Source of the DNA: Williamsia sp. DF01-3
GTDB lineage: Bacteria > Actinomycetota > Actinomycetes > Mycobacteriales > Mycobacteriaceae
DNA length: 64,000 nt
Direction of reading: 5' to 3'
Assembly: GCF_023051145.1 (NCBI RefSeq)
Contig: NZ_JALKFS010000005.1
Span: 4,481,733-4,545,732, forward strand
Part shown: one piece after another, positions 1 through 64,000 of the stretch
Layout: every line of letters begins with the position of its first letter
Numbering within the stretch: position 1 is the stretch's first letter
Notes under the pieces: model-generated
Told to the model about the DNA's origin: nothing
The model's input: the letters and a program-made list of their open reading frames with translations, nothing else
Database searches by the model: none
Program-made: the position numbers and the translations under genes

Positions 1-161
1 CGGGTGTGGCGAGAAGGTGAAATCGAGAGATGGACAGGAGGCAGCCAGCGCAACGTCCTACTGTACCAGAAAATGGGCGCACGTAAACAACCCCTTTTGG
101 TTACTGCGGACAGACTGCTACCAACGGGGCCCTGCGTCAAGAGGAACGCGCGGAAAGACGC
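1..161. other. Intergenic, no gene seen
   Basis: No credible coding region, RNA gene or strong hairpin is visible. This lies just downstream of the last gene of the leftward mce operon, so it should hold that operon's 3' end. Confidence 0.5.
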
Positions 162-1148
162 TTAAAAGTCAGATATGCGGTTGATGCGCCACTGTCCGTC
201 AACCTTCTGCATACCGAGTTCGGTACGCGCCTGGCCCGGACCGCTCAGGACTGCCACACCCTGCTGGGTGGTACTGATCAGCACCGTTGCGATCACGGTG
301 GCATTCGAGCCGTCCATGTTGCTGACCGCGATCAGGTCCACCTTGCACTCGGCTCCCTGGCCGCTCTGGGCCGCCAGGTCCCTGCTGGTGCTCTGGTACT
401 CGTTGAACTCGGTGAGGGCTTCGCCGGTCAGACCGGTCTTCGCCTTGTCGGCCCATTCATCGAACTTGGTGGGGTCGATCGACAGCACCGCGCAGATACG
501 GTCGCCGGCCTGCGCCTTGAGGGCACTGGTCTCCGACGAGTTGATGAACGCCATGTTGGACTGCGTCGATGCACCGGGCTTGAACGCCGCGACCACGGCG
601 AACACCGCGAACACGGCGGCCAGGAGCGCAACGATCGCAACCTTGCGCCAGGTCAGGAAGCCCGATGCCGCTTTCGCCGTGTTCGGTTCGGCGGCTTGTG
701 CCCGCTTGTCGTCGGGTGAACGCTCGGTTGCGGGCTTCTTGAGCGAGGCACCCTTCACCTTCGGCTTGCTCTTCGCGGCCGACTTGCCGAGTGTCACCGG
801 CTTGTCGGTGGCGTCGGTCTCGTCTGTCGAGGCGGTCTTGCTTGTCGAGGCGGTCTCGGCCGGTGCGGTGGCGTCGCCGGCCGACGACTGGTCGCTGGTT
901 TCGGCGGTGGCGTCGGGCGTGGACTCCCCCGCCGCGGACACCGACTCGGTGGTGCCGGACTCAGTTGCGCCGGACCCGGTGGACTCGACCGTTTCAGGTG
1001 CTGTCTCGGGCGTCGTGCTGTCCGTGGTCGCCGATTCGTCGGCGTGTGCCGAAGGGTTGACCTTGCGGGCCGACGGGCTGCTGCCTGCGATGCGGATCTT
1101 GCCGCGGGGCCCGGCCGGACGGATCGGCTTACGCGGTGTGCCTGCCAT
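162..1148 (-). CDS. Mce-associated membrane protein, long disordered N-terminus
   Basis: Last gene of the mce operon; 328 aa. Residues 1-160 are low complexity, rich in Ser, Thr, Ala and Glu with basic patches at both ends, and look disordered and cytoplasmic. One membrane helix follows at about 168-189, then an extracytoplasmic domain of about 135 residues of the NTF2-like fold typical of Mce-associated (Mas/Mam) proteins. Such proteins are thought to stabilise or assist the MceA-F complex. Its ATG shares one base with the preceding stop (TGATG), so the two genes are translationally coupled. Family assignment rests on operon position and architecture; the precise role is unknown. Confidence 0.85.
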   Translation of the reverse strand: MAGTPRKPIRPAGPRGKIRIAGSSPSARKVNPSAHADESATTDSTTPETAPETVESTGSGATESGTTESVSAAGESTPDATAETSDQSSAGDATAPAETASTSKTASTDETDATDKPVTLGKSAAKSKPKVKGASLKKPATERSPDDKRAQAAEPNTAKAASGFLTWRKVAIVALLAAVFAVFAVVAAFKPGASTQSNMAFINSSETSALKAQAGDRICAVLSIDPTKFDEWADKAKTGLTGEALTEFNEYQSTSRDLAAQSGQGAECKVDLIAVSNMDGSNATVIATVLISTTQQGVAVLSGPGQARTELGMQKVDGQWRINRISDF

Positions 1149-1804
1149 CAGTTGCCCCCTGTGGTGGGAGCGGGTTCAGCCGGCGCGGGGGTGGCAGCCG
1201 GATCGCCTGCGGGTGCCTGGGTGCTACCTGCCGGGTCCTCCAGTCCGATCGCATCGATCGACTGGATGTCCGACGCCTTCCAGCCCCCGTCGACATCGAC
1301 GACGTCGACCGCGAACCCCATGTTCGACGTGGCCGGCGGCGTGCCCTGGACCGTACTTGTGACATCGACGTATACGAGCACTTTTGCGGTCTTGTCTTCC
1401 TTGTTGAACTCGACGACGCCGCTGCGCTTGACCACCGACGACAACGTCGCGGTCCTGTCGCCGTTGGCGTCCACCTGCTTGGTGAGGTTCTCGAAGTCCT
1501 CCGCGGTGATCTGCGTCTTGGCCTTACCCGTGAGGGAAGCGTCGACCTGCTCGCGGAACGCGGTCAAATTCTTCGGGTCGATGTTGGTGACGTTGAGGAC
1601 CACCTGTTCGGCACCGTCCTGCGCACTGTCACGGGTCTGCTGGGCGTTGTGCTCGGCGTAGGCGTCTTTCCACCCGATCGCGAAGAACGCCGCGCACACC
1701 ACTGCGGCCACGAGGCCGGCCACCGCCAGGGCAGCGCCGATCCGCAACCACAGCGTCCGCGATCCGTGCTGCCGCTTGCCGCCGGGCTCTGAAGTCTCAG
1801 TCAT
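1148..1804 (-). CDS. Mce-associated membrane protein
   Basis: About 218 aa. A basic N-terminus is followed by a membrane helix near residues 20-45 (rich in Ala, Val and Leu) and then an extracytoplasmic domain of about 170 residues that ends in a Pro/Ala-rich tail. The layout matches the Mce-associated proteins that sit in pairs at the end of mce operons. An in-frame ATG at 1822 would add six residues; I prefer 1804 because the sequence MTETSE resembles a normal cytoplasmic start. It follows mceF after a gap of about 80 bases and overlaps the next gene by one base. Confidence 0.82.
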   Translation of the reverse strand: MTETSEPGGKRQHGSRTLWLRIGAALAVAGLVAAVVCAAFFAIGWKDAYAEHNAQQTRDSAQDGAEQVVLNVTNIDPKNLTAFREQVDASLTGKAKTQITAEDFENLTKQVDANGDRTATLSSVVKRSGVVEFNKEDKTAKVLVYVDVTSTVQGTPPATSNMGFAVDVVDVDGGWKASDIQSIDAIGLEDPAGSTQAPAGDPAATPAPAEPAPTTGGN

Positions 1805-1883
1805 CGCCCGCCAAAGGTACACGCCGGCCGGTAGTCGAGCTCCGGCTCCATCCCGGTCGACCGATCAGACAAAACTCTCGACA

Positions 1884-3125
1884 TCACTTGTCCCGCACAC
1901 CCAGAAGGGCCGCGATCTGTTCCGCGATCGGGTTCAGATTCAACGTGTCGGGCATCTTCTTGGGGTTGTCATCCCACGGCTGCGGGATGTTCGGGTTGGC
2001 GAACACAGCCCGGGCCGCACCACGAACGTCGGTCGGATTACCTTGCGCGACCGTACATTTCGCTTCGGTGTTGAACGGGAAGTCATCGTAGTTGATGTCG
2101 AAGTCCGGGTTGCGGGCTTCTTCGGCGGCGATGATGTCCTGGGTGCTCTCGTATCCGAGTGTGCACGCAGGCGGGTTGTTGACCTCCAGGACGATGCCGA
2201 AGTGGATCGTGCCGTCGCCGGGCGCCGGGCTGTAGCTGCCGCTGGAGAGCGCCGACAGAAGCGCCAGCGCCGGGCCCGCAGCGAAGAACGTCGGCGAGAC
2301 GGTACGGACGTCCTCGGCGAGGTTGCGGACAACGGTGGTGATGTCGCCGCCGCTGTCCTGCAACAGCCTTGAGATCTGTGTGGCACTGGTGGTTCCGGTG
2401 GTCAGCAACCGCCGGATGGCCGGATCGGATGCCTGCAGGGTCTGCGTCACCAGTTCCAGATTGCGTGACCAGCTGAGGATCTCATCGGACTGCTCGGCCT
2501 GGGTGCTCAGCACAGTGTCGCTGTTCTGGATGAGCGAGATCGTCTCCGGCAGGTTGTCGAGACCGGCCTGAGACAAATTGGTCAACGAATCAACCAGCGA
2601 CCGCAGGTTCTCGGCGTTGCCGTTGAACGCCTTACCCAGCTCGGTGACGACAGTCCGCAGATCGTCCACAGGTATCGAGCCCGTGAAGTCGACGGCCGAC
2701 TTGAGCACGTCCTGCAGCGGCGGAGGCGTCTGGGTTTCGGTGATGACCGACCCGTTCTTCAGGTAAGGGCCGTCATTGCTTGTCGGCCGCAGGTCCACGT
2801 ACTGCTCACCGATCGCTGATCGGTTCGCGACCACAGCCACTGCCGACTCGGGGATGTCGGCTCCGTCGGAGTCGAGGATCAACTCGACCTGGACGCCGTC
2901 CGGTTGCAGTGTCAGCGCACCTACGCGGCCGACAGGCACACCCTGATACGTCACCTCGGCGTTGGTGAAGATGCCACCCGACTCTTCGAACTCGGCTTTT
3001 ACCGAGTACGACCCGATACCGACCATTCGGTCGAGCTTGGCGTAGGTGGCGCCGACGTACACGATGGCAACCACACCGATCACCACGAAGATGATCAGCT
3101 GCCATCGGACGATCTTGGTCATCAT
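1884..3125 (-). CDS. mceF: MCE family protein MceF
   Basis: 413 aa. One N-terminal membrane anchor at about 5-28, then the MlaD/MCE domain (about 38-115) with the family's QGVPVGRVGAL-type loop, then a long helical stretch and a C-terminal Pro/Asn-rich tail. It is the sixth MCE subunit of the importer: in this family six different subunits assemble into a hexameric tube that carries lipids or sterols across the periplasm. The ATG overlaps the mceE stop by four bases (ATGA), which supports the start and coupling. Position after the lipoprotein mceE fixes it as MceF. Confidence 0.92.
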   Translation of the reverse strand: MMTKIVRWQLIIFVVIGVVAIVYVGATYAKLDRMVGIGSYSVKAEFEESGGIFTNAEVTYQGVPVGRVGALTLQPDGVQVELILDSDGADIPESAVAVVANRSAIGEQYVDLRPTSNDGPYLKNGSVITETQTPPPLQDVLKSAVDFTGSIPVDDLRTVVTELGKAFNGNAENLRSLVDSLTNLSQAGLDNLPETISLIQNSDTVLSTQAEQSDEILSWSRNLELVTQTLQASDPAIRRLLTTGTTSATQISRLLQDSGGDITTVVRNLAEDVRTVSPTFFAAGPALALLSALSSGSYSPAPGDGTIHFGIVLEVNNPPACTLGYESTQDIIAAEEARNPDFDINYDDFPFNTEAKCTVAQGNPTDVRGAARAVFANPNIPQPWDDNPKKMPDTLNLNPIAEQIAALLGVRDK

Positions 3126-4447
3126 GATGCAGCTCCGACGTTAGCGTTGGCCAGCATGTTCATCGGGCCCTGCAGGAAGCTCTGCTGCCCGCGTTCTTCC
3201 GGCATCAGCGCGTACTGCCCGCCCGAAGGGGGCGTGTTCGGCCCCGGCCGCGCATTCGGCAGTGGAAGCAACGTGATCGTCGGCCAGCCGAGCCGTGGAC
3301 CGTTGCCGTTGTAGTACGGGTTGGCCGGGTCGATGATCGGCTGCGGTCCGGTCCGCGGCGGACTGTACACCGGTTCTCCCTGCCCGACCCCGAGTGCTTC
3401 GAGCTGATTGAGCAGCCGGAGGTCGAGGTTGGCGAACAGGTTGGTCGAGTCACCCTTCACGCCCGGCAACAATGCATCCGGGAACGGGTAGGTGAACAGC
3501 AGCGGCGAGGCGGTGATCAGATCCGGTGCGGCTCCGGCCAGCGCCTGCAGTGTCGGCCGCAGGGCCTTGAGGTCGGTGATGATCTCCTCGCGGGCGGTGC
3601 CGAGGACCTGCACACCGACGACACCCAGGCGGTCGACCTGTTCGAGCATGGCCACCAACTGTGGACGTTGCTCTTCCAGAACCGCGACACCCCTGGGCAA
3701 TTCGTCGAGAACCCGGTTGATCTGGTCCGTCTGCGAACGAGCGCGATTCGACAGCTTGTCGAGCCCGTCGAGTGCGGTCACGATGTTGTTCTTCTGTTCT
3801 TCGAGACCGCTGATCAGGGTCGCGGTCTCGTTGAGGAGCCCCTTCACCTGGGTTTCGCGGCCGTCGAGGGCGGTGTTCAACTCATCGACGATGGGCTTGA
3901 GCTGCGACACACCGCCACCGTTGAGCAGCAGTGACAACGCGCCGAGAACCTGTTCGATGTCGGTCGCGGTGCGGGTCCGGCATTCCGGAGATCCGACCTC
4001 GGGACATCCGATGACCTCGGCAGGGTTTTGCCGAGGCAGGTTCGCGTTCTCCGGCGGATCCTCGAGGGCCACGTACTTCTCACCGAGAAGGTTTGTCTGC
4101 TGGACTTCCGCGGTGGACGCGTCGGACAGGTCAACGGTGTTCTGCACCTCGATGACGACCTCGGCAGTCCACTGATCAGGCGACACCTTGATCGAATCCA
4201 CGCGGCCGACCTCGATTCCGTTGAACTTGACCGTCGACTGTGGGACGAGGTCGAGTACATCGAGGAACTGGAGCTTGTAGGTACGAGGTGCATCACCGAG
4301 GTTGGCTCCACCGGGCAGCGGCACGGATTGCAGCCCTTGCGTACCGCACCCACCGACCGTGATCAGCGCGGCACCGGCCAGTACGGCAGCGCTCGCCTTC
4401 ACCAGTCGCCTACGCCCGACGACTCCTGCGCGTATGGGCGATCTCAT
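3122..4447 (-). CDS. mceE: MCE family lipoprotein MceE (LprK-like)
   Basis: 441 aa. A type II signal peptide is visible: basic start, hydrophobic core and lipobox TVGGC with the lipidated Cys at residue 34. The MCE domain follows directly (about 50-135), then a coiled-coil helical region and a Pro/Gly-rich C-terminus. Presence of a lipobox distinguishes MceE from the other five subunits, which have plain membrane anchors. Its ATG at 4447 shares a base with the mceD stop. Confidence 0.93.
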   Translation of the reverse strand: MRSPIRAGVVGRRRLVKASAAVLAGAALITVGGCGTQGLQSVPLPGGANLGDAPRTYKLQFLDVLDLVPQSTVKFNGIEVGRVDSIKVSPDQWTAEVVIEVQNTVDLSDASTAEVQQTNLLGEKYVALEDPPENANLPRQNPAEVIGCPEVGSPECRTRTATDIEQVLGALSLLLNGGGVSQLKPIVDELNTALDGRETQVKGLLNETATLISGLEEQKNNIVTALDGLDKLSNRARSQTDQINRVLDELPRGVAVLEEQRPQLVAMLEQVDRLGVVGVQVLGTAREEIITDLKALRPTLQALAGAAPDLITASPLLFTYPFPDALLPGVKGDSTNLFANLDLRLLNQLEALGVGQGEPVYSPPRTGPQPIIDPANPYYNGNGPRLGWPTITLLPLPNARPGPNTPPSGGQYALMPEERGQQSFLQGPMNMLANANVGAAS

Positions 4448-5712
4448 CAGTTCTCACCCTCCAGAGCTGGATCCGGGTTGCCCGGAACCGTTCCCGGCAC
4501 CGGCCCGCGATTCTGCAGGTTGTCGTTGCTCAAGATCCCGAACGGGAGGTTGAGCGTCGGCGTCTTGATCCCCGCGGTGATCTGATCGGCGACGTTTGTA
4601 CATTGGTCGATCAGCGGTCGGAGCGTCTTGCTGAACTGTTCGAACGCCGGGTCACCTGGCTTGAGCCTGCCGAGATCGAGCAACCCACACTGAGCACCGA
4701 GCAGGTCTTGCAGCTCGGGGATCGTCAGGTGCAGGTCGAGAGTGCCCGACTCTGCGTTGTAGGCATTGACCAAGTTGGAGAGCGCCAGCGGCAGAGCCGT
4801 CAGGATCTCTTTCTGGGAACTCTTGGTGTCCACGAGCATCTGTGTGGTCGGGATCAGTTCGGAGACACGGTCGCCCAACGCTTCTCGGTTGTCTTCGACG
4901 AATCCGGCGACGTCACCGAGAGCAACCGACAACCTGTCGAGTGCGGTGCCGAGTTGTTCGCGTTCACCGGCCAGGAAGTTGTTGAAATCCGCCATCTGGG
5001 TGTTGAACTGGCGCACCTGCTGGTCGTTGGCCGCGAGCATGCCTACGAAGCTGTCGAGGTTCTTGACCGTGTCGACGATGTTGCCACGCGACTCGTTGAG
5101 AGTATTCGCCGCCTTCGACAACTCGGTGATCGTGGAGTTCAACGCCTCACCGTTGCCGGCGAGGTTCTGCGCTCCGGTGGTCACCAACTCGGAGACCGCG
5201 CCATTCTTGTTGGCGCCGTCGGGTCCCAGAGCGGACGACAGCTTCTGCACCGATGAGTACAGCTCGTCGACTTCGACCGGCACCATCGTCTTCGACACCG
5301 GAAGGCTGATGTCCTTCGACGCTGTTGGGCCGCCGGTGTAAACCGGCGTGAGCTGCACATAACGATCGGCCACGACCGATGGTGTGATCTGCACGGCGCC
5401 AACGTCTTTCGGAAGCTCAACGCTGCCGTCGACCCGCATCTTCACGCGCACCTGGTCGCCTTCTGGCTTGACATCCTCCACGGTGCCCACGGCAACGCCG
5501 AGCACGCGCACATCGCTCCCGTCATAGATGCCGACACTGCTCTTGAAGTAGGCGGTGATCTGGGTGCTGTTGACACGTTTGAACACCCACCACAGCGATC
5601 CCGCCACCACCAACGCCAAGATCAACGCGATGACGATGAAGACGATGTGTTTGGGGGTGAACCAGCGGCCGGGACCGCGACTGTCCTGGGTGTTGCTCGC
5701 CGAGGTCATCAT
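4447..5712 (-). CDS. mceD: MCE family protein MceD
   Basis: 421 aa. Membrane anchor at about 20-42 with a Trp-Trp pair at its end, MCE domain at about 50-130, then a long alpha-helical region full of Leu/Asn/Thr heptads and a Pro-rich tail ([10 protein letters not shown]). It overlaps the mceC stop by four bases. The six-residue cluster order and the absence of a lipobox place it as MceD. Substrate cannot be read from the sequence. Confidence 0.92.
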
Positions 5713-6743
5713 TGCCCGGCCACCGTTCCGCCGCCGTTGTTCAGTTGCTTTTGCTGCACGGGGAGCCTTGTCGTGTTCTGCTGCGGCAGGGCCGGCGGCA
5801 GGATGTTGGTGACCACCGAGTCGAACCAGCGACCGCTGCCCAGCACGTTGGCGTAGAGCCGGTAGAACGGCGCCATGTACGTGAGCGACTGACGCAGGTT
5901 TTCGTTCTGGTCGTTGAGGATCTCGATCACCTGGCGCAGGGTTTCCAGCGTCGGGCCGATCTGCTCCTGGTTGTCCTTGACGATTCCGCTGAGGGCATCG
6001 GAGAGCGTGATCGTGCTCGAGAGCAGCCGTGAGATCGACTGCTGACGGTTGTTCAGTTCCTCGAGCAACTGTCCCGCACCGTTGATCAACCGCTCGAACT
6101 CCTGGTTGCGGTCGGCGAGGATCTTGGAGGTGTCTTTGGTCGCCTCCAACAGTTCCTGGACCTTCTGATCGCGGCTGGCGATGGTCTCCGACAGACGGGT
6201 GAGCCCGTCGAGCGAGGCGCGGAGGTCGGCAGGGGTGCCCGAAAAGGCATCCGACAACGTGCGCATGCTGGTCGCGAGCTGGTTGGTGTCGACTTCTTCG
6301 ATCTGATCGGCGGCATCGGAGAACGCCTCGATCACGTCATACGGCGAGGTGGTGCGGCTCAGCGGGATGACATCCTTCGGGTCCGCGAGTTCGCTGCCCT
6401 GGGGATCGAGTGCCACGTACTTCTGGCCCAACACGGTCTTGATCTGGATGGACGCGGTGGTCTGGTCGCCGATCCAGGCCTGGCTGACCTGCATGTCGAC
6501 CCGGACCTTGTCGCCGTCCAGTTCAACTGCCCGCACGTTGCCGACCTTGACGCCGGCGACGCGCACCTCCGCGTCGGGCTTGAGCCCAGCGGCCTCAGAG
6601 AAGTTCGCCGAGTAGATGACGCCGGCGCCGATCAGCGGCAGCGAGTTGAGGAAAAAGGCAGTCGAGGACAGCATCAGTAGCACGAGGATGCCGATGAACC
6701 CCACTGTGACCGGACTGCGTCCCTGCCTGGATCGATCGCTCAT
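5709..6743 (-). CDS. mceC: MCE family protein MceC
   Basis: 344 aa, the shortest MCE subunit here. N-terminal anchor at about 13-37 ([20 protein letters not shown]), MCE domain to about residue 120 with the [14 protein letters not shown] loop, then a helical rod and a Gln/Asn-rich C-terminus. It starts 43 bases after the mceB stop, the largest gap within mceA-F, with a purine-rich GGAGGTGAG ribosome binding site just upstream. Confidence 0.92.
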
Positions 6744-6786
6744 TTGCTCACCTCCCCTTCTCGCATCCGCATGGTGGTCATCTCGT

Positions 6787-7854
6787 TCACGGTGGATCCT
6801 CGTTTGCCCAGCAGCGTGTCGCTGCGCTGGTGTACAGGACGTGGTTGATGTCTGGCAGCGGGATCAGCGGCTGCGTCAGCACTGCGCTGCTGCCATTTCC
6901 TGCAGTGACGTCCAGTCCACAGAGGTAGAACTGGAACCACGAACCGAATGTCGCTGCCCGCCCGATCTTCTGGAGCTTCACCGGCAGGTTGGTCAGGGTC
7001 TGCTTGATCTCGTCTTGGCGTTGCACGACGGTCTGACCCAAGTCGTTCAGTGCCGCGATCGAGCCCTGGATCGCCGGCCTGGTCGGTTGCAGAATCGACG
7101 CCGTCACCGCGGTCAGGTTGGACAGTGATGTGATCGCCGACCCGACCGAACCTCGTTGCGACGCAAGACCTGTGACGAACTTCTCGGTGTTCGTCAGCAG
7201 CGCGGTGAACTGGTCGTCGTGGTCGTTGAGGTTTTTGAGCACCACGGTGAGGTTGTCGATCAGTGTGCCGATCACCTGATCGCGATCGGCGATCGTGTTG
7301 GTGAGGCTGGCCGTGTCCCGGACCAGTTCCGAGACCGTGCCACTCTCGCCCTGGAACACCTGGATGATCTCTTCGGACAACTTGTTCACGTCGTCTGCGG
7401 TGAGCTGCTGGAACAATGGGCGGAACCCGTTGAACAGCTCGGTGAGGTTGATCGCCTCCGTGGTGTTCTGCAAGCCGATCGTGGCTCCGCCACTGATCGT
7501 GTCGCTGGGATCTCCGGGACCCTTCTCGAGCGAGAGGTACCGCTGGCCCGTGAGGTTACGCAGCTTGATCGTGACCCGGACGCCCGCAGGCAACTCCCCA
7601 CGATCCACGGAGAAGCTGACCTGCGCTTCGTCTCGATTGACGATCTCCACGCCACTGACCTGGCCGACACGCACGCCGGCGATGCGGACGTCGTCGCCCT
7701 TGGCGACCTGGGTGGCGTCGGTGAAGATCGCCTTGAAGTCGGTGCCGCCACCGCCACCACCGTTGGCGACCGCAAACGCGAGTACCGAGGTGGCGAAAAC
7801 CGTGACAACTGAGAAGACGATCAGCTTGACGAGGGGTCCGACAAGACTCTTCAT
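6787..7854 (-). CDS. mceB: MCE family protein MceB
   Basis: 355 aa from the ATG at 7854 (MKSLVGPLVK), which overlaps the mceA stop as ATGA. A longer reading to 7908 exists but would run through the end of mceA and lacks the usual short basic start. Anchor at about 8-28, MCE domain with the VAGVRVGQVSGVEI loop, helical rod, and a C-terminus containing two Cys that could form a disulfide outside the membrane. Confidence 0.92.
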   Translation of the reverse strand: MKSLVGPLVKLIVFSVVTVFATSVLAFAVANGGGGGGTDFKAIFTDATQVAKGDDVRIAGVRVGQVSGVEIVNRDEAQVSFSVDRGELPAGVRVTIKLRNLTGQRYLSLEKGPGDPSDTISGGATIGLQNTTEAINLTELFNGFRPLFQQLTADDVNKLSEEIIQVFQGESGTVSELVRDTASLTNTIADRDQVIGTLIDNLTVVLKNLNDHDDQFTALLTNTEKFVTGLASQRGSVGSAITSLSNLTAVTASILQPTRPAIQGSIAALNDLGQTVVQRQDEIKQTLTNLPVKLQKIGRAATFGSWFQFYLCGLDVTAGNGSSAVLTQPLIPLPDINHVLYTSAATRCWANEDPP

Positions 7855-9215
7855 CGAATGCTCACCTGCTGTCCCTGCATCATCGGTGCCGCTGCCATGG
7901 TGATCCATCCCGGGACCTCGGCAGGATCCTTGCCCGATGACGCCGCGACGATAGCGCGCATCTGGAGCTTGTTCCGCGGATCGCTGTAGTTGGTCGGCGG
8001 ATCCTGCTGCTGCTCGGCCTCACCGATCGTCCCCGACGGGACACCGGAGAACTGCGGCTCGGGCAGGACGGGCAGGTTTCTGGGACCGGCGTTCCGCGAC
8101 GGAACCTGGTACGAACCGTCATTGACCGAACCGTAGGGGTACTGCGGGAACGGCCGCCCGTTGCCGGGCTGCGGGTAGCAGATCGGTCCGCGCTGGTCGA
8201 ACAACCGTGGTTCGTCCTGGTTCGGCAGGTACCGGCCGCGCGGGTTGACGAATTGCAAGTTCACCCGCACGCCTGGGTTCTCGGTGCCCTTACCGGTGAT
8301 GACGTCGGCCTCGGGGACCAGTCCTGCGAAGTTCTCGAACGTACAACCGAAGGTCGGCGAATACCTCGCGAGCGCCGTCAGCAGCGGTTCAGACTGAATT
8401 GCCAGGTCCACGAGATCTTTCCGGTTTGTGGTCAAGAAGTTCGTTCCGTCGACAGCAACCTGCGTCACCGAAGCGATCAGCGTCCGCAGGTCACCCTGGC
8501 GTTCGTAGAGCGTGTTGGTCGTCGTACGCAGATTGTCGAGCGAGTCCACGAGATCGGGCAGCGCCTCGGAATAGGTCTCGGAGAAGCTCGCGAGTCCGCG
8601 CAAGGTGCCCTGCAGCTCAGGCATGTTCGCGTTGATGTCCTTGAAGATCGTATTGAGTTGCTCGAAGCTCGTGCCCAGCCGTTCACCATTGCCCGACAAC
8701 GCCTTCGACAACGCCGAGAGGGTGATGTTGAGGTCGGCGGGTGGAATCGCCTCGAGCACCGGCAGCAATTGGTCGAACAGCTGCTGCAACTCCACGGCGT
8801 TGCCCGACTTGTCTTCCTCGATGAGGTCCCCACCGGTGAGATGATCGTCTGCGGTGCCCTCTTGGCCTTCGGGAATCTGCAGCGACACGAACCGCTCGCC
8901 GAAGAGCGTTTTCGGAAGGATGCGGGCGGTGGTGTCGGTAGGCAACAATTTTGCCTTGTCCGGCTGGAGTCCGAGCGTGACCACCACCGACCCGTCTTTG
9001 ATGTCGGGTTCGACGCTGCGCACCTCTCCGACGATCAGCCCACGGGCCTTCACATCGGCGTTCGCGGGCAGCGCGTTTCCGGCAGAGGTGGTGGAGAGCT
9101 TGACGTTGACGAAGTTCGTGAACGACTTGTTGTACTGCATGATCGTCAACGTCAGGAACAAGATGACAACGACGAAGAACACCAGGCCCAGAGCCCGGCG
9201 GCGAAGAGCGTTCAT
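7851..9215 (-). CDS. mceA: MCE family protein MceA
   Basis: 454 aa. Membrane anchor at about 8-28, MCE domain at about 40-115 (KARGLIVGEVRSVEP), a helical rod to about 290, and a long Pro/Asn-rich C-terminal region ending in a Met/Gln-rich tail. MceA is the first MCE subunit after the two permeases, and the position fits. The C-terminal extension after the helices, with conserved Cys in TFGCTFEN and GPICYPQ, is typical of the MceA branch. Confidence 0.92.
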   Translation of the reverse strand: MNALRRRALGLVFFVVVILFLTLTIMQYNKSFTNFVNVKLSTTSAGNALPANADVKARGLIVGEVRSVEPDIKDGSVVVTLGLQPDKAKLLPTDTTARILPKTLFGERFVSLQIPEGQEGTADDHLTGGDLIEEDKSGNAVELQQLFDQLLPVLEAIPPADLNITLSALSKALSGNGERLGTSFEQLNTIFKDINANMPELQGTLRGLASFSETYSEALPDLVDSLDNLRTTTNTLYERQGDLRTLIASVTQVAVDGTNFLTTNRKDLVDLAIQSEPLLTALARYSPTFGCTFENFAGLVPEADVITGKGTENPGVRVNLQFVNPRGRYLPNQDEPRLFDQRGPICYPQPGNGRPFPQYPYGSVNDGSYQVPSRNAGPRNLPVLPEPQFSGVPSGTIGEAEQQQDPPTNYSDPRNKLQMRAIVAASSGKDPAEVPGWITMAAAPMMQGQQVSIR

Positions 9216-9219
9216 CGGT

Positions 9220-10077
9220 TCAGCCCCCTACTCGCACGGAGGTGGTGGTCCCCCAGATTGCGAGGCCCAGGAAGAAGTCGAGCACCGCGATGATCACCAG
9301 GGCCGCACGGACCGCGTGACCCACCGCCACGCCGACGCCGGCAGGACCACCGGTGGCGTAGTAGCCGTAGTAGCAGTGCACCAGGATGATCACGAACGCG
9401 AAGATCATGACCTTGCCGAACGACCAGAGGACGTCCGCAGGTGGCAAGAAGAGATTGAAGTAGTGGTCGTAGGAGCCGGACGACTGCCCGGTGAACTGCG
9501 TGGCTATCAGCCGGGAGGCGAAGTAGGCCGACAACAAGCCCAGCACGTACAGCGGGATGACGGCGATGAAGCCGGCGAGCACGCGAGTGGTGACCAGGAA
9601 CGGAATGGACGGGACCGCCATGGTCTCGAGTGCGTCGATCTCCTCGGAGATGCGCATGGCGCCGAGCTGAGCGGTGAAACCACAACCGACAGTTGCCGAC
9701 AGGGCCAGTCCGGCGACGAGCGGGGCGACCTCGCGGGTGTTGGCGTAGGCCGCCAGGAAGCCCGTGAGCGCCTGGGACCCGAGCTGATCGAGGGCGTTGG
9801 CACCCTGCAGACCGACGACGACACCGGTGAACCCCGACATCAACACCATCACGCCGATGGTGCCGCCGATGACCGCAAGTCCACCGGATCCGAATGCCAC
9901 CTCGGCGAGAAGCCGGAGCAGTTCTTTGGGGTAACGGCGAATGGTGCGCGGCGACCAGCCGATCGCGCGGCCATAGAACGACATCTGGTCGCCCGCGCCG
10001 TCGAGGACGCGCAGAGGAACACGTGCGACTTTGGCCGCCCGATATCCCAGGTCTCCCCGACCTTTGGCGATGGTCAC
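9220..10077 (-). CDS. yrbEB: MlaE/YrbE-type ABC permease, YrbEB
   Basis: 285 aa inner-membrane permease with five to six hydrophobic segments. The MlaE family signature is present around EEIDALETMAVPS, the loop that contacts the ATPase. It forms the transmembrane core together with YrbEA. The gene starts 13 bases after yrbEA and ends 4 bases before mceA. Start ATG is followed by MTIAKGRGDLG. Confidence 0.93.
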   Translation of the reverse strand: MTIAKGRGDLGYRAAKVARVPLRVLDGAGDQMSFYGRAIGWSPRTIRRYPKELLRLLAEVAFGSGGLAVIGGTIGVMVLMSGFTGVVVGLQGANALDQLGSQALTGFLAAYANTREVAPLVAGLALSATVGCGFTAQLGAMRISEEIDALETMAVPSIPFLVTTRVLAGFIAVIPLYVLGLLSAYFASRLIATQFTGQSSGSYDHYFNLFLPPADVLWSFGKVMIFAFVIILVHCYYGYYATGGPAGVGVAVGHAVRAALVIIAVLDFFLGLAIWGTTTSVRVGG

Positions 10078-10090
10078 TTCCGAAGTCCTC

Positions 10091-10897
10091 CTATGAACCC
10101 TTGGCGGGAACGATCTGCAAGTAGACCGCGGTGATGATCAAGTTCGCAAAGAACAACAACAAAAATGTGATGACGACACTCTGATTGACCGCATCACCAA
10201 CGCCTTTCGGGCCACCCTTGGGGTGCAGGCCCTTGTAGGCAGCGACCACGCCGGCGATCACACCGAAGACGGCAGCCTTCACCTCGGCGACGTAGATGTC
10301 GGGCAACTGGGCCAGCGCACTGAACGAGGCCAGATACGCACCGGGCGTTCCGTCTTGGATGATCACGTTGAAGAAGTAACCGCCGCCGATACCGACCACG
10401 GAGACCAACCCGCACAGCAGCACGGCGACCAAGACCATGGCGAGCACTCGCGGAACCACAAGTCGCTGAACGGGATTGATGCCGAGCACTTCCATCGCGT
10501 CGATCTCTTCGCGAATGGTGCGGGCGCCGAGGTCCGCAGCCACGGCTGATCCTGCCGCGCCCGCGACCAACAGCGAGGTCACCAGCGGCGCACCCTGCTG
10601 GATGACCACCAGGACGCTGGCTGCACCGGTGAAGGACTCGGCACCGAGCTGGCGGATCAGCGACCCGGTCTGCAGCGAGACGATGGCGCCGAACGGGATG
10701 GCGACAAGCGCCGTCGGCAAAATCGTGACGCTGGCGATGAACCAGGCCTGCTGGATGAACTCGCGCCACTGAAAAGGGCGCACGAAAGTCTGGCGTGCGA
10801 CGTCGATGAACAGTTGGACGATGTTGCCGGTCTGAGAAAGTGCCCCGGAGCCGGCTTTCGCCACCCTGTCGACGCCACGTGTGGTGGCACTTGTCAT
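10091..10897 (-). CDS. yrbEA: MlaE/YrbE-type ABC permease, YrbEA
   Basis: 268 aa permease; the loop EEIDAMEVLGINPVQRLVVPR is the hallmark of the MlaE/YrbE family and is closely paralleled in the partner YrbEB. Several membrane helices follow the amphipathic N-terminus. The start codon abuts the mkl stop directly, so translation of the ATPase and the permease is probably coupled. Confidence 0.93.
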   Translation of the reverse strand: MTSATTRGVDRVAKAGSGALSQTGNIVQLFIDVARQTFVRPFQWREFIQQAWFIASVTILPTALVAIPFGAIVSLQTGSLIRQLGAESFTGAASVLVVIQQGAPLVTSLLVAGAAGSAVAADLGARTIREEIDAMEVLGINPVQRLVVPRVLAMVLVAVLLCGLVSVVGIGGGYFFNVIIQDGTPGAYLASFSALAQLPDIYVAEVKAAVFGVIAGVVAAYKGLHPKGGPKGVGDAVNQSVVITFLLLFFANLIITAVYLQIVPAKGS

Positions 10898-12046
10898 CTA
10901 GAGAGCCTTGTCACCGGCGCGGTATGCGGGGAACTGCTCTGTCTGAGCGTCCGAGCCCTGGTAACTGGAGTCGTCGTAGGAGGATGATGTGGAGGCGGAA
11001 CCTGAACCGGCACCCACCTTTTGGGTCTTACGCGCAGCCTCGCGTCCGTTTTCCTGTGCCCGCTCCTCTTCGAGGAAGCTCTCCTCGATTGCCTTCTGAG
11101 CGGGTTCGGGCAAGGTGTGCAGGATCTCGCGGACACGGGCCTGCCGGCGTCCGACCGCCTTGCGTTCGGGCAGTCCGGGTGTGGCCTGCAGCTGCGGGAC
11201 GATGCCCCGCACGTCCTCGGCGGTGCCACCGTCGGAATGGCCGGCATCGACCATCTCCTGCTCGCGGCGCTGCTGAGCGTCGTCCTTCTCCTCGGACATA
11301 CCGATGGGTCCGATGCGGCGACCGTTGAGGAACTGATCCACCACCGGCTCGTCCGAGGTCAGCAGCACCTCACGCGGACCGAACATCACCAGCTCCTTAC
11401 GGAACAGCATGCCGATGTTGTCCGGGACAGTCCGGGCGACCTGGATGTTGTGGGTCACGATGAGGATCGTGGCGTCGATCTGCGCGTTGATGTCGATCAA
11501 CAGCTGCGACAGATACGCGGTACGGACCGGGTCCAGACCGGAGTCCGGCTCGTCGCACAGGATGATCTGCGGGTCCAGGACCAAGGCACGGGCCAGGCCG
11601 GCACGCTTGCGCATACCGCCGGAGATCTCGCCCGGAAGCTTGTTCTCCGCACCCGTCAAACCCACCAGCTCGATCTTGTCCATCACGATCTGGCGGATCT
11701 CGTCTTCCTTCTTCTTCGTGTGCTCACGAAGCGGGAAGGCGATGTTGTCGAACAGGCTCATCGACCCGAACAGGGCGCCGTCCTGAAAGAGGACACCAAA
11801 CAACTTGCGGATCTCGTACAGCTCGCGGCTGGAGCACTTGGTGATGTCGGTGCCGTCGATGATGACCGAGCCCTGCTCGGGATGGAGCAGACCGATCAAC
11901 GACTTCAGGAACACCGACTTACCGGTACCTGACGGGCCGAGCAACACGCTCACCTCACCCATCGGGAGAGTCAGCGACACATCACGCCAAATGTTCTGCG
12001 AGCCGAACGACTTCGTCAGATTCTCGACACTGACCTCAACGCCCAC
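10898..12046 (-). CDS. mkl: Mce importer ATPase Mkl/MceG
   Basis: 382 aa ABC ATPase. Walker A GPSGTGKS (about 33-40), signature motif ISGGMRKRAGLARAL, Walker B IILCDEPDSGLDP and the switch His in VTHN are all intact. A C-terminal extension of about 130 residues beyond the ATPase core is rich in Glu, Gln and Arg and then Ser, as in mycobacterial MceG, where it is needed for stability. It is the first gene of the mce operon. In M. tuberculosis the homologue lies near rplJ-rplL without its own mce operon; here the full operon follows. Regulation: see the palindrome at 12224. Confidence 0.93.
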   Translation of the reverse strand: MGVEVSVENLTKSFGSQNIWRDVSLTLPMGEVSVLLGPSGTGKSVFLKSLIGLLHPEQGSVIIDGTDITKCSSRELYEIRKLFGVLFQDGALFGSMSLFDNIAFPLREHTKKKEDEIRQIVMDKIELVGLTGAENKLPGEISGGMRKRAGLARALVLDPQIILCDEPDSGLDPVRTAYLSQLLIDINAQIDATILIVTHNIQVARTVPDNIGMLFRKELVMFGPREVLLTSDEPVVDQFLNGRRIGPIGMSEEKDDAQQRREQEMVDAGHSDGGTAEDVRGIVPQLQATPGLPERKAVGRRQARVREILHTLPEPAQKAIEESFLEEERAQENGREAARKTQKVGAGSGSASTSSSYDDSSYQGSDAQTEQFPAYRAGDKAL

Positions 12047-12223
12047 TGATTTAGTCCCTCCAAAACGAAGTCCGCCCCCGCGCGGAGCCTGTGGTTCGGC
12101 TCACTCTAACGCACACAGCGTGACGAATATACGAGCTGTCGATCTTTCTCAGATTCGTCGCACCGCCGTCGCTCCACCTGCCGGACGGCTCCTTCTGAAT
12201 CGCCGCAGGTAGACCGAACGATC

Positions 12224-12241
12224 AGTTACTCGCGAGTAACT
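12224..12241. promoter_or_regulatory. Perfect 18-bp palindrome, likely operator of the mkl-mce operon
   Basis: AGTTACTCG followed directly by its reverse complement CGAGTAACT. It lies about 180 bases upstream of the mkl start codon. Length and symmetry fit a TetR/GntR-type dimer site. The regulator is not identified in the window next to it. Confidence 0.6.
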
Positions 12242-12356
12242 TGGATCACCGTAAAAACTTTTTGCTTCCGACGCAAATCCAGGTCGGAGCGGGTTCTACT
12301 CGTCAGTAGCCAGGGCCGTCGGCGCCCCGATATCGCCGCCAACACCCTCCCCGGGA

Positions 12357-12398
12357 CACAACGATGGCCCGTAGCTGTCGCTACGGGCCATCGTTGTG
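12357..12398 (-). terminator. Hairpin terminator after rplL
   Basis: A perfect 19-bp inverted repeat with a 4-base loop (TGTC at 12376-12379), about 50 bases past the rplL stop. There is no T-run, as is common in actinobacteria. It could also stop transcription arriving from the other side. Confidence 0.8.
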
Positions 12399-12449
12399 TA
12401 GCGATCGACCCCTGCACCGGGATCAACAATCGCTGGTGACGTGCTTGTT

Positions 12450-12833
12450 TTACTTGACCGAGACCTTGGCGCCGGCTTCTTCGAGCTTGGTCTTGGCAGC
12501 CTCGGCGGCATCCTTGTCGATCTTCTCGAGGATCGCCTTGGGAGCCGACTCGACGAGATCCTTGGCTTCCTTCAGACCCAGTCCGGAGACGACCTCGCGG
12601 ACGACCTTGATGACCTGGATCTTCTTGTCGCCGGCCGATTCGAGGACGACGTCGAACTCGTCCTGCTCGACAGCGGCTTCAGCGGCGGCGGGTGCACCGG
12701 CGGCAGCAACGGCGACCGGAGCAGCAGCGGTGACCTCGAAGACCTCTTCGAACTTCTTCACGAAGTCGCTGAGTTCCAGCAGGGTGAGTTCTTTGAACTG
12801 ATCGATGAGCTCGTCAGCGGAGAGCTTTGCCAT
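12450..12833 (-). CDS. rplL: 50S ribosomal protein L7/L12
   Basis: 127 aa, the normal length for L7/L12. N-terminal dimerisation segment (about 1-35), an Ala/Val-rich flexible hinge (about 36-55) and the C-terminal factor-binding domain with [22 protein letters not shown]. The protein forms the ribosome stalk together with L10, recruiting elongation factors. It follows rplJ by 66 bases and is followed by a strong hairpin. Confidence 0.97.
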
Positions 12834-12899
12834 GGTGGCAATCCTTTCTGTCTTTCCTGCGGGCGCGCGATGATGCGACCGCAGGAGGGTTTTGGGGGT

Positions 12900-13439
12900 T
12901 TATTCGGCCGCTTCTGCGGGTGCGCCCGCGGCTTGCTTTTCTTGCAGTGCGGCCGCAAGACGTGCGACCTGCGAAGCGGGCTGACTGAACAGACCCGCGG
13001 CCTTTGCCAAGTTGCCCTTCATGGCACCGGCGAGCTTTGCAAGGAGAATCTCGCGTGTTTCAAGGTCGGCGATCTGATTGACCTCGTCCACGGACAGCGC
13101 ACGGCCGTCCATGTACCCGCCCTTGATGATGAGAGCCTTGTTGTCCTTGGCGAAATTCTTGATCGCCTTGGCAGCCACCACGGGTTCGCCCTCGATGAAG
13201 GCAATTGCGGTGGGACCAGTGAACAGCTCGTCCAGACCGGCCACGCCCGCATCAGCAGCAGCGCGCTTGACCAGGGTGTTCTTGGCGACGGAGTAAACAG
13301 CGCCTTCGCCCAGTGAGCGACGCAGCTCGGAGATCTGCTTGACGGTCAGGCCACGGTATTCCGTGACGACTGCCGCAGTGGCTCCCTTGAACTGCTCGGT
13401 GATCTCCGCAACCGCGGTGACCTTTTCACTATTTGCCAT
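12900..13439 (-). CDS. rplJ: 50S ribosomal protein L10
   Basis: 179 aa from the ATG at 13439 ([13 protein letters not shown]). The N-terminal globular domain contains the expected [16 protein letters not shown] segment, and the C-terminal helix that anchors L12 dimers ends in an Ala/Glu-rich tail. A much longer in-frame reading to 14303 is not real: it runs through the leader and antisense to the neighbouring hydrolase. An AGGAGGCG ribosome binding site precedes the chosen start. Confidence 0.96.
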
Positions 13440-13740
13440 ACTTCGCCTCCTCTCATGACGTGTCGGTTGGCACCTCGTCCGACTCGTACGATCGGCCGCG
13501 GGCCCCACCAACGACAAACGCCCCGGCACAGGGCACGGGGCGCACACGAGCAAAGCGGCTTTGACGCCGCTTCGAAAGCGAATCCTCGTTCTCCCTGCGT
13601 GGGCCGCCGACGTGTGTCGGGCCTTCGGCCGGTCGCGCGATGCGTACCGGTGACCAACGGTCTCTGGTTGAACTGACGCTCGCAGGCCGATGACCTGCGA
13701 ACACCAAGGTCCAACAGTACCGGCACGACGGACCGGATCA
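13440..13740 (-). ncRNA. rplJ leader region (L10 autoregulatory leader-like)
   Basis: The roughly 300 bases upstream of rplJ are non-coding and rich in inverted repeats, including a stem at 13519-13542 (CGCCCCG paired with CGGGGCG). Ribosomal L10 operons usually carry a leader that binds L10-L12 for feedback. I infer this from position and structure potential; I could not fold it against the known family model. The upstream part probably also contains the promoter. Confidence 0.45.
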
Positions 13741-13976
13741 CAAATCAGGCACATCGGGGTGAAGGACCGGCGGCTGTTCTGGCCCGAGAGTCGCGACCGA
13801 TCACCCGCTCGGCTACATTGAATCAAACCATCCGGTGTGAGGTCGGTCACGAATACCTTCTGACCCACCCGGTACCGCAGCACGACGGAGTGTTGCCGCA
13901 GTTTTCGGGATGTGCCCTGTTCAGACGGGGTTTCACCGGAAGACGTGGCCTCGCTCGACGCAGAGAGGGGAACGCC

Positions 13977-15910
13977 GTGGTCTACCAGATCAACCCGTTC
14001 GAGAACACCGAGCCGCGGATGAGCGCGGTTCCACACTCTGCGCCAACCCTTCCGTTCGGCGACCCGACCGGCGGCGCCAATGCCCGTTGGTGGCGCGAAC
14101 AGGTCGACGGCCGTCCCGCGTTCCCCAAGGTGACGATCGACCGTTCGCTGGATTTGACCATGTCCGACGGCGTCCGATTGCGAGCCACCCTCGTACGACC
14201 GGTGAAGATGTCGGGCGAACCCGTGCAGACACCGTTGCCGACGGTGGTGACCATCAACCCGTACAACCGTGCCCTGCTCGACGCGATCGACCAGGCCACC
14301 CATCGCCTTCCCCTCCCCCTCTGTCAGGTGGTGCCCTCGACGTCTTCGGCATCAACCGCAAGCTCGTGCAGAGCGGATACACCCAGCTTGTGGTCGACGT
14401 CCGGGGTACCGGCGCCTCGCACGGACGCTGGCAGATCCTCGGAGAACGCGAGCAACGCGACTCCATCGAGGTCATCGACTGGGCCGCTGCGCAGAGCTGG
14501 AGCAACGGCAACATCGGGATGGCCGGCTGGTCGTACTCCGCGATCAATTCGCTGCAGGCCGCCGGCAACGGCTCACCGCACCTCAAGGCGGTGTTCGCCA
14601 TCGAGGGATGTGAGGACATCGTCCGCGACATCTACATCACCGGCGGTGCGCCGTCGGCGTTCATCCCGATCTGGCTCTCCGCAGTGAATCTGCTCAAGTG
14701 GCTGCCCAACCCGTCCACAGCAGTGGGTGATGCCCTCAGCACCAACGGCGTCCGATGGCTGAAGGACCGGGTCGGCTCCCCCGCCACCGAGATCGGCTCG
14801 CTGGCGTGGGGTTTCCTCACCGGCCGCGACCCGCGGATCTACGACGATCCCTATTTCGATGAGCGCGACCCCAAGATCGACGAGATCACCGCTCCGACAT
14901 TCGTCTTCGGTGGGTGGCACGACCTGTTCGGCCGCAGCGCTACCCGCATCTACAACCAGCTCAACCTGCCGCCCGGGCAGAAGCAGCTGATCATGGCCGA
15001 CGGCTACCACCTCGATGCCGGGCTCGGCTTCGGCGGCCGGGTCAGCCCGCCGCGCGTCGACGTGCTCGAACGCGCATGGTTCGACAAGTGGCTCAAGGGC
15101 CTCGACAACGGCGTGGACGAATACGGCCCGGTGACCCTGCAGCAACAGGGCGGTATGTGGACCTCGGGCCAGAGCTTCCCCCGCCCCGAGGCGCGGGTTC
15201 GGCGGCTGTACCTGTCGCCCGACGGCTCGGACACCGCCGGGCATTGTGTGCACGACGGCAGTCTGGGGGCCGAGGCGAACACCTCGCGCGCCGAACTGAA
15301 GGTGAAGCCGGGTGTGCGCGGCTTCATCTCCCGGGACATGACACAGGTGACCGCCGGCGCCACCATGGTCCTCGGCAAGGCGTTCACCACCGATGCCCGG
15401 TTCCAGGAACGGGGCGCGCTCTCGTTCACCACGGCGCCGGTCACCGAACAGGTACAGATCTCCGGCGCACTCAATCTGCACCTGCACGCAACCTGCGCCG
15501 GGAGCGACGCCCTGTGGGCGGTGACCCTCAATGATGTTGCGCCGGACGGCACCTCGACCGTGCTCACCAACGGCTCACTGACCGCGTCCAACCGGTCTCT
15601 GGACCCAGAGCTCAGCGATTACGCCGAGGACGGCTCGCTGCTCGTCGCCCACCACCCACTCAGCCGCAAACGCAAGCTGAAGGTGATCCCGAACGTACCC
15701 ATCGACCTCGACATCGACCTGGTGTCCACAGATGCGCTACTGGACGTCGGGCATCGGCTGCGGGTCGACGTCTATGCGGCGAGCATGCCCCGTTTCCTTG
15801 CCGTGGTGCCCGATCTGGTGAAGTCCGGATTCCGTTCGCAGAGAATCGTTCTCGACCCGTTCCACCAGAGCCACCTCACGTTCCTGGCGGCGGGCGAGCC
15901 AGGCTGGTAG
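13977..15910 (+). pseudogene. CocE/NonD-family (X-Pro dipeptidyl-peptidase-like) hydrolase, frameshifted
   Basis: Reads as an alpha/beta hydrolase of about 644 aa with a C-terminal jelly-roll domain, but in two frames. The first part starts at GTG 13977 behind AGAGAGGGG and runs to about 14310; the second continues from about 14320 ([12 protein letters not shown]) to 15910. One missing C in the CCCCTCCCCC run at 14310-14319 explains the shift. The second part carries VDVRGTGASHGRW, the nucleophile elbow GMAGWSYSA, and GGWHDLF, characteristic of CocE. Such enzymes cleave esters or acyl-peptide bonds; the substrate is unknown. The break is probably a sequencing error, because the downstream frame shows no other damage. 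Confidence 0.75.
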
Positions 15911-15923
15911 TCGGGCAAGACTC

Positions 15924-16448
15924 TCAACCGACCGCGATACCGCTGTCGCCGAAGGTCACCCGGTAGATCAGTGCGGCTTCAGGTCCGAGCACCAGACCGA
16001 CGAGGTCGATGAGGGTGCCCGCGAATCGTGGGCCGTGCTTGTCCTGCGCAGACCCCGGGCTCAGGTGGTGGGCGATCTCGTGGAGCACCACCAGCTCGCG
16101 CATCGCCCAGCGCCCTTCGGCTGCATCGGGTACCGCGATCACGCCGTCGTCTTCGGCTGACCGGTACTCGTAGTGGGCTTCGCGCTGCCCCCGGCGGGAT
16201 CGAACCCTTACCGGAACCGCGGCCCGCGGGAACCTGTCGGTCACGCTGTCCAGCGACAGCACCCGGTCCACGTAGTCGCGTACCGAGTCGACCGAGCCGA
16301 ACCGAGCCTCCGGAGGCAGTGTCACCGAGGTGCCGGCGATCTCCAGAGTGGAGCCACCGCGTGCGGCACGCTCGAAAACGTTGTGCACCAGCGCTTCTGC
16401 GGAGTACAAGGCCGAACGCTGGCTGTCACGCTGCGTCAACGCGCCCAC
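15924..16448 (-). CDS. TIGR04338-type putative zinc metallohydrolase
   Basis: 174 aa. The zinc motif LHEIAHHL (HExxHH) is present at about residues 117-123, followed by GSAQDKHGPRFAGTLIDLVG, which supplies a further His. This matches a small actinobacterial metallohydrolase family known by sequence only. It follows the DUF2786 gene by 20 bases on the same strand; the two families are commonly paired, so they may form a functional unit. Convergent with the upstream hydrolase gene. Confidence 0.8.
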   Translation of the reverse strand: MGALTQRDSQRSALYSAEALVHNVFERAARGGSTLEIAGTSVTLPPEARFGSVDSVRDYVDRVLSLDSVTDRFPRAAVPVRVRSRRGQREAHYEYRSAEDDGVIAVPDAAEGRWAMRELVVLHEIAHHLSPGSAQDKHGPRFAGTLIDLVGLVLGPEAALIYRVTFGDSGIAVG

Positions 16449-16468
16449 TCACGGTTCAGCACGCCCAC

Positions 16469-17296
16469 TCACGCCTCCAGGGCCCCACGTGCAGCACCCA
16501 ACTGGTTGTCCTGGCCGATACGTGCCCGGCGTCCGGCCCGGTCCCCTGCCCGCCGCGCGCCCTCGGAGTAGCCGGCCGACGCACTCTGAGACCGCCAGGT
16601 GCCCCGTGCGGTGGACGTCTCCTTGTGGAAATCCCGGACCTCTACCTCTTTGTTCCGCAGGACCAGCGCCGTTCCCGAGTCGGAACGGCCCCCGTCGGCG
16701 GCGACCGCAGCCGCACGCGCCTCGTCGCGGGCTTGCGTCAAGCGCTTGCCGATCCGTTCGGCGAACGCCGACTGGAAGTTCAGCCGGGCAGTGATCGGCG
16801 ACAGCGGCTTCTCCTCGACCACCCTGCGCTGTACCCAGCCGCGGCGTTCGGTGACCACACGAGCAAAGGTCTCGCCTTTGTACGCACCCGACTTCAGATA
16901 GTTGTCGCTGGCGGCGACCATCTGGACCACCAGCGAGCTGTACAACGCCTCACAGGTGTCGATGTCGCCGGGAAATCCGTAGGCGTAGACAAACGTCGAG
17001 TTGCTCGCGACGTCACAGGTGATGTCGTTTGCGTGGGCGATGGCCACGAAGAGCTGGACGTATGTGCGCAGCCCTCTCTTACCGGCCGTTCCGATCGCGA
17101 TGTTGCGTTGCACCGGGGACGTGCGCTGTTCGGGCTTCCCATGGGCCCGCGCCACGGCCAGATCGATGGACGCCGCGGTGGCCAACCGTTGCGCCGCCTG
17201 CATGAAGGCTTGCGCCTCGTGTTCGTTGTCGGTGCCTTCTGCCTGCCTGAGCAAACCGGAGATGCGGGTCAGGAGTTTGTCGTCTTGCACGCTCAC
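16469..17296 (-). CDS. DUF2786 domain protein
   Basis: 275 aa with a GTG start. N-terminal DUF2786 segment (about 5-45: LLTRISGLLRQAEGTDNEHEAQAFMQAAQRL), then a mixed domain with aromatic residues (FVAIAHANDITC, LYSSLVVQMV) and a basic Ala/Arg-rich C-terminus. No catalytic motif is evident. It is cotranscribed with the metallohydrolase after it. DUF2786 proteins of this type are known from actinobacteria and phages; the function is unknown. Confidence 0.8.
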   Translation of the reverse strand: MSVQDDKLLTRISGLLRQAEGTDNEHEAQAFMQAAQRLATAASIDLAVARAHGKPEQRTSPVQRNIAIGTAGKRGLRTYVQLFVAIAHANDITCDVASNSTFVYAYGFPGDIDTCEALYSSLVVQMVAASDNYLKSGAYKGETFARVVTERRGWVQRRVVEEKPLSPITARLNFQSAFAERIGKRLTQARDEARAAAVAADGGRSDSGTALVLRNKEVEVRDFHKETSTARGTWRSQSASAGYSEGARRAGDRAGRRARIGQDNQLGAARGALEA

Positions 17297-17389
17297 AACC
17301 CTAAGGCGTCGGTGTGACTGCTCCCCCGCCCCGCGGCCACGTCATGTGCACAACGCAGCATCTGTGGACAGACCAACGCGTTGGCAGAA

Positions 17390-17411
17390 TTAGGAAATAG
17401 TGATTTACTAA
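17390..17411. promoter_or_regulatory. Inverted repeat operator overlapping tetR promoter
   Basis: TTAGGAAAT, 4-base spacer AGTG, then ATTTACTAA; eight of nine positions are symmetric. It ends four bases before the GTG of the TetR gene and overlaps a possible -35/-10 pair (TTGGCA at 17381, TTTACT at 17404). It fits autorepression. Confidence 0.65.
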
Positions 17412-17415
17412 CTGC

Positions 17416-17991
17416 GTGGCGCGTCCCCGAGTGAACTCCGATGATCACCTGCTCGATGCAGCCGACGCCGTTCTGTCGCGGACCGGCTCGGCACGGTTCA
17501 CCCTCGAGATGGCAGCCCGGGAGGCCGGAGTCTCGGCGGCGACCTTCGTCAAGCGCTTCGGTTCCAAACGCGAATTGCTCATCGCGTCGTCGCAACGCTG
17601 GGTCGATGCAATAGATCTCGACGACGCCGGACGCCCGGGCGAACCGATCCTCGCGGCGCTTCGCCGATTGTCGGTCGAGTCCTACACCGACAGCGACGAT
17701 CCCGACCAGGCCGGCAACCACGTCTCCTCCCTGGCGATGGATCTCGGCGATCCGGAACTGACCCGGCTGCTCGCTGTCGGCTGGGACAAGAAGCGCCGAC
17801 AACTGCACGCCGTCATCGCCCGGGCGGTCGAAAGCGGTGAACTACCCGGCGCGCCTCTTCCACCGGCCGCAGCCCGAACGTTGTTCGCACTGCTGGAGGG
17901 CACGTTCCTCGGCTGGACCGTGCAACCGCACGGCTCCCTCATCGACACCCTCGGAGACGAGTTCGACCGACTCATCACCACCTGGACATGA
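17416..17991 (+). CDS. TetR/AcrR family transcriptional regulator
   Basis: 191 aa with a GTG start. N-terminal helix-turn-helix domain at about 8-55 (LEMAAREAGVSAATFVKRFGSK), then a helical ligand-binding domain. No Shine-Dalgarno is seen and the operator lies only four bases upstream, so the mRNA may be leaderless. The next gene, a RibD-like reductase, starts 10 bases after its stop, so they are likely cotranscribed. The GTG start fits the position of the operator and promoter. Confidence 0.88.
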   Translation: MARPRVNSDDHLLDAADAVLSRTGSARFTLEMAAREAGVSAATFVKRFGSKRELLIASSQRWVDAIDLDDAGRPGEPILAALRRLSVESYTDSDDPDQAGNHVSSLAMDLGDPELTRLLAVGWDKKRRQLHAVIARAVESGELPGAPLPPAAARTLFALLEGTFLGWTVQPHGSLIDTLGDEFDRLITTWT

Positions 17992-18001
17992 AAGGACACC
18001 A

Positions 18002-18556
18002 ATGACCACGTCCCCTTCCCCCGCACCGAGCCCTGTCACCGGGGCGGTGTTCATCGCCACCAGCGTCGACGGTTACATCGCCCGCACCGACGGCGGCATC
18101 GATTGGCTGTTGAGTCGCGACGAGAACCTCGGCGAAACCGGTTACGACGCCTTCATCGCGACCACGGACGCGATTGTCATGGGCCGCAACACATATGAGG
18201 TCGGGTGCAGTTTCGACACGTGGCCGTACGAGGGAATGCGCGTGTTCGTGCTCAGTACAACCCTCGAGCCAGGAGCCGACGACCGTATCTCCGTGCACCG
18301 CGGTCTGGACGAGTTCTTCGACGCTGCCCACAACGAGGGTGTCCGCCATGTCTATGCCGACGGCGGCCGTCTGATCACCAGCTTTCTCCAGCGGGGTCTG
18401 ATCACCGAGATCACGATCACCACTGCCCCAGTGATCATCGGATCCGGCCTGCCCTTGTTCGGCACGATCGATCACGACATCCCGCTCGATCACGTGCGCA
18501 CCACGACCCTCGGCAACGGGATGACCCAGAGCGTCTACCGGGTGGGAGCCGGATGA
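18002..18556 (+). CDS. Dihydrofolate reductase family (RibD C-terminal-like) protein
   Basis: 184 aa from ATG 18002, with AAAGGA six bases upstream. The N-terminal beta-strand plus SVDGYIARTDGGIDWLL, the IVMGRNTYE motif and the YADGGRLITSFLQRGLI segment are characteristic of the RibD C-terminal/DHFR-like fold that binds NADPH. Members reduce small carbonyl or pterin-like substrates; the substrate is not known here. It directly follows the TetR gene, so it is probably under that regulator. Confidence 0.85.
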   Translation: MTTSPSPAPSPVTGAVFIATSVDGYIARTDGGIDWLLSRDENLGETGYDAFIATTDAIVMGRNTYEVGCSFDTWPYEGMRVFVLSTTLEPGADDRISVHRGLDEFFDAAHNEGVRHVYADGGRLITSFLQRGLITEITITTAPVIIGSGLPLFGTIDHDIPLDHVRTTTLGNGMTQSVYRVGAG

Positions 18557-18621
18557 GCCGCGTCTGAGCGCAGGACACCAGCCGCACAACGCCGTCGTTC
18601 GGCTGGTGGAATGCTGGACAG

Positions 18622-19236
18622 GTGAACCGAGATCTCGACGAAACCCTGGCCGGTCGAACGCTCTTCGACCACTCCAACACCTCCACGCGTGACTTCTACA
18701 AGCTGATCACCGCCGCGATCGTCCCGCGGCCGATCGCCTGGGTGTCCTCGCGCAGCGCCGAGGGCGTGGACAACCTCGCACCGTTCAGCTTCTTCTCCGT
18801 CAGTTCCACCGATCCGTTGGTTGTGCAGTTCACGGCGGTCGGCGGCAAACACAGCGCGGACAATGCGGCGGCCACCGGTCAGTTTGTCGTCAACATCGCC
18901 ACGGAGTCGATGATGGACCAGGTCAATGCCACATCGGCCGGCTTCGCCGAGGACGTCAACGAGTTCACCGCTGTGGGCGTCGCCTCGGCACCGGCCATGG
19001 TCGTCGACTGCCTGAGGGTCCGCGACAGCCCGGTGGCCATCGAATGCGAACTCCACCAGATCATCGAGGTTGGCAACTCTCAGGTGGTGATGGGGCGGGT
19101 GGTCGCGGTGACGGTTGATCCCGCTGTCGCGGCCGCCGATGGCCATCCGGACTTCACTCGGCTCGCTCCGGTCAGTCGCCTGGGCCGGACCGAATGGGGT
19201 CTGCCGGGCCGGGTGGTCGAACGCGAACGACCCTGA
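18622..19236 (+). CDS. Flavin reductase-like domain protein (FMN-binding split barrel)
   Basis: 204 aa with a GTG start. The segment ITAAIVPRPIAWVSS followed by NLAPFSFFSVSSTDP and the later FVVNIATES is the flavin reductase-like signature, which binds FMN in a split-barrel fold. Such proteins supply reduced flavin or act as oxidoreductases. It lies 65 bases after the RibD-like gene and 140 bases before a luciferase-like monooxygenase that would use reduced flavin, so a functional link is possible. Confidence 0.82.
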   Translation: MNRDLDETLAGRTLFDHSNTSTRDFYKLITAAIVPRPIAWVSSRSAEGVDNLAPFSFFSVSSTDPLVVQFTAVGGKHSADNAAATGQFVVNIATESMMDQVNATSAGFAEDVNEFTAVGVASAPAMVVDCLRVRDSPVAIECELHQIIEVGNSQVVMGRVVAVTVDPAVAAADGHPDFTRLAPVSRLGRTEWGLPGRVVERERP

Positions 19237-19376
19237 CACCGCTCTGGCTGCGCAGACTAGGTAGGCCGGGCAGGTTTTGATCGGTTTCGGGAAGGTAGTG
19301 ACGCGCTCAAGCGTTGTTGCACACGTACAACTATTTCGCGTGATGACTACTTTCCAGCAGTGAAGAAGGCCCGTCT

Positions 19377-20375
19377 ATGTCCTTGACCCTGTCGATTCTC
19401 GATCTTGCACCGATTGCGCCCGGCGAGTCCGCTCGCGCGAGCTTCGAAGCGAGTGTTGCGCTGGCCCAGGCCGCAGAACGCAACGGCTACAAGCGAGTCT
19501 GGTACGCCGAGCACCACAACATGGAGTCGATCGCGTCATCGGCCACCAGCGTCCTGATCGCTCATATCGCCGCGCACACCGAGACCATCCGTCTGGGTGC
19601 CGGCGGCATCATGCTCCCCAATCACGCGCCGTTGACGATCGCCGAGCAGTTCGGAACCTTGGAGACGCTGCATCCCGGCCGCATCGATCTGGGTCTGGGT
19701 CGCGCACCCGGCAGCGACCAGGCAACGATGCGCGCGCTGCGCCGAGACCACAGCTCGGCCGAGAGCTTCCCGCAGGACGTCCTCGAATTGCAGGCCTACC
19801 TGCGCGGACAGTCTCGGATCCCCGGTGTTCAAGCCGTTCCCGGCGCGGGCACGGACGTACCGCTGTACATCTTGGGCTCGTCACTGTTCGGCGCTCAACT
19901 GGCCGCTGCGCTCGGGCTCCCCTACGCCTTTGCGTCGCACTTCTCGCCCGATGCGCTGGAGCAGGCGGTGACGCTCTATCGCCGCGAGTTCAAGCCCTCG
20001 GCTCAGCTGTCGGAGCCCTACGTGATCGCGGGCGCGAACGTTGTCGCCGCCGAGGACGCCGACGAGGCGGCGAGGGACTTCGAGGCGCTGCGTCGGATCC
20101 GGGTGCGGATGTTCATCACCCGCGGGCCGTCGACACCCGAATACACCGATGAGGAGATCGATGCGTTCCTCACCACGCGCGAGGGCCGCGGTATCGCCCA
20201 CATGATGAAGTACACCGGCGTCGGCACGGGTGCGGACGTCCGCGGCTTCTTGGAGGATTTCGCCGACTTGGCTCAGGCCGATGAGGTCATCGTGGCCCAC
20301 CAGTCGGTGACCAGTGCGGGACGTATCCGTTCTCTCGAGCTCACCGCCGAAGCGATGAAGACCGCAAAGGTCTGA
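19377..20375 (+). CDS. Luciferase-like (LLM class) flavin-dependent oxidoreductase
   Basis: 332 aa. TIM-barrel with the LLM features [62 protein letters not shown], and a C-terminal [18 protein letters not shown]. The pattern is that of the MsnO8-type LLM subgroup. It would use FMNH2 and oxygen. A terminator hairpin follows at 20405. Substrate unknown. Confidence 0.9.
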
Positions 20376-20404
20376 TCTCCGCCCCGAAAACTGTTTGATC
20401 CGAG

Positions 20405-20442
20405 GGGGCCGAGGGAGTATCTCCCTCGGTCCCCTGAGTTTT
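20405..20442 (+). terminator. Hairpin terminator after LLM gene
   Basis: CCGAGGGAG, loop TAT, CTCCCTCGG (20409-20429), flanked by further G/C pairing and followed by TTTT at 20439-20442. A classical intrinsic terminator for the rightward gene. Confidence 0.85.
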
Positions 20443-20467
20443 GTCAGATTTCAGGGGCACACCTCCC

Positions 20468-20583
20468 GAGCGAGCGCAGCAAAGCGACACCGCCCGGCGG
20501 ATGGCCCGCGTCGTCTGGACTGAGGATGAGCGAGCGCAGCGATGCGAAGACGAGGGAAGACGACGCGAGGAAGGCCATCCGCC
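20468..20583. repeat. Intergenic inverted repeat with two GAGCGAGCGCAGC copies
   Basis: Copies of GAGCGAGCGCAGC occur at 20468-20480 and 20528-20540. An outer stem pairs GGCGGATGGCC (20496-20506) with its complement (20573-20583), and an inner stem pairs GCGTCGTCT (20508-20516) with AGACGACGC (20558-20566). This makes a large imperfect cruciform-like element between two terminators. Confidence 0.6.
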
Positions 20584-20607
20584 CGCGAGCGCCAGCGAGC
20601 CAAATGC

Positions 20608-20644
20608 ACAGTGCCGGGACCCCGTTACGGAGTCCCGGCACTGT
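20608..20644 (-). terminator. Hairpin terminator after rplA
   Basis: Perfect 13-bp arms (ACAGTGCCGGGAC and its complement) with an 11-base loop, 24 bases beyond the rplA stop. Confidence 0.8.
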
Positions 20645-20667
20645 AATGCTCAGCCTGAAAGAGTAAG

Positions 20668-21378
20668 TCAGTCCTCTTCGAGGTAATTGCGGTTCACCGC
20701 AGGATCCACCGGGATGCCCGGTCCGGTGGTGGTCGAAACGGTGACCTTCTTCAGGTACCGGCCTTTGGCTGCTGACGGCTTCGAACGCAGGATCTCGTCG
20801 ACGGCCGCGCCGTAGTTCTCGACCAGCTTCTTCTCGTCGAAGGAAGCCTTGCCGATGACGAAGTGCAGGTTGGCTGCCTTGTCGACGCGGAAGTTGATCT
20901 TTCCGCCCTTGATCTCGTTGACGGCTTTGGTCACGTCGGTGGTGACCGTGCCCGTCTTCGGGTTCGGCATCAGGCCACGCGGTCCGAGGACACGCGCGAT
21001 CCGGCCGACCTTGGCCATCTGGTCAGGGGTGGCGATCGCGGCGTCGAAGTCGAGCCAGCCGCCCTGGATCCGCTCGATCAGATCCTCGGCGCCCACTTCG
21101 TCGGCTCCGGCGGCGACGGCCTCGTTGGCCTTGTCGCCGGCGGCGAACACGATGACGCGGGCGGTCTTGCCGGTGCCATGGGGCAGGTTGACGGTGCCGC
21201 GCACCATCTGGTCTGCCTTACGGGGATCGACGCCGAGACGGACGGCGACCTCGACGGTTGCGTCGGTCTTGGTGGAAGCGGTCTCCTTGGCAAGCTTTGC
21301 AGCCTCCAGCGGGCTGTAGAGCTTGGACTTGTCGACCTTTTCCGCAGCGGCTTTGTAGGCCTTACTGGTTTTACTCAT
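20668..21378 (-). CDS. rplA: 50S ribosomal protein L1
   Basis: 236 aa from the ATG at 21378 ([16 protein letters not shown]), the family's usual length; an in-frame extension to 21531 is unlikely because it runs into the rplK region. The conserved [35 protein letters not shown]-type stretch and [18 protein letters not shown] are present. L1 binds 23S rRNA at the exit side and in many bacteria represses its own operon. It follows rplK by about 90 bases. Confidence 0.97.
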
Positions 21379-21466
21379 GTTTGCTCTGTCTTTCTCCGCA
21401 ACGTATGCGGGTTGGTGGTGCGGACCGAGCCGGCCCTCCCACGTGATGTCTGTTCGAGGAAGAGAC

Positions 21467-21902
21467 TCAGGCCTCGACCGTGATGCCCATGGAGCGGGCG
21501 GTTCCGGCGATGATCTTGGCGGCCTGCTCAACGTCGTTGGCGTTGAGGTCTTCCTGCTTGGTCTTGGCGATCTCGCGGACCTGGTCCATCGTGACCTTGC
21601 CGACCTTGGTCTTGTGCGGCTCTCCGGAACCCTTCTGCAGACCGGCGGCCTTCAGCAGCAGTTTGGCAGCCGGCGGGGTCTTCAACTTGAAGTCGAAGGA
21701 GCGATCTTCGTAAACGTAGATCTCCACGGGCACGACATTGCCGCGCTGGCTTTCTGTCGCGGCGTTGTACGCCTTGCAGAACTCCATGATGTTCACGCCA
21801 TGCTGGCCGAGTGCCGGACCCACGGGGGTGCGGGGTTGGCTGCGCCGGCCTGGATCTGAAGCTTGATGATCCCGGACAGCTTCTTTTTCTTCTTGGGGGC
21901 AT
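21467..21902 (-). pseudogene. rplK: 50S ribosomal protein L11, two apparent frameshifts
   Basis: Expected length is about 145 aa and the coding content is all here, but it is split over three frames. ATG 21902 reads MPP, then one C is missing from the CCCCC run (21895-21899 on the plus strand) before the KKKKL frame. A second loss in the G run at 21824-21828 falls just before [15 protein letters not shown]. With one base restored at each place the reading is M-P-P-K-K-K-K-L to VEA. The C-terminal 118 aa are intact. L11 is at the GTPase centre of the ribosome. I think these are sequencing errors, not a broken gene. Confidence 0.85.
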
Positions 21903-21986
21903 CCTTTTCCCTGTTTCTGATTGATTGCGTTTGGGCTGACAACACTCCGTCAGCCCGGTTTCGCGCCCGCTGGAGACGCGAAAGTC

Positions 21987-22820
21987 TTAGATCTTCTCGA
22001 CCTGGTTGAAGGCGAGTTCGACCGGGGTCTCGCGACCGAAGATCGAGACGAGCACCTTCACCTTGCGCTGCTCGGCGTTGACCTCGCTGATCGATGCGGG
22101 CAACGTCGCGAACGGGCCGTCCATGACGGTGACCGACTCGCCGACCGCGAAGTCGACCTCGACAACCGGTGCAGAGGCGGCAGCCAGGTCGGAACCGGCG
22201 TCGCTGCCGGACTTCGCCGACGACTTCTTCGGCTCGGCACGGGGCAGCAGGAACTTGAGCACGTCATCCATGGACAACGGCGAAGGACGCGACGTCAATC
22301 CCACGAAGCCCGTGACGCCCGGGGTGTTGCGCACCGCGCCCCACGATTCGTCGTTGAGGTCCATGCGCACGAGGATGTAACCCGGCAGCACCTTGCGGTT
22401 GACCTTCTTGGGCTGGCCGTTCTTGATCTCGGTGACTTCTTCGGTGGGCACCTCGACCTGGAAGATGTAGTCGCCCACGTCCAGGTTCTGCACGCGGGTC
22501 TCGAGGTTGGCTTTCACCTTGTTCTCGTAACCGGCGTAGGAGTGGATCACGTACCAGTCGCCTGCCGCACGCTTGAGGGACTTTTTGAGGGCCTCGACCG
22601 GGTCCTCTTCTTCCTCGGGTTCGACGACCTCGGGGGCCGCGTCCTCGCCGGAGGCGTCTTGGTCGGTCTCGTCCGCAACATCTTGGTCGCTGCTGTCGGA
22701 ATCAGCCGGCGCTTCGGGGTCGGAGATGCCACTGTCAACAGCCTCCGAATCACCGACCGTCTGATCGGTGACGTCGGTTTCGGTCTCGCTGATCTCAGCG
22801 TCGTTCTCGGGGGTGCTCAC
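21987..22820 (-). CDS. nusG: Transcription termination/antitermination protein NusG
   Basis: 277 aa. The first about 85 residues are a strongly acidic, disordered extension (Asp/Glu/Ser-rich), common in actinobacterial NusG. The NGN domain follows ([19 protein letters not shown], about 92-110) and the C-terminal KOW domain is [22 protein letters not shown]. NusG couples RNA polymerase with ribosome and Rho. It is cotranscribed with secE. Confidence 0.96.
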
Positions 22821-22862
22821 TGCAGCCCACGCTCCCTTTCCTCGAAGCGGCCGTGCGGGTGA

Positions 22863-23357
22863 TTACCCGAACAGCCACAAAACGGCCTTTGCGAAGCCCA
22901 GATCCAGCCCGGAGATGAACGCGACCATGATGATCACGAAGATCAGCACGACGATCGTGTACTGAATCAGCTGCTTGCGAGTAGGCCAGATGACCTTCTT
23001 CAGCTCGCTGACAACCTGCTTGAGGAAGATCCACAACCGGATGAAGGGATTGTGGCTGTCCTCGGGCCGGACTCGCTTGCGTTTGCCGTCTTTCTTTTTG
23101 TCTTTGGTCTTTTCCTTGGTGGCGACGGCCGATCCCGCTGAATCGTCGTCGTCGCTCTTCGTCAGATTCGTCCGTTTGCCACGCGGCGAACGCTTACCCG
23201 TCGGGCGAGCCGCCGTCTGAGTGTCCCCGTCGGAGACGTTCTCAGCATCGGACTCGTCCACCGAACCGGCTTCGCCGTCGACTGAGGTGTCGACCTCGAC
23301 CTCGTCGTTCGACTCGGCCGCGCTCTTGGCGCGTTCGGCACGGTCGCGCTTGCTCAA
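22863..23357 (-). CDS. secE: Preprotein translocase subunit SecE
   Basis: 164 aa from a TTG start at 23357 (L/M-SKRDRAERAK), preceded by GAGAGGA at a good spacing; a longer reading to 23414 is less likely because it lacks a ribosome binding site. A long acidic, then basic, disordered N-terminus precedes the SecE core: FLKQVVSELKKVIWPTRKQLIQYT and a membrane helix at about 130-152. SecE is the essential small subunit of the SecYEG channel. The order secE-nusG-rplK-rplA is conserved. Confidence 0.94.
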   Translation of the reverse strand: MSKRDRAERAKSAAESNDEVEVDTSVDGEAGSVDESDAENVSDGDTQTAARPTGKRSPRGKRTNLTKSDDDDSAGSAVATKEKTKDKKKDGKRKRVRPEDSHNPFIRLWIFLKQVVSELKKVIWPTRKQLIQYTIVVLIFVIIMVAFISGLDLGFAKAVLWLFG

Positions 23358-23466
23358 CTTGATCCTCTCGTGGCTGAAGTCGGATGTTCGGCGGCAGGCG
23401 ATGTGCCTGGGCACCGAACAGCTGACATCGGGTGCCCTGAGGTGCCGACGTGCACACCGTCAAGGG

Positions 23467-23539
<73 letters not shown>

Positions 23540-23747
23540 TTGGGACGGCGAGTTACTCGGTGACCACCTTGCGATGGTCTCGAGGCCACGTCGACCCGGT
23601 GTCTGCACTACACAAAACCAACGCGCCACCCTCAGGGCAGCGCGCGAGTGTGAGTAGAACTCAGACTATTGAAGTGTACGTCACCGGGCGGGTTGAACTC
23701 CAACTCGGTGTTGACCCGCGGAAACCGCAGGTCATCCGTACCGACGA

Positions 23748-24833
23748 TCAATTGAACTGCACACTGACGAGTGCTCGTCCGAAAATCTTGCGGTCACCCT
23801 GCTTGGCAACGATCGAGATCTGGCCGCGGCGGGTGTCGGGATCAAGCGACTTCACCTTGCCGGTGAAGTCGACGGCCGCGAAGTCGTCGGCCGGCACGTA
23901 CACCGGGCTGGTGAACCGCACGTTGTATTCGTAGATGGCCCCCGGGTCGCCGATGAACTCACCGATGAAACTGGCTCCGAGACCCATGGTCTGCATGCCG
24001 TGGGCCACCACGTCCTGCAGACCGGCCACCTTGGCGACCTCGTCGCTGTAGTGGATCGGGTTGGGATCGCCTGCCACACCGGCGTAGTTGATCAGGTTTC
24101 CGCGGGTGAGCTTGAATGTCCGCGCGGGGAGTTCTTGCCCGACCGTCAGCGTGTCGAAATCGATTGCGGCATAAGGCTTTGGATCAACAGCCGGGTCCGG
24201 GTCGGTGTAGCGGGCGAACGGGCCGTTGACGGTCTTGCCCGGGTCGATGCCGGGGGGCTCGCTCATCATCACGTGTTCGATCTTGTCGACCAGCGCGGGG
24301 TCGACCTCGATGGCGGCCCTCGCGGCAAGGCTCGTCCACGTGGTCATCACGGGCTCGTTGTGCTGATTCCAGACGACGTTCTTGGTCACCATCAGGTCGG
24401 TGCCCGACATCTGCCGGAACGAGTCGAGGGACACGTCGCAGATCAGGTGGTCGCCGACCTTGATGGGCCGGTGGAACACCAGCCGCTGATCGCTCTGCAT
24501 GATCTGCCAGAGGTCGTAGCCGGTGATGACGTCTTCGAAGAGGCGCCGCTGGGCGATGATCCCGAGGACGGATACGAACGTGGGCGCGGCGACGAGAGTG
24601 TCGTGGCCCATCTCACGGGCCTTGGCCTCGTTCCAGTGGACGGGGTTGGTGTCCTGTACGGCGCGGGCATGCTCGCGCACCTTCTCGCGGCCGACCTCGT
24701 AGTAGTCGTCGACGGTGTACTTGTACCCCACCAGCGCCTGCGTGTGTTCGGCGATTTCTTCGGGGGTCAGCTTGACGCCGTCCCGGATCGCCTGGATGCG
24801 CTCGGCAGCTTGGGCTTCGCTCACGTTCGTCAC
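23748..24833 (-). CDS. hadAB: Fused (3R)-hydroxyacyl-ACP dehydratase HadA/HadB
   Basis: 361 aa from the GTG at 24833. Two MaoC/hot-dog domains in one chain: the HadA-like half (about 15-165) with YTVDDYYEVGREKVREHARAVQDTNPVH, and the HadB-like half (about 215-361) with YAGVAGDPNPIHYSDEVAK and AHGMQTMGLGASFI. In mycobacteria HadA and HadB are separate and act in FAS-II, dehydrating the 3-hydroxyacyl-ACP intermediate of mycolate elongation. The two parts are joined by an acidic linker. No hadC is next to it. It sits between rpmG and tRNA-Trp, as in M. tuberculosis. Confidence 0.9.
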   Translation of the reverse strand: MTNVSEAQAAERIQAIRDGVKLTPEEIAEHTQALVGYKYTVDDYYEVGREKVREHARAVQDTNPVHWNEAKAREMGHDTLVAAPTFVSVLGIIAQRRLFEDVITGYDLWQIMQSDQRLVFHRPIKVGDHLICDVSLDSFRQMSGTDLMVTKNVVWNQHNEPVMTTWTSLAARAAIEVDPALVDKIEHVMMSEPPGIDPGKTVNGPFARYTDPDPAVDPKPYAAIDFDTLTVGQELPARTFKLTRGNLINYAGVAGDPNPIHYSDEVAKVAGLQDVVAHGMQTMGLGASFIGEFIGDPGAIYEYNVRFTSPVYVPADDFAAVDFTGKVKSLDPDTRRGQISIVAKQGDRKIFGRALVSVQFN

Positions 24834-25011
24834 TAAACCGACCTCTGACTTTCGACTTTTCGTCGACTCCGGCGGCTTGTCGATGTGGGCCGCGCCGCGG
24901 GTGCCGTGGCTACTCCCGGACAAACCGTCGGCGAGGAGGGCCGACTTCGTTTGGGGTGCCGCAGTGGCCCCCGCTGCGCAGGCGGCCTCGAACGGCCGCC
25001 CGGCGTGGGAG

Positions 25012-25179
25012 TTAGCGCGATTCCTTGTGATTCTGGTGCTTGCCGCAGTTCGGGCAGAACTTCTTGATCTCGAGGCGATCGGGATCGTTGCGGCGGTTCT
25101 TCTTGGTGATGTAGTTGCGGTGTTTGCAAACCTCGCAGGCCAAGGTGATCTTGGGGCGCACGTCTGTTGAGGAGGCCAC
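25012..25179 (-). CDS. rpmG: 50S ribosomal protein L33
   Basis: 55 aa from GTG 25179 ([24 protein letters not shown]). The zinc ribbon has four Cys (CEVC and CPNC), so this is the zinc-binding form of L33, which can be replaced by a zinc-free paralogue under zinc limitation. The frame opens further upstream to 25239 but homologues begin at this Val. It is followed by the hadAB gene. Confidence 0.95.
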
Positions 25180-25237
25180 GGGATTGCCTTTCAGGTGGAT
25201 CGTGTGGTGTACCACCGTGAGGCGGTACTTGTGGCGC

Positions 25238-25341
25238 ATCGTCGCAAGACGACACTTCGTAGCGGCGTCGTCGGAGACGACACTTCGTAGCGCGTCGTCG
25301 GAGACGACACTTCGTAGCGCGTCGTCGGAGACGACACTTCG

Positions 25342-25345
<4 letters not shown>
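25238..25345. repeat. 27-bp tandem repeat, 3 perfect copies plus one partial
   Basis: GCGTCGTCGGAGACGACACT plus seven more bases (TCGTAGC) is repeated without change at 25265-25291, 25292-25318 and 25319-25345; a degenerate copy at 25238-25264 matches the second half. Each unit contains the stem GTCGTC/GACGAC with a 3-base loop. The last copy overlaps the tRNA-Met 3' end by four bases. Confidence 0.95.
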
Positions 25346-25415
<70 letters not shown>

Positions 25416-25486
25416 ATGGCCCCGATTCCAGGTCCGACAGCGCGTCTGGCATCAGCTGCGCCGCTGCCCAGGATCTGAGTCCAGCG

Positions 25487-25559
25487 AGCCCCCTGACGGA
25501 ATCGAACCGTCGACCTTTTCCTTACCATGGAAACGCTCTACCGACTGAGCTAAGGGGGC
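25487..25559 (-). tRNA. tRNA-Thr (GGT)
   Basis: 73 nt. Acceptor GCCCCCT/AGGGGGC, D stem GCTC, anticodon loop ATGGTAA (GGT), T arm GACGG/CCGTC, discriminator T. Confidence 0.96.
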
Positions 25560-25716
25560 GTTCGCTTTCCATGTGCTGCCTACCTGGCAACGCACGAAGA
25601 GCCTTAACGAGATTACACAGCGGCGCTGGTGCACGCCAAATCGCCTGTGTAGTTGTCTCGCCGCACCAAACGACCTCGGGCCGGAGGACCCAGCTCGAGG
25701 CCGTCTTCTGGTGCTG

Positions 25717-25797
25717 TGGCAGGTATAGGATTCGAACCTATGTAGCTTGCGCGACGGATTTACAGTCCGCTCCCTTTGGCCGCTCGGGCAACCTGCC
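25717..25797 (-). tRNA. tRNA-Tyr (GTA)
   Basis: 81 nt with the long variable arm expected of class II tRNAs. Acceptor GGCAGGT/ACCTGCC, anticodon loop CTGTAAA (GTA), T arm ATAGG/CCTAT, discriminator A. Confidence 0.94.
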
Positions 25798-25958
25798 GGG
25801 CTACTTTCCGTAGTCTTTTGGACCGGCGGAAAGCAACGCCGCAAAGAATACAACGGGCATGGCCCCTGAGCACAAATGCCCTGCGTACGGCCGCCTGTTT
25901 CGGCCCCGGAGACCATCGGGCCCATCGTTGCCGAGGGTGGCGACTAGGCTTGTCGGTT

Positions 25959-26450
25959 ATGGCAGATTCATCGTTCGACGTGGTCAGCAAGCTCGATCGG
26001 CAGGAAGTCGACAACGCCCTCAATCAGGCGGCGAAAGAGTTGTCGCAGCGGTACGACTTCCGGGGCACCAACACCAAGATCGAGTGGTCGGGTGAAGAGA
26101 ACATCGTGATCACCTCCGACGCCGAGGAGCGCGCCCAGGCGGGCCTGGAGGTCTTCAAGGAGAAGCTCATCCGGCGCGACATCTCTTTGAAGGCTTTTGA
26201 CGCCGGCGAGGTCGTCGCTTCGGGCAAGACCTACAAGATCACCGGAACCCTCGTGCAGGGCATCGACTCGGAGAAGGCCAAGAAGATCACCAAGGCGATC
26301 CGCGACGAGGGACCCAAAGGCGTCAAGGCGCAGATCCAGGGTGAAGAGCTGCGCGTCTCGAGCAAGAAGCGCGACGACTTGCAGGCGGTGATCTCGCTCC
26401 TGAAGAACAAGGATTTCGAGATCGCCCTGCAGTTCGTGAATTACCGCTAG
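25959..26450 (+). CDS. YajQ family cyclic di-GMP-binding protein
   Basis: 163 aa from ATG 25959 ([20 protein letters not shown]), the family's usual length; the frame is open further upstream but the extension is antisense to tRNA-Tyr. Family landmarks [20 protein letters not shown] and [11 protein letters not shown] are present. YajQ proteins bind nucleotides, in some bacteria cyclic di-GMP, and may act as effectors. It is convergent with htpX; a gene order like this (yajQ close to htpX and the menaquinone genes) is known in mycobacteria. Confidence 0.93.
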
Positions 26451-26464
26451 TCCAACGCACCGAC

Positions 26465-26525
26465 ATCGTCCCGCTCGGAGGGCGTCGAGGGTACATACCC
26501 CTTGCGTTCCCACCAGCGGGACGAT
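26465..26525. terminator. Possible bidirectional terminator between yajQ and htpX
   Basis: ATCGTCCCGCT (26465-26475) is the exact complement of AGCGGGACGAT (26515-26525). The 39-base loop is long, so folding is uncertain. Confidence 0.4.
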
Positions 26526-26546
26526 TGTGGTGGCTTCTCGACGTCG

Positions 26547-27404
26547 TCAGCGGTGCGGGCCGGCCATCTCCTCCAAACGCCTGATGCGGTCCTGCATCGG
26601 AGGGTGCGTGGAGAACAGCTTGCCCACCCGCTCGCCGGCCCGGAACGGATTGGCGATCATCAGGTGGGACTGAGCGGCGAGGTCGGGATTCGGCGGAAGC
26701 GGGGCGACCTGCACCCCACCGGAGATCTTGCGCAGCGCCGACGCCAGGGCCAGTGGGTCGCCGGTGAGCTCTGCACCCGAGGCGTCGGCCTGGTATTCGC
26801 GTGAGCGCGACACCGCGAGTTTGATCACCGTCGCAGCGATCGGGCCCAGAAATGTGATGAGCAACAACATGATCGGGTTGGCGCCGCCCTCACGGTTGCT
26901 GCCGAAGAAGAACGCGAAATTAGCGATGCCGCTGATCACCGCAGCCATCGCACCGGCCACCGACGAGATGAGGATGTCGCGGTTGTAGACGTGTGACAGT
27001 TCGTGGCCGAGGACGGCCCGGAGTTCGCGCTCGTCGAGGATCTGCAGGATTCCTGCGGTGCAGCAGACTGCGGCGTTCTTCGGATTACGTCCGGTGGCAA
27101 AGGCGTTCGGCGCCTCGGTGGGACTCACGTACAACGCGGGCATGGGCTGACGCGCCACCGTCGCCAGCTCGCGGACGATCCGGTACAACGCCGGCGCCTG
27201 CACCTCTGTGACGGGCTGTGCGTGCATGGCCTTGAGCGCCATTTTCGCGCTGTTGAAGTAGATGTAGGCGTTGAATCCGACCGCGGCCACCACGGCGACG
27301 AACAGGATGGCGGGACTGCGAAACGCTGCCCCGATCCCGACGATGATCGCCGACATGAACCCGAGCAGCAGGACGGTCTTCAGGCCGTTGGCATGACCAC
27401 TCAT
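26547..27404 (-). CDS. htpX: Membrane zinc metalloprotease HtpX
   Basis: 285 aa. Two N-terminal membrane segments (about 10-27 and 30-50), the M48 zinc motif HELSH at 134-138, two further hydrophobic stretches and the Glu-containing [10 protein letters not shown] that gives the third zinc ligand. HtpX removes misfolded membrane proteins. The upstream gene for the polyprenyl synthase is on the same strand, with about 90 bases between them. Confidence 0.95.
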
Positions 27405-27497
27405 CCATCACTCCCGTCTGTACACACGGCAGCACAACGATCGGGCCCGACCTCGCGGTTCCCGACCCAGGCCGGTCAGAGCCGGACGCGGAGCAGG

Positions 27498-28508
27498 TCA
27501 GCCGATCCGATCGATGGTGTAGCGCACCAGCGAGCTCATCGCATCGTGTGCGGGCCCCTCGGGGAGTTGGGCCAGTTCGGCATCGGCCGCGTCGGCATAC
27601 CCCTGGAGAGTGGCTCGGGCCTTGGCCAGGCCCGCCGATTTGTTGAGAAGTTCGAGTGCTTCGGCGACCTCGGCGTCGTCGGTGAGCGGCCGGGGCGTGC
27701 CGTCGGCGGCGAGGACCAACTCGCGCAACCGGGTTTCGTCGGGGTCTGCGATGGCGTAGAGCACCGGCAGGGTGTGCACGCCTTCGCGCAGATCGGTTCC
27801 CGGGTTCTTACCCGAGTCGCCGGCCACCGAGCTGATGTCGATGATGTCGTCGCTGACCTGGAAAGCGGTCCCGATCGAGTCTCCGAGCCGGGACAGGCGT
27901 TCGATCTGCTCTTCGTCCGCACCGGAGGACATCGCCCCGAACCGGCCACTGGCCGCGATCAGCGAACCGGTCTTCTCCCAGACCACTTTCAAATAGTGGT
28001 CGACGGGGTCGAGCTTGCCCTGCGATCCCACGGTTTCACGCATCTGTCCGGTGACCAGCTCGGCGAAGGTGTCGGCGATGATGCGGACGGCGTGCGGCCC
28101 GAGGGTGGAGACCAGGCGCGAAGCCCGCGCGAACAAGAAGTCCCCGGACAGGATGGCAACACTGTTGCCCCACCGGCTGTTGGCGCTGACGGCACCCCGC
28201 CGCAGCTCGGCTTCGTCCATCACGTCGTCGTGGTACAGCGTCGCCAGGTGGATCATCTCCACGACGGTCGCCGAGATGATGACCTCGTGGGCGTGTGGGT
28301 TGGGGCCGAAATGGGCCGACAGGATCGAGAAGATCGGCCGGAACCGTTTGCCGCCGGCCTTGGCCAGATGCGTGGCCGCCTCGGTCAGGAAGTCCTCACC
28401 AGAGGACAACTCCTCGAGCAGCAGCTTCTCGACGCTCTCCAGCGACCTGCCCACATCTGCGGCGAAGTCTTCCGAACCCATATCCAGACCCGCGAACGTC
28501 GTCTTCAC
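27498..28508 (-). CDS. grcC: Long-chain polyprenyl diphosphate synthase (GrcC-like)
   Basis: 336 aa from GTG 28508 (V/M-KTTFAGLDMGSED), with AGGAG upstream; an extension to 28784 would run antisense into the divergent gene. The two Asp-rich motifs bind Mg and substrate: DDVMD (94-98) and DDIID (220-224). GGKRFRP at 52-58 is the usual entry motif. The enzyme adds isoprene units to make the side chain of menaquinone. The window also contains menD, menG and a menJ-like reductase, so this is presumably the menaquinone tail enzyme. Chain length cannot be read with certainty. Confidence 0.93.
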   Translation of the reverse strand: MKTTFAGLDMGSEDFAADVGRSLESVEKLLLEELSSGEDFLTEAATHLAKAGGKRFRPIFSILSAHFGPNPHAHEVIISATVVEMIHLATLYHDDVMDEAELRRGAVSANSRWGNSVAILSGDFLFARASRLVSTLGPHAVRIIADTFAELVTGQMRETVGSQGKLDPVDHYLKVVWEKTGSLIAASGRFGAMSSGADEEQIERLSRLGDSIGTAFQVSDDIIDISSVAGDSGKNPGTDLREGVHTLPVLYAIADPDETRLRELVLAADGTPRPLTDDAEVAEALELLNKSAGLAKARATLQGYADAADAELAQLPEGPAHDAMSSLVRYTIDRIG

Positions 28509-28561
28509 GTCTGACCAGCTCCTGTCATAGGACGAGCCTAATGGTGCGCGATACTTGCCGG

Positions 28562-29815
28562 GTGAGTGCACCCATCCCATGTCCGTCACGCACCCAGGTG
28601 CTTGTGGTCGGCGCAGGTCCCGGCGGCTCGGCCGCGGCGTATGCGGCAGCCCGGGCGGGATACGAGGTGACTCTGCTCGACTCGGCGGTGTTCCCGCGGG
28701 ACAAGACGTGCGGCGACGGACTGACGCCCCGCGCCATCGCCGAACTCGACGCCCTCGGCCTCGGCGACGCGTTCTCGGGACCACGAATTCTCGGACTGGA
28801 CATGCAGGGCTGGGGCGGACGTCAACTCGTTCGCTGGCCGTCGAAGTCGGACCATTTCCCCGATTACGGCAGCGCTGTCGCCCGCACGGAACTCGACGAC
28901 CGGATCCGCGTTCATGCCGTGGAAGCGGGAGCGACGATGGTGTCGGGCACCAAAGCGGTCGGTGCCACCGTCGTCGACGGCAAAGTGACTGCCGTACAAG
29001 TCAATACAGATGACGGTCGCGCGGAGATCAAGGTCGACAAGCTCATCGTCGCCGATGGGGTGCGCTCGGCGTTGGGCAATGCGCTGGGACGGTCGTGGCA
29101 CCGCACCACCGCTTACGGCGTGGCCGCGCGGGCCTACGTGCAGTCCGAACGCTGCAACGACCCCTGGATGGGGTCGCACCTGGAATTGCGCGGCACCGAT
29201 TCCGAGCTGCTGCCCGGGTACGGCTGGGTCTTCCCACTGGGTTCGGAGACCGGGCTGGTCAACATCGGGGTGGGTGCTCTTGCGACGGACAAACGTCCGG
29301 CGAGCATGGCGCTGCGCCCGATCATCGAGCACTACACCAACTCTCAGCGTGAGGACTGGCGGCTCAGCGGCGAGCCGATGCGCATCGCGTCGGCGCTGTT
29401 GCCGATGGGCGGAGCGGTCAGCAACGTCGCAGGAGCCAACTGGGTGCTGATCGGCGACGCTGCCGCCTGCGTCAACCCACTCAACGGCGAGGGCATCGAC
29501 TACGCGCTGGAGACCGCGCGACTGGCCGTCGAAGTACTTGACCAGCAGGATCTTTCGGATCTCTGGCCCGACCTGCTCCGGTCACGGTACGCGTTGGCAT
29601 TCTCCGCGGCCCGACGACTCGCTGCCGTCCTGACCGTACCGCGGGTGGTGCCCGTCCTGGGCCGCCCGGGCATCCGCTCGGCGGCGCTGATGTCGATGGT
29701 GGTCCGGGTGATGGGCAATCTCATCACCGAGGACGACAGAGACCTGATCGCCCGGGCCTGGCGCGTCGCCGGGATGACCAGCAGCGCACTCGACTCCCGC
29801 CCGCCTTTCACCTGA
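28562..29815 (+). CDS. menJ: Geranylgeranyl reductase family protein, MenJ-like
   Basis: About 417 aa. N-terminal FAD-binding motif VVGAGPGGSAAAYAAARAG, the PRDKTCGDGLTPRA segment of the geranylgeranyl reductase family and the GDAAACVNPLNGEGIDYA motif near the middle. In mycobacteria MenJ saturates one isoprene double bond of menaquinone. The gene is divergent from grcC and converges on menG. Start is uncertain: GTG 28562 is chosen; an ATG lies at 28541 in frame. Substrate assigned from synteny. Confidence 0.85.
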   Translation: MSAPIPCPSRTQVLVVGAGPGGSAAAYAAARAGYEVTLLDSAVFPRDKTCGDGLTPRAIAELDALGLGDAFSGPRILGLDMQGWGGRQLVRWPSKSDHFPDYGSAVARTELDDRIRVHAVEAGATMVSGTKAVGATVVDGKVTAVQVNTDDGRAEIKVDKLIVADGVRSALGNALGRSWHRTTAYGVAARAYVQSERCNDPWMGSHLELRGTDSELLPGYGWVFPLGSETGLVNIGVGALATDKRPASMALRPIIEHYTNSQREDWRLSGEPMRIASALLPMGGAVSNVAGANWVLIGDAAACVNPLNGEGIDYALETARLAVEVLDQQDLSDLWPDLLRSRYALAFSAARRLAAVLTVPRVVPVLGRPGIRSAALMSMVVRVMGNLITEDDRDLIARAWRVAGMTSSALDSRPPFT

Positions 29816-29830
29816 CCCTCGGGCCCGATC

Positions 29831-29883
29831 TTGGTGGGTTCGGGTGAGTGTTTGCCCAGGTGGGACTCACCCGAACCCACCAA
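29831..29883. terminator. Bidirectional terminator between menJ and menG
   Basis: Perfect 19-bp arms (29831-29849 and 29865-29883) with a 15-base loop, midway between convergent stops. Confidence 0.85.
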
Positions 29884-29890
29884 TTCCGGG

Positions 29891-30580
29891 CTAGCGGGGC
29901 TTGATGCCTCGGTGGAGCGCGGTGATGCCGAAGGTGAGGTTGCGCCAACGGACGTGCTCGAAACCTGCAGACTTCATCCGCTGCGCGAGAGCGGCCTGGT
30001 CGGGCCATTCGCGGATCGACTCCGCAAGGTACACATAGGCATCCGGATTGCTGGACACCTTCCTGGCGACCGAGGGCAGCGCCTTCATCAGGTATTCCAT
30101 GTAGACCACGCGCATCGGCGCGAACACCGGTGTGGAGAACTCGCAGATCACCACTCGCCCACCGGGTTTGAGAACCCGGAACAGTTCTGCGAACGCCCGG
30201 TCGACGTCGTTCACGTTGCGCAGACCAAAGGAGATGGTCGCGGCATCGAAGGACTCGTCCCCGAACGGCAGATGCAGCGCGTCCGCCCCGACCTTCGGTA
30301 CCGACCGCCGGGCGCCGGCCTTGAGCATGCCCATGGAGAAATCGGCAGCCACACAATCCGCGCCGGAGCGGGCGAGTTCTTCGGTGGACACCGCGGTGCC
30401 GGCGGCGAGATCGAGCACCACATCGCCGGGTCCGAGGGCAAGCGCCTTGCGGGTGGCGACCCGCCATCCCCTGTCCTGACCGAACGAGAGGACCGTGTTC
30501 GTCAAGTCGTAGCGGCCGGCCACTCCGTCGAACATGGCCGCGACGTCGGCGGGATCCTTGGCCAGCGATGCACGAGACAT
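29891..30580 (-). CDS. menG: Demethylmenaquinone methyltransferase
   Basis: 229 aa from ATG 30580 ([25 protein letters not shown]); a GTG nine bases upstream is in frame, but homologues begin with MSRA. SAM-binding motif VLDLAAGTA, the [13 protein letters not shown] segment and the UbiE/Men[14 protein letters not shown] and RVLKPGG motifs are present. It makes the last methylation in menaquinone synthesis. No ubiquinone genes are in view, so menG is preferred over ubiE. Confidence 0.93.
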
Positions 30581-30621
30581 AACGGCCACCGTACCGGCTG
30601 GAGAAGAGTCCCCGTGAACCT

Positions 30622-31782
30622 CTATGCCGACCGCCGGCGCAACAGGTCGTCGCGGCCGAGGACGTCGTCGTAATGCCAGATCAGCTGGTCAGCAATGGCC
30701 GACCAGGTGCGTCCGCGCACGCTGCGCCGGGCTGCGGCGCCGAACTCGTCACGGGTCCTCTTGTCCTGCAGGGTCGCGATCGCGTCGACGAGCCGGGGCG
30801 AGAAGTCTTCGACGCCGAGCAGGTACCCGGTCCGACAGTGGGTGATCAGGTCACGCGGACCGCCGGCGTCGGGGCCGATCGCGGGAACCCCACTGGCCAG
30901 GGCTTCCTGCACCGCCTGACAGAACGTCTCGTGTTCGCCCGCGTGCACGAAGACGTCGAGGCTGGCATAGGCGCGAGCGAGGTCGAGACCGCCCAGTTCC
31001 CCGGTGAACACCGCGTCGGGCATCAGCTTGCCGAGCCGATCGCGCTCGGGTCCGCCGCCCACGATCACCAGCTGCACGTCCGAACGCCCCGACAGCACCG
31101 CGAGGCGCTCGACGTGCTTTTCGGGTGCCAATCTGCCGACGAAACCGACGATCAACTTGCCCTGCGGGCTCCACCGCGACCGCAATGATTCGTCACGTCG
31201 ACCGGGATGGAACCGCTCGGCATCAACACCTCTGCCCCACTGGAACACCCGTGGGATCCCGTGATCTCGAAGGGCTTTCACCGACACGGTGGACGGCGCA
31301 AGAGTGCGGTCGCAGGCGGTGTGGAGTTTGCGGGTCCAAGCCCAGGCAGCGCGTGTGCCCAGTTTCATCCCGTAGCTCGCCGCAAAGCCCGCGACATCGG
31401 TCTGGAACACGGCCACCGACGGCACGTCGAGACGCCGTGCTGCGGCGGCCCCCGCGGCCCCGACCACAAACGGCGAGGCCAGGTGCACCACGTCCGGCTC
31501 GAAGTCGGCGAGTGCGCGGAACATCGACGGCGCGGGCACACCCACGGGCAGTGAACTGACCTTCGGGACCATCACCGAAGGGATGTAGTGGACAGGAGCG
31601 CCGGACACCTCGTCCGGCCCACGCGACTGCTCACTGCCCTTGCACGCCGACCGAGGAAGGGCCGGCGCGATGATCATGGCTTCGTGCCCGGTTCGCTCAA
31701 AATGCTCGGCCACCCGGAGCACGGAGTTCACCACGCCGTTCATGTTCGGGAGAAAGCTCTCCGCGACGATTGCGACTCGCAC
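30622..31782 (-). CDS. Glycosyltransferase family 4, MgtA/PimB-like mannosyltransferase
   Basis: 386 aa from GTG 31782 ([24 protein letters not shown]). GT-B fold: acceptor side with [12 protein letters not shown], donor side with [15 protein letters not shown] and [23 protein letters not shown], where the EX7E-type Glu pair binds the nucleotide sugar. The same gene neighbours (menG before it and a DUF3592 gene upstream, menD next) are found in M. tuberculosis around mgtA, so GDP-mannose-dependent transfer to a glycolipid is likely. Acceptor not proven. Confidence 0.85.
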
Positions 31783-31807
31783 GGTGCCAGTGTGGGCACC
31801 GGACCTG

Positions 31808-32278
31808 TCAGGAGGTCTGCGACGCCGTGACCGGAGGCCGAACCGTAGGTGAACGTCCATTGGCGCGGCGGCGGTGTGTTTCGGCGAGCAGCACCATGAT
31901 CGCCGCGATGGCGAGCCACGAATACACCAGTACCGACAGCGCGGGCAGGATGGACAGACTCGCGTCGCGTCCGGCCACCCGAACGAGCTCGGGGTTGGTC
32001 GAGGAGTATTCGATGCTGATCCGCTGCCCCTCGGTCAGTCGCCCGGGGTAGAACACCCCGAGCCTGGGACTGCGGAAGATGCCGTCCGGCGTCGAGAAGC
32101 TGACGGTGGCCTTGGTGGGGCTGGCGCTGACCACCTCGGCCACGGCGGTCGCCTTGTCGTCGTTGATCAGCGCATCGTCTCGGTATGACCCGGCGACCAT
32201 CACGGCCATCATGATGGTCACCAGGACGCCGACCGTGAGCAGTCCGATCTGTACTCGGCGCAGCACGGTAGCGGACAT
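31808..32278 (-). CDS. DUF3592 domain membrane protein
   Basis: 156 aa from ATG 32278 ([16 protein letters not shown]). Two membrane helices at about 8-28 and 111-131 flank an extracellular beta-rich domain ([22 protein letters not shown]), the usual DUF3592 layout. It lies 25 bases upstream of the glycosyltransferase and is probably cotranscribed. Corresponds in position to the small conserved membrane gene beside mgtA in mycobacteria. Function unknown. Confidence 0.78.
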
Positions 32279-32464
32279 GCAGGCCACAATAGCGACACCG
32301 GCCGCCTCCTCACCGAACCGTGTGACGGCCGACTCATCGGGACAACAATGTTGTTCATCCAACATTGAGACCGAGTTACCCGTAATATCCCGGGACCAGT
32401 GGCCGCTGCGCTGAAACCCTCGGGCGTTGCTTGCGGTCGCTCAGTCTCGTTGATTGGACCTTTC

Positions 32465-33331
32465 ATGGCCGACCTCAAACCCTATTTCGACGACGTCCAG
32501 GCTCATTACGATCTGTCGGACGACTTCTTCGCGTTGTTCCTCGATCCGACGCGGACCTACAGCTGCGCCTACTTCGAGCAGGACGACTACACGCTGGAGC
32601 AAGCTCAGCGAGCGAAAGTCGATCTGGCACTGGGCAAATGCGATCTCCAGCCGGGCATGCGCCTGCTCGACATCGGTTGCGGATGGGGCGCCACGGTGAT
32701 GCGGGCAGCGGAGGGGTACGGAGTCGACGCGGTGGGACTCACGTTGTCGCAGAATCAATTCGAGTACGTCGAAGGGCTCATCGACGACCGCGGTTGGCCC
32801 CCGGAACGGGCTTCGGTGCGCTTGCAGGGATGGGAAGAGTTCGACGAACCGGTGGACCGCATCGTCAGCATCGGCGCGTTCGAGCACTTTCGCAAGGAAC
32901 GGTACGACGCGTTCTTCGAGAAGTCGTTCTCACTCCTGCCCTCGGGCGGTCGAATGTTGTTGCACACCATCGTCGGTCACAATCGGCACGACATCCGAGA
33001 CAAGGGTCTGCCGATCGACCGCAAGCTCCTCGAGTTCACGCGGTTCATCACCCGGGAGATCTTCCCGGGCGGGCAACTGCCGGAACCGAAGTGGGTTGTC
33101 GAGGGCGCCGAGCGTGTCGGGTACACGGTCGACCGGGTGCACCCGCTCCAGCTGCACTACGCACGAACACTCGACCTCTGGTCGGCCGCATTGGAGCGCC
33201 GACATGACGAAGCGGTCGAGATCGCCTCGCAGGAAACGTTCGACACGTACATGAAGTACCTCACCGGGTGCGCGGAGCTGTTCCGGCAGGGCTACGTCGA
33301 CGTCATGCAGTTCACCCTGCTCAAGCCCTGA
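32465..33331 (+). CDS. Cyclopropane-fatty-acyl-phospholipid synthase family methyltransferase
   Basis: 288 aa from ATG 32465. The SAM motif LLDIGCGWGATVMRAAE, the acceptor-side YDLSDDFFALFLDPTRTYSCAYFEQ and the EHFRKERYDAFFEKSFSLLP region are those of mycolic acid cyclopropane synthases/methyltransferases (CmaA/MmaA type). These modify double bonds or oxygenate meromycolates. Divergent from the DUF3592 gene, convergent with menD. Which reaction it does cannot be told from sequence alone. Confidence 0.9.
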   Translation: MADLKPYFDDVQAHYDLSDDFFALFLDPTRTYSCAYFEQDDYTLEQAQRAKVDLALGKCDLQPGMRLLDIGCGWGATVMRAAEGYGVDAVGLTLSQNQFEYVEGLIDDRGWPPERASVRLQGWEEFDEPVDRIVSIGAFEHFRKERYDAFFEKSFSLLPSGGRMLLHTIVGHNRHDIRDKGLPIDRKLLEFTRFITREIFPGGQLPEPKWVVEGAERVGYTVDRVHPLQLHYARTLDLWSAALERRHDEAVEIASQETFDTYMKYLTGCAELFRQGYVDVMQFTLLKP

Positions 33332-33364
33332 CCCACCTCCGGCGAACCGAGAGCCCCGATCGGT

Positions 33365-35002
33365 CTAGAGGCGCGCCTTGATGGCGGCGTGCACCGACCG
33401 CAGCGACGCGCGGTCGGTGCGTACCTCCACCACGTCGATGCCCTCGCCGGCAGCGCTCAGTGCCGCGGGTAGCTCGGCCGGTGTCACCAGCGAATGCCTT
33501 GTACCGAAGCCCGCGCACACCGACGCAAGGTCGGTGCGGTGCGGAGTTCCGAACACCCGCTCGTGTGCGCCGAGGTAGTCGGGCCCGTCGAAGCGGGGGT
33601 CGCCCTGCTCGAGCAAGCCGAAGATCCCGCCACCGTCGTCGTTGGCCACCACGATGGTCAGCCGGCCCGGTCGCGGCTCGGCCGGGCCGATCAACAGTCC
33701 TGTCGCGTCGTGCACAAACGTCAGATCACCCATCAACGCCACGGTGCGCACGTCACGGGCCAGCGCGGCCCCGATCGCGGTGGAGACGTTGCCGTCGATA
33801 CCTGCCACACCCCGGTTGGACAGCACCCGGACGTCTGGCCCCACCCGGCCGGCCAGCGCGACGTCACGGATCGGGTTCGATGCCCCGACCACGAGCTGCT
33901 CACCCGGCGACATCGCGGCACTGACAACCCGGGCCACGTGTAACCCGGTGGGCAGGTCGGTGGCGTCGAGGACGGCGTCCACCGCTCCTACCGCTCGTTG
34001 ATGTGCGGCGGCGCAGTCCTTGAGCCAGTCCTCGTCGGGCTCACCGGTGGTGATGGCCCGCGAACCCGTCGCCAGGACATTGCCGGAGACGTCGGGCCAC
34101 CGCGGCCCGGTTGTCAGCGCATACACCCTGATCGACGGGTCGGCGAGGAGCGTCGACACCTGGCGGTGCAGGGTGGGCCGGCCGCAGATGATGGCCTGGG
34201 TGGGTCGTACCGCGGTGAGAGCCAGCGGATGCAGCGGGTTCTCGGGGGCAGGTGCGGTCGGTTCGGCGACCGTGGGCAACACTGCGAGTTCGGGACGGTG
34301 TCCGGCGCCGTGCCCGGAGACCACCACGGTCGGCTCGGTGAGGTCGATCTCCACCGGTACGTCCAGCTTCCCGACGGCTGTTGCGGTCCACGGCGCGTTG
34401 CCGGGTCGTCCGCTGTAGGTGCCGAGGTCGTCGTGCGGTCCGACGCCGGGTTCGGGCACAAGTGGTTCGCGCAACGGGATGTCGAATTGGACGGGACCCG
34501 CGTTGCCCGTGCGGGCTCCGCGCGCTGCGGCCAGTACGCGCCCGACCGCCGAGCGCCACTGACTGTTGGTGTCGAGGTTCTGTTCGGCGAGGCCCAGGCT
34601 GATGGCGGCACGCACCTGCGTGCCGAAGATCCCGAACTGTTCGATGGTCTGATTGGCACCCGAGCCGAGTAGTTCGTACGGCCTGTTGGCGCTGACCACC
34701 ACCAGTGGCACCCGCGCATAGTTGGCCTCGAACACCGCCGGGCTCATGTTGGCCACAGCGGTTCCGCTGGTCATCACGATGGGCACCGGCTGCCCGGAGG
34801 CGACAGCCAGACCCAGCGCGAGATATCCGGCCGTGCGCTCGTCCACCCGCACGTGGAGCCGCAGTCGGCCCGCTGCGTCGGCGGCGTGCAGGGCGAAGGC
34901 GAACGGCGCATTACGCGAACCTGGGCACAGCACCGCCTCGCGTACGCCGCCGCGGATCATCTCGTCGACGATCACTCGGGCCTGCAGAGTCGAGGGATTC
35001 AT
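33365..35002 (-). CDS. menD: Menaquinone synthase SEPHCHC synthase MenD
   Basis: 545 aa thiamine diphosphate enzyme. N-terminal [14 protein letters not shown] with the conserved Arg, the [12 protein letters not shown] region, and the C-terminal ThDP pocket with [17 protein letters not shown] and [15 protein letters not shown] are all intact. It condenses isochorismate with 2-oxoglutarate. An alternative start is not needed: ATG 35002 begins with [23 protein letters not shown], as in homologues. Convergent with the methyltransferase, divergent from the HAD gene. Confidence 0.95.
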
Positions 35003-35099
35003 TACTTCAGGCTAACCGCGGTCGGGGCGGGCGGTCCCGGCCCGATCGGATGCGCCACACGGCCGGTGCTGTCGGGAGAGCACGGGTAGCGTCGGAGCG

Positions 35100-35849
35100 G
35101 TGATTGGATTACCGAGCTCGGTCACCGCGCTGCTGTTCGATCTCGACGGGGTGCTCACCAGTACCGCAGTCATCCACAGCCAGGCGTGGAAGCAGGCATT
35201 CGACACCTTCCTCCAGACCTATCCCGCCGATGACGCCACTCAGAAGCGGCCGTTCGACCAGAACGACTACCTGCAGTACGTGGACGGCCGCTCGCGGGAC
35301 GACGGCATCACCACCTTCTTACGGTCACGGAACATCACGTTGCCACCTGGTAGCCCAGACGACGGCACGCACGATGCCACCGTCGCCGGGATCGGCAACA
35401 CCAAGAACGCACTGTTCCTCGACATACTCAAAACCAAAGGCGCACAGGCGTATCCCGATGCCGTCGCCTATCTGAACGCAGCTCAGGAGGCACAGTTGGC
35501 CATCGCCGTCGTGACGTCGTCGAAGAACGGCGCGGAGATCCTGCGTGCGACGGGACTCGACTCCTACGTTCAGGCCCGGGTGGACGGATTGGTTATCGCC
35601 GAACAGGGGCTGGCGGGTAAGCCGGCGCCGGACTCGTTTCTCGCCGGGGCGAAGGCGCTCGGCGTGGCCCCCGCTCAGGCGGCCGTCTTCGAGGACGCCG
35701 TCTCCGGCGTGCAGGCCGGCCATGCCGGCAAGTTCGGTCATGTGGTGGGCGTCGACCGCACCGAGGGCGACACGCACGGGCACGAACTGAAGCAGGCGGG
35801 TGCCGACGTGGTTGTGGAGGCCCTCACCGAATTGCTGGATCCCCGATGA
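35100..35849 (+). CDS. Beta-phosphoglucomutase-family HAD hydrolase
   Basis: 249 aa with a GTG start. HAD motif I FDLDGVLTS with Asp14 (nucleophile) and Asp16; the VTSSKNG motif II and KPAPDSFLAGAKALG and FEDAVSGV motifs III/IV follow. The beta-phosphoglucomutase group isomerises beta-glucose 1-phosphate to glucose 6-phosphate. The next gene, a GH65 phosphorylase, overlaps it by four bases (ATGA) and would make the beta-glucose 1-phosphate, so they form one pathway. Confidence 0.9.
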   Translation: MIGLPSSVTALLFDLDGVLTSTAVIHSQAWKQAFDTFLQTYPADDATQKRPFDQNDYLQYVDGRSRDDGITTFLRSRNITLPPGSPDDGTHDATVAGIGNTKNALFLDILKTKGAQAYPDAVAYLNAAQEAQLAIAVVTSSKNGAEILRATGLDSYVQARVDGLVIAEQGLAGKPAPDSFLAGAKALGVAPAQAAVFEDAVSGVQAGHAGKFGHVVGVDRTEGDTHGHELKQAGADVVVEALTELLDPR

Positions 35850-38194
35850 GCCAGGGCGGTGGCCTGCAGGTCGCGCCGTGGCAGCTGATCTGGCGCGGAA
35901 CGAAGGCCGACGAACTCGCGCACATCGAGTCGATCTTCGCGCTCTCCAACGGCCACATCGGTTTACGAGCCTGCCTCGAAGAGGCCGAGCCTGTGTTCAA
36001 TCCAGGCAGCTACCTCAACGGGTACTACGAACGGCGCGAATTACCCTATGCCGAGGCCGGTTACGGTTATCCCGAGGACGGTCAGACCGTGGTCAACGTG
36101 ACCAACGGGAAGATCATCCGCCTGCTCGTCGAGGACGAGCCGATGGATCTGCGGTACGGCAGTACCCAGGAGCACGAGTGGACCCTCGACTTCCGCACCG
36201 GGACACTGCAACGAGTCACCGAATGGACCTCGCCCACCGGCCGACGGGTTCGGGTACGTACCGAACGACTCGTCTCGTTCACCGAGCGCGCGGTCGCAGC
36301 CATTCGCTACGAGGTCGAGCCCCTCGACCACGACATGGAGTTGGTGCTGCAGTCGGATCTGCTCGCCAATGAGTCGACGCCACAACAGGGTAAGGATCCC
36401 CGGGTGGCTGCGGCACTGGATCGTCCGCTGGTGGCCGACTTCGCCGAAGCACACGGGCACCGCGCGGTACTCGGGCACCACACCAGGGAGTCCGGGCTGC
36501 GTATGGCAGCCGCCATGGACCATGAACTCGATGCACCGAACTCGGTGAGCTGCGAGGTCCTCAGCGGCGACCTGGCTCGTCTGACCGTCACCGCGAAGGT
36601 CGAGGTCGGTCACAAGATCACACTGACCAAGTACCTGGCCTACGGCTGGTCCAGTCAACGGTCGCCGTCGGCGTTGCGGGCCCAGGTCGATGCGGCCCTG
36701 GCCACCGCCCTCGACAATGGCTGGGACGAACTGCTCGCCCGTCAGCGCCAGTATCTCGACGATTTCTGGGCCGCCGCCGACGTCACGATCGACGGCGACG
36801 CCGAGCTCCAGCAGGCGATCCGGTTTGCCCTCTTCCACGTTCTGCAGGCCGGGGCCCGCGGTGAGACCCGGGCGATCCCGGGTAAGGGACTCACCGGGCC
36901 GGGCTACGACGGTCATGCGTTCTGGGACACCGAGACGTACGTGCTGCCGGTCCTGACCTACACGATGCCCGCAGCAGCGGCCGACGCGCTGCGTTGGCGG
37001 CATTCCACGCTGGACAAGGCCAAGAGCCGCGCTCACGAACTCGGACAGGTCGGCGCGATGTTCCCGTGGCGCTCGATCAATGGCGAGGAGTGCTCGAGCT
37101 ATTGGCCCGCAGGCAGTGCCGCAGTGCATGTCAACGCCGACATCGCCTACGCCGTGGCGCAATACGTCGCCGCGACGGGTGACGTGCAGTTCGAGGTCGA
37201 CCACGGACTCGAACTACTGGTGGAGACCGCTCGTTCGTGGGTGTCGCTCGGACATCATGACCTGCACGGCCACTTCCGGATCGACGGAGTGACCGGGCCC
37301 GACGAGTACTCGGCAGTCGCCAACAACAATGTGTATACGAACCTGATGGCGCAGAAGAACTTTCGCGATGCCGCAGAGGCCTGCACGCGTCATCCCTCGG
37401 ATGCGCGACGACTCGGGGTGAACGACGAGGAGACCGCGCACTGGAAGGACTGCGCTGCGCGGATGACCGTTCCATACGATTCGTCACTCGAGGTCCATCA
37501 GCAGAGTGAGTCCTTCACCAGGCAGGCGCTCTGGGACTTCGACAACACCCCGGCAGACAAGTATCCGCTGCTGCTGAACTACCCCTACCAGGATCTGTAT
37601 CGCAAACAGGTTGTGAAACAGGCGGATCTGGTGCTCGCCATGTACCTGCGCGGGGATGCGTTCACCCCCGAACAGAAGAAGCGGAACTTCGACTACTACG
37701 AGTCGCTCACCGTGCGCGACTCATCACTGTCAGCCTGCGCACAATCGGTGATCGCGGCCGAGGTGGGCTATCTCGACCTGGCCTTCGACTACCTGGTCGA
37801 GGCAGCTCTCACCGATCTGCATGACCTGCACCAGAACTCGTCGAGCGGGCTTCACATCGCCTCACTCGCGGGCACCTGGCTCTGCTGCGTCGCCGGGTTC
37901 GGCGGCATGCGCGACCACCACGGGACAATCTCGTTCGCGCCGCGATTGCCCTCACGCCTGAACCGGATGGTGTTCCGGTTGGCGATGGGTACCGGGTGCA
38001 TCGAAGTGGAGATCGATTCGGACGAGGTCACCTATCGGCTGGTGCACGGCGACAAACTCGAGCTGGTACATCACGGTGAGATCTTCGTCTTGAACGACGA
38101 GCCGGTGACGCTGGCCATTCCGCCGAATCGGGCCGGCGATCCCCCCGTTCAACCCGTGGGACGCGAACCGTATCGGCGGTCGTCGCCGGTCTGA
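35846..38194 (+). CDS. Glycoside hydrolase family 65 disaccharide phosphorylase
   Basis: 782 aa. Domain order matches GH65: N-terminal beta-sandwich (about 1-270), linker, (alpha/alpha)6 barrel, and a C-terminal beta domain. The catalytic motif GPDEY has its Glu at residue 487. The substrate is an alpha-glucoside such as trehalose, kojibiose, nigerose or maltose. In actinobacteria linked with a beta-phosphoglucomutase the substrate is usually trehalose or maltose; I cannot decide which. Trehalose is abundant in mycolic bacteria. Confidence 0.9.
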   Translation: MSQGGGLQVAPWQLIWRGTKADELAHIESIFALSNGHIGLRACLEEAEPVFNPGSYLNGYYERRELPYAEAGYGYPEDGQTVVNVTNGKIIRLLVEDEPMDLRYGSTQEHEWTLDFRTGTLQRVTEWTSPTGRRVRVRTERLVSFTERAVAAIRYEVEPLDHDMELVLQSDLLANESTPQQGKDPRVAAALDRPLVADFAEAHGHRAVLGHHTRESGLRMAAAMDHELDAPNSVSCEVLSGDLARLTVTAKVEVGHKITLTKYLAYGWSSQRSPSALRAQVDAALATALDNGWDELLARQRQYLDDFWAAADVTIDGDAELQQAIRFALFHVLQAGARGETRAIPGKGLTGPGYDGHAFWDTETYVLPVLTYTMPAAAADALRWRHSTLDKAKSRAHELGQVGAMFPWRSINGEECSSYWPAGSAAVHVNADIAYAVAQYVAATGDVQFEVDHGLELLVETARSWVSLGHHDLHGHFRIDGVTGPDEYSAVANNNVYTNLMAQKNFRDAAEACTRHPSDARRLGVNDEETAHWKDCAARMTVPYDSSLEVHQQSESFTRQALWDFDNTPADKYPLLLNYPYQDLYRKQVVKQADLVLAMYLRGDAFTPEQKKRNFDYYESLTVRDSSLSACAQSVIAAEVGYLDLAFDYLVEAALTDLHDLHQNSSSGLHIASLAGTWLCCVAGFGGMRDHHGTISFAPRLPSRLNRMVFRLAMGTGCIEVEIDSDEVTYRLVHGDKLELVHHGEIFVLNDEPVTLAIPPNRAGDPPVQPVGREPYRRSSPV

Positions 38195-38213
38195 CGCGAG
38201 GGTCGCACGGCCG

Positions 38214-38666
38214 TCACTCTGCCGACATCGCGACCTTCTCGAGGACCGGCACACACAGCATCAGCAGCCCACGTTCGGTGTCGGACAAGTGGTTCACGGC
38301 CTCGGCCAGCCATTCGTCACGTTGCCGGCGGTCGGCTTGGAGCAGGGGCCCGGCGGCCTCGGTCAGTTCGACCAACTGCCTGCGGCGATCCACGGTGTCG
38401 GCCCGCCGGGTGATCAGCCCGAGGTCTTGGAGACGGTTCATGCTCAACGTCAGTGACTGCACCTTCACCTGCGCTCGTTCCGCCAGTTCGGCGACCGTGC
38501 TGACCCCGTTGCGGTCGAGGTCGCCGAGCAGGGCCACCTGCGTCATCGTGAGTCCGTGGGCGGGCCGGTGTCTGCGCGCCTGTCGGGTGACCGCCATCAT
38601 CGCCTCCCGAAGACGGGTCGCATCCGCGGTATCCAACACCCCTGCCGCCTCGTCAGTTCTAGACAT
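38214..38666 (-). CDS. MarR family transcriptional regulator
   Basis: 150 aa from ATG 38666 (MSRTDEAAGVLDTADATR). The winged-helix core MTQVALLGDLDRNGVSTVAELAERAQVKVQSLTLSMNRLQDLGLI and the wing with DRRRQLVELTE are typical. A palindrome sits just upstream (38667-38684). It is divergent from the AbrB-like membrane protein, which may be its target. Confidence 0.9.
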   Translation of the reverse strand: MSRTDEAAGVLDTADATRLREAMMAVTRQARRHRPAHGLTMTQVALLGDLDRNGVSTVAELAERAQVKVQSLTLSMNRLQDLGLITRRADTVDRRRQLVELTEAAGPLLQADRRQRDEWLAEAVNHLSDTERGLLMLCVPVLEKVAMSAE

Positions 38667-38684
38667 ACCAAGATCATACTTGGT
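38667..38684. promoter_or_regulatory. MarR operator candidate
   Basis: ACCAAG, six-base centre, CTTGGT. It touches the marR start codon and lies about 60 bases before the divergent gene, the normal place for autoregulation. Confidence 0.6.
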
Positions 38685-38741
38685 TTTCACGCTGAACTGC
38701 CCGGTCGGAGCGCCGAGAATTACAAGCGTAGGCTTGCAATC

Positions 38742-39836
38742 GTGATGCGGTGGATCGGATTGATGATGTTCACCGCCGTGGCGAGTGTCGGCCTGTCTAC
38801 GGCCGGGGTCCCCTCGGCGGCGTTGTTCGCCGGCCTCGTGGTGGCAGCAATCCTGGCCATCGTCGGGTGGGCACCGAGCGCCCGTGGGGACGAACCTCCA
38901 ATGCCTCGGCCGATCGGGCTGGCGGCCCAGGGCGTGCTCGGTGTGTACATCGGCACGTTGATCTCCACCGACACCCTCTCGGGCATCGGCTCGGATTGGC
39001 CCGCCGTGCTGTCCATGGCCCTCGCGACACTCGTGTTGTCGGTGGTCGGCGGGGCACTGCTCGGACTGCATCGCAATGTCGATTCGCTCACCGGGTCGCT
39101 TGCCCTGGTGGCAGGCGGGGCTTCCGGCCTGGTGGCCCTGGCCAGAGAATTGGGTGGGGACGAGCGCACCGTTGCCGTTGTCCAATATCTTCGCGTCGCG
39201 ATCATCACGATGTCGATGCCCCTTGTGGCGATCTTCGTCTACGGGAAGTCGGTATCGGGTGGCGGAGGCGAGTTCTCGGGCAATCACGGCAACCCATGGT
39301 GGGGGCTACTCGTCCTCGCGGTCTGCATGGTCGTCGGTTATGGGGTCGGCCGAGTCATCCGACTGCCGGCGGCGGGGCTGCTCGGCCCCCTCATCTTGTC
39401 GGTCGCCGGAGAATTGCTCGGGATCACCACCGCCGCCGCGATTCCCGTTGTCCTGGTGCATGTCGCCTATGCGGTGATCGGTTGGCAGGCCGGGCTCGGT
39501 TTCACCAAGTCAGCCCTGGTGGCCATCGGCAGAATCCTACCGTTCGCCACCGTGCTCATCGTCGCGATCGCAGCGGCGTCTGCTGGGCTCGGCGCGTTGC
39601 TGAGTCTGTGGACGGGCGAGTCCATGTTCGACAGCTACCTCGCGACCACTCCCGGCGGCATCTACGCGGTGCTCGCGACGGCATCGGCCACCGGCGGAAA
39701 CCTGGCCTTCATCGTCGCCGCTCAGATGCTCCGGGTACTCATCATGTTGTTCGTCGCTCCGTTCGCGGCGCGCGCGTATCAATGGTGGCTTCGGCGCCGT
39801 CATCCTGCCGCCGCCTCCGACGACGTGTCTGTGTGA
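38742..39836 (+). CDS. AbrB-family (Gneg_AbrB_dup) integral membrane protein
   Basis: 364 aa from GTG 38742; an ATG three bases later is in frame. About ten hydrophobic segments in two repeated halves, each with a Gly-rich turn (GGASGLVALARELGGD and TPGGIYAVLATASATGG), match the duplicated AbrB membrane family, once named ammonia monooxygenase. Members are thought to be transporters or regulators of unknown substrate. Its promoter probably overlaps the MarR operator. Confidence 0.85.
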   Translation: MMRWIGLMMFTAVASVGLSTAGVPSAALFAGLVVAAILAIVGWAPSARGDEPPMPRPIGLAAQGVLGVYIGTLISTDTLSGIGSDWPAVLSMALATLVLSVVGGALLGLHRNVDSLTGSLALVAGGASGLVALARELGGDERTVAVVQYLRVAIITMSMPLVAIFVYGKSVSGGGGEFSGNHGNPWWGLLVLAVCMVVGYGVGRVIRLPAAGLLGPLILSVAGELLGITTAAAIPVVLVHVAYAVIGWQAGLGFTKSALVAIGRILPFATVLIVAIAAASAGLGALLSLWTGESMFDSYLATTPGGIYAVLATASATGGNLAFIVAAQMLRVLIMLFVAPFAARAYQWWLRRRHPAAASDDVSV

Positions 39837-40024
39837 CCACATTCGCCGGTGCCTGTAGCCCAGGTCACGCGCAATTTGTTTAGCCGTTTGCAACAGGGGT
39901 ATTCGATCTAACGCGTATCCCTGGCGCGCTATCGGCCACAACATCGGGAAACGTGAGTCCGGACGATCGTCGAAGAAATCGATGGGGCATGCCGGACTGG
40001 TACGGGGGCGTAAATGGAGCCGAA

Positions 40025-40180
40025 ATGATCATTCTGGGACTGCTACTGCTGATTCTCGGTCTTGTGTTCAGCATCAACATTCTTTACATCGTCGGAGCCA
40101 TCTTGATCGTGGTCGGAGCCGTGTTGTGGATCCTCGGCGCGACCGGTCGCAAGGTCGGTGGACGAGCGCACTACTACTGA
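40025..40180 (+). CDS. Small membrane protein, DUF6131-like
   Basis: 51 aa from ATG 40025 (MIILGLLLLILGLVF), with GGAG six bases before it. Two very hydrophobic helices with a Gly-rich turn, ending GATGRKVGGRAHYY, a tail widely conserved in tiny actinobacterial membrane proteins. An upstream in-frame start at 39953 would add a charged 24-residue leader and is less likely. A terminator follows. Function unknown. Confidence 0.75.
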   Translation: MIILGLLLLILGLVFSINILYIVGAILIVVGAVLWILGATGRKVGGRAHYY

Positions 40181-40217
40181 CGTCTGCAGCGGCTCAGCCG
40201 CCAGACACCACAAGCAA

Positions 40218-40256
40218 CGAGACGCGGTTGGCGAGATTTTTCGCCGGCCGCGTCTC
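40218..40256 (+). terminator. Hairpin terminator after the small membrane protein gene
   Basis: CGAGACGCGG pairs with CCGCGTCTCG; inside, GGCGA pairs with TCGCC around a T-rich loop. It could also shield the next gene, which starts at 40277. Confidence 0.75.
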
Positions 40257-40276
40257 GCGTCAGTAAGGTCGGGGTC

Positions 40277-41527
40277 ATGAGTGATCGGGAGTTCGACGTC
40301 ATCGTTTTCGGGGCCACGGGATTTGTCGGCAAGCTGACCGCCGCCTACCTGGCCGAGCTCGCACCAGAGGGCACCAAGATCGCCCTTGCCGGCCGCAGTG
40401 AACACAAGTTGGCCCAGGTGCGCTTCGACCTGCCGGCACCGGCAGATACCTGGCCCCTCGTGGTCGCCGACATCAACTCCCCCGCCTCCCTCGATGCGAT
40501 GGCCGCACGAACCCGCGTCATCTGCACCACGGTCGGCCCGTACCTCAAGTTCGGGGAGAGCGTGCTGGCCGCTGCCGCCAACGCGGGCACCGATTACGTC
40601 GACCTCACCGGTGAGGTGCCGTTCGTGCGCCTGTCGATCGACAAGTACGGCGAGCAGGCCGAGGCGAGCGGCGCACGTATCGTGCATTCCTGCGGGTTCG
40701 ACTCCGTGCCATCGGATCTCGGCGTCTACCTTCTACACAAACGCATCACCGCGGACAAGGCGGGCTCGATGGGCGACACCACGATGGTCGTCCGCAGCTT
40801 CCGCGGCGGCGTCAGCGGCGGCACAGTGGACTCCATGCGGGTGATCGCCAAAGAAGCCGCGGACCCCGAGACCCGGCGAACGCTGCTCGACCCTCACGCT
40901 CTGTCGACGGCCCCCGGCGAGCGAGCAGGCATCAAGCGCAGCGCAGAACCCAGCGACATGGCGATGATCAGCGGCTCGAAGGTTGATCCATCGCTGAAGG
41001 GAACCCTCGCACCCTTTTTCATGGCCAGCTACAACACCCGCATCGTCCGTCGATCCAACGCTCTGCTCGATGGCGCCTACGGCGACGACTTCCACTACGG
41101 CGAAGCAATGTACGTGGGCGGCGTCCCCGGCGTCTCGACCGCTGTTGCCGGTGCCGTGAGCGCCGGGACGGTGGCCTTTCTCGGTGCCATGTCCGTGGGA
41201 CCGGTGCGCAACGTACTCGACCGCCTGCTTCCCAAACCCGGCGAGGGGCCGAGTGAAAAGGTCCGCGAGACGGGCCATTTCACCACCGAGACATACACCA
41301 CCACCAGCACCGGCAGGCGCTACCGATCGCGGATGCGAGCCAAAGGCGACCCCGGCTACAAGGCAACCGCGGTCATGCTCGCCGAGAGTGCACTCTCGCT
41401 TGCATTGCACCGCGACGTACTGCCGAATCGGACCGGCGTGCTCACCCCCGCGGCGGCGATCGGCGATGTTCTCATCGAGCGCCTCGAGTCGGCCGGTTTC
41501 GTCTTGGAGACCGAAGAACTCACCTGA
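40277..41527 (+). CDS. Saccharopine dehydrogenase NADP-binding / trans-acting enoyl reductase-like protein
   Basis: 416 aa. Rossmann motif VIVFGATGFVGKLTAAYLAE at the N-terminus, then the DLTGEVPFVRLSIDKYGEQAEASGARIVHSCGFDSVPSDLG segment of this family. In mycobacteria related proteins act as trans-acting enoyl reductases for polyketide lipids, but most members are uncharacterised. No polyketide synthase is in the window. Start ATG follows a GGGGTC-type weak ribosome binding site. The gene has no nearby operon partner. Confidence 0.8.
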   Translation: MSDREFDVIVFGATGFVGKLTAAYLAELAPEGTKIALAGRSEHKLAQVRFDLPAPADTWPLVVADINSPASLDAMAARTRVICTTVGPYLKFGESVLAAAANAGTDYVDLTGEVPFVRLSIDKYGEQAEASGARIVHSCGFDSVPSDLGVYLLHKRITADKAGSMGDTTMVVRSFRGGVSGGTVDSMRVIAKEAADPETRRTLLDPHALSTAPGERAGIKRSAEPSDMAMISGSKVDPSLKGTLAPFFMASYNTRIVRRSNALLDGAYGDDFHYGEAMYVGGVPGVSTAVAGAVSAGTVAFLGAMSVGPVRNVLDRLLPKPGEGPSEKVRETGHFTTETYTTTSTGRRYRSRMRAKGDPGYKATAVMLAESALSLALHRDVLPNRTGVLTPAAAIGDVLIERLESAGFVLETEELT

Positions 41528-41563
41528 GATCGCAGCGGGTGACGCCGGGTGGACTTCTCAGTC

Positions 41564-42994
41564 CTAGCGGGGGCTCGCTCGGCGGACGAGGTCGAGGATG
41601 CTGGTGCTGCGCTCATCCGTGATGTCGTGCTCCAGTTCGCCGGGAACGCCGGGCACCCATGCGATCTGGGGTACTTCGCAGGACATCACCCGGTCGCGAC
41701 CACTGTCCTTGGCCGCGTAGACACATTTGTCTGCCGACCGGGTGAGACCGTCGATGACCTGCTCGATGTTCGGGTTGCCCTGTGCCGAACGCGCAACCGC
41801 GATCTGCCAGCCTCGTCCATCGGGTGACTTCACGACCGGGCCGCCTGCCGCGAGCATCTTCCCACGACCGAGGAAAGTCCACCCTGCCGGAAACACCGAC
41901 GTCGGGAAGTCGCTTGCCGTGCCGTGGATCAGATTGATCGCGGTTCCCTCGGGGGCGTAGGTTCCATTGATTCGCAACATGGTTGGGCTGGATCCCGGGT
42001 CCACGTCGAAGATCACGTTCGCAAGATAAGGCTGACGACAGTGCTGGATGTCGACCACTGTCGACGAAGCGGCAATCTTGCAATTCACCAGCCCGAACTG
42101 GGACGGCCCGCCTACTCCGGCAACCCCCGCGACAATGCCCGCCGTGGCTCCCTCGAACCACACGTTCGTCAGCCACCAGTCGTTTGCTTGACCATCGATG
42201 AAGATGTGCCGATCTGTGGCCGCCTTCGTGGAGACGAACTCTGTGTTCGACAAGGACAGGCCGGCATTGAAATTGTTCCCTGTGCCTCGCACACCAATGT
42301 AGTTGGTCGCGAACTTCGAGTTCGAGATGTAGTTCTGGATACACGATGTGACGAGCCCAGTGCCCAGGTTGTTGATGTCACAGTTGACGAACGAGGTGCC
42401 GCCGGTGTTGTCGCGCAGCACAATGCCCTTCTGGTTGCGGAACGTCGCACCACTGCCGGCTGTGTGCTGGCCGCGAAAGACCACCGAGTCAAAAGAACAC
42501 CTGAAACAACCCGACAGGTCGACGATGGTCCCCGACGCGCCCGTCACCCAGAAGCCGAGATTCTTGATCGACACCCGTTGCGCGTTGAGTTTCAGCAGCG
42601 TTCCGGTGCCCTCGTAAAGGATGGTCACCAGGTCGGCACCCGCGCCGATCACGTTCGTGTTGTTCGCAAAAGCCGGGAGCGACGTCACCTTGTAGGTGCC
42701 GGGCGGAAAGTACAGGGGCCGCTTGTTGTCTCGGGCTGAGGCGTACGCGGCTGCTATCGCTGCGGTGTCATTTGTACTGCCCGCACCACCGGCGTTGTAA
42801 GGGGCCGCTTTCACGTTCACCCAATTCAACGGCAGCGAAGCGTCGGCCACGGCCGCGAGAACCACTTCGTCGTTCTCGGGTGGCGAATTGACCAATCCGC
42901 CTATGGCGGCGGCGGTTCCGGCACCCAACGCGAGACTGCCCGCTATCAAACCTCGCCTGCCGACTCGGCCAGACCCGACATCAATCCGATTCAC
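41564..42994 (-). CDS. Right-handed beta-helix protein with a GGDEF-like C-terminal tail
   Basis: 476 aa. Twin-arginine-like signal (GRRGLIAGSLALGAG) with the membrane segment at about 13-35, then a pectate-lyase-type beta-helix (about 55-390) whose middle is closely related to the gene at 45520 (shared ANDWWLTNVWFEG, GGPSQFGL, CRQPYLANV). Residues from about 397, encoded at 41564-41806, differ from the paralogue and resemble the end of a GGDEF domain (VIDGLTRSADKCVYAAKDSGRDRV). It is the last gene of the large leftward operon. Beta-helix proteins of this type bind or cleave polysaccharides; activity is unknown. The tail looks like a fusion or rearrangement. Confidence 0.75.
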   Translation of the reverse strand: MNRIDVGSGRVGRRGLIAGSLALGAGTAAAIGGLVNSPPENDEVVLAAVADASLPLNWVNVKAAPYNAGGAGSTNDTAAIAAAYASARDNKRPLYFPPGTYKVTSLPAFANNTNVIGAGADLVTILYEGTGTLLKLNAQRVSIKNLGFWVTGASGTIVDLSGCFRCSFDSVVFRGQHTAGSGATFRNQKGIVLRDNTGGTSFVNCDINNLGTGLVTSCIQNYISNSKFATNYIGVRGTGNNFNAGLSLSNTEFVSTKAATDRHIFIDGQANDWWLTNVWFEGATAGIVAGVAGVGGPSQFGLVNCKIAASSTVVDIQHCRQPYLANVIFDVDPGSSPTMLRINGTYAPEGTAINLIHGTASDFPTSVFPAGWTFLGRGKMLAAGGPVVKSPDGRGWQIAVARSAQGNPNIEQVIDGLTRSADKCVYAAKDSGRDRVMSCEVPQIAWVPGVPGELEHDITDERSTSILDLVRRASPR

Positions 42995-43119
42995 GGTGCC
43001 TCGATCCCTTGGTTGGACGCTGCCGCAATCAGAACACGAAAGATTCCGCTAGTACGCGAGGCTCACCGTCTGGAGTTTCAGAATCAGACCAGAAGCCATT
43101 GCGCGGTGGGAGATCCCGA

Positions 43120-44919
43120 TCATCTCGTCTGTACCTTGAGCCGGACCCCGGCGGGCAACAGACGAGCCAAATGGCGTCGCGTCTTTTCGGCATCGATTCC
43201 GCGATCCACCTCGACCAGCAAGCGCGCCTTGCTCTGTGTGGGATCGACAGTCGCTGTCAGGACGCCCTCGTGAGCCCCCACCTCAGCCGCGAGCCTGCCC
43301 ACGTCGACGGACTTTCCGTGCACGACACGAACATCTGCCAGGCGCCCGCGGAACAACATCGATGTGGAATCGACCGAGGCGAGCAAGCCGGTCTCGATCG
43401 GACCTGTACCGTCACCGGGCATCAGCCAAACCTGGCCCGGGCGGCCGAACGGTACCGGTGCGCCGACCCGGTCGAGCACAAGCGCACCGACGACGTCGCC
43501 GTCGATCCCAGCGTGCGCAGCCAGAGCGGCGGGGGTCGTCGGCTGATCCCACGCGACCGCGGCGTCCGGACCATCCGACCAGGACGAGTCGCCTCGAACT
43601 CGTTCATGCGCCCGCTCCTCATCGGCGGTCAAGAAGGGCACATCCCGGACCGGGCGATCTGGATCGTCGGACACGGCCTGGAGCCACGCGGCCAGCCTTT
43701 CCAAGTGCTCATCGGCTTCGGCAGGGGTGTAGAGACGGGGGTTCATGGTCAGTTCCACCCGCACATCGGTTCCGTTCTCCGGGGCAACCAGCAACGAAAC
43801 GTCCTCCACGGGACCATGATTCGGTATCTCTACCGTGTACCTGGTGTCGCCACCCACCGATTCGACCTCAAACGGAACGATATTCGCGATCGGTCCGTGA
43901 AGTCGCCCGGAACGCCAGGCCGACGGCACTGCGTTCCGCAGCGTCTCCGGACGATGCAAAGTGCGCCTCGACAACTGCGCCATCGACCGACCGACCTCTC
44001 GCGCGACCACTCGGAGGGAGTCGGAGCGATCAAGCGGCACCCGCAGTGGCAGCACCGTCATCAACATCGCCGGTGTGCGGCGCTCGACATGGTTTCCACG
44101 ATTGGAGACCGGTACCCCGACGATCGCTTCGTCCATGCCCGTGTGCCGGGCGGTGTACGCCGCGATGGCGCCGATCATCAGTCTGGTCCACATCTGACCG
44201 TGACGCCTGACGCCGGAGACCACAGTGCCGCGGGTGATCGCCGCCGGAGCCGGGGCGGCCACATCCCCACTGAACGAGAGAATCGATGGGCCATCTTTGA
44301 GGTAGTCGATCCAATAAGGCAGGTCATCCGGGCTCGGGACGCGCACAGCATCAGCCAGCTCCGGCAATGACGCAAACGGATTGGGTGGGACCGGTTCTCC
44401 GGCAGACAAAGCGGCGAAGACGCTCACCAAACGCCTCTGCACGAGCGCTGCACCGAAACCGTCGATCACCATGTGGTGAGCGATCGCCACGTAAGCCACC
44501 CGGTCGTCGACCACCGCAACGGTTTGCCGCAACAGCGGCGACCCGACCAGCGTGAACGGAACTGCCACGGTCTCCGACAGCCACGCGCGGAACGCTTGCT
44601 CGGGATCGTCCGCGGCGGAGAAATCCATCATGTCGATCGAGCCGGCCACGGCTGGGGCGACCTTCTGGGTCCAGGACCCCGATTCGTCCACACCGAGTAC
44701 GACATTGGTGGCTTGGGCGTCCCGGCATGTGTGTTCGGCGGCCTGTCGTACCAGTTGCGGATGAGGTTGGCCGGCGAACCAGACGAGCATGGCGATCGAA
44801 TATGCCGGATTCGATGGTTCAGTCAGCTGCCCGTCACGCATTCCGAGTTGCGAGACCATCAGCGGCAACCCAGCAACCATCTGATCGGGCTGGCCGCGGG
44901 TCGATTGTTCGGAGGTCAT
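43120..44919 (-). CDS. Stand-alone NRPS condensation domain with a remnant adenylation C-terminus
   Basis: 599 aa. The condensation motif HHMVIDG (HHxxxDG) is at residues 148-154, with the N-terminal chloramphenicol-acetyltransferase-like half and a second half ending near 430. Residues about 475-599 resemble the end of an adenylation domain (FGRPGQVWL, LFRGRLADVRVVHGKSVDVGRLA) but no AMP-binding core or carrier domain exists. Such proteins can transfer an acyl or aminoacyl group from a carrier protein to an acceptor. Here it lies in a glycan operon that also contains a carrier-protein ligase. Likely role: amide or ester transfer to the glycan or lipid carrier (inference). Confidence 0.8.
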   Translation of the reverse strand: MTSEQSTRGQPDQMVAGLPLMVSQLGMRDGQLTEPSNPAYSIAMLVWFAGQPHPQLVRQAAEHTCRDAQATNVVLGVDESGSWTQKVAPAVAGSIDMMDFSAADDPEQAFRAWLSETVAVPFTLVGSPLLRQTVAVVDDRVAYVAIAHHMVIDGFGAALVQRRLVSVFAALSAGEPVPPNPFASLPELADAVRVPSPDDLPYWIDYLKDGPSILSFSGDVAAPAPAAITRGTVVSGVRRHGQMWTRLMIGAIAAYTARHTGMDEAIVGVPVSNRGNHVERRTPAMLMTVLPLRVPLDRSDSLRVVAREVGRSMAQLSRRTLHRPETLRNAVPSAWRSGRLHGPIANIVPFEVESVGGDTRYTVEIPNHGPVEDVSLLVAPENGTDVRVELTMNPRLYTPAEADEHLERLAAWLQAVSDDPDRPVRDVPFLTADEERAHERVRGDSSWSDGPDAAVAWDQPTTPAALAAHAGIDGDVVGALVLDRVGAPVPFGRPGQVWLMPGDGTGPIETGLLASVDSTSMLFRGRLADVRVVHGKSVDVGRLAAEVGAHEGVLTATVDPTQSKARLLVEVDRGIDAEKTRRHLARLLPAGVRLKVQTR

Positions 44920-44926
44920 GTCGCGC

Positions 44927-45523
44927 TCAGCAGCCGCGTTGTGTGAGGGCGCGAATCCATCCGGCCGTCTGATAGATCCAGCCCGTCACGTGATCGACGA
45001 GGGACAGATGTTCCGGGTAGTCGGTCATCATGATGTCGCCCCCGAAGCATCGGCCGAGGATATAACGGGCACGGGATATGTGCGCTTTGGTGGTGACGAC
45101 GATGATGCTCTTCCAGCCTCGCTGCTCAGCCAATGTGCGGATTTCCTGAGCCTCCCCGCGAGTGGTCCATGGGTCGGGTAAGAAACACGTCAGCTCAACC
45201 GACGTCGGGGTCGCGCAGATTCGGCGCAGCCGGGCATCGTCGGCACCCACCGAATTCGATATCACCACCTCGGGCGCCAGCCCACGCTCGGCGAGCTCGA
45301 TCCCGTACTCGAACCGCTTGTACGGTGTGCCGCCGAGAACGACGACGGCGTCCGCTCGCGTAAGCGGCTCGGCGATCGCCGGATTCACGTACAGGGTGTT
45401 GATCACTGTGGACATCGCGAGCACAACGATGACGGCGAGTGCCACCAGCGTCGCCACCCGCAGGCGCATGCTTGCCCGCAGTCGGTGAAGAGGTCGATGA
45501 GGGGCAGTGCCGTTGCCGGTCAA
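44927..45523 (-). CDS. DUF218 (YdcF/ElyC/SanA) membrane protein
   Basis: 198 aa. One N-terminal membrane helix at about 21-46, then a DUF218 domain starting with ADAVVVLGGTPYKRFEYGIELAERG and including VVTTKAHISRARYIL. DUF218 proteins are linked to envelope polymer and undecaprenyl-phosphate metabolism. It starts as the preceding beta-helix gene ends (4-base overlap) and is followed after 7 bases by the condensation-domain gene. Confidence 0.87.
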   Translation of the reverse strand: MTGNGTAPHRPLHRLRASMRLRVATLVALAVIVVLAMSTVINTLYVNPAIAEPLTRADAVVVLGGTPYKRFEYGIELAERGLAPEVVISNSVGADDARLRRICATPTSVELTCFLPDPWTTRGEAQEIRTLAEQRGWKSIIVVTTKAHISRARYILGRCFGGDIMMTDYPEHLSLVDHVTGWIYQTAGWIRALTQRGC

Positions 45524-46935
45524 CGCGGCCGGGCTGTGCCGAGATCGGTGGTCGCCACGCGTCCCGCTGCATCGATGGTCAGTCGAACATAACGTCCGGC
45601 AGGCGACTTCAGGACGATCCCGGCTTCCGCATTCTCCGAGATCCAGGCGCCGCTCGCGTTCACTGCAGCGGTGACCTTGAACTCGTCACCCTGGAACTGA
45701 AGGATGTCGGCATTCTCGTCGGACTTGCGCATCACCACGGGACTGATGAAGGTACTTCCCGACTCGACGCCTCGCCCGATCACTTTCCAGTTCGGGGGGA
45801 AGAGTGTGGCCGGGAGATCAAACGCGCTCCCGGAGATCAGGTTGATGGCTGTTCCCTCGGCGCAATTGGCGGCGTTCACCCGGATCTCTTCTGGATCCGA
45901 ATCGGCATCGGGGTCAAATGCGACGTTGGCGAGGTAAGGCTGCCTGCACGCCCGCAGGTCCAGACACACCTCGCGTGCGGCCAGTTTGGCGTTGATGAGT
46001 CCGAATTGCGATGGGCCACCGGTCGAATCGCCTACGACGATCGCGTTGGTGCACCCTTCGAACCACACGTTGGTCAGCCACCAGTCGTTGGCAGCACCGT
46101 CGACCCGAAGGTGGGTGTCGGTGGTACCGGGCGCATTGTCGCTCACGAACTCGACGTTGGTCAGAGACAGGCCCGCATTGTTGTCGTCGCCGGTACCGAG
46201 CACACCGGTGCGATTACTCGTGAACTTCGACGAGGTCACGTAGTTCTGGATGCACCTCGTGGTGAGTCCCACTCCGAAATTGTTGATGTCGCAGTTGATG
46301 AATGCTGTTCCGCCGCTGTTCTCGTCGAGGACCACACCTCGCTGCTTGTCGAATTGAGGGTAGTTGTCGCCTGAGTGGTTCCCGCGCAGGACCACCGAGT
46401 CGAACGAGCAACGAAACGACCCCGACACGGTGACTGCGGTAGCCGACTGCGCGGTCAGGAAGATCCCCAGTCGTTTGAACGACACGCGCTGCTTACCTGC
46501 CAAGGTGATCAAAGTCTGTGTGCCGCCGTACACGATCACCGACACATCCCCGCCGTCACCGACCACGGATGCGAAGCTGGGCAACTCGGGAAATCGCGTC
46601 ACCTTGTACGTACCGGCCGGAACGTAGACGACGACCCTGTCGTCGACCGCTTCACACGCTTTGAAGAAGGCGTCGGTGTCGTCGGCCTGACCGTCCCCGA
46701 CAGCGCCGAATGCCCTGACGTTACGGGCATTCGGCGACTCCGAGAGATCCGGGGAATCAGGTGGAGCCGCGGGCTGATCATCGTCACCGCACGCGGCAAG
46801 CAGTGGCACCGCCGCCGCAACCGCGACCGAACCCGCCAACAGGCGGCGCCGGTTCATCGGACCGCCGCCCTGCTCCGGTCCCAGATCTTCTGTGGCATCT
46901 CGGGATCGCGCCTGCTGTCTGCCGAACATGTTCAT
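45520..46935 (-). CDS. Right-handed beta-helix lipoprotein
   Basis: 471 aa. The N-terminus is a twin-arginine/lipoprotein signal (MNRRRLLAGSVAVAAAVPLL then AAC, Cys49), so the mature protein would be anchored to the outside. An ATG at 46857 (MNRRR) would give a 445-aa product and is equally likely. The beta-helix region is related to the last gene of the operon (41564-42994), and the sequence ends in a short beta-rich domain with SPAGRYVRLTIDAAGR. Such folds act on polysaccharides, as lyases, hydrolases or binding proteins; catalytic residues are not evident. Confidence 0.8.
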   Translation of the reverse strand: MNMFGRQQARSRDATEDLGPEQGGGPMNRRRLLAGSVAVAAAVPLLAACGDDDQPAAPPDSPDLSESPNARNVRAFGAVGDGQADDTDAFFKACEAVDDRVVVYVPAGTYKVTRFPELPSFASVVGDGGDVSVIVYGGTQTLITLAGKQRVSFKRLGIFLTAQSATAVTVSGSFRCSFDSVVLRGNHSGDNYPQFDKQRGVVLDENSGGTAFINCDINNFGVGLTTRCIQNYVTSSKFTSNRTGVLGTGDDNNAGLSLTNVEFVSDNAPGTTDTHLRVDGAANDWWLTNVWFEGCTNAIVVGDSTGGPSQFGLINAKLAAREVCLDLRACRQPYLANVAFDPDADSDPEEIRVNAANCAEGTAINLISGSAFDLPATLFPPNWKVIGRGVESGSTFISPVVMRKSDENADILQFQGDEFKVTAAVNASGAWISENAEAGIVLKSPAGRYVRLTIDAAGRVATTDLGTARPR

Positions 46936-48623
46936 CTCATCGTTTCCGGTTCTGCCCGTTCGAGGATCGTGCTGCGGATGACCGATCGTACGGTTCGGTG
47001 ATAAGCCGTGTGGTCGCCGATTCCGGTGGTCACTATCCGGGGCGGGGGTCCACTCCGTTTCAGCCGTGCCAATCCTTCGGGGCCGCGTTGTGACCCGAAC
47101 CAGTCATGGTCGTGCGGTGACAGGATCACAGTGGTCGAGACGCCTTGCTGCACCAGTGGGCGCAACAGCACCTCGGGAACCTGGGTGATGCCCCGCACGC
47201 CCAGCAGACGCCACATCCAGTACGGAAGATGACGCTGCAGCATGGCTTTCACCCTGGCGCGCGGGGTCTTCTGCCATTCGGGGTCGCTTCGAGGTACCCC
47301 AAGGTCGTCTGGTTCGATCTCACCGGTCATCGCGCTCTTTCGGCGCCACGACCACGCGATCGAATTGATGAGGACGGCCGAGCCGGCGCCGATGGCACGG
47401 GCCACGTAGGCGGCGTACCACGAACCGGAGCACACTCCGGCGACCGTGAGAGTTCGTGGATCGGTAGCGGCCAGTCGGCCGATCTCCACCGACTCGTTGA
47501 TCGCCTCCTCGGTGTAGATCCCGAGCAGGTCGGCCCCCGGCTTGCCGGATTCGCCGGCACCGGTCCGGTCCCATCTCAACGCCTGCCCGCCTGCGGCAGC
47601 GATAGCGCGGCCCAAGTCCACCCATTCCCGGTTGGGACCGATGTGTGTGTCGTTCGCCGTGGAGAAGAACACCACCGTCTTCTCGGGCAGGACGCCGGCG
47701 TCGCCGGGCCGCGATCGGATGGCGAACGCATCGTTCTCGCCCAGGAATTCGATCGTCTCGATGACGGGATGGCCACCCGACTCCGTCGGACCGAACGTGG
47801 CCGTTGTGCGGATGACGGGGTCTGCCACGCGGGAGTCGCTGCCGAAGACTCCGTCGATCCAGCTCGCTATGGTAGCGACCGTCTGTTCGGGCACACGGAC
47901 GAGGAAACTCGACGGCTGGGTGAAGTCCGCCAAACCCTCGGCATGCAGGTGGGTCACGTTGTCCCGCGAGCCCATCGCCGCCACTCGCCGGTCGGCCTCG
48001 GGCCGCGAGACGACAAGCCAGCTGCCGACATGCCCGGAGTCCCCGCGGATGTCCAGGGCGCTGAACTCCTTCGCGGCGGCAGTCGACATACTCGCGCCGA
48101 TCATCTCGACCACGTCTTGATCCGGACTGGTGTCATCACTGCCGACGGTGAGGCGGTACAGACTCTGTTGTTCACGGATGAAAGCGCGCCCCCGGCCCAC
48201 CGGGTCCCAGTAGACGACATTATGGATCGAGTCGATTTCCCCGACAACGCTGTCGAGTATCAGGGTGCCGGCGCGCAAACCGACAGCGGTGATCTCCTCG
48301 ACACCACAGCCGCGGATGTAATCGACTGCGGTCGAGATGCTCTGCTTCCATCGCGCGACCGTGTCGCCGCGGACCTGTGCGTCGGCCGAATCCCCTACGC
48401 CCAGATAGTCGAACCGCAGCGTCAGGATGCGCCGGGAGGCCAATTCGTCGGCCAGCAACCGCAAGCCCCTGATGGTGTCCATGTGTTCCTTGGCGACCGA
48501 CCCGCAGATCACCACTGCGCCGCGGACACGATGGTCGGCGGGCATGTGCACGGCACCGAACATCGGGCTGTCATCGAGACCGAAATATGTCGGGAGCTCG
48601 ACCGTCGTCACAGCTCCGTTCAT
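46932..48623 (-). CDS. Tandem alpha/beta hydrolase domain protein
   Basis: 563 aa with two alpha/beta hydrolase domains. The first (about 1-265) has the nucleophile elbow GLRAG at 115-119, with Arg where Ser is normal. The second (about 290-563) has GVCSG at 396-400, so a Cys sits at the nucleophile position. Both patterns recall the paired exosortase-A-associated hydrolases of Gram-negatives, one GLR-type and one GxCxG-type, here fused; I give that from memory. No exosortase is in the window. Its ATG overlaps the wzz stop by four bases. Confidence 0.75.
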   Translation of the reverse strand: MNGAVTTVELPTYFGLDDSPMFGAVHMPADHRVRGAVVICGSVAKEHMDTIRGLRLLADELASRRILTLRFDYLGVGDSADAQVRGDTVARWKQSISTAVDYIRGCGVEEITAVGLRAGTLILDSVVGEIDSIHNVVYWDPVGRGRAFIREQQSLYRLTVGSDDTSPDQDVVEMIGASMSTAAAKEFSALDIRGDSGHVGSWLVVSRPEADRRVAAMGSRDNVTHLHAEGLADFTQPSSFLVRVPEQTVATIASWIDGVFGSDSRVADPVIRTTATFGPTESGGHPVIETIEFLGENDAFAIRSRPGDAGVLPEKTVVFFSTANDTHIGPNREWVDLGRAIAAAGGQALRWDRTGAGESGKPGADLLGIYTEEAINESVEIGRLAATDPRTLTVAGVCSGSWYAAYVARAIGAGSAVLINSIAWSWRRKSAMTGEIEPDDLGVPRSDPEWQKTPRARVKAMLQRHLPYWMWRLLGVRGITQVPEVLLRPLVQQGVSTTVILSPHDHDWFGSQRGPEGLARLKRSGPPPRIVTTGIGDHTAYHRTVRSVIRSTILERAEPETMR

Positions 48624-50019
48624 CGCCGATGCCTCTCGCCGCCGCGATTCGCCATTCCGCCGGGGCGTTCGCCGTCTGGCGCCGAGATGATGGGATAGGC
48701 AGGTGCACTTGCGGTTGCGGTTCCACGCCCGCCGCGGGCTCCCGATGGTGTGTTGCGTGAGAATCTCCCACGCAACGAATCCGGTGTCCTCTGCCTTCGA
48801 ACGGGAAGTGCGACGACCCCGTTCGCAGCTGCAATCAGGTCAGCGGTGTTTGCGACGACGGATCTCTCATCGGCTACCGCGAGCGGTATCGCTATCACCG
48901 CGACAACCGGATGCGCTGCGATGGTGACGATCTCTGGTGACTGCGCGAGGTCGCCTGCGTGGACGAAGACCAGAACGGCAGAGTTCTCGAGTTCGCCAAG
49001 CAGCGCGCCGAAAGCGTCAGAGGCCAGCAGATCGGCTGTGGTGCCGGACAGGTCGCCCCCCGGGAGTACGACGAGGCCACCGTCCTGCTCCTGCAGGCAT
49101 TCTGCGACGCCCACCCTGCCCCAGAGGATGTCGGCCAGTCCGGGTCCACGAATTCGACTGCCGGCCACGGCCTCCGAACGGGCATCGACCACAACGACAC
49201 GCTGCCCGGTGTTCATCAAAGCTGTTGCGAGCGCACCGGCGATGGACCCGGTGTCCACAGCGAGTCCGGTCAGAAGCACGGTTCGAGGGCCACCTTCGGC
49301 GCGAATCATGGTCAGCAGCTTGGTTCGCAACAACCGCACACCGTTGTTCGTGGGCCGCTCGGCATCGACCGGACCCGCCACGGGAACGTCGAGGGCGCGC
49401 ATCAGATCTGCGGGTGTGTCGATGGTTCGCTTGGCGCGATCCCGGACGAGGGCGATGACGGTTCCGACCACCAGGCCGGCGATGAGCCCGAGGATGATCA
49501 TGAGCAATGAACTGCGCCCACCGGCAGTGCCCTCGGACGGCGGATCGACCACGGACAGACTCGCGCCCGGGGTGCCTCCCCGGGCACCGACTCCAAACGG
49601 CGTACGACCGCCTGCAATTGGTCGTCCACGGCCCCGTTGAGTTCTCGGGCCTGCGCCGCGGAATCGCCGGTCGTCGTGATGTTCAGCAATACGGTGCCGG
49701 GCGGATACTGCACGGTGATGCGGCCGGCCACATCGCCTGTCGTCTCGTCCAGGTTGAGCTGATCGATGACGCCCTGGGTGACGGCCTGGCCGGTGGCCAA
49801 CGACGCATACGACACGAGCCTCTGCTGGGCAGCCTGGCCGGCCTGCAGTGGGTCGCTCCCGTTCTGATCGGCGATGGCGACGAACAGCTGACTCGTCGAG
49901 GTGTACTGGACCTCTTCGGTGGCGGCGTACGCGCCGCCGAGAAGTGCACCTACCAGCGTCGCGATCACCACGATCGCCCATCGTCTCCGTACGACCTGCA
50001 CGTAATCGTTCACACCCAT
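48620..50019 (-). pseudogene. Wzz-like chain-length determinant with pseudo-kinase domain, frameshifted
   Basis: The first part (start ATG 50019) gives the Wzz N-terminus: membrane helix at about 14-33 and periplasmic coil to PGTVLLNITTTGDSAAQARE. The frame then breaks at 49578-49581 (GGGG on the coding strand; one G short), and the rest reads in another frame: TPGASLSVVDPPS, a second helix, and a cytoplasmic P-loop-like domain. That domain has lost the Walker A lysine (TGLAVDTGSIAGA). With one base restored the protein would be about 466 aa. Wzz proteins set chain length of Wzy-polymerised glycans. I read the shift as a sequencing error. Confidence 0.82.
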
Positions 50020-51419
50020 GACAATTCCCTGCCCCTCATCGTCTGTCCCCCGACGTCCGAATCATCTGTCCCGAATCGCTTTCGCCATTCGACGACCACG
50101 GTGTACAGCACCCAGGCCACGACGGCGTATTGCAAGCTCTTGCCCAATGTCTCGCTGATCCCCAGGGCGCCACGCTCGAAGAGAGTGGGCACTGCCACGA
50201 GACTGATCCCGACCGTGATCAGCACGAGGTATCGCGATTGCAGCAGTCTCGCGACGCCGACTGCCACCGCCAGCACAAAGATGCTCTCCAGCAGGACCCC
50301 GGTATATCCGCCAAGTATCAAACCCTCGTTGATGTGTCCTTCGGCCAGGGACACACTCACGTTCCGCATGTCCACCGACGACCCCCGAACCTGCTGCGCC
50401 CATTGCGTGCCCGACTGAAACTTCTCTACCCCCAGCTGGGTCGGCACCAGGTTGGTGAACATGGTTCTGAGCGCGAACACCGGGTCGATCCAGCCACGAC
50501 CGTTCATGTAGAAGACATCGGTCGAGGCTGCGAACAGATCGAATCTGCCGATGATGCTCAGGAGCGGGCGAACTGGCTCAGGATAATTCGATTCCACCAT
50601 CGCCGATGCGATCTGATCGGCTGAACTCACCTTGAACGACTGCAACCATCCAAAAGCGACGCCGACGCCGACGGCGCCTGCGGCCACGGTGATCAACCGC
50701 CGTCTGGTGAAACCGTCGAGCGCGAACCGGAGCGCGACCGCCAGCGCGGCACCGAGCATGGGCGTCTTGGATTCGGCGAGAATGCCCCAGACCAGCTCGC
50801 CGGCCAGCAAGACACAGAGCACAACGGAGGTCAATCCGCGGCGCGTGGAACGGAAGTAGATGATCAGACCGAGCGCTCCGAGGCTGCCCATTCCGGCAAC
50901 GACGTCGAGGTAGGGGTTCGAACTCGTGACGTCGCCGGCCTCACCCACCGAGCCGGTTGCAACCGAGGCCAGCCGGCCGAGAAGACCCAGGGCGTACGCG
51001 ACCGCGAAGGTGGGGACGATGTGTGGGTTCGACCGCCAGTCCCGTGGATGTGCCGTCGGGAGGCGTCCCCGTCGTACCGTCCACAGCGCGTAGATCGCCA
51101 CCACCAGAACGTAGATCCACAAACCGACGGCAACCGGATGCAACACGTGCGCAATCGCGTACGGGTAGCCCATCTGAGCGATCCGGGGATCGGCGATGCT
51201 GTCGGCGAACTGAGGGGCTGGTTGCACCTGCAGCAGGACGATGGGGCGCAGCAAGAACGACAGCGCCCAGTAGGCGGCCTGTGCCAGCAACAGGACTCGA
51301 ACCAGGATGGGTACAAAACACGCAATCGCCGTCAGCGCCAGCAACGCGACGGTGATCGAAAGCAGCTGGCTGTAGGGCGAAAGTGGTTCAACAAACATCG
51401 GCCACGATCTCCCGGGCAC
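50010..51419 (-). CDS. Wzy-like O-antigen/polysaccharide polymerase
   Basis: 469 aa with about 10 to 12 membrane helices, periplasmic loops containing Arg and a C-terminal cytoplasmic tail ending MRGRELSWV. The layout, together with the flippase and Wzz genes, identifies a Wzy-type polymerase; Wzy sequences are too variable for stronger proof. An in-frame ATG at 51398 would shorten the N-terminus by seven residues. It overlaps the upstream glycosyltransferase stop and the downstream wzz start. Confidence 0.78.
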   Translation of the reverse strand: MPGRSWPMFVEPLSPYSQLLSITVALLALTAIACFVPILVRVLLLAQAAYWALSFLLRPIVLLQVQPAPQFADSIADPRIAQMGYPYAIAHVLHPVAVGLWIYVLVVAIYALWTVRRGRLPTAHPRDWRSNPHIVPTFAVAYALGLLGRLASVATGSVGEAGDVTSSNPYLDVVAGMGSLGALGLIIYFRSTRRGLTSVVLCVLLAGELVWGILAESKTPMLGAALAVALRFALDGFTRRRLITVAAGAVGVGVAFGWLQSFKVSSADQIASAMVESNYPEPVRPLLSIIGRFDLFAASTDVFYMNGRGWIDPVFALRTMFTNLVPTQLGVEKFQSGTQWAQQVRGSSVDMRNVSVSLAEGHINEGLILGGYTGVLLESIFVLAVAVGVARLLQSRYLVLITVGISLVAVPTLFERGALGISETLGKSLQYAVVAWVLYTVVVEWRKRFGTDDSDVGGQTMRGRELSWV

Positions 51420-52392
51420 GGTCGACGTAGCGGTGACCGCCGTTCACGATCCTGCGGTACCCCGCTGCGGCGATGGCCGCAGCCTCGTCCGGGTTGCTCC
51501 GGCATCGCGCGAGCTGCTCCTGCATCTCGTCCTCGTCGGAGAAGAGCAGAGCCTCTGTCCCGTCGTCGAGCAGTTCGGAGTGTTCTGGTGTGCGCTCGCC
51601 CACGAACAGTCCACCGGCAGCCGGGACCTCGAACGTCCGGCACGTATGTGTGTCACGGTTGTCGGAGTTGAGCAGGACGAGGTTTGCTGTGACTGGCGCG
51701 ATCGCGATGGACAGATCCTGCCCGTACTGAGCCCCCGCGACATTGGCCGCCGACCCCAGAACCACGGGATCACGCTGCCACCCCGGTCCTGCCAGATACA
51801 TCTCGTCGCGATACCGGCGGGCCAGCCGATGCAGCATCGGCGCGCGATCGGGCCGCCGCGACCCGATGAAACCAACCAGGTAGCGGCGGGTGGTCCGCGC
51901 CGCGCACGGTTGATGCCATGCCGGGTCGTAGGCGCTCAGGACGAACGTGACGTGCTTGGCGCCCCTGGCGACGATCTCGGGCACGTTGTGTCGTTTGGTG
52001 GTCACCACGGCGTCCCACCCGCCTTCGGCGGCTAGGTACTCCGGCGACGTGTTGTACGGGTTGGACACATCGTCGGCGCTGTAGTGGACCCGGATCGATG
52101 CAGGCACCTGCAGCAGTCGTTCCTGGTCCAGGTGAATGGTCTTGTAGCAGAACAACATGTCCGGCTTGATGGCCTCGACCGCCGCGTCGATCTGTTCGTG
52201 GACGGCGGTGGTCGTCCAGGGCGCTCGCCGGCCGCTGACCTTGGCGTAACCCCACGGCAGACTGAGCCGGGTGGGTAACGTGACCTTGCTCGAATCGATC
52301 ACGTAGACCTCGTGCCCTGCCTGGCGGAACCCATCGGCCAGTGAGCGAGCGTTGCTGCCGAGCCAGTCGTCGCCGACAAAAAGTATTCTCAT
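51388..52392 (-). CDS. CgeB-like glycosyltransferase
   Basis: 334 aa, GT-B-like. N-terminus MRILFVGDDWLGSNARSLADGFRQAGHEV, a conserved VHYSADDVSNPYNTSPEY segment and a C-terminal donor-binding area CRTFEVPAAGGLFVGERTPEH typical of the CgeB/DUF3880-linked transferases. It probably adds one sugar of the repeat unit. Its start overlaps the flippase stop by four bases. Confidence 0.8.
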   Translation of the reverse strand: MRILFVGDDWLGSNARSLADGFRQAGHEVYVIDSSKVTLPTRLSLPWGYAKVSGRRAPWTTTAVHEQIDAAVEAIKPDMLFCYKTIHLDQERLLQVPASIRVHYSADDVSNPYNTSPEYLAAEGGWDAVVTTKRHNVPEIVARGAKHVTFVLSAYDPAWHQPCAARTTRRYLVGFIGSRRPDRAPMLHRLARRYRDEMYLAGPGWQRDPVVLGSAANVAGAQYGQDLSIAIAPVTANLVLLNSDNRDTHTCRTFEVPAAGGLFVGERTPEHSELLDDGTEALLFSDEDEMQEQLARCRSNPDEAAAIAAAGYRRIVNGGHRYVDRAREIVADVC

Positions 52393-53726
52393 GCTCCACT
52401 GGCCCCCAGGTGCGCGACTTCGGTTGTCACCGGCGCCTCGTCGGTCTGCTTCAACGAAGGATGAACGCGCATGAGGTGACGAACCCGGAACAGATAGAAC
52501 ACGGCGACCACACTCTCCGCGACGAGCATCCCGGTGACCATCGCCCAGACGGAGTGATTGTTCAACGCCACCGCGAGAAACACCAGGATGCAGGCGGTAC
52601 CGATCATCGACCCGAAGAGAACGCCCCGCGTGTCCCGGCAGATGGGCAGCACTGCGGTGGTGACGAACGATGCCACCGCCGTACCCGGGAGGATGAACGC
52701 CTGCAATTGCATGACGGCAACAGCCTTTTCGAACTCTTGGCCGAAGATGAGGGGGATGGCGATCGGTGCGATGAGCGCGGCTGCGATGGAGGCCACGACA
52801 GCGATCGCGAAGACCGTCACGATTCCCCGCCGGATCGAAGTCCAGAAGTCGCTGTCGTGCTTGCGGGCGGCGAGCCGAGGCAACAAACTGAAACCGATCG
52901 CGTCGAGCGTCGACGAAATCGCCTGGATCGGACGGTCACTGGCCGAGAAGATGCCCATCGAACGCGTGGACAGCGCCATCGAGAAGAGTGTCGCGACACC
53001 TTGCTCATAGGTGTTCTCGAGCAGGCGCGACGTCAGGACCGGAGCACCCAGCCGGAGCATCGGACCGATCCCCTTTGGCCTACGCGGCATCCCGAAAGCT
53101 CGAACCGTCACGATCCAGGTCCACGCGACCGGTATCGCGCTCGAGGCGACCAGACAGAGCATCGCGGCCTCGGGGGTGCGGACGTGCGGCAGTATCGACA
53201 CCAACAGGGCCAGGTAGACGATGCGTCCCGACATCTCGATGATCACCAGACGCCCGAACTTGGCCTGCCCGAGGAGGATCCAGCCCTCTCCCATCGATGA
53301 GATGCCGCCGCACAGGAGACCGAGCATGATCATCTGCAGGTGGATGTGGTTGTCGAAGATGAATACCGCCGCGGCAGCGACGGCGATGACGCCGAGAATT
53401 CCTAGACGGATGGCGAGGTAGTTGCTTCGCATCGTCCGTACGTCTTCGTCCCGCAATTCCGCTGCGAGGAACGTGGTGATTCCGAGGTCGATCACCAGAG
53501 CGCCCAAGAAGTAGGCAGACATGCTGATGGCAAGTAGGCCGACGCCCTCGGTACCGAGGATCCGGGCGATCAGCGGCAGTGTCACAAGGGTGATCAGGTA
53601 CTGCCCGTATTTGCCGAACGAGACCAGTCCGACGTCGCGGACCAGCATCACCTTGGCCATGATCGCCGATTTACGTCCGCCGGTTTCTCGGGTTCCACGA
53701 TCACGTCCGGCCGAATGCTTACCCAC
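52389..53726 (-). CDS. Wzx-type polysaccharide flippase
   Basis: 445 aa with 12 to 14 predicted membrane helices and no large soluble domain, as in the MATE/Wzx oligosaccharide flippase superfamily. It would move lipid-linked repeat units across the membrane. The first 20 residues are basic and hydrophilic (MGKHSAGRDRGTRETGGRK), so a later start, at MAKVMLVRDVGLVSFGKY, is possible. It overlaps the end of the upstream glycosyltransferase gene by eight bases. Confidence 0.85.
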   Translation of the reverse strand: MGKHSAGRDRGTRETGGRKSAIMAKVMLVRDVGLVSFGKYGQYLITLVTLPLIARILGTEGVGLLAISMSAYFLGALVIDLGITTFLAAELRDEDVRTMRSNYLAIRLGILGVIAVAAAAVFIFDNHIHLQMIMLGLLCGGISSMGEGWILLGQAKFGRLVIIEMSGRIVYLALLVSILPHVRTPEAAMLCLVASSAIPVAWTWIVTVRAFGMPRRPKGIGPMLRLGAPVLTSRLLENTYEQGVATLFSMALSTRSMGIFSASDRPIQAISSTLDAIGFSLLPRLAARKHDSDFWTSIRRGIVTVFAIAVVASIAAALIAPIAIPLIFGQEFEKAVAVMQLQAFILPGTAVASFVTTAVLPICRDTRGVLFGSMIGTACILVFLAVALNNHSVWAMVTGMLVAESVVAVFYLFRVRHLMRVHPSLKQTDEAPVTTEVAHLGASGA

Positions 53727-54909
53727 GTCCGCGGCCTCCCACGCCGTCGCGGTCGGCTACACCGAGGAATTGCGCGACGATCGCAGCGGTCTCTTCGATG
53801 GTGAACCGCGTGGAAGTGGCTCGCGCGCGCTCGGCCATCTCGCTTCGGCGGTCTGAATCTTCGATGAGCGAATCGAGCGCGGCGGCAAAGCTTGTCGTGT
53901 CTGTGGGGTCCACCAGAAGTCCGTCCACACCGTCGGAGACGATCTCGAGCGGGCCACCGGAGTTCGCGGCGATCACCGCACAGCCGGCGGCCATCGCCTC
54001 GACGATCACCTGTCCGAACGGTTCGGTGGTCCGCGAACAGTGAACGGCGATATCGGCGTCGGCCAGAATCGAGGTCGGGTCGGACACATGGCCGGCGAAG
54101 GTCACCCGGTCCTGCAGGCCCAATTCACGAGCGAGCTCGGTGAGTTCGGTGCCGAAGTCCTCACCGAAATGCGCACCGCCGACGAAGGTCACGGACGGCC
54201 GGAATGCCGAGACGGCTAGCGCGCGCAGCAAAAGATCCTGACCTTTCCATCGCTCGAGGCGCCCGACCATCGCGATCTCGACCTCGGCAGGTGGGCGCGG
54301 CTCCCTGGACGGCACGACGACCGGCTCAATGCCCGGATAGGCCACCACTGCCCGCTTGCGCGAGGTGAGTAATGACTTCAGCGTAGACGTGCTGTTGGCG
54401 ATGTATCCAGCGCTGACCACCCAGCCCAGTACCCGGATGATCGACGCGAGTGCTGTGCCGAAGTACTCCGAGGAGATCCGGTCGTGCACGTGCCAGATGA
54501 GGGGCAGGCGCGCTCGGCGAGCCGCTATGGTTCCCATGAGCAGCGCCTTTGTGGATTCGGCCACCAGGATCGTGCTCCCTGACTGCTTCGCGAAACCACC
54601 CAACGTCCATCCGGTGTGCACCATGTGCCACACGCCGATGGGCAGTGCGGTGACGGAACCGCCGATTCGGACCCGGGAGCTGTCGAACGGTCCGGAGACC
54701 ACGTTCACCGGTATGGCCCTGCGGTGCAGTTCTTCCACCATCGGCCCTGTGTCCGTGAACAGCACAGACGTCGCCACGCCCTTGGCTTCGAGGGCCGTGG
54801 CCAATCGAACCGTCGCGAGTTCCGCTCCGGATGCGGCCGCAGTGTGAGAGATGAAGGTCACCAGGTCGTCGCCACGCACGGACCGTCTTCGCCGGATGGA
54901 CTGCCTCAT
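53719..54909 (-). CDS. Glycosyltransferase family 4
   Basis: 396 aa from ATG 54909 (MRQSIRRRRSV), which overlaps the preceding stop as ATGA; an in-frame extension to 54987 is therefore discounted. The N-terminal SHTAAASGAELATVRLATAL and the C-terminal EPFGQVIVEAMAAGCAVIAANSGGPLEIVSDGVDGLL (with the Glu pair EX7E) are those of GT4. The long basic N-terminus may contact the membrane. It probably adds a sugar to the lipid-linked unit. Confidence 0.88.
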   Translation of the reverse strand: MRQSIRRRRSVRGDDLVTFISHTAAASGAELATVRLATALEAKGVATSVLFTDTGPMVEELHRRAIPVNVVSGPFDSSRVRIGGSVTALPIGVWHMVHTGWTLGGFAKQSGSTILVAESTKALLMGTIAARRARLPLIWHVHDRISSEYFGTALASIIRVLGWVVSAGYIANSTSTLKSLLTSRKRAVVAYPGIEPVVVPSREPRPPAEVEIAMVGRLERWKGQDLLLRALAVSAFRPSVTFVGGAHFGEDFGTELTELARELGLQDRVTFAGHVSDPTSILADADIAVHCSRTTEPFGQVIVEAMAAGCAVIAANSGGPLEIVSDGVDGLLVDPTDTTSFAAALDSLIEDSDRRSEMAERARATSTRFTIEETAAIVAQFLGVADRDGVGGRGRG

Positions 54910-55994
54910 GGCGCGATCACCGAGTAGGCCAGCCGGTGACGTTCGACACACCGTTCCCACGTGAACTCCTCGGCGCGAGCCCGGCATTCACTCGGCGATG
55001 GGCGTTCACCCATCAGCGCCCGCACGATGCGGTCGCCGAGCGCGTCGGCGTCCTCGGGTGCCAAGATCAGACTGTCGTCGAAACCGCGGACGGAGTCGGG
55101 CAATCCGCCGACGTCGGTGACGATCGGCGCTCGTCCCGCCGCCATCGATTCCAGCGCGATCAGTCCGAATCCCTCCAGCGCCCGCGTGGGGACCACCGTG
55201 ATCGACGCGCGCCGATACGCCTGTGCGAGTTCGGCATCGGACGCGTTGCCGACGAATGTGACGGACGCGGGGTGCCCACCGGCCTCGGCCTGCGCCCGCA
55301 GTGCCGCCTCCTCACTGCCGGTGCCGATGATCACCAACTCGGCGTCATCGATCTGGGTTCGCACCGAATCCCACGCTTGCAGAAGCACATCAATACCCAT
55401 CCGACGCTCCAGCCGGCGTACGCACAGCACCACAGGCGGCCCGTCACGGGAACCCGGGACGCTCGCGGTCGATCCCGGATCAGCGAATCGGGCGAGGTCG
55501 ACCCCCGGCGGGATCACGGCGATCCTGTCGAGATCAACCCGGTAGTCCTCGACGAGGACATCACGGAAATGGTCGGACAGCACGACAAAAAGGTCGCTGC
55601 GGCCGTACCGGCCGCGCTCGAATAAGTATTTTGCGCGTGCGGCACCGGCCGACTCCCCACTCATCGCGCTTTCGGCAGACCATGGGCCATGAAAGTGGGT
55701 GACCAGTCGGGTCCCGTTGCGCCGGCCGACCGCAGGGGGCCCATAGAGCGCGAAGTGCCGGTCGAGGATCGCACCGCGCTCCGGTAGTGGGGTCAGTGAG
55801 GCACGCACCCTGGCAGCGGTTCCTCCCACCGGGTCGCCCCAGCTGGATCCACCGGCCGGAGGATCACCGAATGCGTAGCCCGACACATCGATTCCGTCGG
55901 CCACCGTGAGCGCCTCGAACAGGTCTGTGAAATATCGGTTGAGGCCACCACGGGCCGTTCCGAACCATTCGGAACCGGTCATGTGGATCCGCAT
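54906..55994 (-). CDS. Glycosyltransferase family 4
   Basis: 362 aa. GT-B N-terminus MRIHMTGSEWFGTARGGLNRYF, the VVLCVRRLERRMGIDVLLQAW region and the donor-site EGFGLIALESMAAGRAPIVTDVGGLP (EX7E). It starts six bases after the aminoacyl-ligase gene and overlaps the next transferase, so the glycosyltransferases are cotranscribed with the ligase. Confidence 0.9.
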   Translation of the reverse strand: MRIHMTGSEWFGTARGGLNRYFTDLFEALTVADGIDVSGYAFGDPPAGGSSWGDPVGGTAARVRASLTPLPERGAILDRHFALYGPPAVGRRNGTRLVTHFHGPWSAESAMSGESAGAARAKYLFERGRYGRSDLFVVLSDHFRDVLVEDYRVDLDRIAVIPPGVDLARFADPGSTASVPGSRDGPPVVLCVRRLERRMGIDVLLQAWDSVRTQIDDAELVIIGTGSEEAALRAQAEAGGHPASVTFVGNASDAELAQAYRRASITVVPTRALEGFGLIALESMAAGRAPIVTDVGGLPDSVRGFDDSLILAPEDADALGDRIVRALMGERPSPSECRARAEEFTWERCVERHRLAYSVIAP

Positions 55995-56000
55995 GGACGC

Positions 56001-56972
56001 CTATTCGCTCAGGTGCGCGCGAATAGGCGCAGGCCACCCCGAGATGTCGAGTCCGAATGTACGCAGCATCGCCAGCGCGATCCGTTCCATGCCGAAGCCG
56101 ACGCACGCGCTGTGTGCGACCTCCCCTGTCGCTGTCATGATGCCGAACGTCTCACCGAAATGGTCCTGGTGGCAGTTGCATGAAACAACTGCGGTTCCGC
56201 CGTCGAGGTCGCCGTAAAGCCGCACCACCAGTTCGGTTTTCAGGTTCTCTTCGCGCTGATTGGCGGCGAGCATCTTGCCGACGCGTCCGAAGAACGGGTC
56301 GTTGGCTGCCTCGGCGTGCGCCGTCAGACCCAGGTCGGCGAGAACTTGGAGCCCGCGGTCGATCCATAGGTCCCGATGATCGCGTGCACTTTGTGCTGAA
56401 CCGACGCGGACGAACTCGTGCATACGGAAAGCCTGCATCCGCGCTGGGTCTATGGCGGGTTCGTGCCGAAAGCAGTAGCCATACACGTCGAGGAGAACCT
56501 CGTCGGCGGGCAGGGTTCCGGTGAGCGTGGCATAGCTGGGGTGACATGCGGCCGACACCAGCATCGTTCCCGCCGATGCAAGGTGGTGGTCCCAGTCGAT
56601 TCCGGCCTCGCGGTCGGCAAGCAGTGCCCGATGGGCTTTGTTGTCGCCGTCGAATGTGGAAATCGCGCCGGTGAGGTTGGGAAATGACGCAATGTAGTCG
56701 GTCTTTTCGAATGCTGTTCTCGGAAAGACCGGTGGAAAACGCATTTTCACGGGGCGGTTGCCGTGCGCGGCGGCTCCTGCTTTGAGTACCAGTCGATCGA
56801 CAGCGTCGATGATCTGCTCGAAATCGGCGCCCCGGCCATAGAGCCCGTCGATGCCGGTCGGTATGAGCAGGCCGGCCGATACGAGCGCGTCCCGAAATGC
56901 TGCGCGCTCACGGTCGAGGTCTGACCCCTCGCCCACCGAATCTGCCGTCAGGGACTGCGGCGACGCGCTCAT
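56001..56972 (-). CDS. Amino acid:[carrier protein] ligase (class II aaRS-like)
   Basis: 323 aa from ATG 56972 (MSASPQSLTADSV), one base after the upstream stop; a 12-residue extension to 57008 is weaker. The catalytic core of a class II aminoacyl-tRNA synthetase is present: motif 2 FRHE at 168-171 with RMQAFRMHE at 178-186, and motif 3 GFGMER at 292-297. Cys143 (AACHPSY), Glu171 and Cys290 (SACVGFG) fit the zinc site of atypical seryl-tRNA synthetases. There is no N-terminal tRNA-binding arm. Homologues from Bradyrhizobium and Agrobacterium load amino acids such as glycine or alanine on a carrier protein. The carrier protein gene lies nearby at 58332. Which amino acid it selects is unknown. 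Confidence 0.9.
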   Translation of the reverse strand: MSASPQSLTADSVGEGSDLDRERAAFRDALVSAGLLIPTGIDGLYGRGADFEQIIDAVDRLVLKAGAAAHGNRPVKMRFPPVFPRTAFEKTDYIASFPNLTGAISTFDGDNKAHRALLADREAGIDWDHHLASAGTMLVSAACHPSYATLTGTLPADEVLLDVYGYCFRHEPAIDPARMQAFRMHEFVRVGSAQSARDHRDLWIDRGLQVLADLGLTAHAEAANDPFFGRVGKMLAANQREENLKTELVVRLYGDLDGGTAVVSCNCHQDHFGETFGIMTATGEVAHSACVGFGMERIALAMLRTFGLDISGWPAPIRAHLSE

Positions 56973-56973
56973 C

Positions 56974-58140
56974 TCAGATACCTCTCTGAGCCAGCACCAG
57001 GTGCGCATTGTTGGCCCGTATTCGATCGTTGGAGACCATCAGCTGCGGACCGAACGAGTCTCTGAGCAGCCGGCCCATCGACGCCGGGTGATCTTCGCGG
57101 TAGCCGCTGATCCCGCATAGCGCCAGTGCACCTGCGACCACGTCGACCACGGCAACGGACGAATCGAGCTTCAGGTTGTTCAGCGCGAATGTGAATCCGA
57201 CAGTTGGCTCGGGCTCCCCTGTTGCCAGGAAGGTCTCGTACCGGGCCACTTCTTGTGTGACAGACGATGCGAACCTCTGATGAATGACCATGAGGTCGGC
57301 AAGTTTGGCGGCCTGAGGCGGCGTGGAATTGCCTGCCTTGCGGGCAGCGGCACGAACTTGTTTGCGAGCCTTTGCAATGGCTGCGTCGGCGATACCGAGC
57401 CACACCGAAGCCCACAGGGTATGGGAGGTGGGCAACATGGTGTGCGCGGAGATCGTCGCGTATTCAGCAGGAACCACGTTGGTGGCCGCGGTGCGGGTAC
57501 GCAACAGAAACCCAGGACTACAGGTGCCCCGAAACCCGAGGACATCCCAGGTCCCGACTTTCTCGAGCTCGGTATCCGATTGGGGGCACACCACCAGCAC
57601 CTGGTCGGTGGGCGCACTGTCCGGTGAACGTCGCGCAGTCGTGCAGATGTAGTCCGCGTACTGGCCGTAGGAGATGACCGGTGCATTCTTTTCGAGAATG
57701 ATGTGGTCACCGTCGGCGACCACCGCGCAACTAGACGTCCGGACATCACCGCCGGTCGAGATCTCGGTGGTGGCAGAAGCCAACAAGGATTCTTCATTCG
57801 CAATTTTGCGTGTCAAATCGCCGAGGTCTCCGCCGGACCCGTGCCAGCGCAGACTGAGCGCTTGGGTGTGATGCATCGCGAAAACCATTCCGGCTGAACT
57901 ACATGCCGATCCCAGAGCACGGGCGATGGCTGCCAGCTCGGTGATCGAGGCGGACTTGCCGCCGAGATTGTCCGGAAGTGAGCAGGACAGCAGCCCGGCC
58001 GAACGCATCGCATCCACGGCTTCGGAAGGAAACCGGGAGTTCCGGTCGACGTCGTCAGCGGCGGCTGCAGCGGCGGCAACTGCGGCCGATGCATCAGGGC
58101 GCGCACTATCGGAAACGATTGGGGCGGAGGTGGTCGTCAC
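56974..58140 (-). CDS. Acyl-CoA dehydrogenase-family protein, probably acting on carrier-bound aminoacyl
   Basis: 388 aa with the three-part acyl-CoA dehydrogenase fold: N-terminal helices (SEAVDAMRSAGLLSCSLPDNLGG), the middle beta domain (ATTEISTGGDVRT, where FAD binds) and a C-terminal helical domain. It is the first gene of the leftward operon and its stop is one base from the ligase ATG. Known relatives oxidise prolyl or other aminoacyl groups while bound to a carrier protein. By analogy it may desaturate or oxidise the amino acid loaded by the ligase (inference). The usual catalytic Glu is not obvious, so chemistry is open. Confidence 0.82.
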   Translation of the reverse strand: MTTTSAPIVSDSARPDASAAVAAAAAAADDVDRNSRFPSEAVDAMRSAGLLSCSLPDNLGGKSASITELAAIARALGSACSSAGMVFAMHHTQALSLRWHGSGGDLGDLTRKIANEESLLASATTEISTGGDVRTSSCAVVADGDHIILEKNAPVISYGQYADYICTTARRSPDSAPTDQVLVVCPQSDTELEKVGTWDVLGFRGTCSPGFLLRTRTAATNVVPAEYATISAHTMLPTSHTLWASVWLGIADAAIAKARKQVRAAARKAGNSTPPQAAKLADLMVIHQRFASSVTQEVARYETFLATGEPEPTVGFTFALNNLKLDSSVAVVDVVAGALALCGISGYREDHPASMGRLLRDSFGPQLMVSNDRIRANNAHLVLAQRGI

Positions 58141-58331
58141 GGATTCGTCCTAAGTCGGCTTGCGCAAGTGTTCGTTAGCCGGGGTTCCCGTGGCACACTA
58201 CACTAACGTGAAACTGTTGAGCGGGGTCGCATGGATTCACCCGAAAGAGTAACCCTGACCACAGGCCGCTCGCTTGTCATCACACATGACAGTCGCCAGA
58301 CTCCATCCGCCAGACGTAAGGACGCTCTCGT
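58141..58331. promoter_or_regulatory. Divergent promoter region of the glycan/aminoacyl locus
   Basis: 191 bases between the divergent first genes, lower in GC than its surroundings around ACACTACACTAACGTGAAAC (58195-58214). It must hold promoters for both operons. I see no convincing perfect palindrome. TAGCC and CTAACG half-sites recur. Confidence 0.5.
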
Positions 58332-58577
58332 ATGCAATCCCGGATCCGCGAAATACTTGCTTCCCACGGCAAAATGGCAACGGATCCGACTTCCGTCGAA
58401 TCCTCAGCCGACCTCTATGAGCTCGGCCTGACGTCCCACGCGAGTGTGAACGTGATGCTCGCACTCGAGGACGAGTTCGACATCGAGTTTCCCGACGAGG
58501 ATTTGAAGAAGGCGACGTTTTCGTCCGTGGACAACATCGAGGCCGTTGTTTCCCGACTGTCCGGTGAATCAGTGTGA
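58332..58577 (+). CDS. Acyl/aminoacyl carrier protein
   Basis: 81 aa, standard carrier-protein size. The 4'-phosphopantetheine site is Ser35 in LGLTSHASVNVM; the helix-2 region ALEDEFDIEFPDEDL is acidic, as expected. The LTSHAS form rather than the common DSL is that seen in carrier proteins partnered with aa:CP ligases. It is divergent from the ACAD-ligase operon by 190 bases and overlaps the DUF1839 start (ATG/GTG within the stop). The modifying PPTase may be the gene at 63099. Confidence 0.93.
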   Translation: MQSRIREILASHGKMATDPTSVESSADLYELGLTSHASVNVMLALEDEFDIEFPDEDLKKATFSSVDNIEAVVSRLSGESV

Positions 58578-59554
58578 GTTCCATCCCGAACGCTGATCTG
58601 CACTCGATATCCGCGCTCGACCCGCGTTCCTATCAACCGCATTTCAGCCATTCGACGGAAACCCGGATCTGGCGTGAGACCAATTGCTACGTCGATTTGT
58701 GGATCGAGACGTTGCACGCCCTGGGCCACGACCCGGTTGCTTCTTTCGCCTCAGCACTTTCCGCTGATCACGATGGCGAGCAGTGGACGTTTCTGAAGAT
58801 GGAACAGTCCGACCTACGCGTTCTGTACGGGCTCGAGGTCACCGAGGACACTGTATGGCGACCGATTCTCGACACCGTCGAGAGTGGCCCCGCACGAAAC
58901 CTCTTGCACACAGTCGAAGTGGACAGCTGGTGGCTCCCGGACACCGCGGGCACCGACTACCGCAGCAGTCACGTCAAGACCACCATCGTTCCTGCTCGCG
59001 TAGATCGTGATGCGCAGTCGATGGTCTATTTCCACAACGCCGGCCTGTTCGAGCTCGACGGGGACGACTTCGTCGGAATCTTCGGCTTGGGTGACCAGCC
59101 CGAAGCTCTGCTGCCGCCCTACGTCGAGCAGATCCGCTACTTTCCCGGCAGGGTGCAGCCCGATGCGCTCCTGACCGTCGTCCGCGAGCATCTCTCGCGT
59201 CGCGCCTCCGGCGATCCCATGGCGCGGCTTGCCGATTCGATCCGTGATGCGGTCACGTGGCTCCCCGAACGCGGACTCGAGACGTTTCACCAGTGGGCAT
59301 TCGCGACGTTGCGGCAATGCGGGGCATCCGCCGAACTCGCGGCCGATCTCGCGACACTCCTCGGCTCGGGACCGGCGCCCGCAGCGGCAGTGGCAGCTGA
59401 GCCCTTTCTCCAGGTTGCCCAGGGCGCCAAAGCTGTTCAGTTCAAACTGGCGAGGGCGGCTCGCGGCAGGAAGGTCGACGTCGACGCCGCGATGGCCGAG
59501 ATGTCGGAGTCGTGGGCGAAGGCACTGGACCTCGTTTCGGACGCGGTGGAGTAA
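58574..59554 (+). CDS. DUF1839 family protein
   Basis: 326 aa with a GTG start overlapping the carrier-protein stop by four bases. DUF1839 proteins have no known chemistry but are repeatedly found beside aa:CP ligases and carrier proteins. Visible conserved parts are the N-terminal ETNCYVDLWIETLHALGHDP with Cys, DGEQWTFLKMEQSDLRVLYGLEV, and a C-terminal helical region. It is probably a partner that binds or processes the loaded carrier. The last 60 residues are Ala-rich helices. Confidence 0.85.
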   Translation: MSSIPNADLHSISALDPRSYQPHFSHSTETRIWRETNCYVDLWIETLHALGHDPVASFASALSADHDGEQWTFLKMEQSDLRVLYGLEVTEDTVWRPILDTVESGPARNLLHTVEVDSWWLPDTAGTDYRSSHVKTTIVPARVDRDAQSMVYFHNAGLFELDGDDFVGIFGLGDQPEALLPPYVEQIRYFPGRVQPDALLTVVREHLSRRASGDPMARLADSIRDAVTWLPERGLETFHQWAFATLRQCGASAELAADLATLLGSGPAPAAAVAAEPFLQVAQGAKAVQFKLARAARGRKVDVDAAMAEMSESWAKALDLVSDAVE

Positions 59555-59556
59555 GG

Positions 59557-61994
59557 GTGCTCACCGACTGTCGGATGGTCGCAACAGCAGCGGACGAGTT
59601 CGATGACCCTGCAGCGATTCCGCAATCGAGGCATGGGACATCCATACCCAACGGCACGCTCGGAGTGGTCGCTCGGCAGGCCGGATGGGATGCCCTCCTG
59701 GCACCCCACGGCACGGACATCGACGATGCCGATTGGTGGATGTTCGCGTCTGTCAACGCGACTCGACCGCTTCGAATCCATTTTGCGGGGCTGACGTTCC
59801 CGGCGACCATTTTCGTCGATGGCCAACCCGTTGCCGAAGTGGAATCCATGTTCCTACCCGTCGATCTACCCGTGCCGGGGGTGAACACGAGATCGCCATC
59901 CGCTTCGGTTCACTGGCACGATGGCTCAAGAAGCGGCGGCCCCGCGGCCGCTGGCGCTCGAATCTCGTTGCCCAGCAAGGTATGCGCTGGGCACGAACCA
60001 CACTGATGGGTCGCTCTTCGGCGTATTCGGGCGCACCGGCACCGGTCGGGGTCTGGCGCCCTGTGCACGTAGTTGGTGAGATTGCGGTCGAAACTCTCGA
60101 CATCCATTGCGACGCGGCCGATGGCCGGGTACAGATCTCGGGGCGGTGCATCGGAGTCGACGGCGATCCGGCGGGCGGAGTCACCGTGGAAGTCCGCATC
60201 GACCGGGACGGCGCGGTTTTCGACTCCGACGAGTTCATGGTTGCCGCCGATGGAACCTTCGAGGGACACCTGACCGTAGATGAACCCGATCTGTGGTGGC
60301 CACGTGGCTACGGTGACCAACCCCTGTACGACGTCACCGTGATGGTGGGCACGGAGACCACCACGCGACGGGTCGGCTTTGGTTCGGTTCGGTCCTCATC
60401 GTCGTTCGGTGACGGTTTCACCCTGTCTTACAACGGAATCGAGATCTTCTGCCGCGGCGCTATATGGACACCGCCTGAGCCCGTGGCATTCCAAGCCGAA
60501 GCGTCCTCGATCCGCAACGTGCTGGCGGAACTCGCATCTGCGGGGGCAAACATGGTGCGCATCCCCGGCGGAACGGTGTACGAACAGGAAGAGTTCTTCG
60601 CGGCGTGCGCCGAATTCGGCATCCTGGTGTGGCAGGACGCGATGCTGGCGACGTTCGACCCTCCTGAGGAGCTGACGTCGATCATCGTCCGGGAGCTCGC
60701 GTCGACACTGGGAGCGGTAAGCGGCAATCCCGCGCTCGCGGTGGTCAGCGGCGGTAGCGAAACCGTGCAGCAACCAGAGATGCTCGGCTTGCCGGCGGAT
60801 TCCCGGCACTTGGATCTGATCGACACCCATCTCGCGGCGATCGCAGGGTCGCGTCAGGTTCCCTACGTACCATCGAGCCCTGCAGCACCCCCAGGGTCCG
60901 GCCAATTGGCGATTCGACCGGATACTGGTGTGGCGCATTGGTTCGGTGTCGGCGGATACATGCGGCCGGTGGACGACGTCCGCACCGCCGGAGTCCAATT
61001 CGCGGCGGAGACACTGGCTTTCTCGATCCCTCCGTCGGCAGGTGCCATAGAACGCCACTTCGGGTCGTCAGCCGTCGCGGGGCATCATCCGAGCTGGAAG
61101 TCGGGAGTTCCCCGCGACAAAAACGCGTCCTGGGACTTCGAGGATGTTCGAGATCACTACGTCCGCGAGATCTTTTGCGTCGACCCGCTGCAGCTCCGAC
61201 GTGTCGATCCCGACCGGTACCTGCAAATGGGGCGCGTCGCTGTCGCGGCCGCGATGACCGAGTGCTTCAGATACTGGAGACGCCGGGATTCGGGTTGTGG
61301 TGGAGGCCTGGTACTCGCTGCGAAAGACCTTGCCGCGGGCGCAGGTTGGGGTCTGATCGACGTGGACGGGGATGCCAAACTTCCCCTACTCGCTCTCGCC
61401 AGGTCATGGCAGCCGATCGCGGTGATGGTGTCCGATGCCGGACTGAGCGGTCTGCGCATCGACGTCGCCAACGACGCCCCCTCCCCCATCACCGGGCGTG
61501 CGTCGCTGACAGCGACCAATGCGGCCGGCCAGATCGTCGCCGAAGGCGCTGTCACGATCGAGGTGCCCGCCCACTCAGGCTCGACGCTCGGCGACCCCGA
61601 CCTCACCGGTGTGTTCCGAGACCTCACACATGCCTACAAGTTCGGCCCAGCGATGGCCCAGGCCGTGCAGGTGGAGATCACCGACGGCGCCGACCTACAT
61701 CGACGGGATGTTCTTGTGCTCCAACCCCATCAGGCGCCGGTGCGATGCACCCTGCGCGCCACTGCATCACAGGGACCTGACGGCAGGTGGGGACTCGACG
61801 TGACATCGGACGCCGCGCTGAGGTGGGTCGAGATCGACACACCGGGATGGCGTCCGGCCGACAACTACTTCCACCTCGCTGCCGGCCTGCCCTATCGGGT
61901 CGCAATCGAGGGCACCGGAAGTGACGTCCCTGCGGGCCGGGTGTCGTCCATCGACGCCACAACCACCACCACGATCACGGTGTCGCATGCGTGA
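59557..61994 (+). pseudogene. GH2 beta-mannosidase-like protein, frameshifted
   Basis: About 812 aa if one base is restored. From GTG 59557 the first frame gives the N-terminal jelly-roll sugar-binding domain (TRPLRIHFAGLTFPATIFVDGQPV); the shift occurs in the G run 59877-59881 and the next frame goes on from GEHEIAIRFGSL. The TIM barrel carries a possible acid/base Glu in SGGSETVQQ and a nucleophile-like Glu in FAAETLAFSIPP. The WCGNNE-type motif of true mannosidases is degenerate, so activity is uncertain. No signal peptide is seen, so it would act in the cytoplasm, perhaps trimming precursors. I believe the shift is a sequencing error. Confidence 0.7.
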
Positions 61995-63099
61995 CGAACC
62001 GCGTATTGCACTGGTGCACGAGAGGCTGACCGAGGTCGCCGGCTCCGAACATGTCGTGGAGCAATTGGCCACCGAGTGGCCGGACGCGACGCTGCACGTA
62101 CCCTTTGCGGATCCGGCGGCGGTGGCCCCGATCCTGCAGGGCAGGGTGCGTACCAGTCCACTGGACGGGGTCTACAGGGCTGCAGGCCGCAGGAGCTACG
62201 CCCCGTTGTTACCGTTCGTGCCCACCGTGCTGCGGCACACAGACTTCGGTGATGCCCAGGCCCTCATCATCTCGCACCACGCAATGGCGTTGTCTGCCGT
62301 CCACAGTGCTGGAGGGATTCCGAGCATCGCGTACGTGCACTCCCCGGCGCGGTGGGCATGGGACCCGGCAATGCGTGCCGGTGAGGCCTCGGGCATTGCC
62401 GGCAAATCCGCCTTGTCGGTACTCGCCGCCGTCGCCCGCAGGTCTGAATCCAGCGCGGCGCCGCAGATCACCACGGTGGTCGCGAACAGCACCGAGGTCT
62501 CTGCACGCATCAAGCGGTGGTGGAATCGCGATTCTGTGGTCGTGCATCCCCCCGTCGACACCGTTCGCTACTCGATGGACAGCTCCGTCGAGCGAGAGAA
62601 CTTCTTTCTGTTGGCAGGCAGGCTGGTTCCCTACAAGCGGCCGGAGATCGCGATCCTCGCAGCGAAAGCCGCGGGAGTGAAGCTCGTCGTCGCCGGAACC
62701 GGTCGACTCGCCGAAGAATGCCGGCGGATTGCTGGGCCTGAGACCACCTTCCTCGGGCGCGTCAGCGATGAGACGATGCTGCGGTTGCAACGAAGTGCCC
62801 GGGCGCTGATCATGCCCGGCGTCGAGGACTTCGGAATCGTTCCCGTGGAGGCCATGGGCTGCGGAACACCTGTCATCGCGGTCGACGAAGGTGGCGCGCT
62901 GGACACGGTCATTCCCGGCCTCAGCGGCCAATTGGTCCGCAATGCAGACGATCACGAGCTCGTCGCCGGATTAGCCGCGACCCTCGCGTCCTTCAATCCC
63001 TCCGGGTACGACCATCGCGCGATTTCCACGCACGCACAAACGTTCTCCCGGGCCGCTTTTCGCCGGTCCATGCGTGAACTGGTCGACAAAGTGATCTGA
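61987..63099 (+). CDS. Glycosyltransferase family 4
   Basis: 370 aa from ATG 61987 (MRDEPRIALVHERLTEVAG), overlapping the GH2 stop by eight bases. The IALVHERLTEVAGSEHV start and the donor-site segment EDFGIVPVEAMGCGTPVIAVDEGGALDTV (with EX7E) are clear GT4. It is the only transferase on the rightward operon and overlaps the next gene by one base. Confidence 0.9.
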   Translation: MRDEPRIALVHERLTEVAGSEHVVEQLATEWPDATLHVPFADPAAVAPILQGRVRTSPLDGVYRAAGRRSYAPLLPFVPTVLRHTDFGDAQALIISHHAMALSAVHSAGGIPSIAYVHSPARWAWDPAMRAGEASGIAGKSALSVLAAVARRSESSAAPQITTVVANSTEVSARIKRWWNRDSVVVHPPVDTVRYSMDSSVERENFFLLAGRLVPYKRPEIAILAAKAAGVKLVVAGTGRLAEECRRIAGPETTFLGRVSDETMLRLQRSARALIMPGVEDFGIVPVEAMGCGTPVIAVDEGGALDTVIPGLSGQLVRNADDHELVAGLAATLASFNPSGYDHRAISTHAQTFSRAAFRRSMRELVDKVI

Positions 63100-63533
63100 T
63101 GGACCCCAGTGCTCTGATGGACCTCCCCTCGAACTGCCGCACCGGATGCGATCTGGTCAGCCTCCACGACATCGACGAATCCGTGGCGTCGTTCGGCGAC
63201 CGGTTTCTCGCCAGGGTGTTCACGGATCGGGAACTCGCCTACTGCGCCGGTACGCAGCAGCGACAACGACTTGCCGCACGCTTTGCCGCCAAGGAGGCGA
63301 TCGTCAAGGCCCTGGCGCTGCCGGACATCGCGACGCCTCTGCGTGAAATCGAGGTCGTCAACGACCCGGCCGGCCCTCCTCGTGTAGTCCTGCACGGTTC
63401 TATCGCCACCGAGGCTCGGGCCCAGCACTGGTCATCGGTCTCGGTATCCCTGTCGCATACCGATTGTCACGCAATGGCGGTGGTGGTCGCGATGGTCACG
63501 GACAACGATGCATTCGAGCAGCAGCACGGGTAA
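63099..63533 (+). CDS. 4'-phosphopantetheinyl transferase, AcpS family
   Basis: 144 aa. AcpS features: GCDLVSL with Asp18 near the N-terminus, FAAKEAIVKAL with Glu66 and the KEA core, and SLSHTDCHAMAVV at the end. It transfers phosphopantetheine from CoA to the Ser of carrier proteins. Being in this operon, it is likely dedicated to the carrier protein at 58332. ATG overlaps the glycosyltransferase stop (ATGG region, one base). Confidence 0.88.
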   Translation: MDPSALMDLPSNCRTGCDLVSLHDIDESVASFGDRFLARVFTDRELAYCAGTQQRQRLAARFAAKEAIVKALALPDIATPLREIEVVNDPAGPPRVVLHGSIATEARAQHWSSVSVSLSHTDCHAMAVVVAMVTDNDAFEQQHG

Positions 63534-63586
63534 AGAGATGTTAATCTCAGCGCGCACAGTACCGTGCCCGCCGCTAGGAGAAGCGC

Positions 63587-64000
63587 TTGAAAACCGTTCG
63601 CTGCCCTTCAGTCGATGAGTTCGAGCTGGCTCTTTCGCCGGTCGATCCCGATTGGATTCTCGACGGGGCGCCCATTGCGAAATCGCGGGAATGGGCAACG
63701 AGTTCGGACGGCACCGTCACCATGGCCATGTGGAGTTGCACCGCCGGGACCTTTCGCTGGAACTTCACGTGCGACGAGCTGGTGCACATACTCGAGGGCG
63801 AAGTCGTTGTCACCAATGCCGACGGCTCCGTGTTCACCTTGCGTCCCGGCGACGCGGTCCTGTTCCCCGCGGGTTCGTGGACCACGTGGCACGTGCCCGA
63901 GTTCGTACGAAAATACGCCGTTCTGAGGTCCCCGGTTCCCAGGCCCGTTCGGATGTTCTGGCGAGGGCTCTCGCGTGCCAAAGCGATGACGCGTGGCCGC
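63587..64000 (+). CDS. Cupin domain protein, cut by window end
   Basis: 138 codons visible and still open at the window edge. TTG start at 63587 with TAGGAG six bases upstream. The cupin core has DELVHILEGEVVV (first motif) and LRPGDAVLFPAGSWTTWHV (second motif with His). It is the cupin_3/DUF861 type, small sugar- or amine-related enzymes and regulators. It follows the PPTase by 53 bases, so the operon continues past the window. Confidence 0.82.
   Translation, partial: MKTVRCPSVDEFELALSPVDPDWILDGAPIAKSREWATSSDGTVTMAMWSCTAGTFRWNFTCDELVHILEGEVVVTNADGSVFTLRPGDAVLFPAGSWTTWHVPEFVRKYAVLRSPVPRPVRMFWRGLSRAKAMTRGR

Follow-up and report, generated by a model that had tools for sequence, protein, structure and literature searches.

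The stretch of DNA analysed here, referred to as the window, comprises 64,000 nucleotides of a contig of Williamsia sp. DF01-3 (NZ_JALKFS010000005.1, positions 4,481,733 to 4,545,732). It possesses genes for an amino acid:[carrier protein] ligase, a carrier protein, an acyl-CoA-dehydrogenase-like flavoprotein and a protein of the DUF1839 family, packed into a glycan locus of the Wzx/Wzy type. All four core genes are intact. An earlier note on this DNA had named these four kinds of gene, and profile matches bear out each of them (below). The note had also placed them on the same transcripts as glycosyltransferases, a flippase and a polymerase; the genes are indeed packed together, the polymerase being putative, but the module is divergent, with flavoprotein and ligase on the minus strand and carrier protein and DUF1839 on the plus strand, and thus lies on two transcripts. 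The divergent spacer (58130-58340) was inspected for a shared operator, and no inverted repeat of eight or more bases was found there. The module is also larger than four genes, being repeatedly accompanied by those for a GH2 glycosidase, an alpha/beta hydrolase of two domains with a cysteine nucleophile, and an AcpS-type transferase, and it is spread from Actinobacteria to plasmids of Rhizobium and Azospirillum.

The ligase (56001..56972, minus strand, 323 aa) is a class II protein resembling seryl-tRNA synthetase (SerRS). It scores 429 bits against the NCBIfam model NF005479, 'amino acid--[acyl-carrier-protein] ligase' (cut-off 357), its closest solved structures being those of Bradyrhizobium Bll0957 (4h2w, E-value 2e-68; 3mey, E-value 9e-67). 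The start is probably the ATG at 56972 rather than that of the listed ORF at 57008. Alignment with archaeal SerRS is confined to chain residues 306-509 of 527, the C-terminal catalytic part, and therefore the tRNA-binding arm is missing. Residues C143, E186 and C290, which we take to be the Zn ligands of a Cys-Glu-Cys metal site, are invariant in 22 sequences. Selenocysteine was considered for the Tsukamurella-type ligases, where seven matches had one TGA flagged, and recoding was not supported. Among the fetched loci, only L064 and L076 have an internal stop within the aligned ligase stretch; as both stops are near the C-terminus, they point to a shorter C-terminal end and not to a recoded codon.

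The cognate carrier protein (58332..58577, plus strand) scores 98.8 bits against NF005480 (cut-off 72) and has its attachment residue, Ser35, within the motif LTSHAS. This serine is present in all 113 homologues, with the preceding threonine in 108 and the following histidine in 103, and a carrier protein is encoded nearby in 101 of the 104 distinct ligase loci that were sampled. The AcpS-type 4'-phosphopantetheinyl transferase (63099..63533, plus strand; PF01648, 62 bits) is found near the ligase in 54 of these loci. With the flavoprotein (56974..58140, minus strand), the Acyl-CoA_dh_N domain (PF02771) is above its cut-off and the middle domain below. The usual catalytic glutamate is lacking, Val369 aligning with the Glu of IYEGT in 3pfd, while an alternative position for the base is possible; homologues have valine (60/79) or isoleucine (19/79) at this site. 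In each of the 80 loci carrying it, the flavoprotein gene lies within 300 bp of the ligase.

DUF1839 (58574..59554, plus strand; PF08893, 354.5 bits) is predicted to be a Cys-dependent carrier-protein amide synthase. Its residues C38, T136, T137 and H154 are invariant in 18 sequences, and a fold search with its AlphaFold2 model (pLDDT 90.8) found close likeness only to CcbD, CtaG and the AziU2-U3 complex. In sequence, phmmer gave no match to solved structures, and a profile search of these with E-values up to 10 gave only five designed coiled-coil proteins, with none of CcbD, CtaG or AziU2-U3. In lincosamide synthesis, CcbD passes a carrier-bound amino acid to its catalytic cysteine and from there to an amino sugar, at the amine, giving a small-molecule product; the CtaG and AziU pathways also yield small molecules. 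Judged from the predicted fold, transfer to a sugar amine would be the best-supported use of the module. DUF1839 was never found without the ligase (47/47 and 5/5 genomes in two samples). Flavoprotein, DUF1839 and GH2 are all missing near the ligase in 23 of the 104 loci, 17 of which adjoin glycosyltransferase (GT) or Wz genes, and therefore DUF1839 is not always the acceptor enzyme.

The GH2 glycosidase (59557..61994, plus strand; PF00703) is beta-mannosidase-like (PDB 5n6u), with E359 present in 63 of 64 sequences and E442 in all 64; its reading frame shifts near 59875-59880 relative to a relative in locus L050. The alpha/beta hydrolase (46932..48623, minus strand) has Arg117 at the nucleophile place of its first domain and Cys398 in the second. 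Cys398 is found in 74 of 75 sequences (one gap) and Arg117 in 65, and the model (pLDDT 91.1) has a strand-helix elbow at both places. It is weakly similar to exosortase-A-system hydrolases (TIGR03101, 57.7 bits; TIGR03100, 43 bits; both below cut-off), which belong to an exopolysaccharide context. The hydrolase is found near the ligase in 73/104 loci, and its fold search matched single domains to general esterases and lipases, with no acceptor indicated.

The surrounding locus has the parts of a Wzx/Wzy system, namely a flippase, a chain-length regulator, a priming transferase and glycosyltransferases. On the minus strand, a GT4 glycosyltransferase (54906..55994; PF00534, PF13439) follows the ligase after 6 bp and is accompanied by a second GT4 enzyme (53719..54987; PF00534), a Wzx-type flippase (52389..53726; PF13440, PF01943), a glycosyltransferase (51388..52392; PF13524), a putative Wzy polymerase (50010..51419) and a Wzz/chain-length regulator (48620..50019), the latter with PF02706 on its N-terminal piece and a frame change near 49579. 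The putative Wzy (469 aa) is identified by position and length; it gave no Pfam match and has a syntenic homologue of 68% identity in L050. On the plus strand there is a further GT4 enzyme (61987..63099; PF00534), its start set by eye within an ORF listed from 61921. A priming sugar transferase (PF02397) sits just past the window end at L218:1186-2589, which corresponds to window positions 64186-65589. No amino-sugar aminotransferase was found among 59 ORFs scanned, a subset of those in the window and the approximately 30 kb beyond it.

For the conservation counts, 146 loci (L044-L189) gave 133 distinct ligases, of which 104 were counted and 29 dropped for a flank below 7.5 kb or a ligase profile score below 200. 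L091-L095, with scores below 200, are among those dropped, and most of the module is missing from them. One part of the sample was the best 80 of at least 574 confirmed matches, so that these loci lean towards the window's kind; the other was 48 of 69 family matches (the window's own place excluded) with a second match set, hand-chosen for spread. At least two GT/Wz genes of the window's kinds were found within about 10 kb in 38/104 loci and fewer in 66/104, a Wzx homologue in 19/104; among proteobacterial loci, 1/18 had two or more and 17/18 fewer. As the sequences behind the profiles came from the window and its syntenic relatives, these counts understate other glycan genes. In the hand-picked genome sample, 29 of 48 loci had at least two such genes against none of 20 control stretches, which came from 20 of these genomes, at offsets selected by hand, and gave a single GT match in three cases. 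Scans of the further neighbours of 16 sampled loci (63/74 and 57/65 ORFs, by a simple longest-ORF rule) showed no recurrent partner, and among the 25 most frequent of 61 and 70 families, sugar-related ones appeared singly (epimerase, phosphomannomutase, GH1, one GT). The earlier note had read the context as pointing to aminoacylation, or an amino-acid-derived decoration, of a surface polysaccharide. Decoration fits the window locus with its GTs, Wzx, putative Wzy and Wzz; glycan genes do not accompany the module throughout, so this role is not established for the module as such.

We consider it about an even chance (probability roughly 0.5) that the module produces an aminoacyl thioester and couples it to the amine of a sugar, the sugar here probably entering an exported repeat unit. 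AcpS would place phosphopantetheine on Ser35 of the carrier protein, and the SerRS-like ligase would use ATP to activate a small amino acid, which its characterised relatives suggest to be Gly, Ala or Ser, and load it. The flavoprotein would probably then oxidise the loaded residue or its amine. Like CcbD, DUF1839 could accept the acyl group on Cys38 and hand it over to an amino sugar at its amine, and GH2 and the Cys-type hydrolase may trim the product or transfer it further. In the window genome, the modified sugar would probably enter a repeat unit built by the GTs and exported and polymerised by Wzx and Wzy. We infer every reaction, and likewise which amino acid is used, what accepts it and that it ends up in a polysaccharide. 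More tentatively, DUF1839 may be the founder of a group of carrier-protein amide synthases with a permuted Cys-Thr-His triad, which, supplied by a ligase derived from an aminoacyl-tRNA synthetase and by an oxidising flavoprotein, put an oxidised amino acid on an amino sugar that goes into a Wzx/Wzy surface polysaccharide; if true, this would be tRNA-free glycan aminoacylation driven by an aminoacyl-tRNA synthetase fold, across phyla and partly on plasmids. Observations that count against the thioester-to-sugar-amine reading are the 66 loci poor in GT/Wz genes, the 23 ligase loci with neither flavoprotein, DUF1839 nor GH2 nearby, the lack of a recurrent further partner or of an amino-sugar aminotransferase among the ORFs scanned, the small-molecule products of CcbD and of the CtaG and AziU pathways, the permuted DUF1839 triad with no sequence match, and the frame changes in GH2 and Wzz.

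The same chemistry could instead yield a soluble amino-acid-sugar conjugate, such as a small glycoside or thiol-like metabolite, the position in a glycan locus being incidental in some Actinobacteria. This is possible but doubtful: no Wzx, Wzy or GT gene is annotated with the plasmid cassettes of Rhizobium and Azospirillum, the GT/Wz profiles match nothing in many chromosomal loci of Rhodococcus and Proteobacteria, and CcbD, like the CtaG and AziU proteins, serves small molecules, whereas the window genes are packed with Wzx, Wzz and GT genes, the hand-picked loci exceed the controls in GT/Wz genes (29/48 against 0/20), and a Mycetohabitans record has envelope-glycan genes (an ArnT-type transferase and an LTA-synthase-family gene) about 8-10 kb away.

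It is improbable that aminoacyl transfer to the glycan falls mainly to the Cys398 hydrolase, with DUF1839 and GH2 handling a side product. The hydrolase's conserved cysteine, its presence in 36 of 44 sampled loci lacking DUF1839 and its weak similarity to exosortase-A-system hydrolases would suit such a role, but a search of about 10 kb around the 60 sampled loci with DUF1839 missed it in 23, and its fold matches are general, single-domain esterases and lipases. Least probable is a role in supplying a nonribosomal peptide pathway, which was the original proposal for these ligases in 2010 (as told in PMC2922099). A 3997-aa NRPS (L218:7862-19855) lies about 7 kb beyond the window end and a stand-alone condensation-domain protein at 43120-44919; against this, no NRPS gene is listed in six plasmid regions viewed, and the neighbour scans gave AMP-binding enzymes in 2/57 ORFs, with no condensation domain in the list of 25 families.

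The end use of the ligase family has been an open question since its discovery in 2010, and a confirmed use would explain a cassette found in many environmental and plant-associated bacteria. Like the Bradyrhizobium and Agrobacterium ligases (Bll0957; 4h2w, 3mey), the window ligase belongs to the same NCBIfam equivalog and is paired with the same carrier-protein family, and it shares their catalytic core (234 bits over residues 49-331). In D-alanylation of teichoic acids by DltA/DltC, too, a surface polymer receives an amino acid that was activated on a carrier protein, but an AMP-ligase takes the place of the aminoacyl-tRNA synthetase fold, and the ester transfer, by a membrane protein, is extracellular. 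With CcbD/LmbD, CtaG and AziU2-U3, the DUF1839 model shares the overall fold, a conserved Cys at a helix start and a carrier protein in the cluster; the differences are that these belong to small-molecule pathways and that CcbD has the order Cys-His-Glu where DUF1839 has a permuted Cys-Thr/Ser-His. A 2023 paper also gives the C-(T/S)-H order and ties DUF1839 to glycans by context (PMC10318531). A literature search, covering few subscription papers, found no test of the proposed set or role and no DUF1839 biochemistry. The earlier note knew of no described system with this set, yet the set and a near-identical reading have been in print since 2010: a note in proof (Iyer and Aravind, 2010; PMC2922099) groups the ligase with an ACP, a redox enzyme, a conserved ORF, a glycosidase and liposaccharide genes, and predicts that an amide bond is formed with an amino sugar of the cell surface. 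The predicted CcbD-like fold, the dependence of DUF1839 on the ligase in two genome samples and a locus likely to yield an isolable polysaccharide make that prediction directly testable. The conserved uncharacterised ORF, Atu2574, probably corresponds to DUF1839, judging by conserved gene order in the plasmid loci; the note in proof itself, its additional file aside, gives no fold for it and no counts, and names neither the alpha/beta hydrolase nor AcpS. The window module is a further member of this SerRS-paralogue/ACP gene set, with all of the same gene kinds and the same predicted reaction, and differs in that its genes are split over two divergent runs inside a Wzx/Wzy locus.

The four genes at 56001-59554, for which the earlier note had proposed a ligase, a carrier protein (ACP), an acyl-CoA-dehydrogenase-like flavoprotein and a DUF1839 protein, are intact and correctly identified (ORF reading and Pfam/NCBIfam profiles) in this 5.6 Mb genome. 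The ligase scores 429 bits against an NCBIfam ligase-family cut-off of 357, its closest solved structures are chains of Bradyrhizobium Bll0957, and alignment with an archaeal SerRS is confined to the SerRS catalytic part. None of its three presumed metal ligands, C143, E186 and C290, varies across 22 sequences. The carrier protein is a member of NF005480, with the attachment Ser kept in 113/113 homologues and a Thr-Ser-His signature.

The module is bigger than these four genes. Locus-derived profiles were searched in 146 loci, with 20 other stretches as controls, and the parts were counted in the 104 distinct ligase loci flanked by 7.5 kb or more on both sides. Of these loci, 101 have the carrier protein, 80 the flavoprotein (always on the same strand and no more than 300 bp from the ligase), 73 an alpha/beta hydrolase, 60 DUF1839, 59 GH2 and 54 AcpS; none of these six profiles matched the control stretches at an E-value of 1e-5. 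Flavoprotein, DUF1839 and GH2 occur together in 58 loci, the flavoprotein alone in 21 and none of the three in 23, with two odd cases. Five plasmid records (Rhizobium, Azospirillum, Mycetohabitans) share the order ACP, flavoprotein, ligase, DUF1839; in three, annotated GH2/beta-mannosidase and alpha/beta hydrolase genes come next, and those of R. leguminosarum and R. binae have different genes there, a GH2 profile match still being present in R. leguminosarum. A sixth record, a Tsukamurella plasmid, has the ligase, ACP, phosphopantetheinyl transferase, glycosyltransferases (GTs) and a polysaccharide exporter, and lacks flavoprotein, DUF1839 and GH2. With this plasmid, Tsukamurella-type genomes (loci L058, L067, L072, L075, L085, L097-L100, L186) have a minimal version consisting of ligase, carrier protein, AcpS, GTs, Wzx and alpha/beta hydrolase, also without those three genes.

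DUF1839 depends on the ligase in two genome samples. Among 201 genomes of the window's taxonomic family the ligase was found in 67 (66 above cut-off) and DUF1839 in 47, all among the 67 and on the ligase contig within 14.5 kb (39 within 5 kb, 20 within 100 bp). Among 385 genomes from the class of an Azospirillum genome, all five with DUF1839, in each case adjoining the ligase, were among the 10 with a ligase above cut-off (19 at E 0.001). The Fisher values, 3e-30 (family) and 4e-9 (class), overstate independence because the genomes are related. The ligase is patchy in the phylum (10/396 genomes, 4 above cut-off).

Ordinary alpha,beta-dehydrogenation by the flavoprotein seems less likely, as the usual catalytic Glu is replaced by Val369 (V or I in 79/79 sequences); glycine has no beta carbon. 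Its weak solved relatives are mostly acyl-CoA dehydrogenases and include DnmZ, an amino-sugar N-oxygenase. The GH2 protein, whose nearest solved relatives are beta-mannosidases, keeps its presumed catalytic Glu pair (63/64 and 64/64 sequences). The hydrolase has two domains, with Arg (65/75) and Cys (74/75) respectively in the nucleophile place, each sitting at a strand-helix elbow of the predicted structure; a thiol in that role would point to acyl transfer instead of hydrolysis.

In the window, the module is split over two divergent runs: the minus-strand run is flavoprotein-ligase-GT-GT-Wzx-GT-putative Wzy-Wzz-hydrolase and the plus-strand run ACP-DUF1839-GH2-GT-AcpS. A priming sugar transferase follows past the window end (64186-65589; L218:1186-2589). 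GH2 (59557-61994) and Wzz (48620-50019) each have one reading-frame change, near 59875-59880 and 49579 respectively, which may be sequencing error or real decay; both relatives in L050, a ligase locus of the same genus, are open. The glycan region also has a stand-alone condensation-domain protein (43120-44919, PF00668, 599 aa), which could be another carrier-protein-dependent acyltransferase, flanked by two pectate-lyase-fold proteins (41564-42994, 45520-46935; PF12708); several further ligase loci, for the most part of Tsukamurella type, have weaker homologues (30-36% identity) of the former. Past the window end, the stretches L218:4274-19855 and L219:1211-10622 carry large NRPS genes along with an ABC transporter, a DUF4012 protein, a second Wzz/kinase, an epimerase and a polysaccharide pyruvyl transferase. 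There is also a Mce-type operon at 1884-12046 (six MlaD/Mce proteins, two MlaE permeases, one ABC ATPase).

The module lies beside glycan genes in part of the loci. At least two GT/Wz genes of the window's kinds lie near 38/104 ligase loci (29/48 of those from genome samples) against 0/20 control stretches, three of which have one such gene; a Wzx homologue lies near 19/104, and most of the window's set is syntenic in L050, L069 and L146. Wzx has no match in the stretches fetched for the remaining six loci of the genus (L044-L049), and only 1/18 proteobacterial loci has at least two such GT/Wz genes. No recurrent family was found among further neighbours of 16 loci, the most frequent reaching 3/63 and 2/57 ORFs. 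The module is therefore a portable cassette, which some Actinobacteria carry within their glycan loci.

The literature searched, from which most subscription papers are missing, yielded no experiment that tests DUF1839. The earlier note knew of no described system with this gene set, but the window locus is a clear member of the system predicted in 2010 by Iyer and Aravind (PMC2922099). Beyond that proposal, the present analysis contributes the predicted CcbD-type fold of DUF1839, the counts, the hydrolase and AcpS as further parts, the division into module classes and the cassettes that stand alone.
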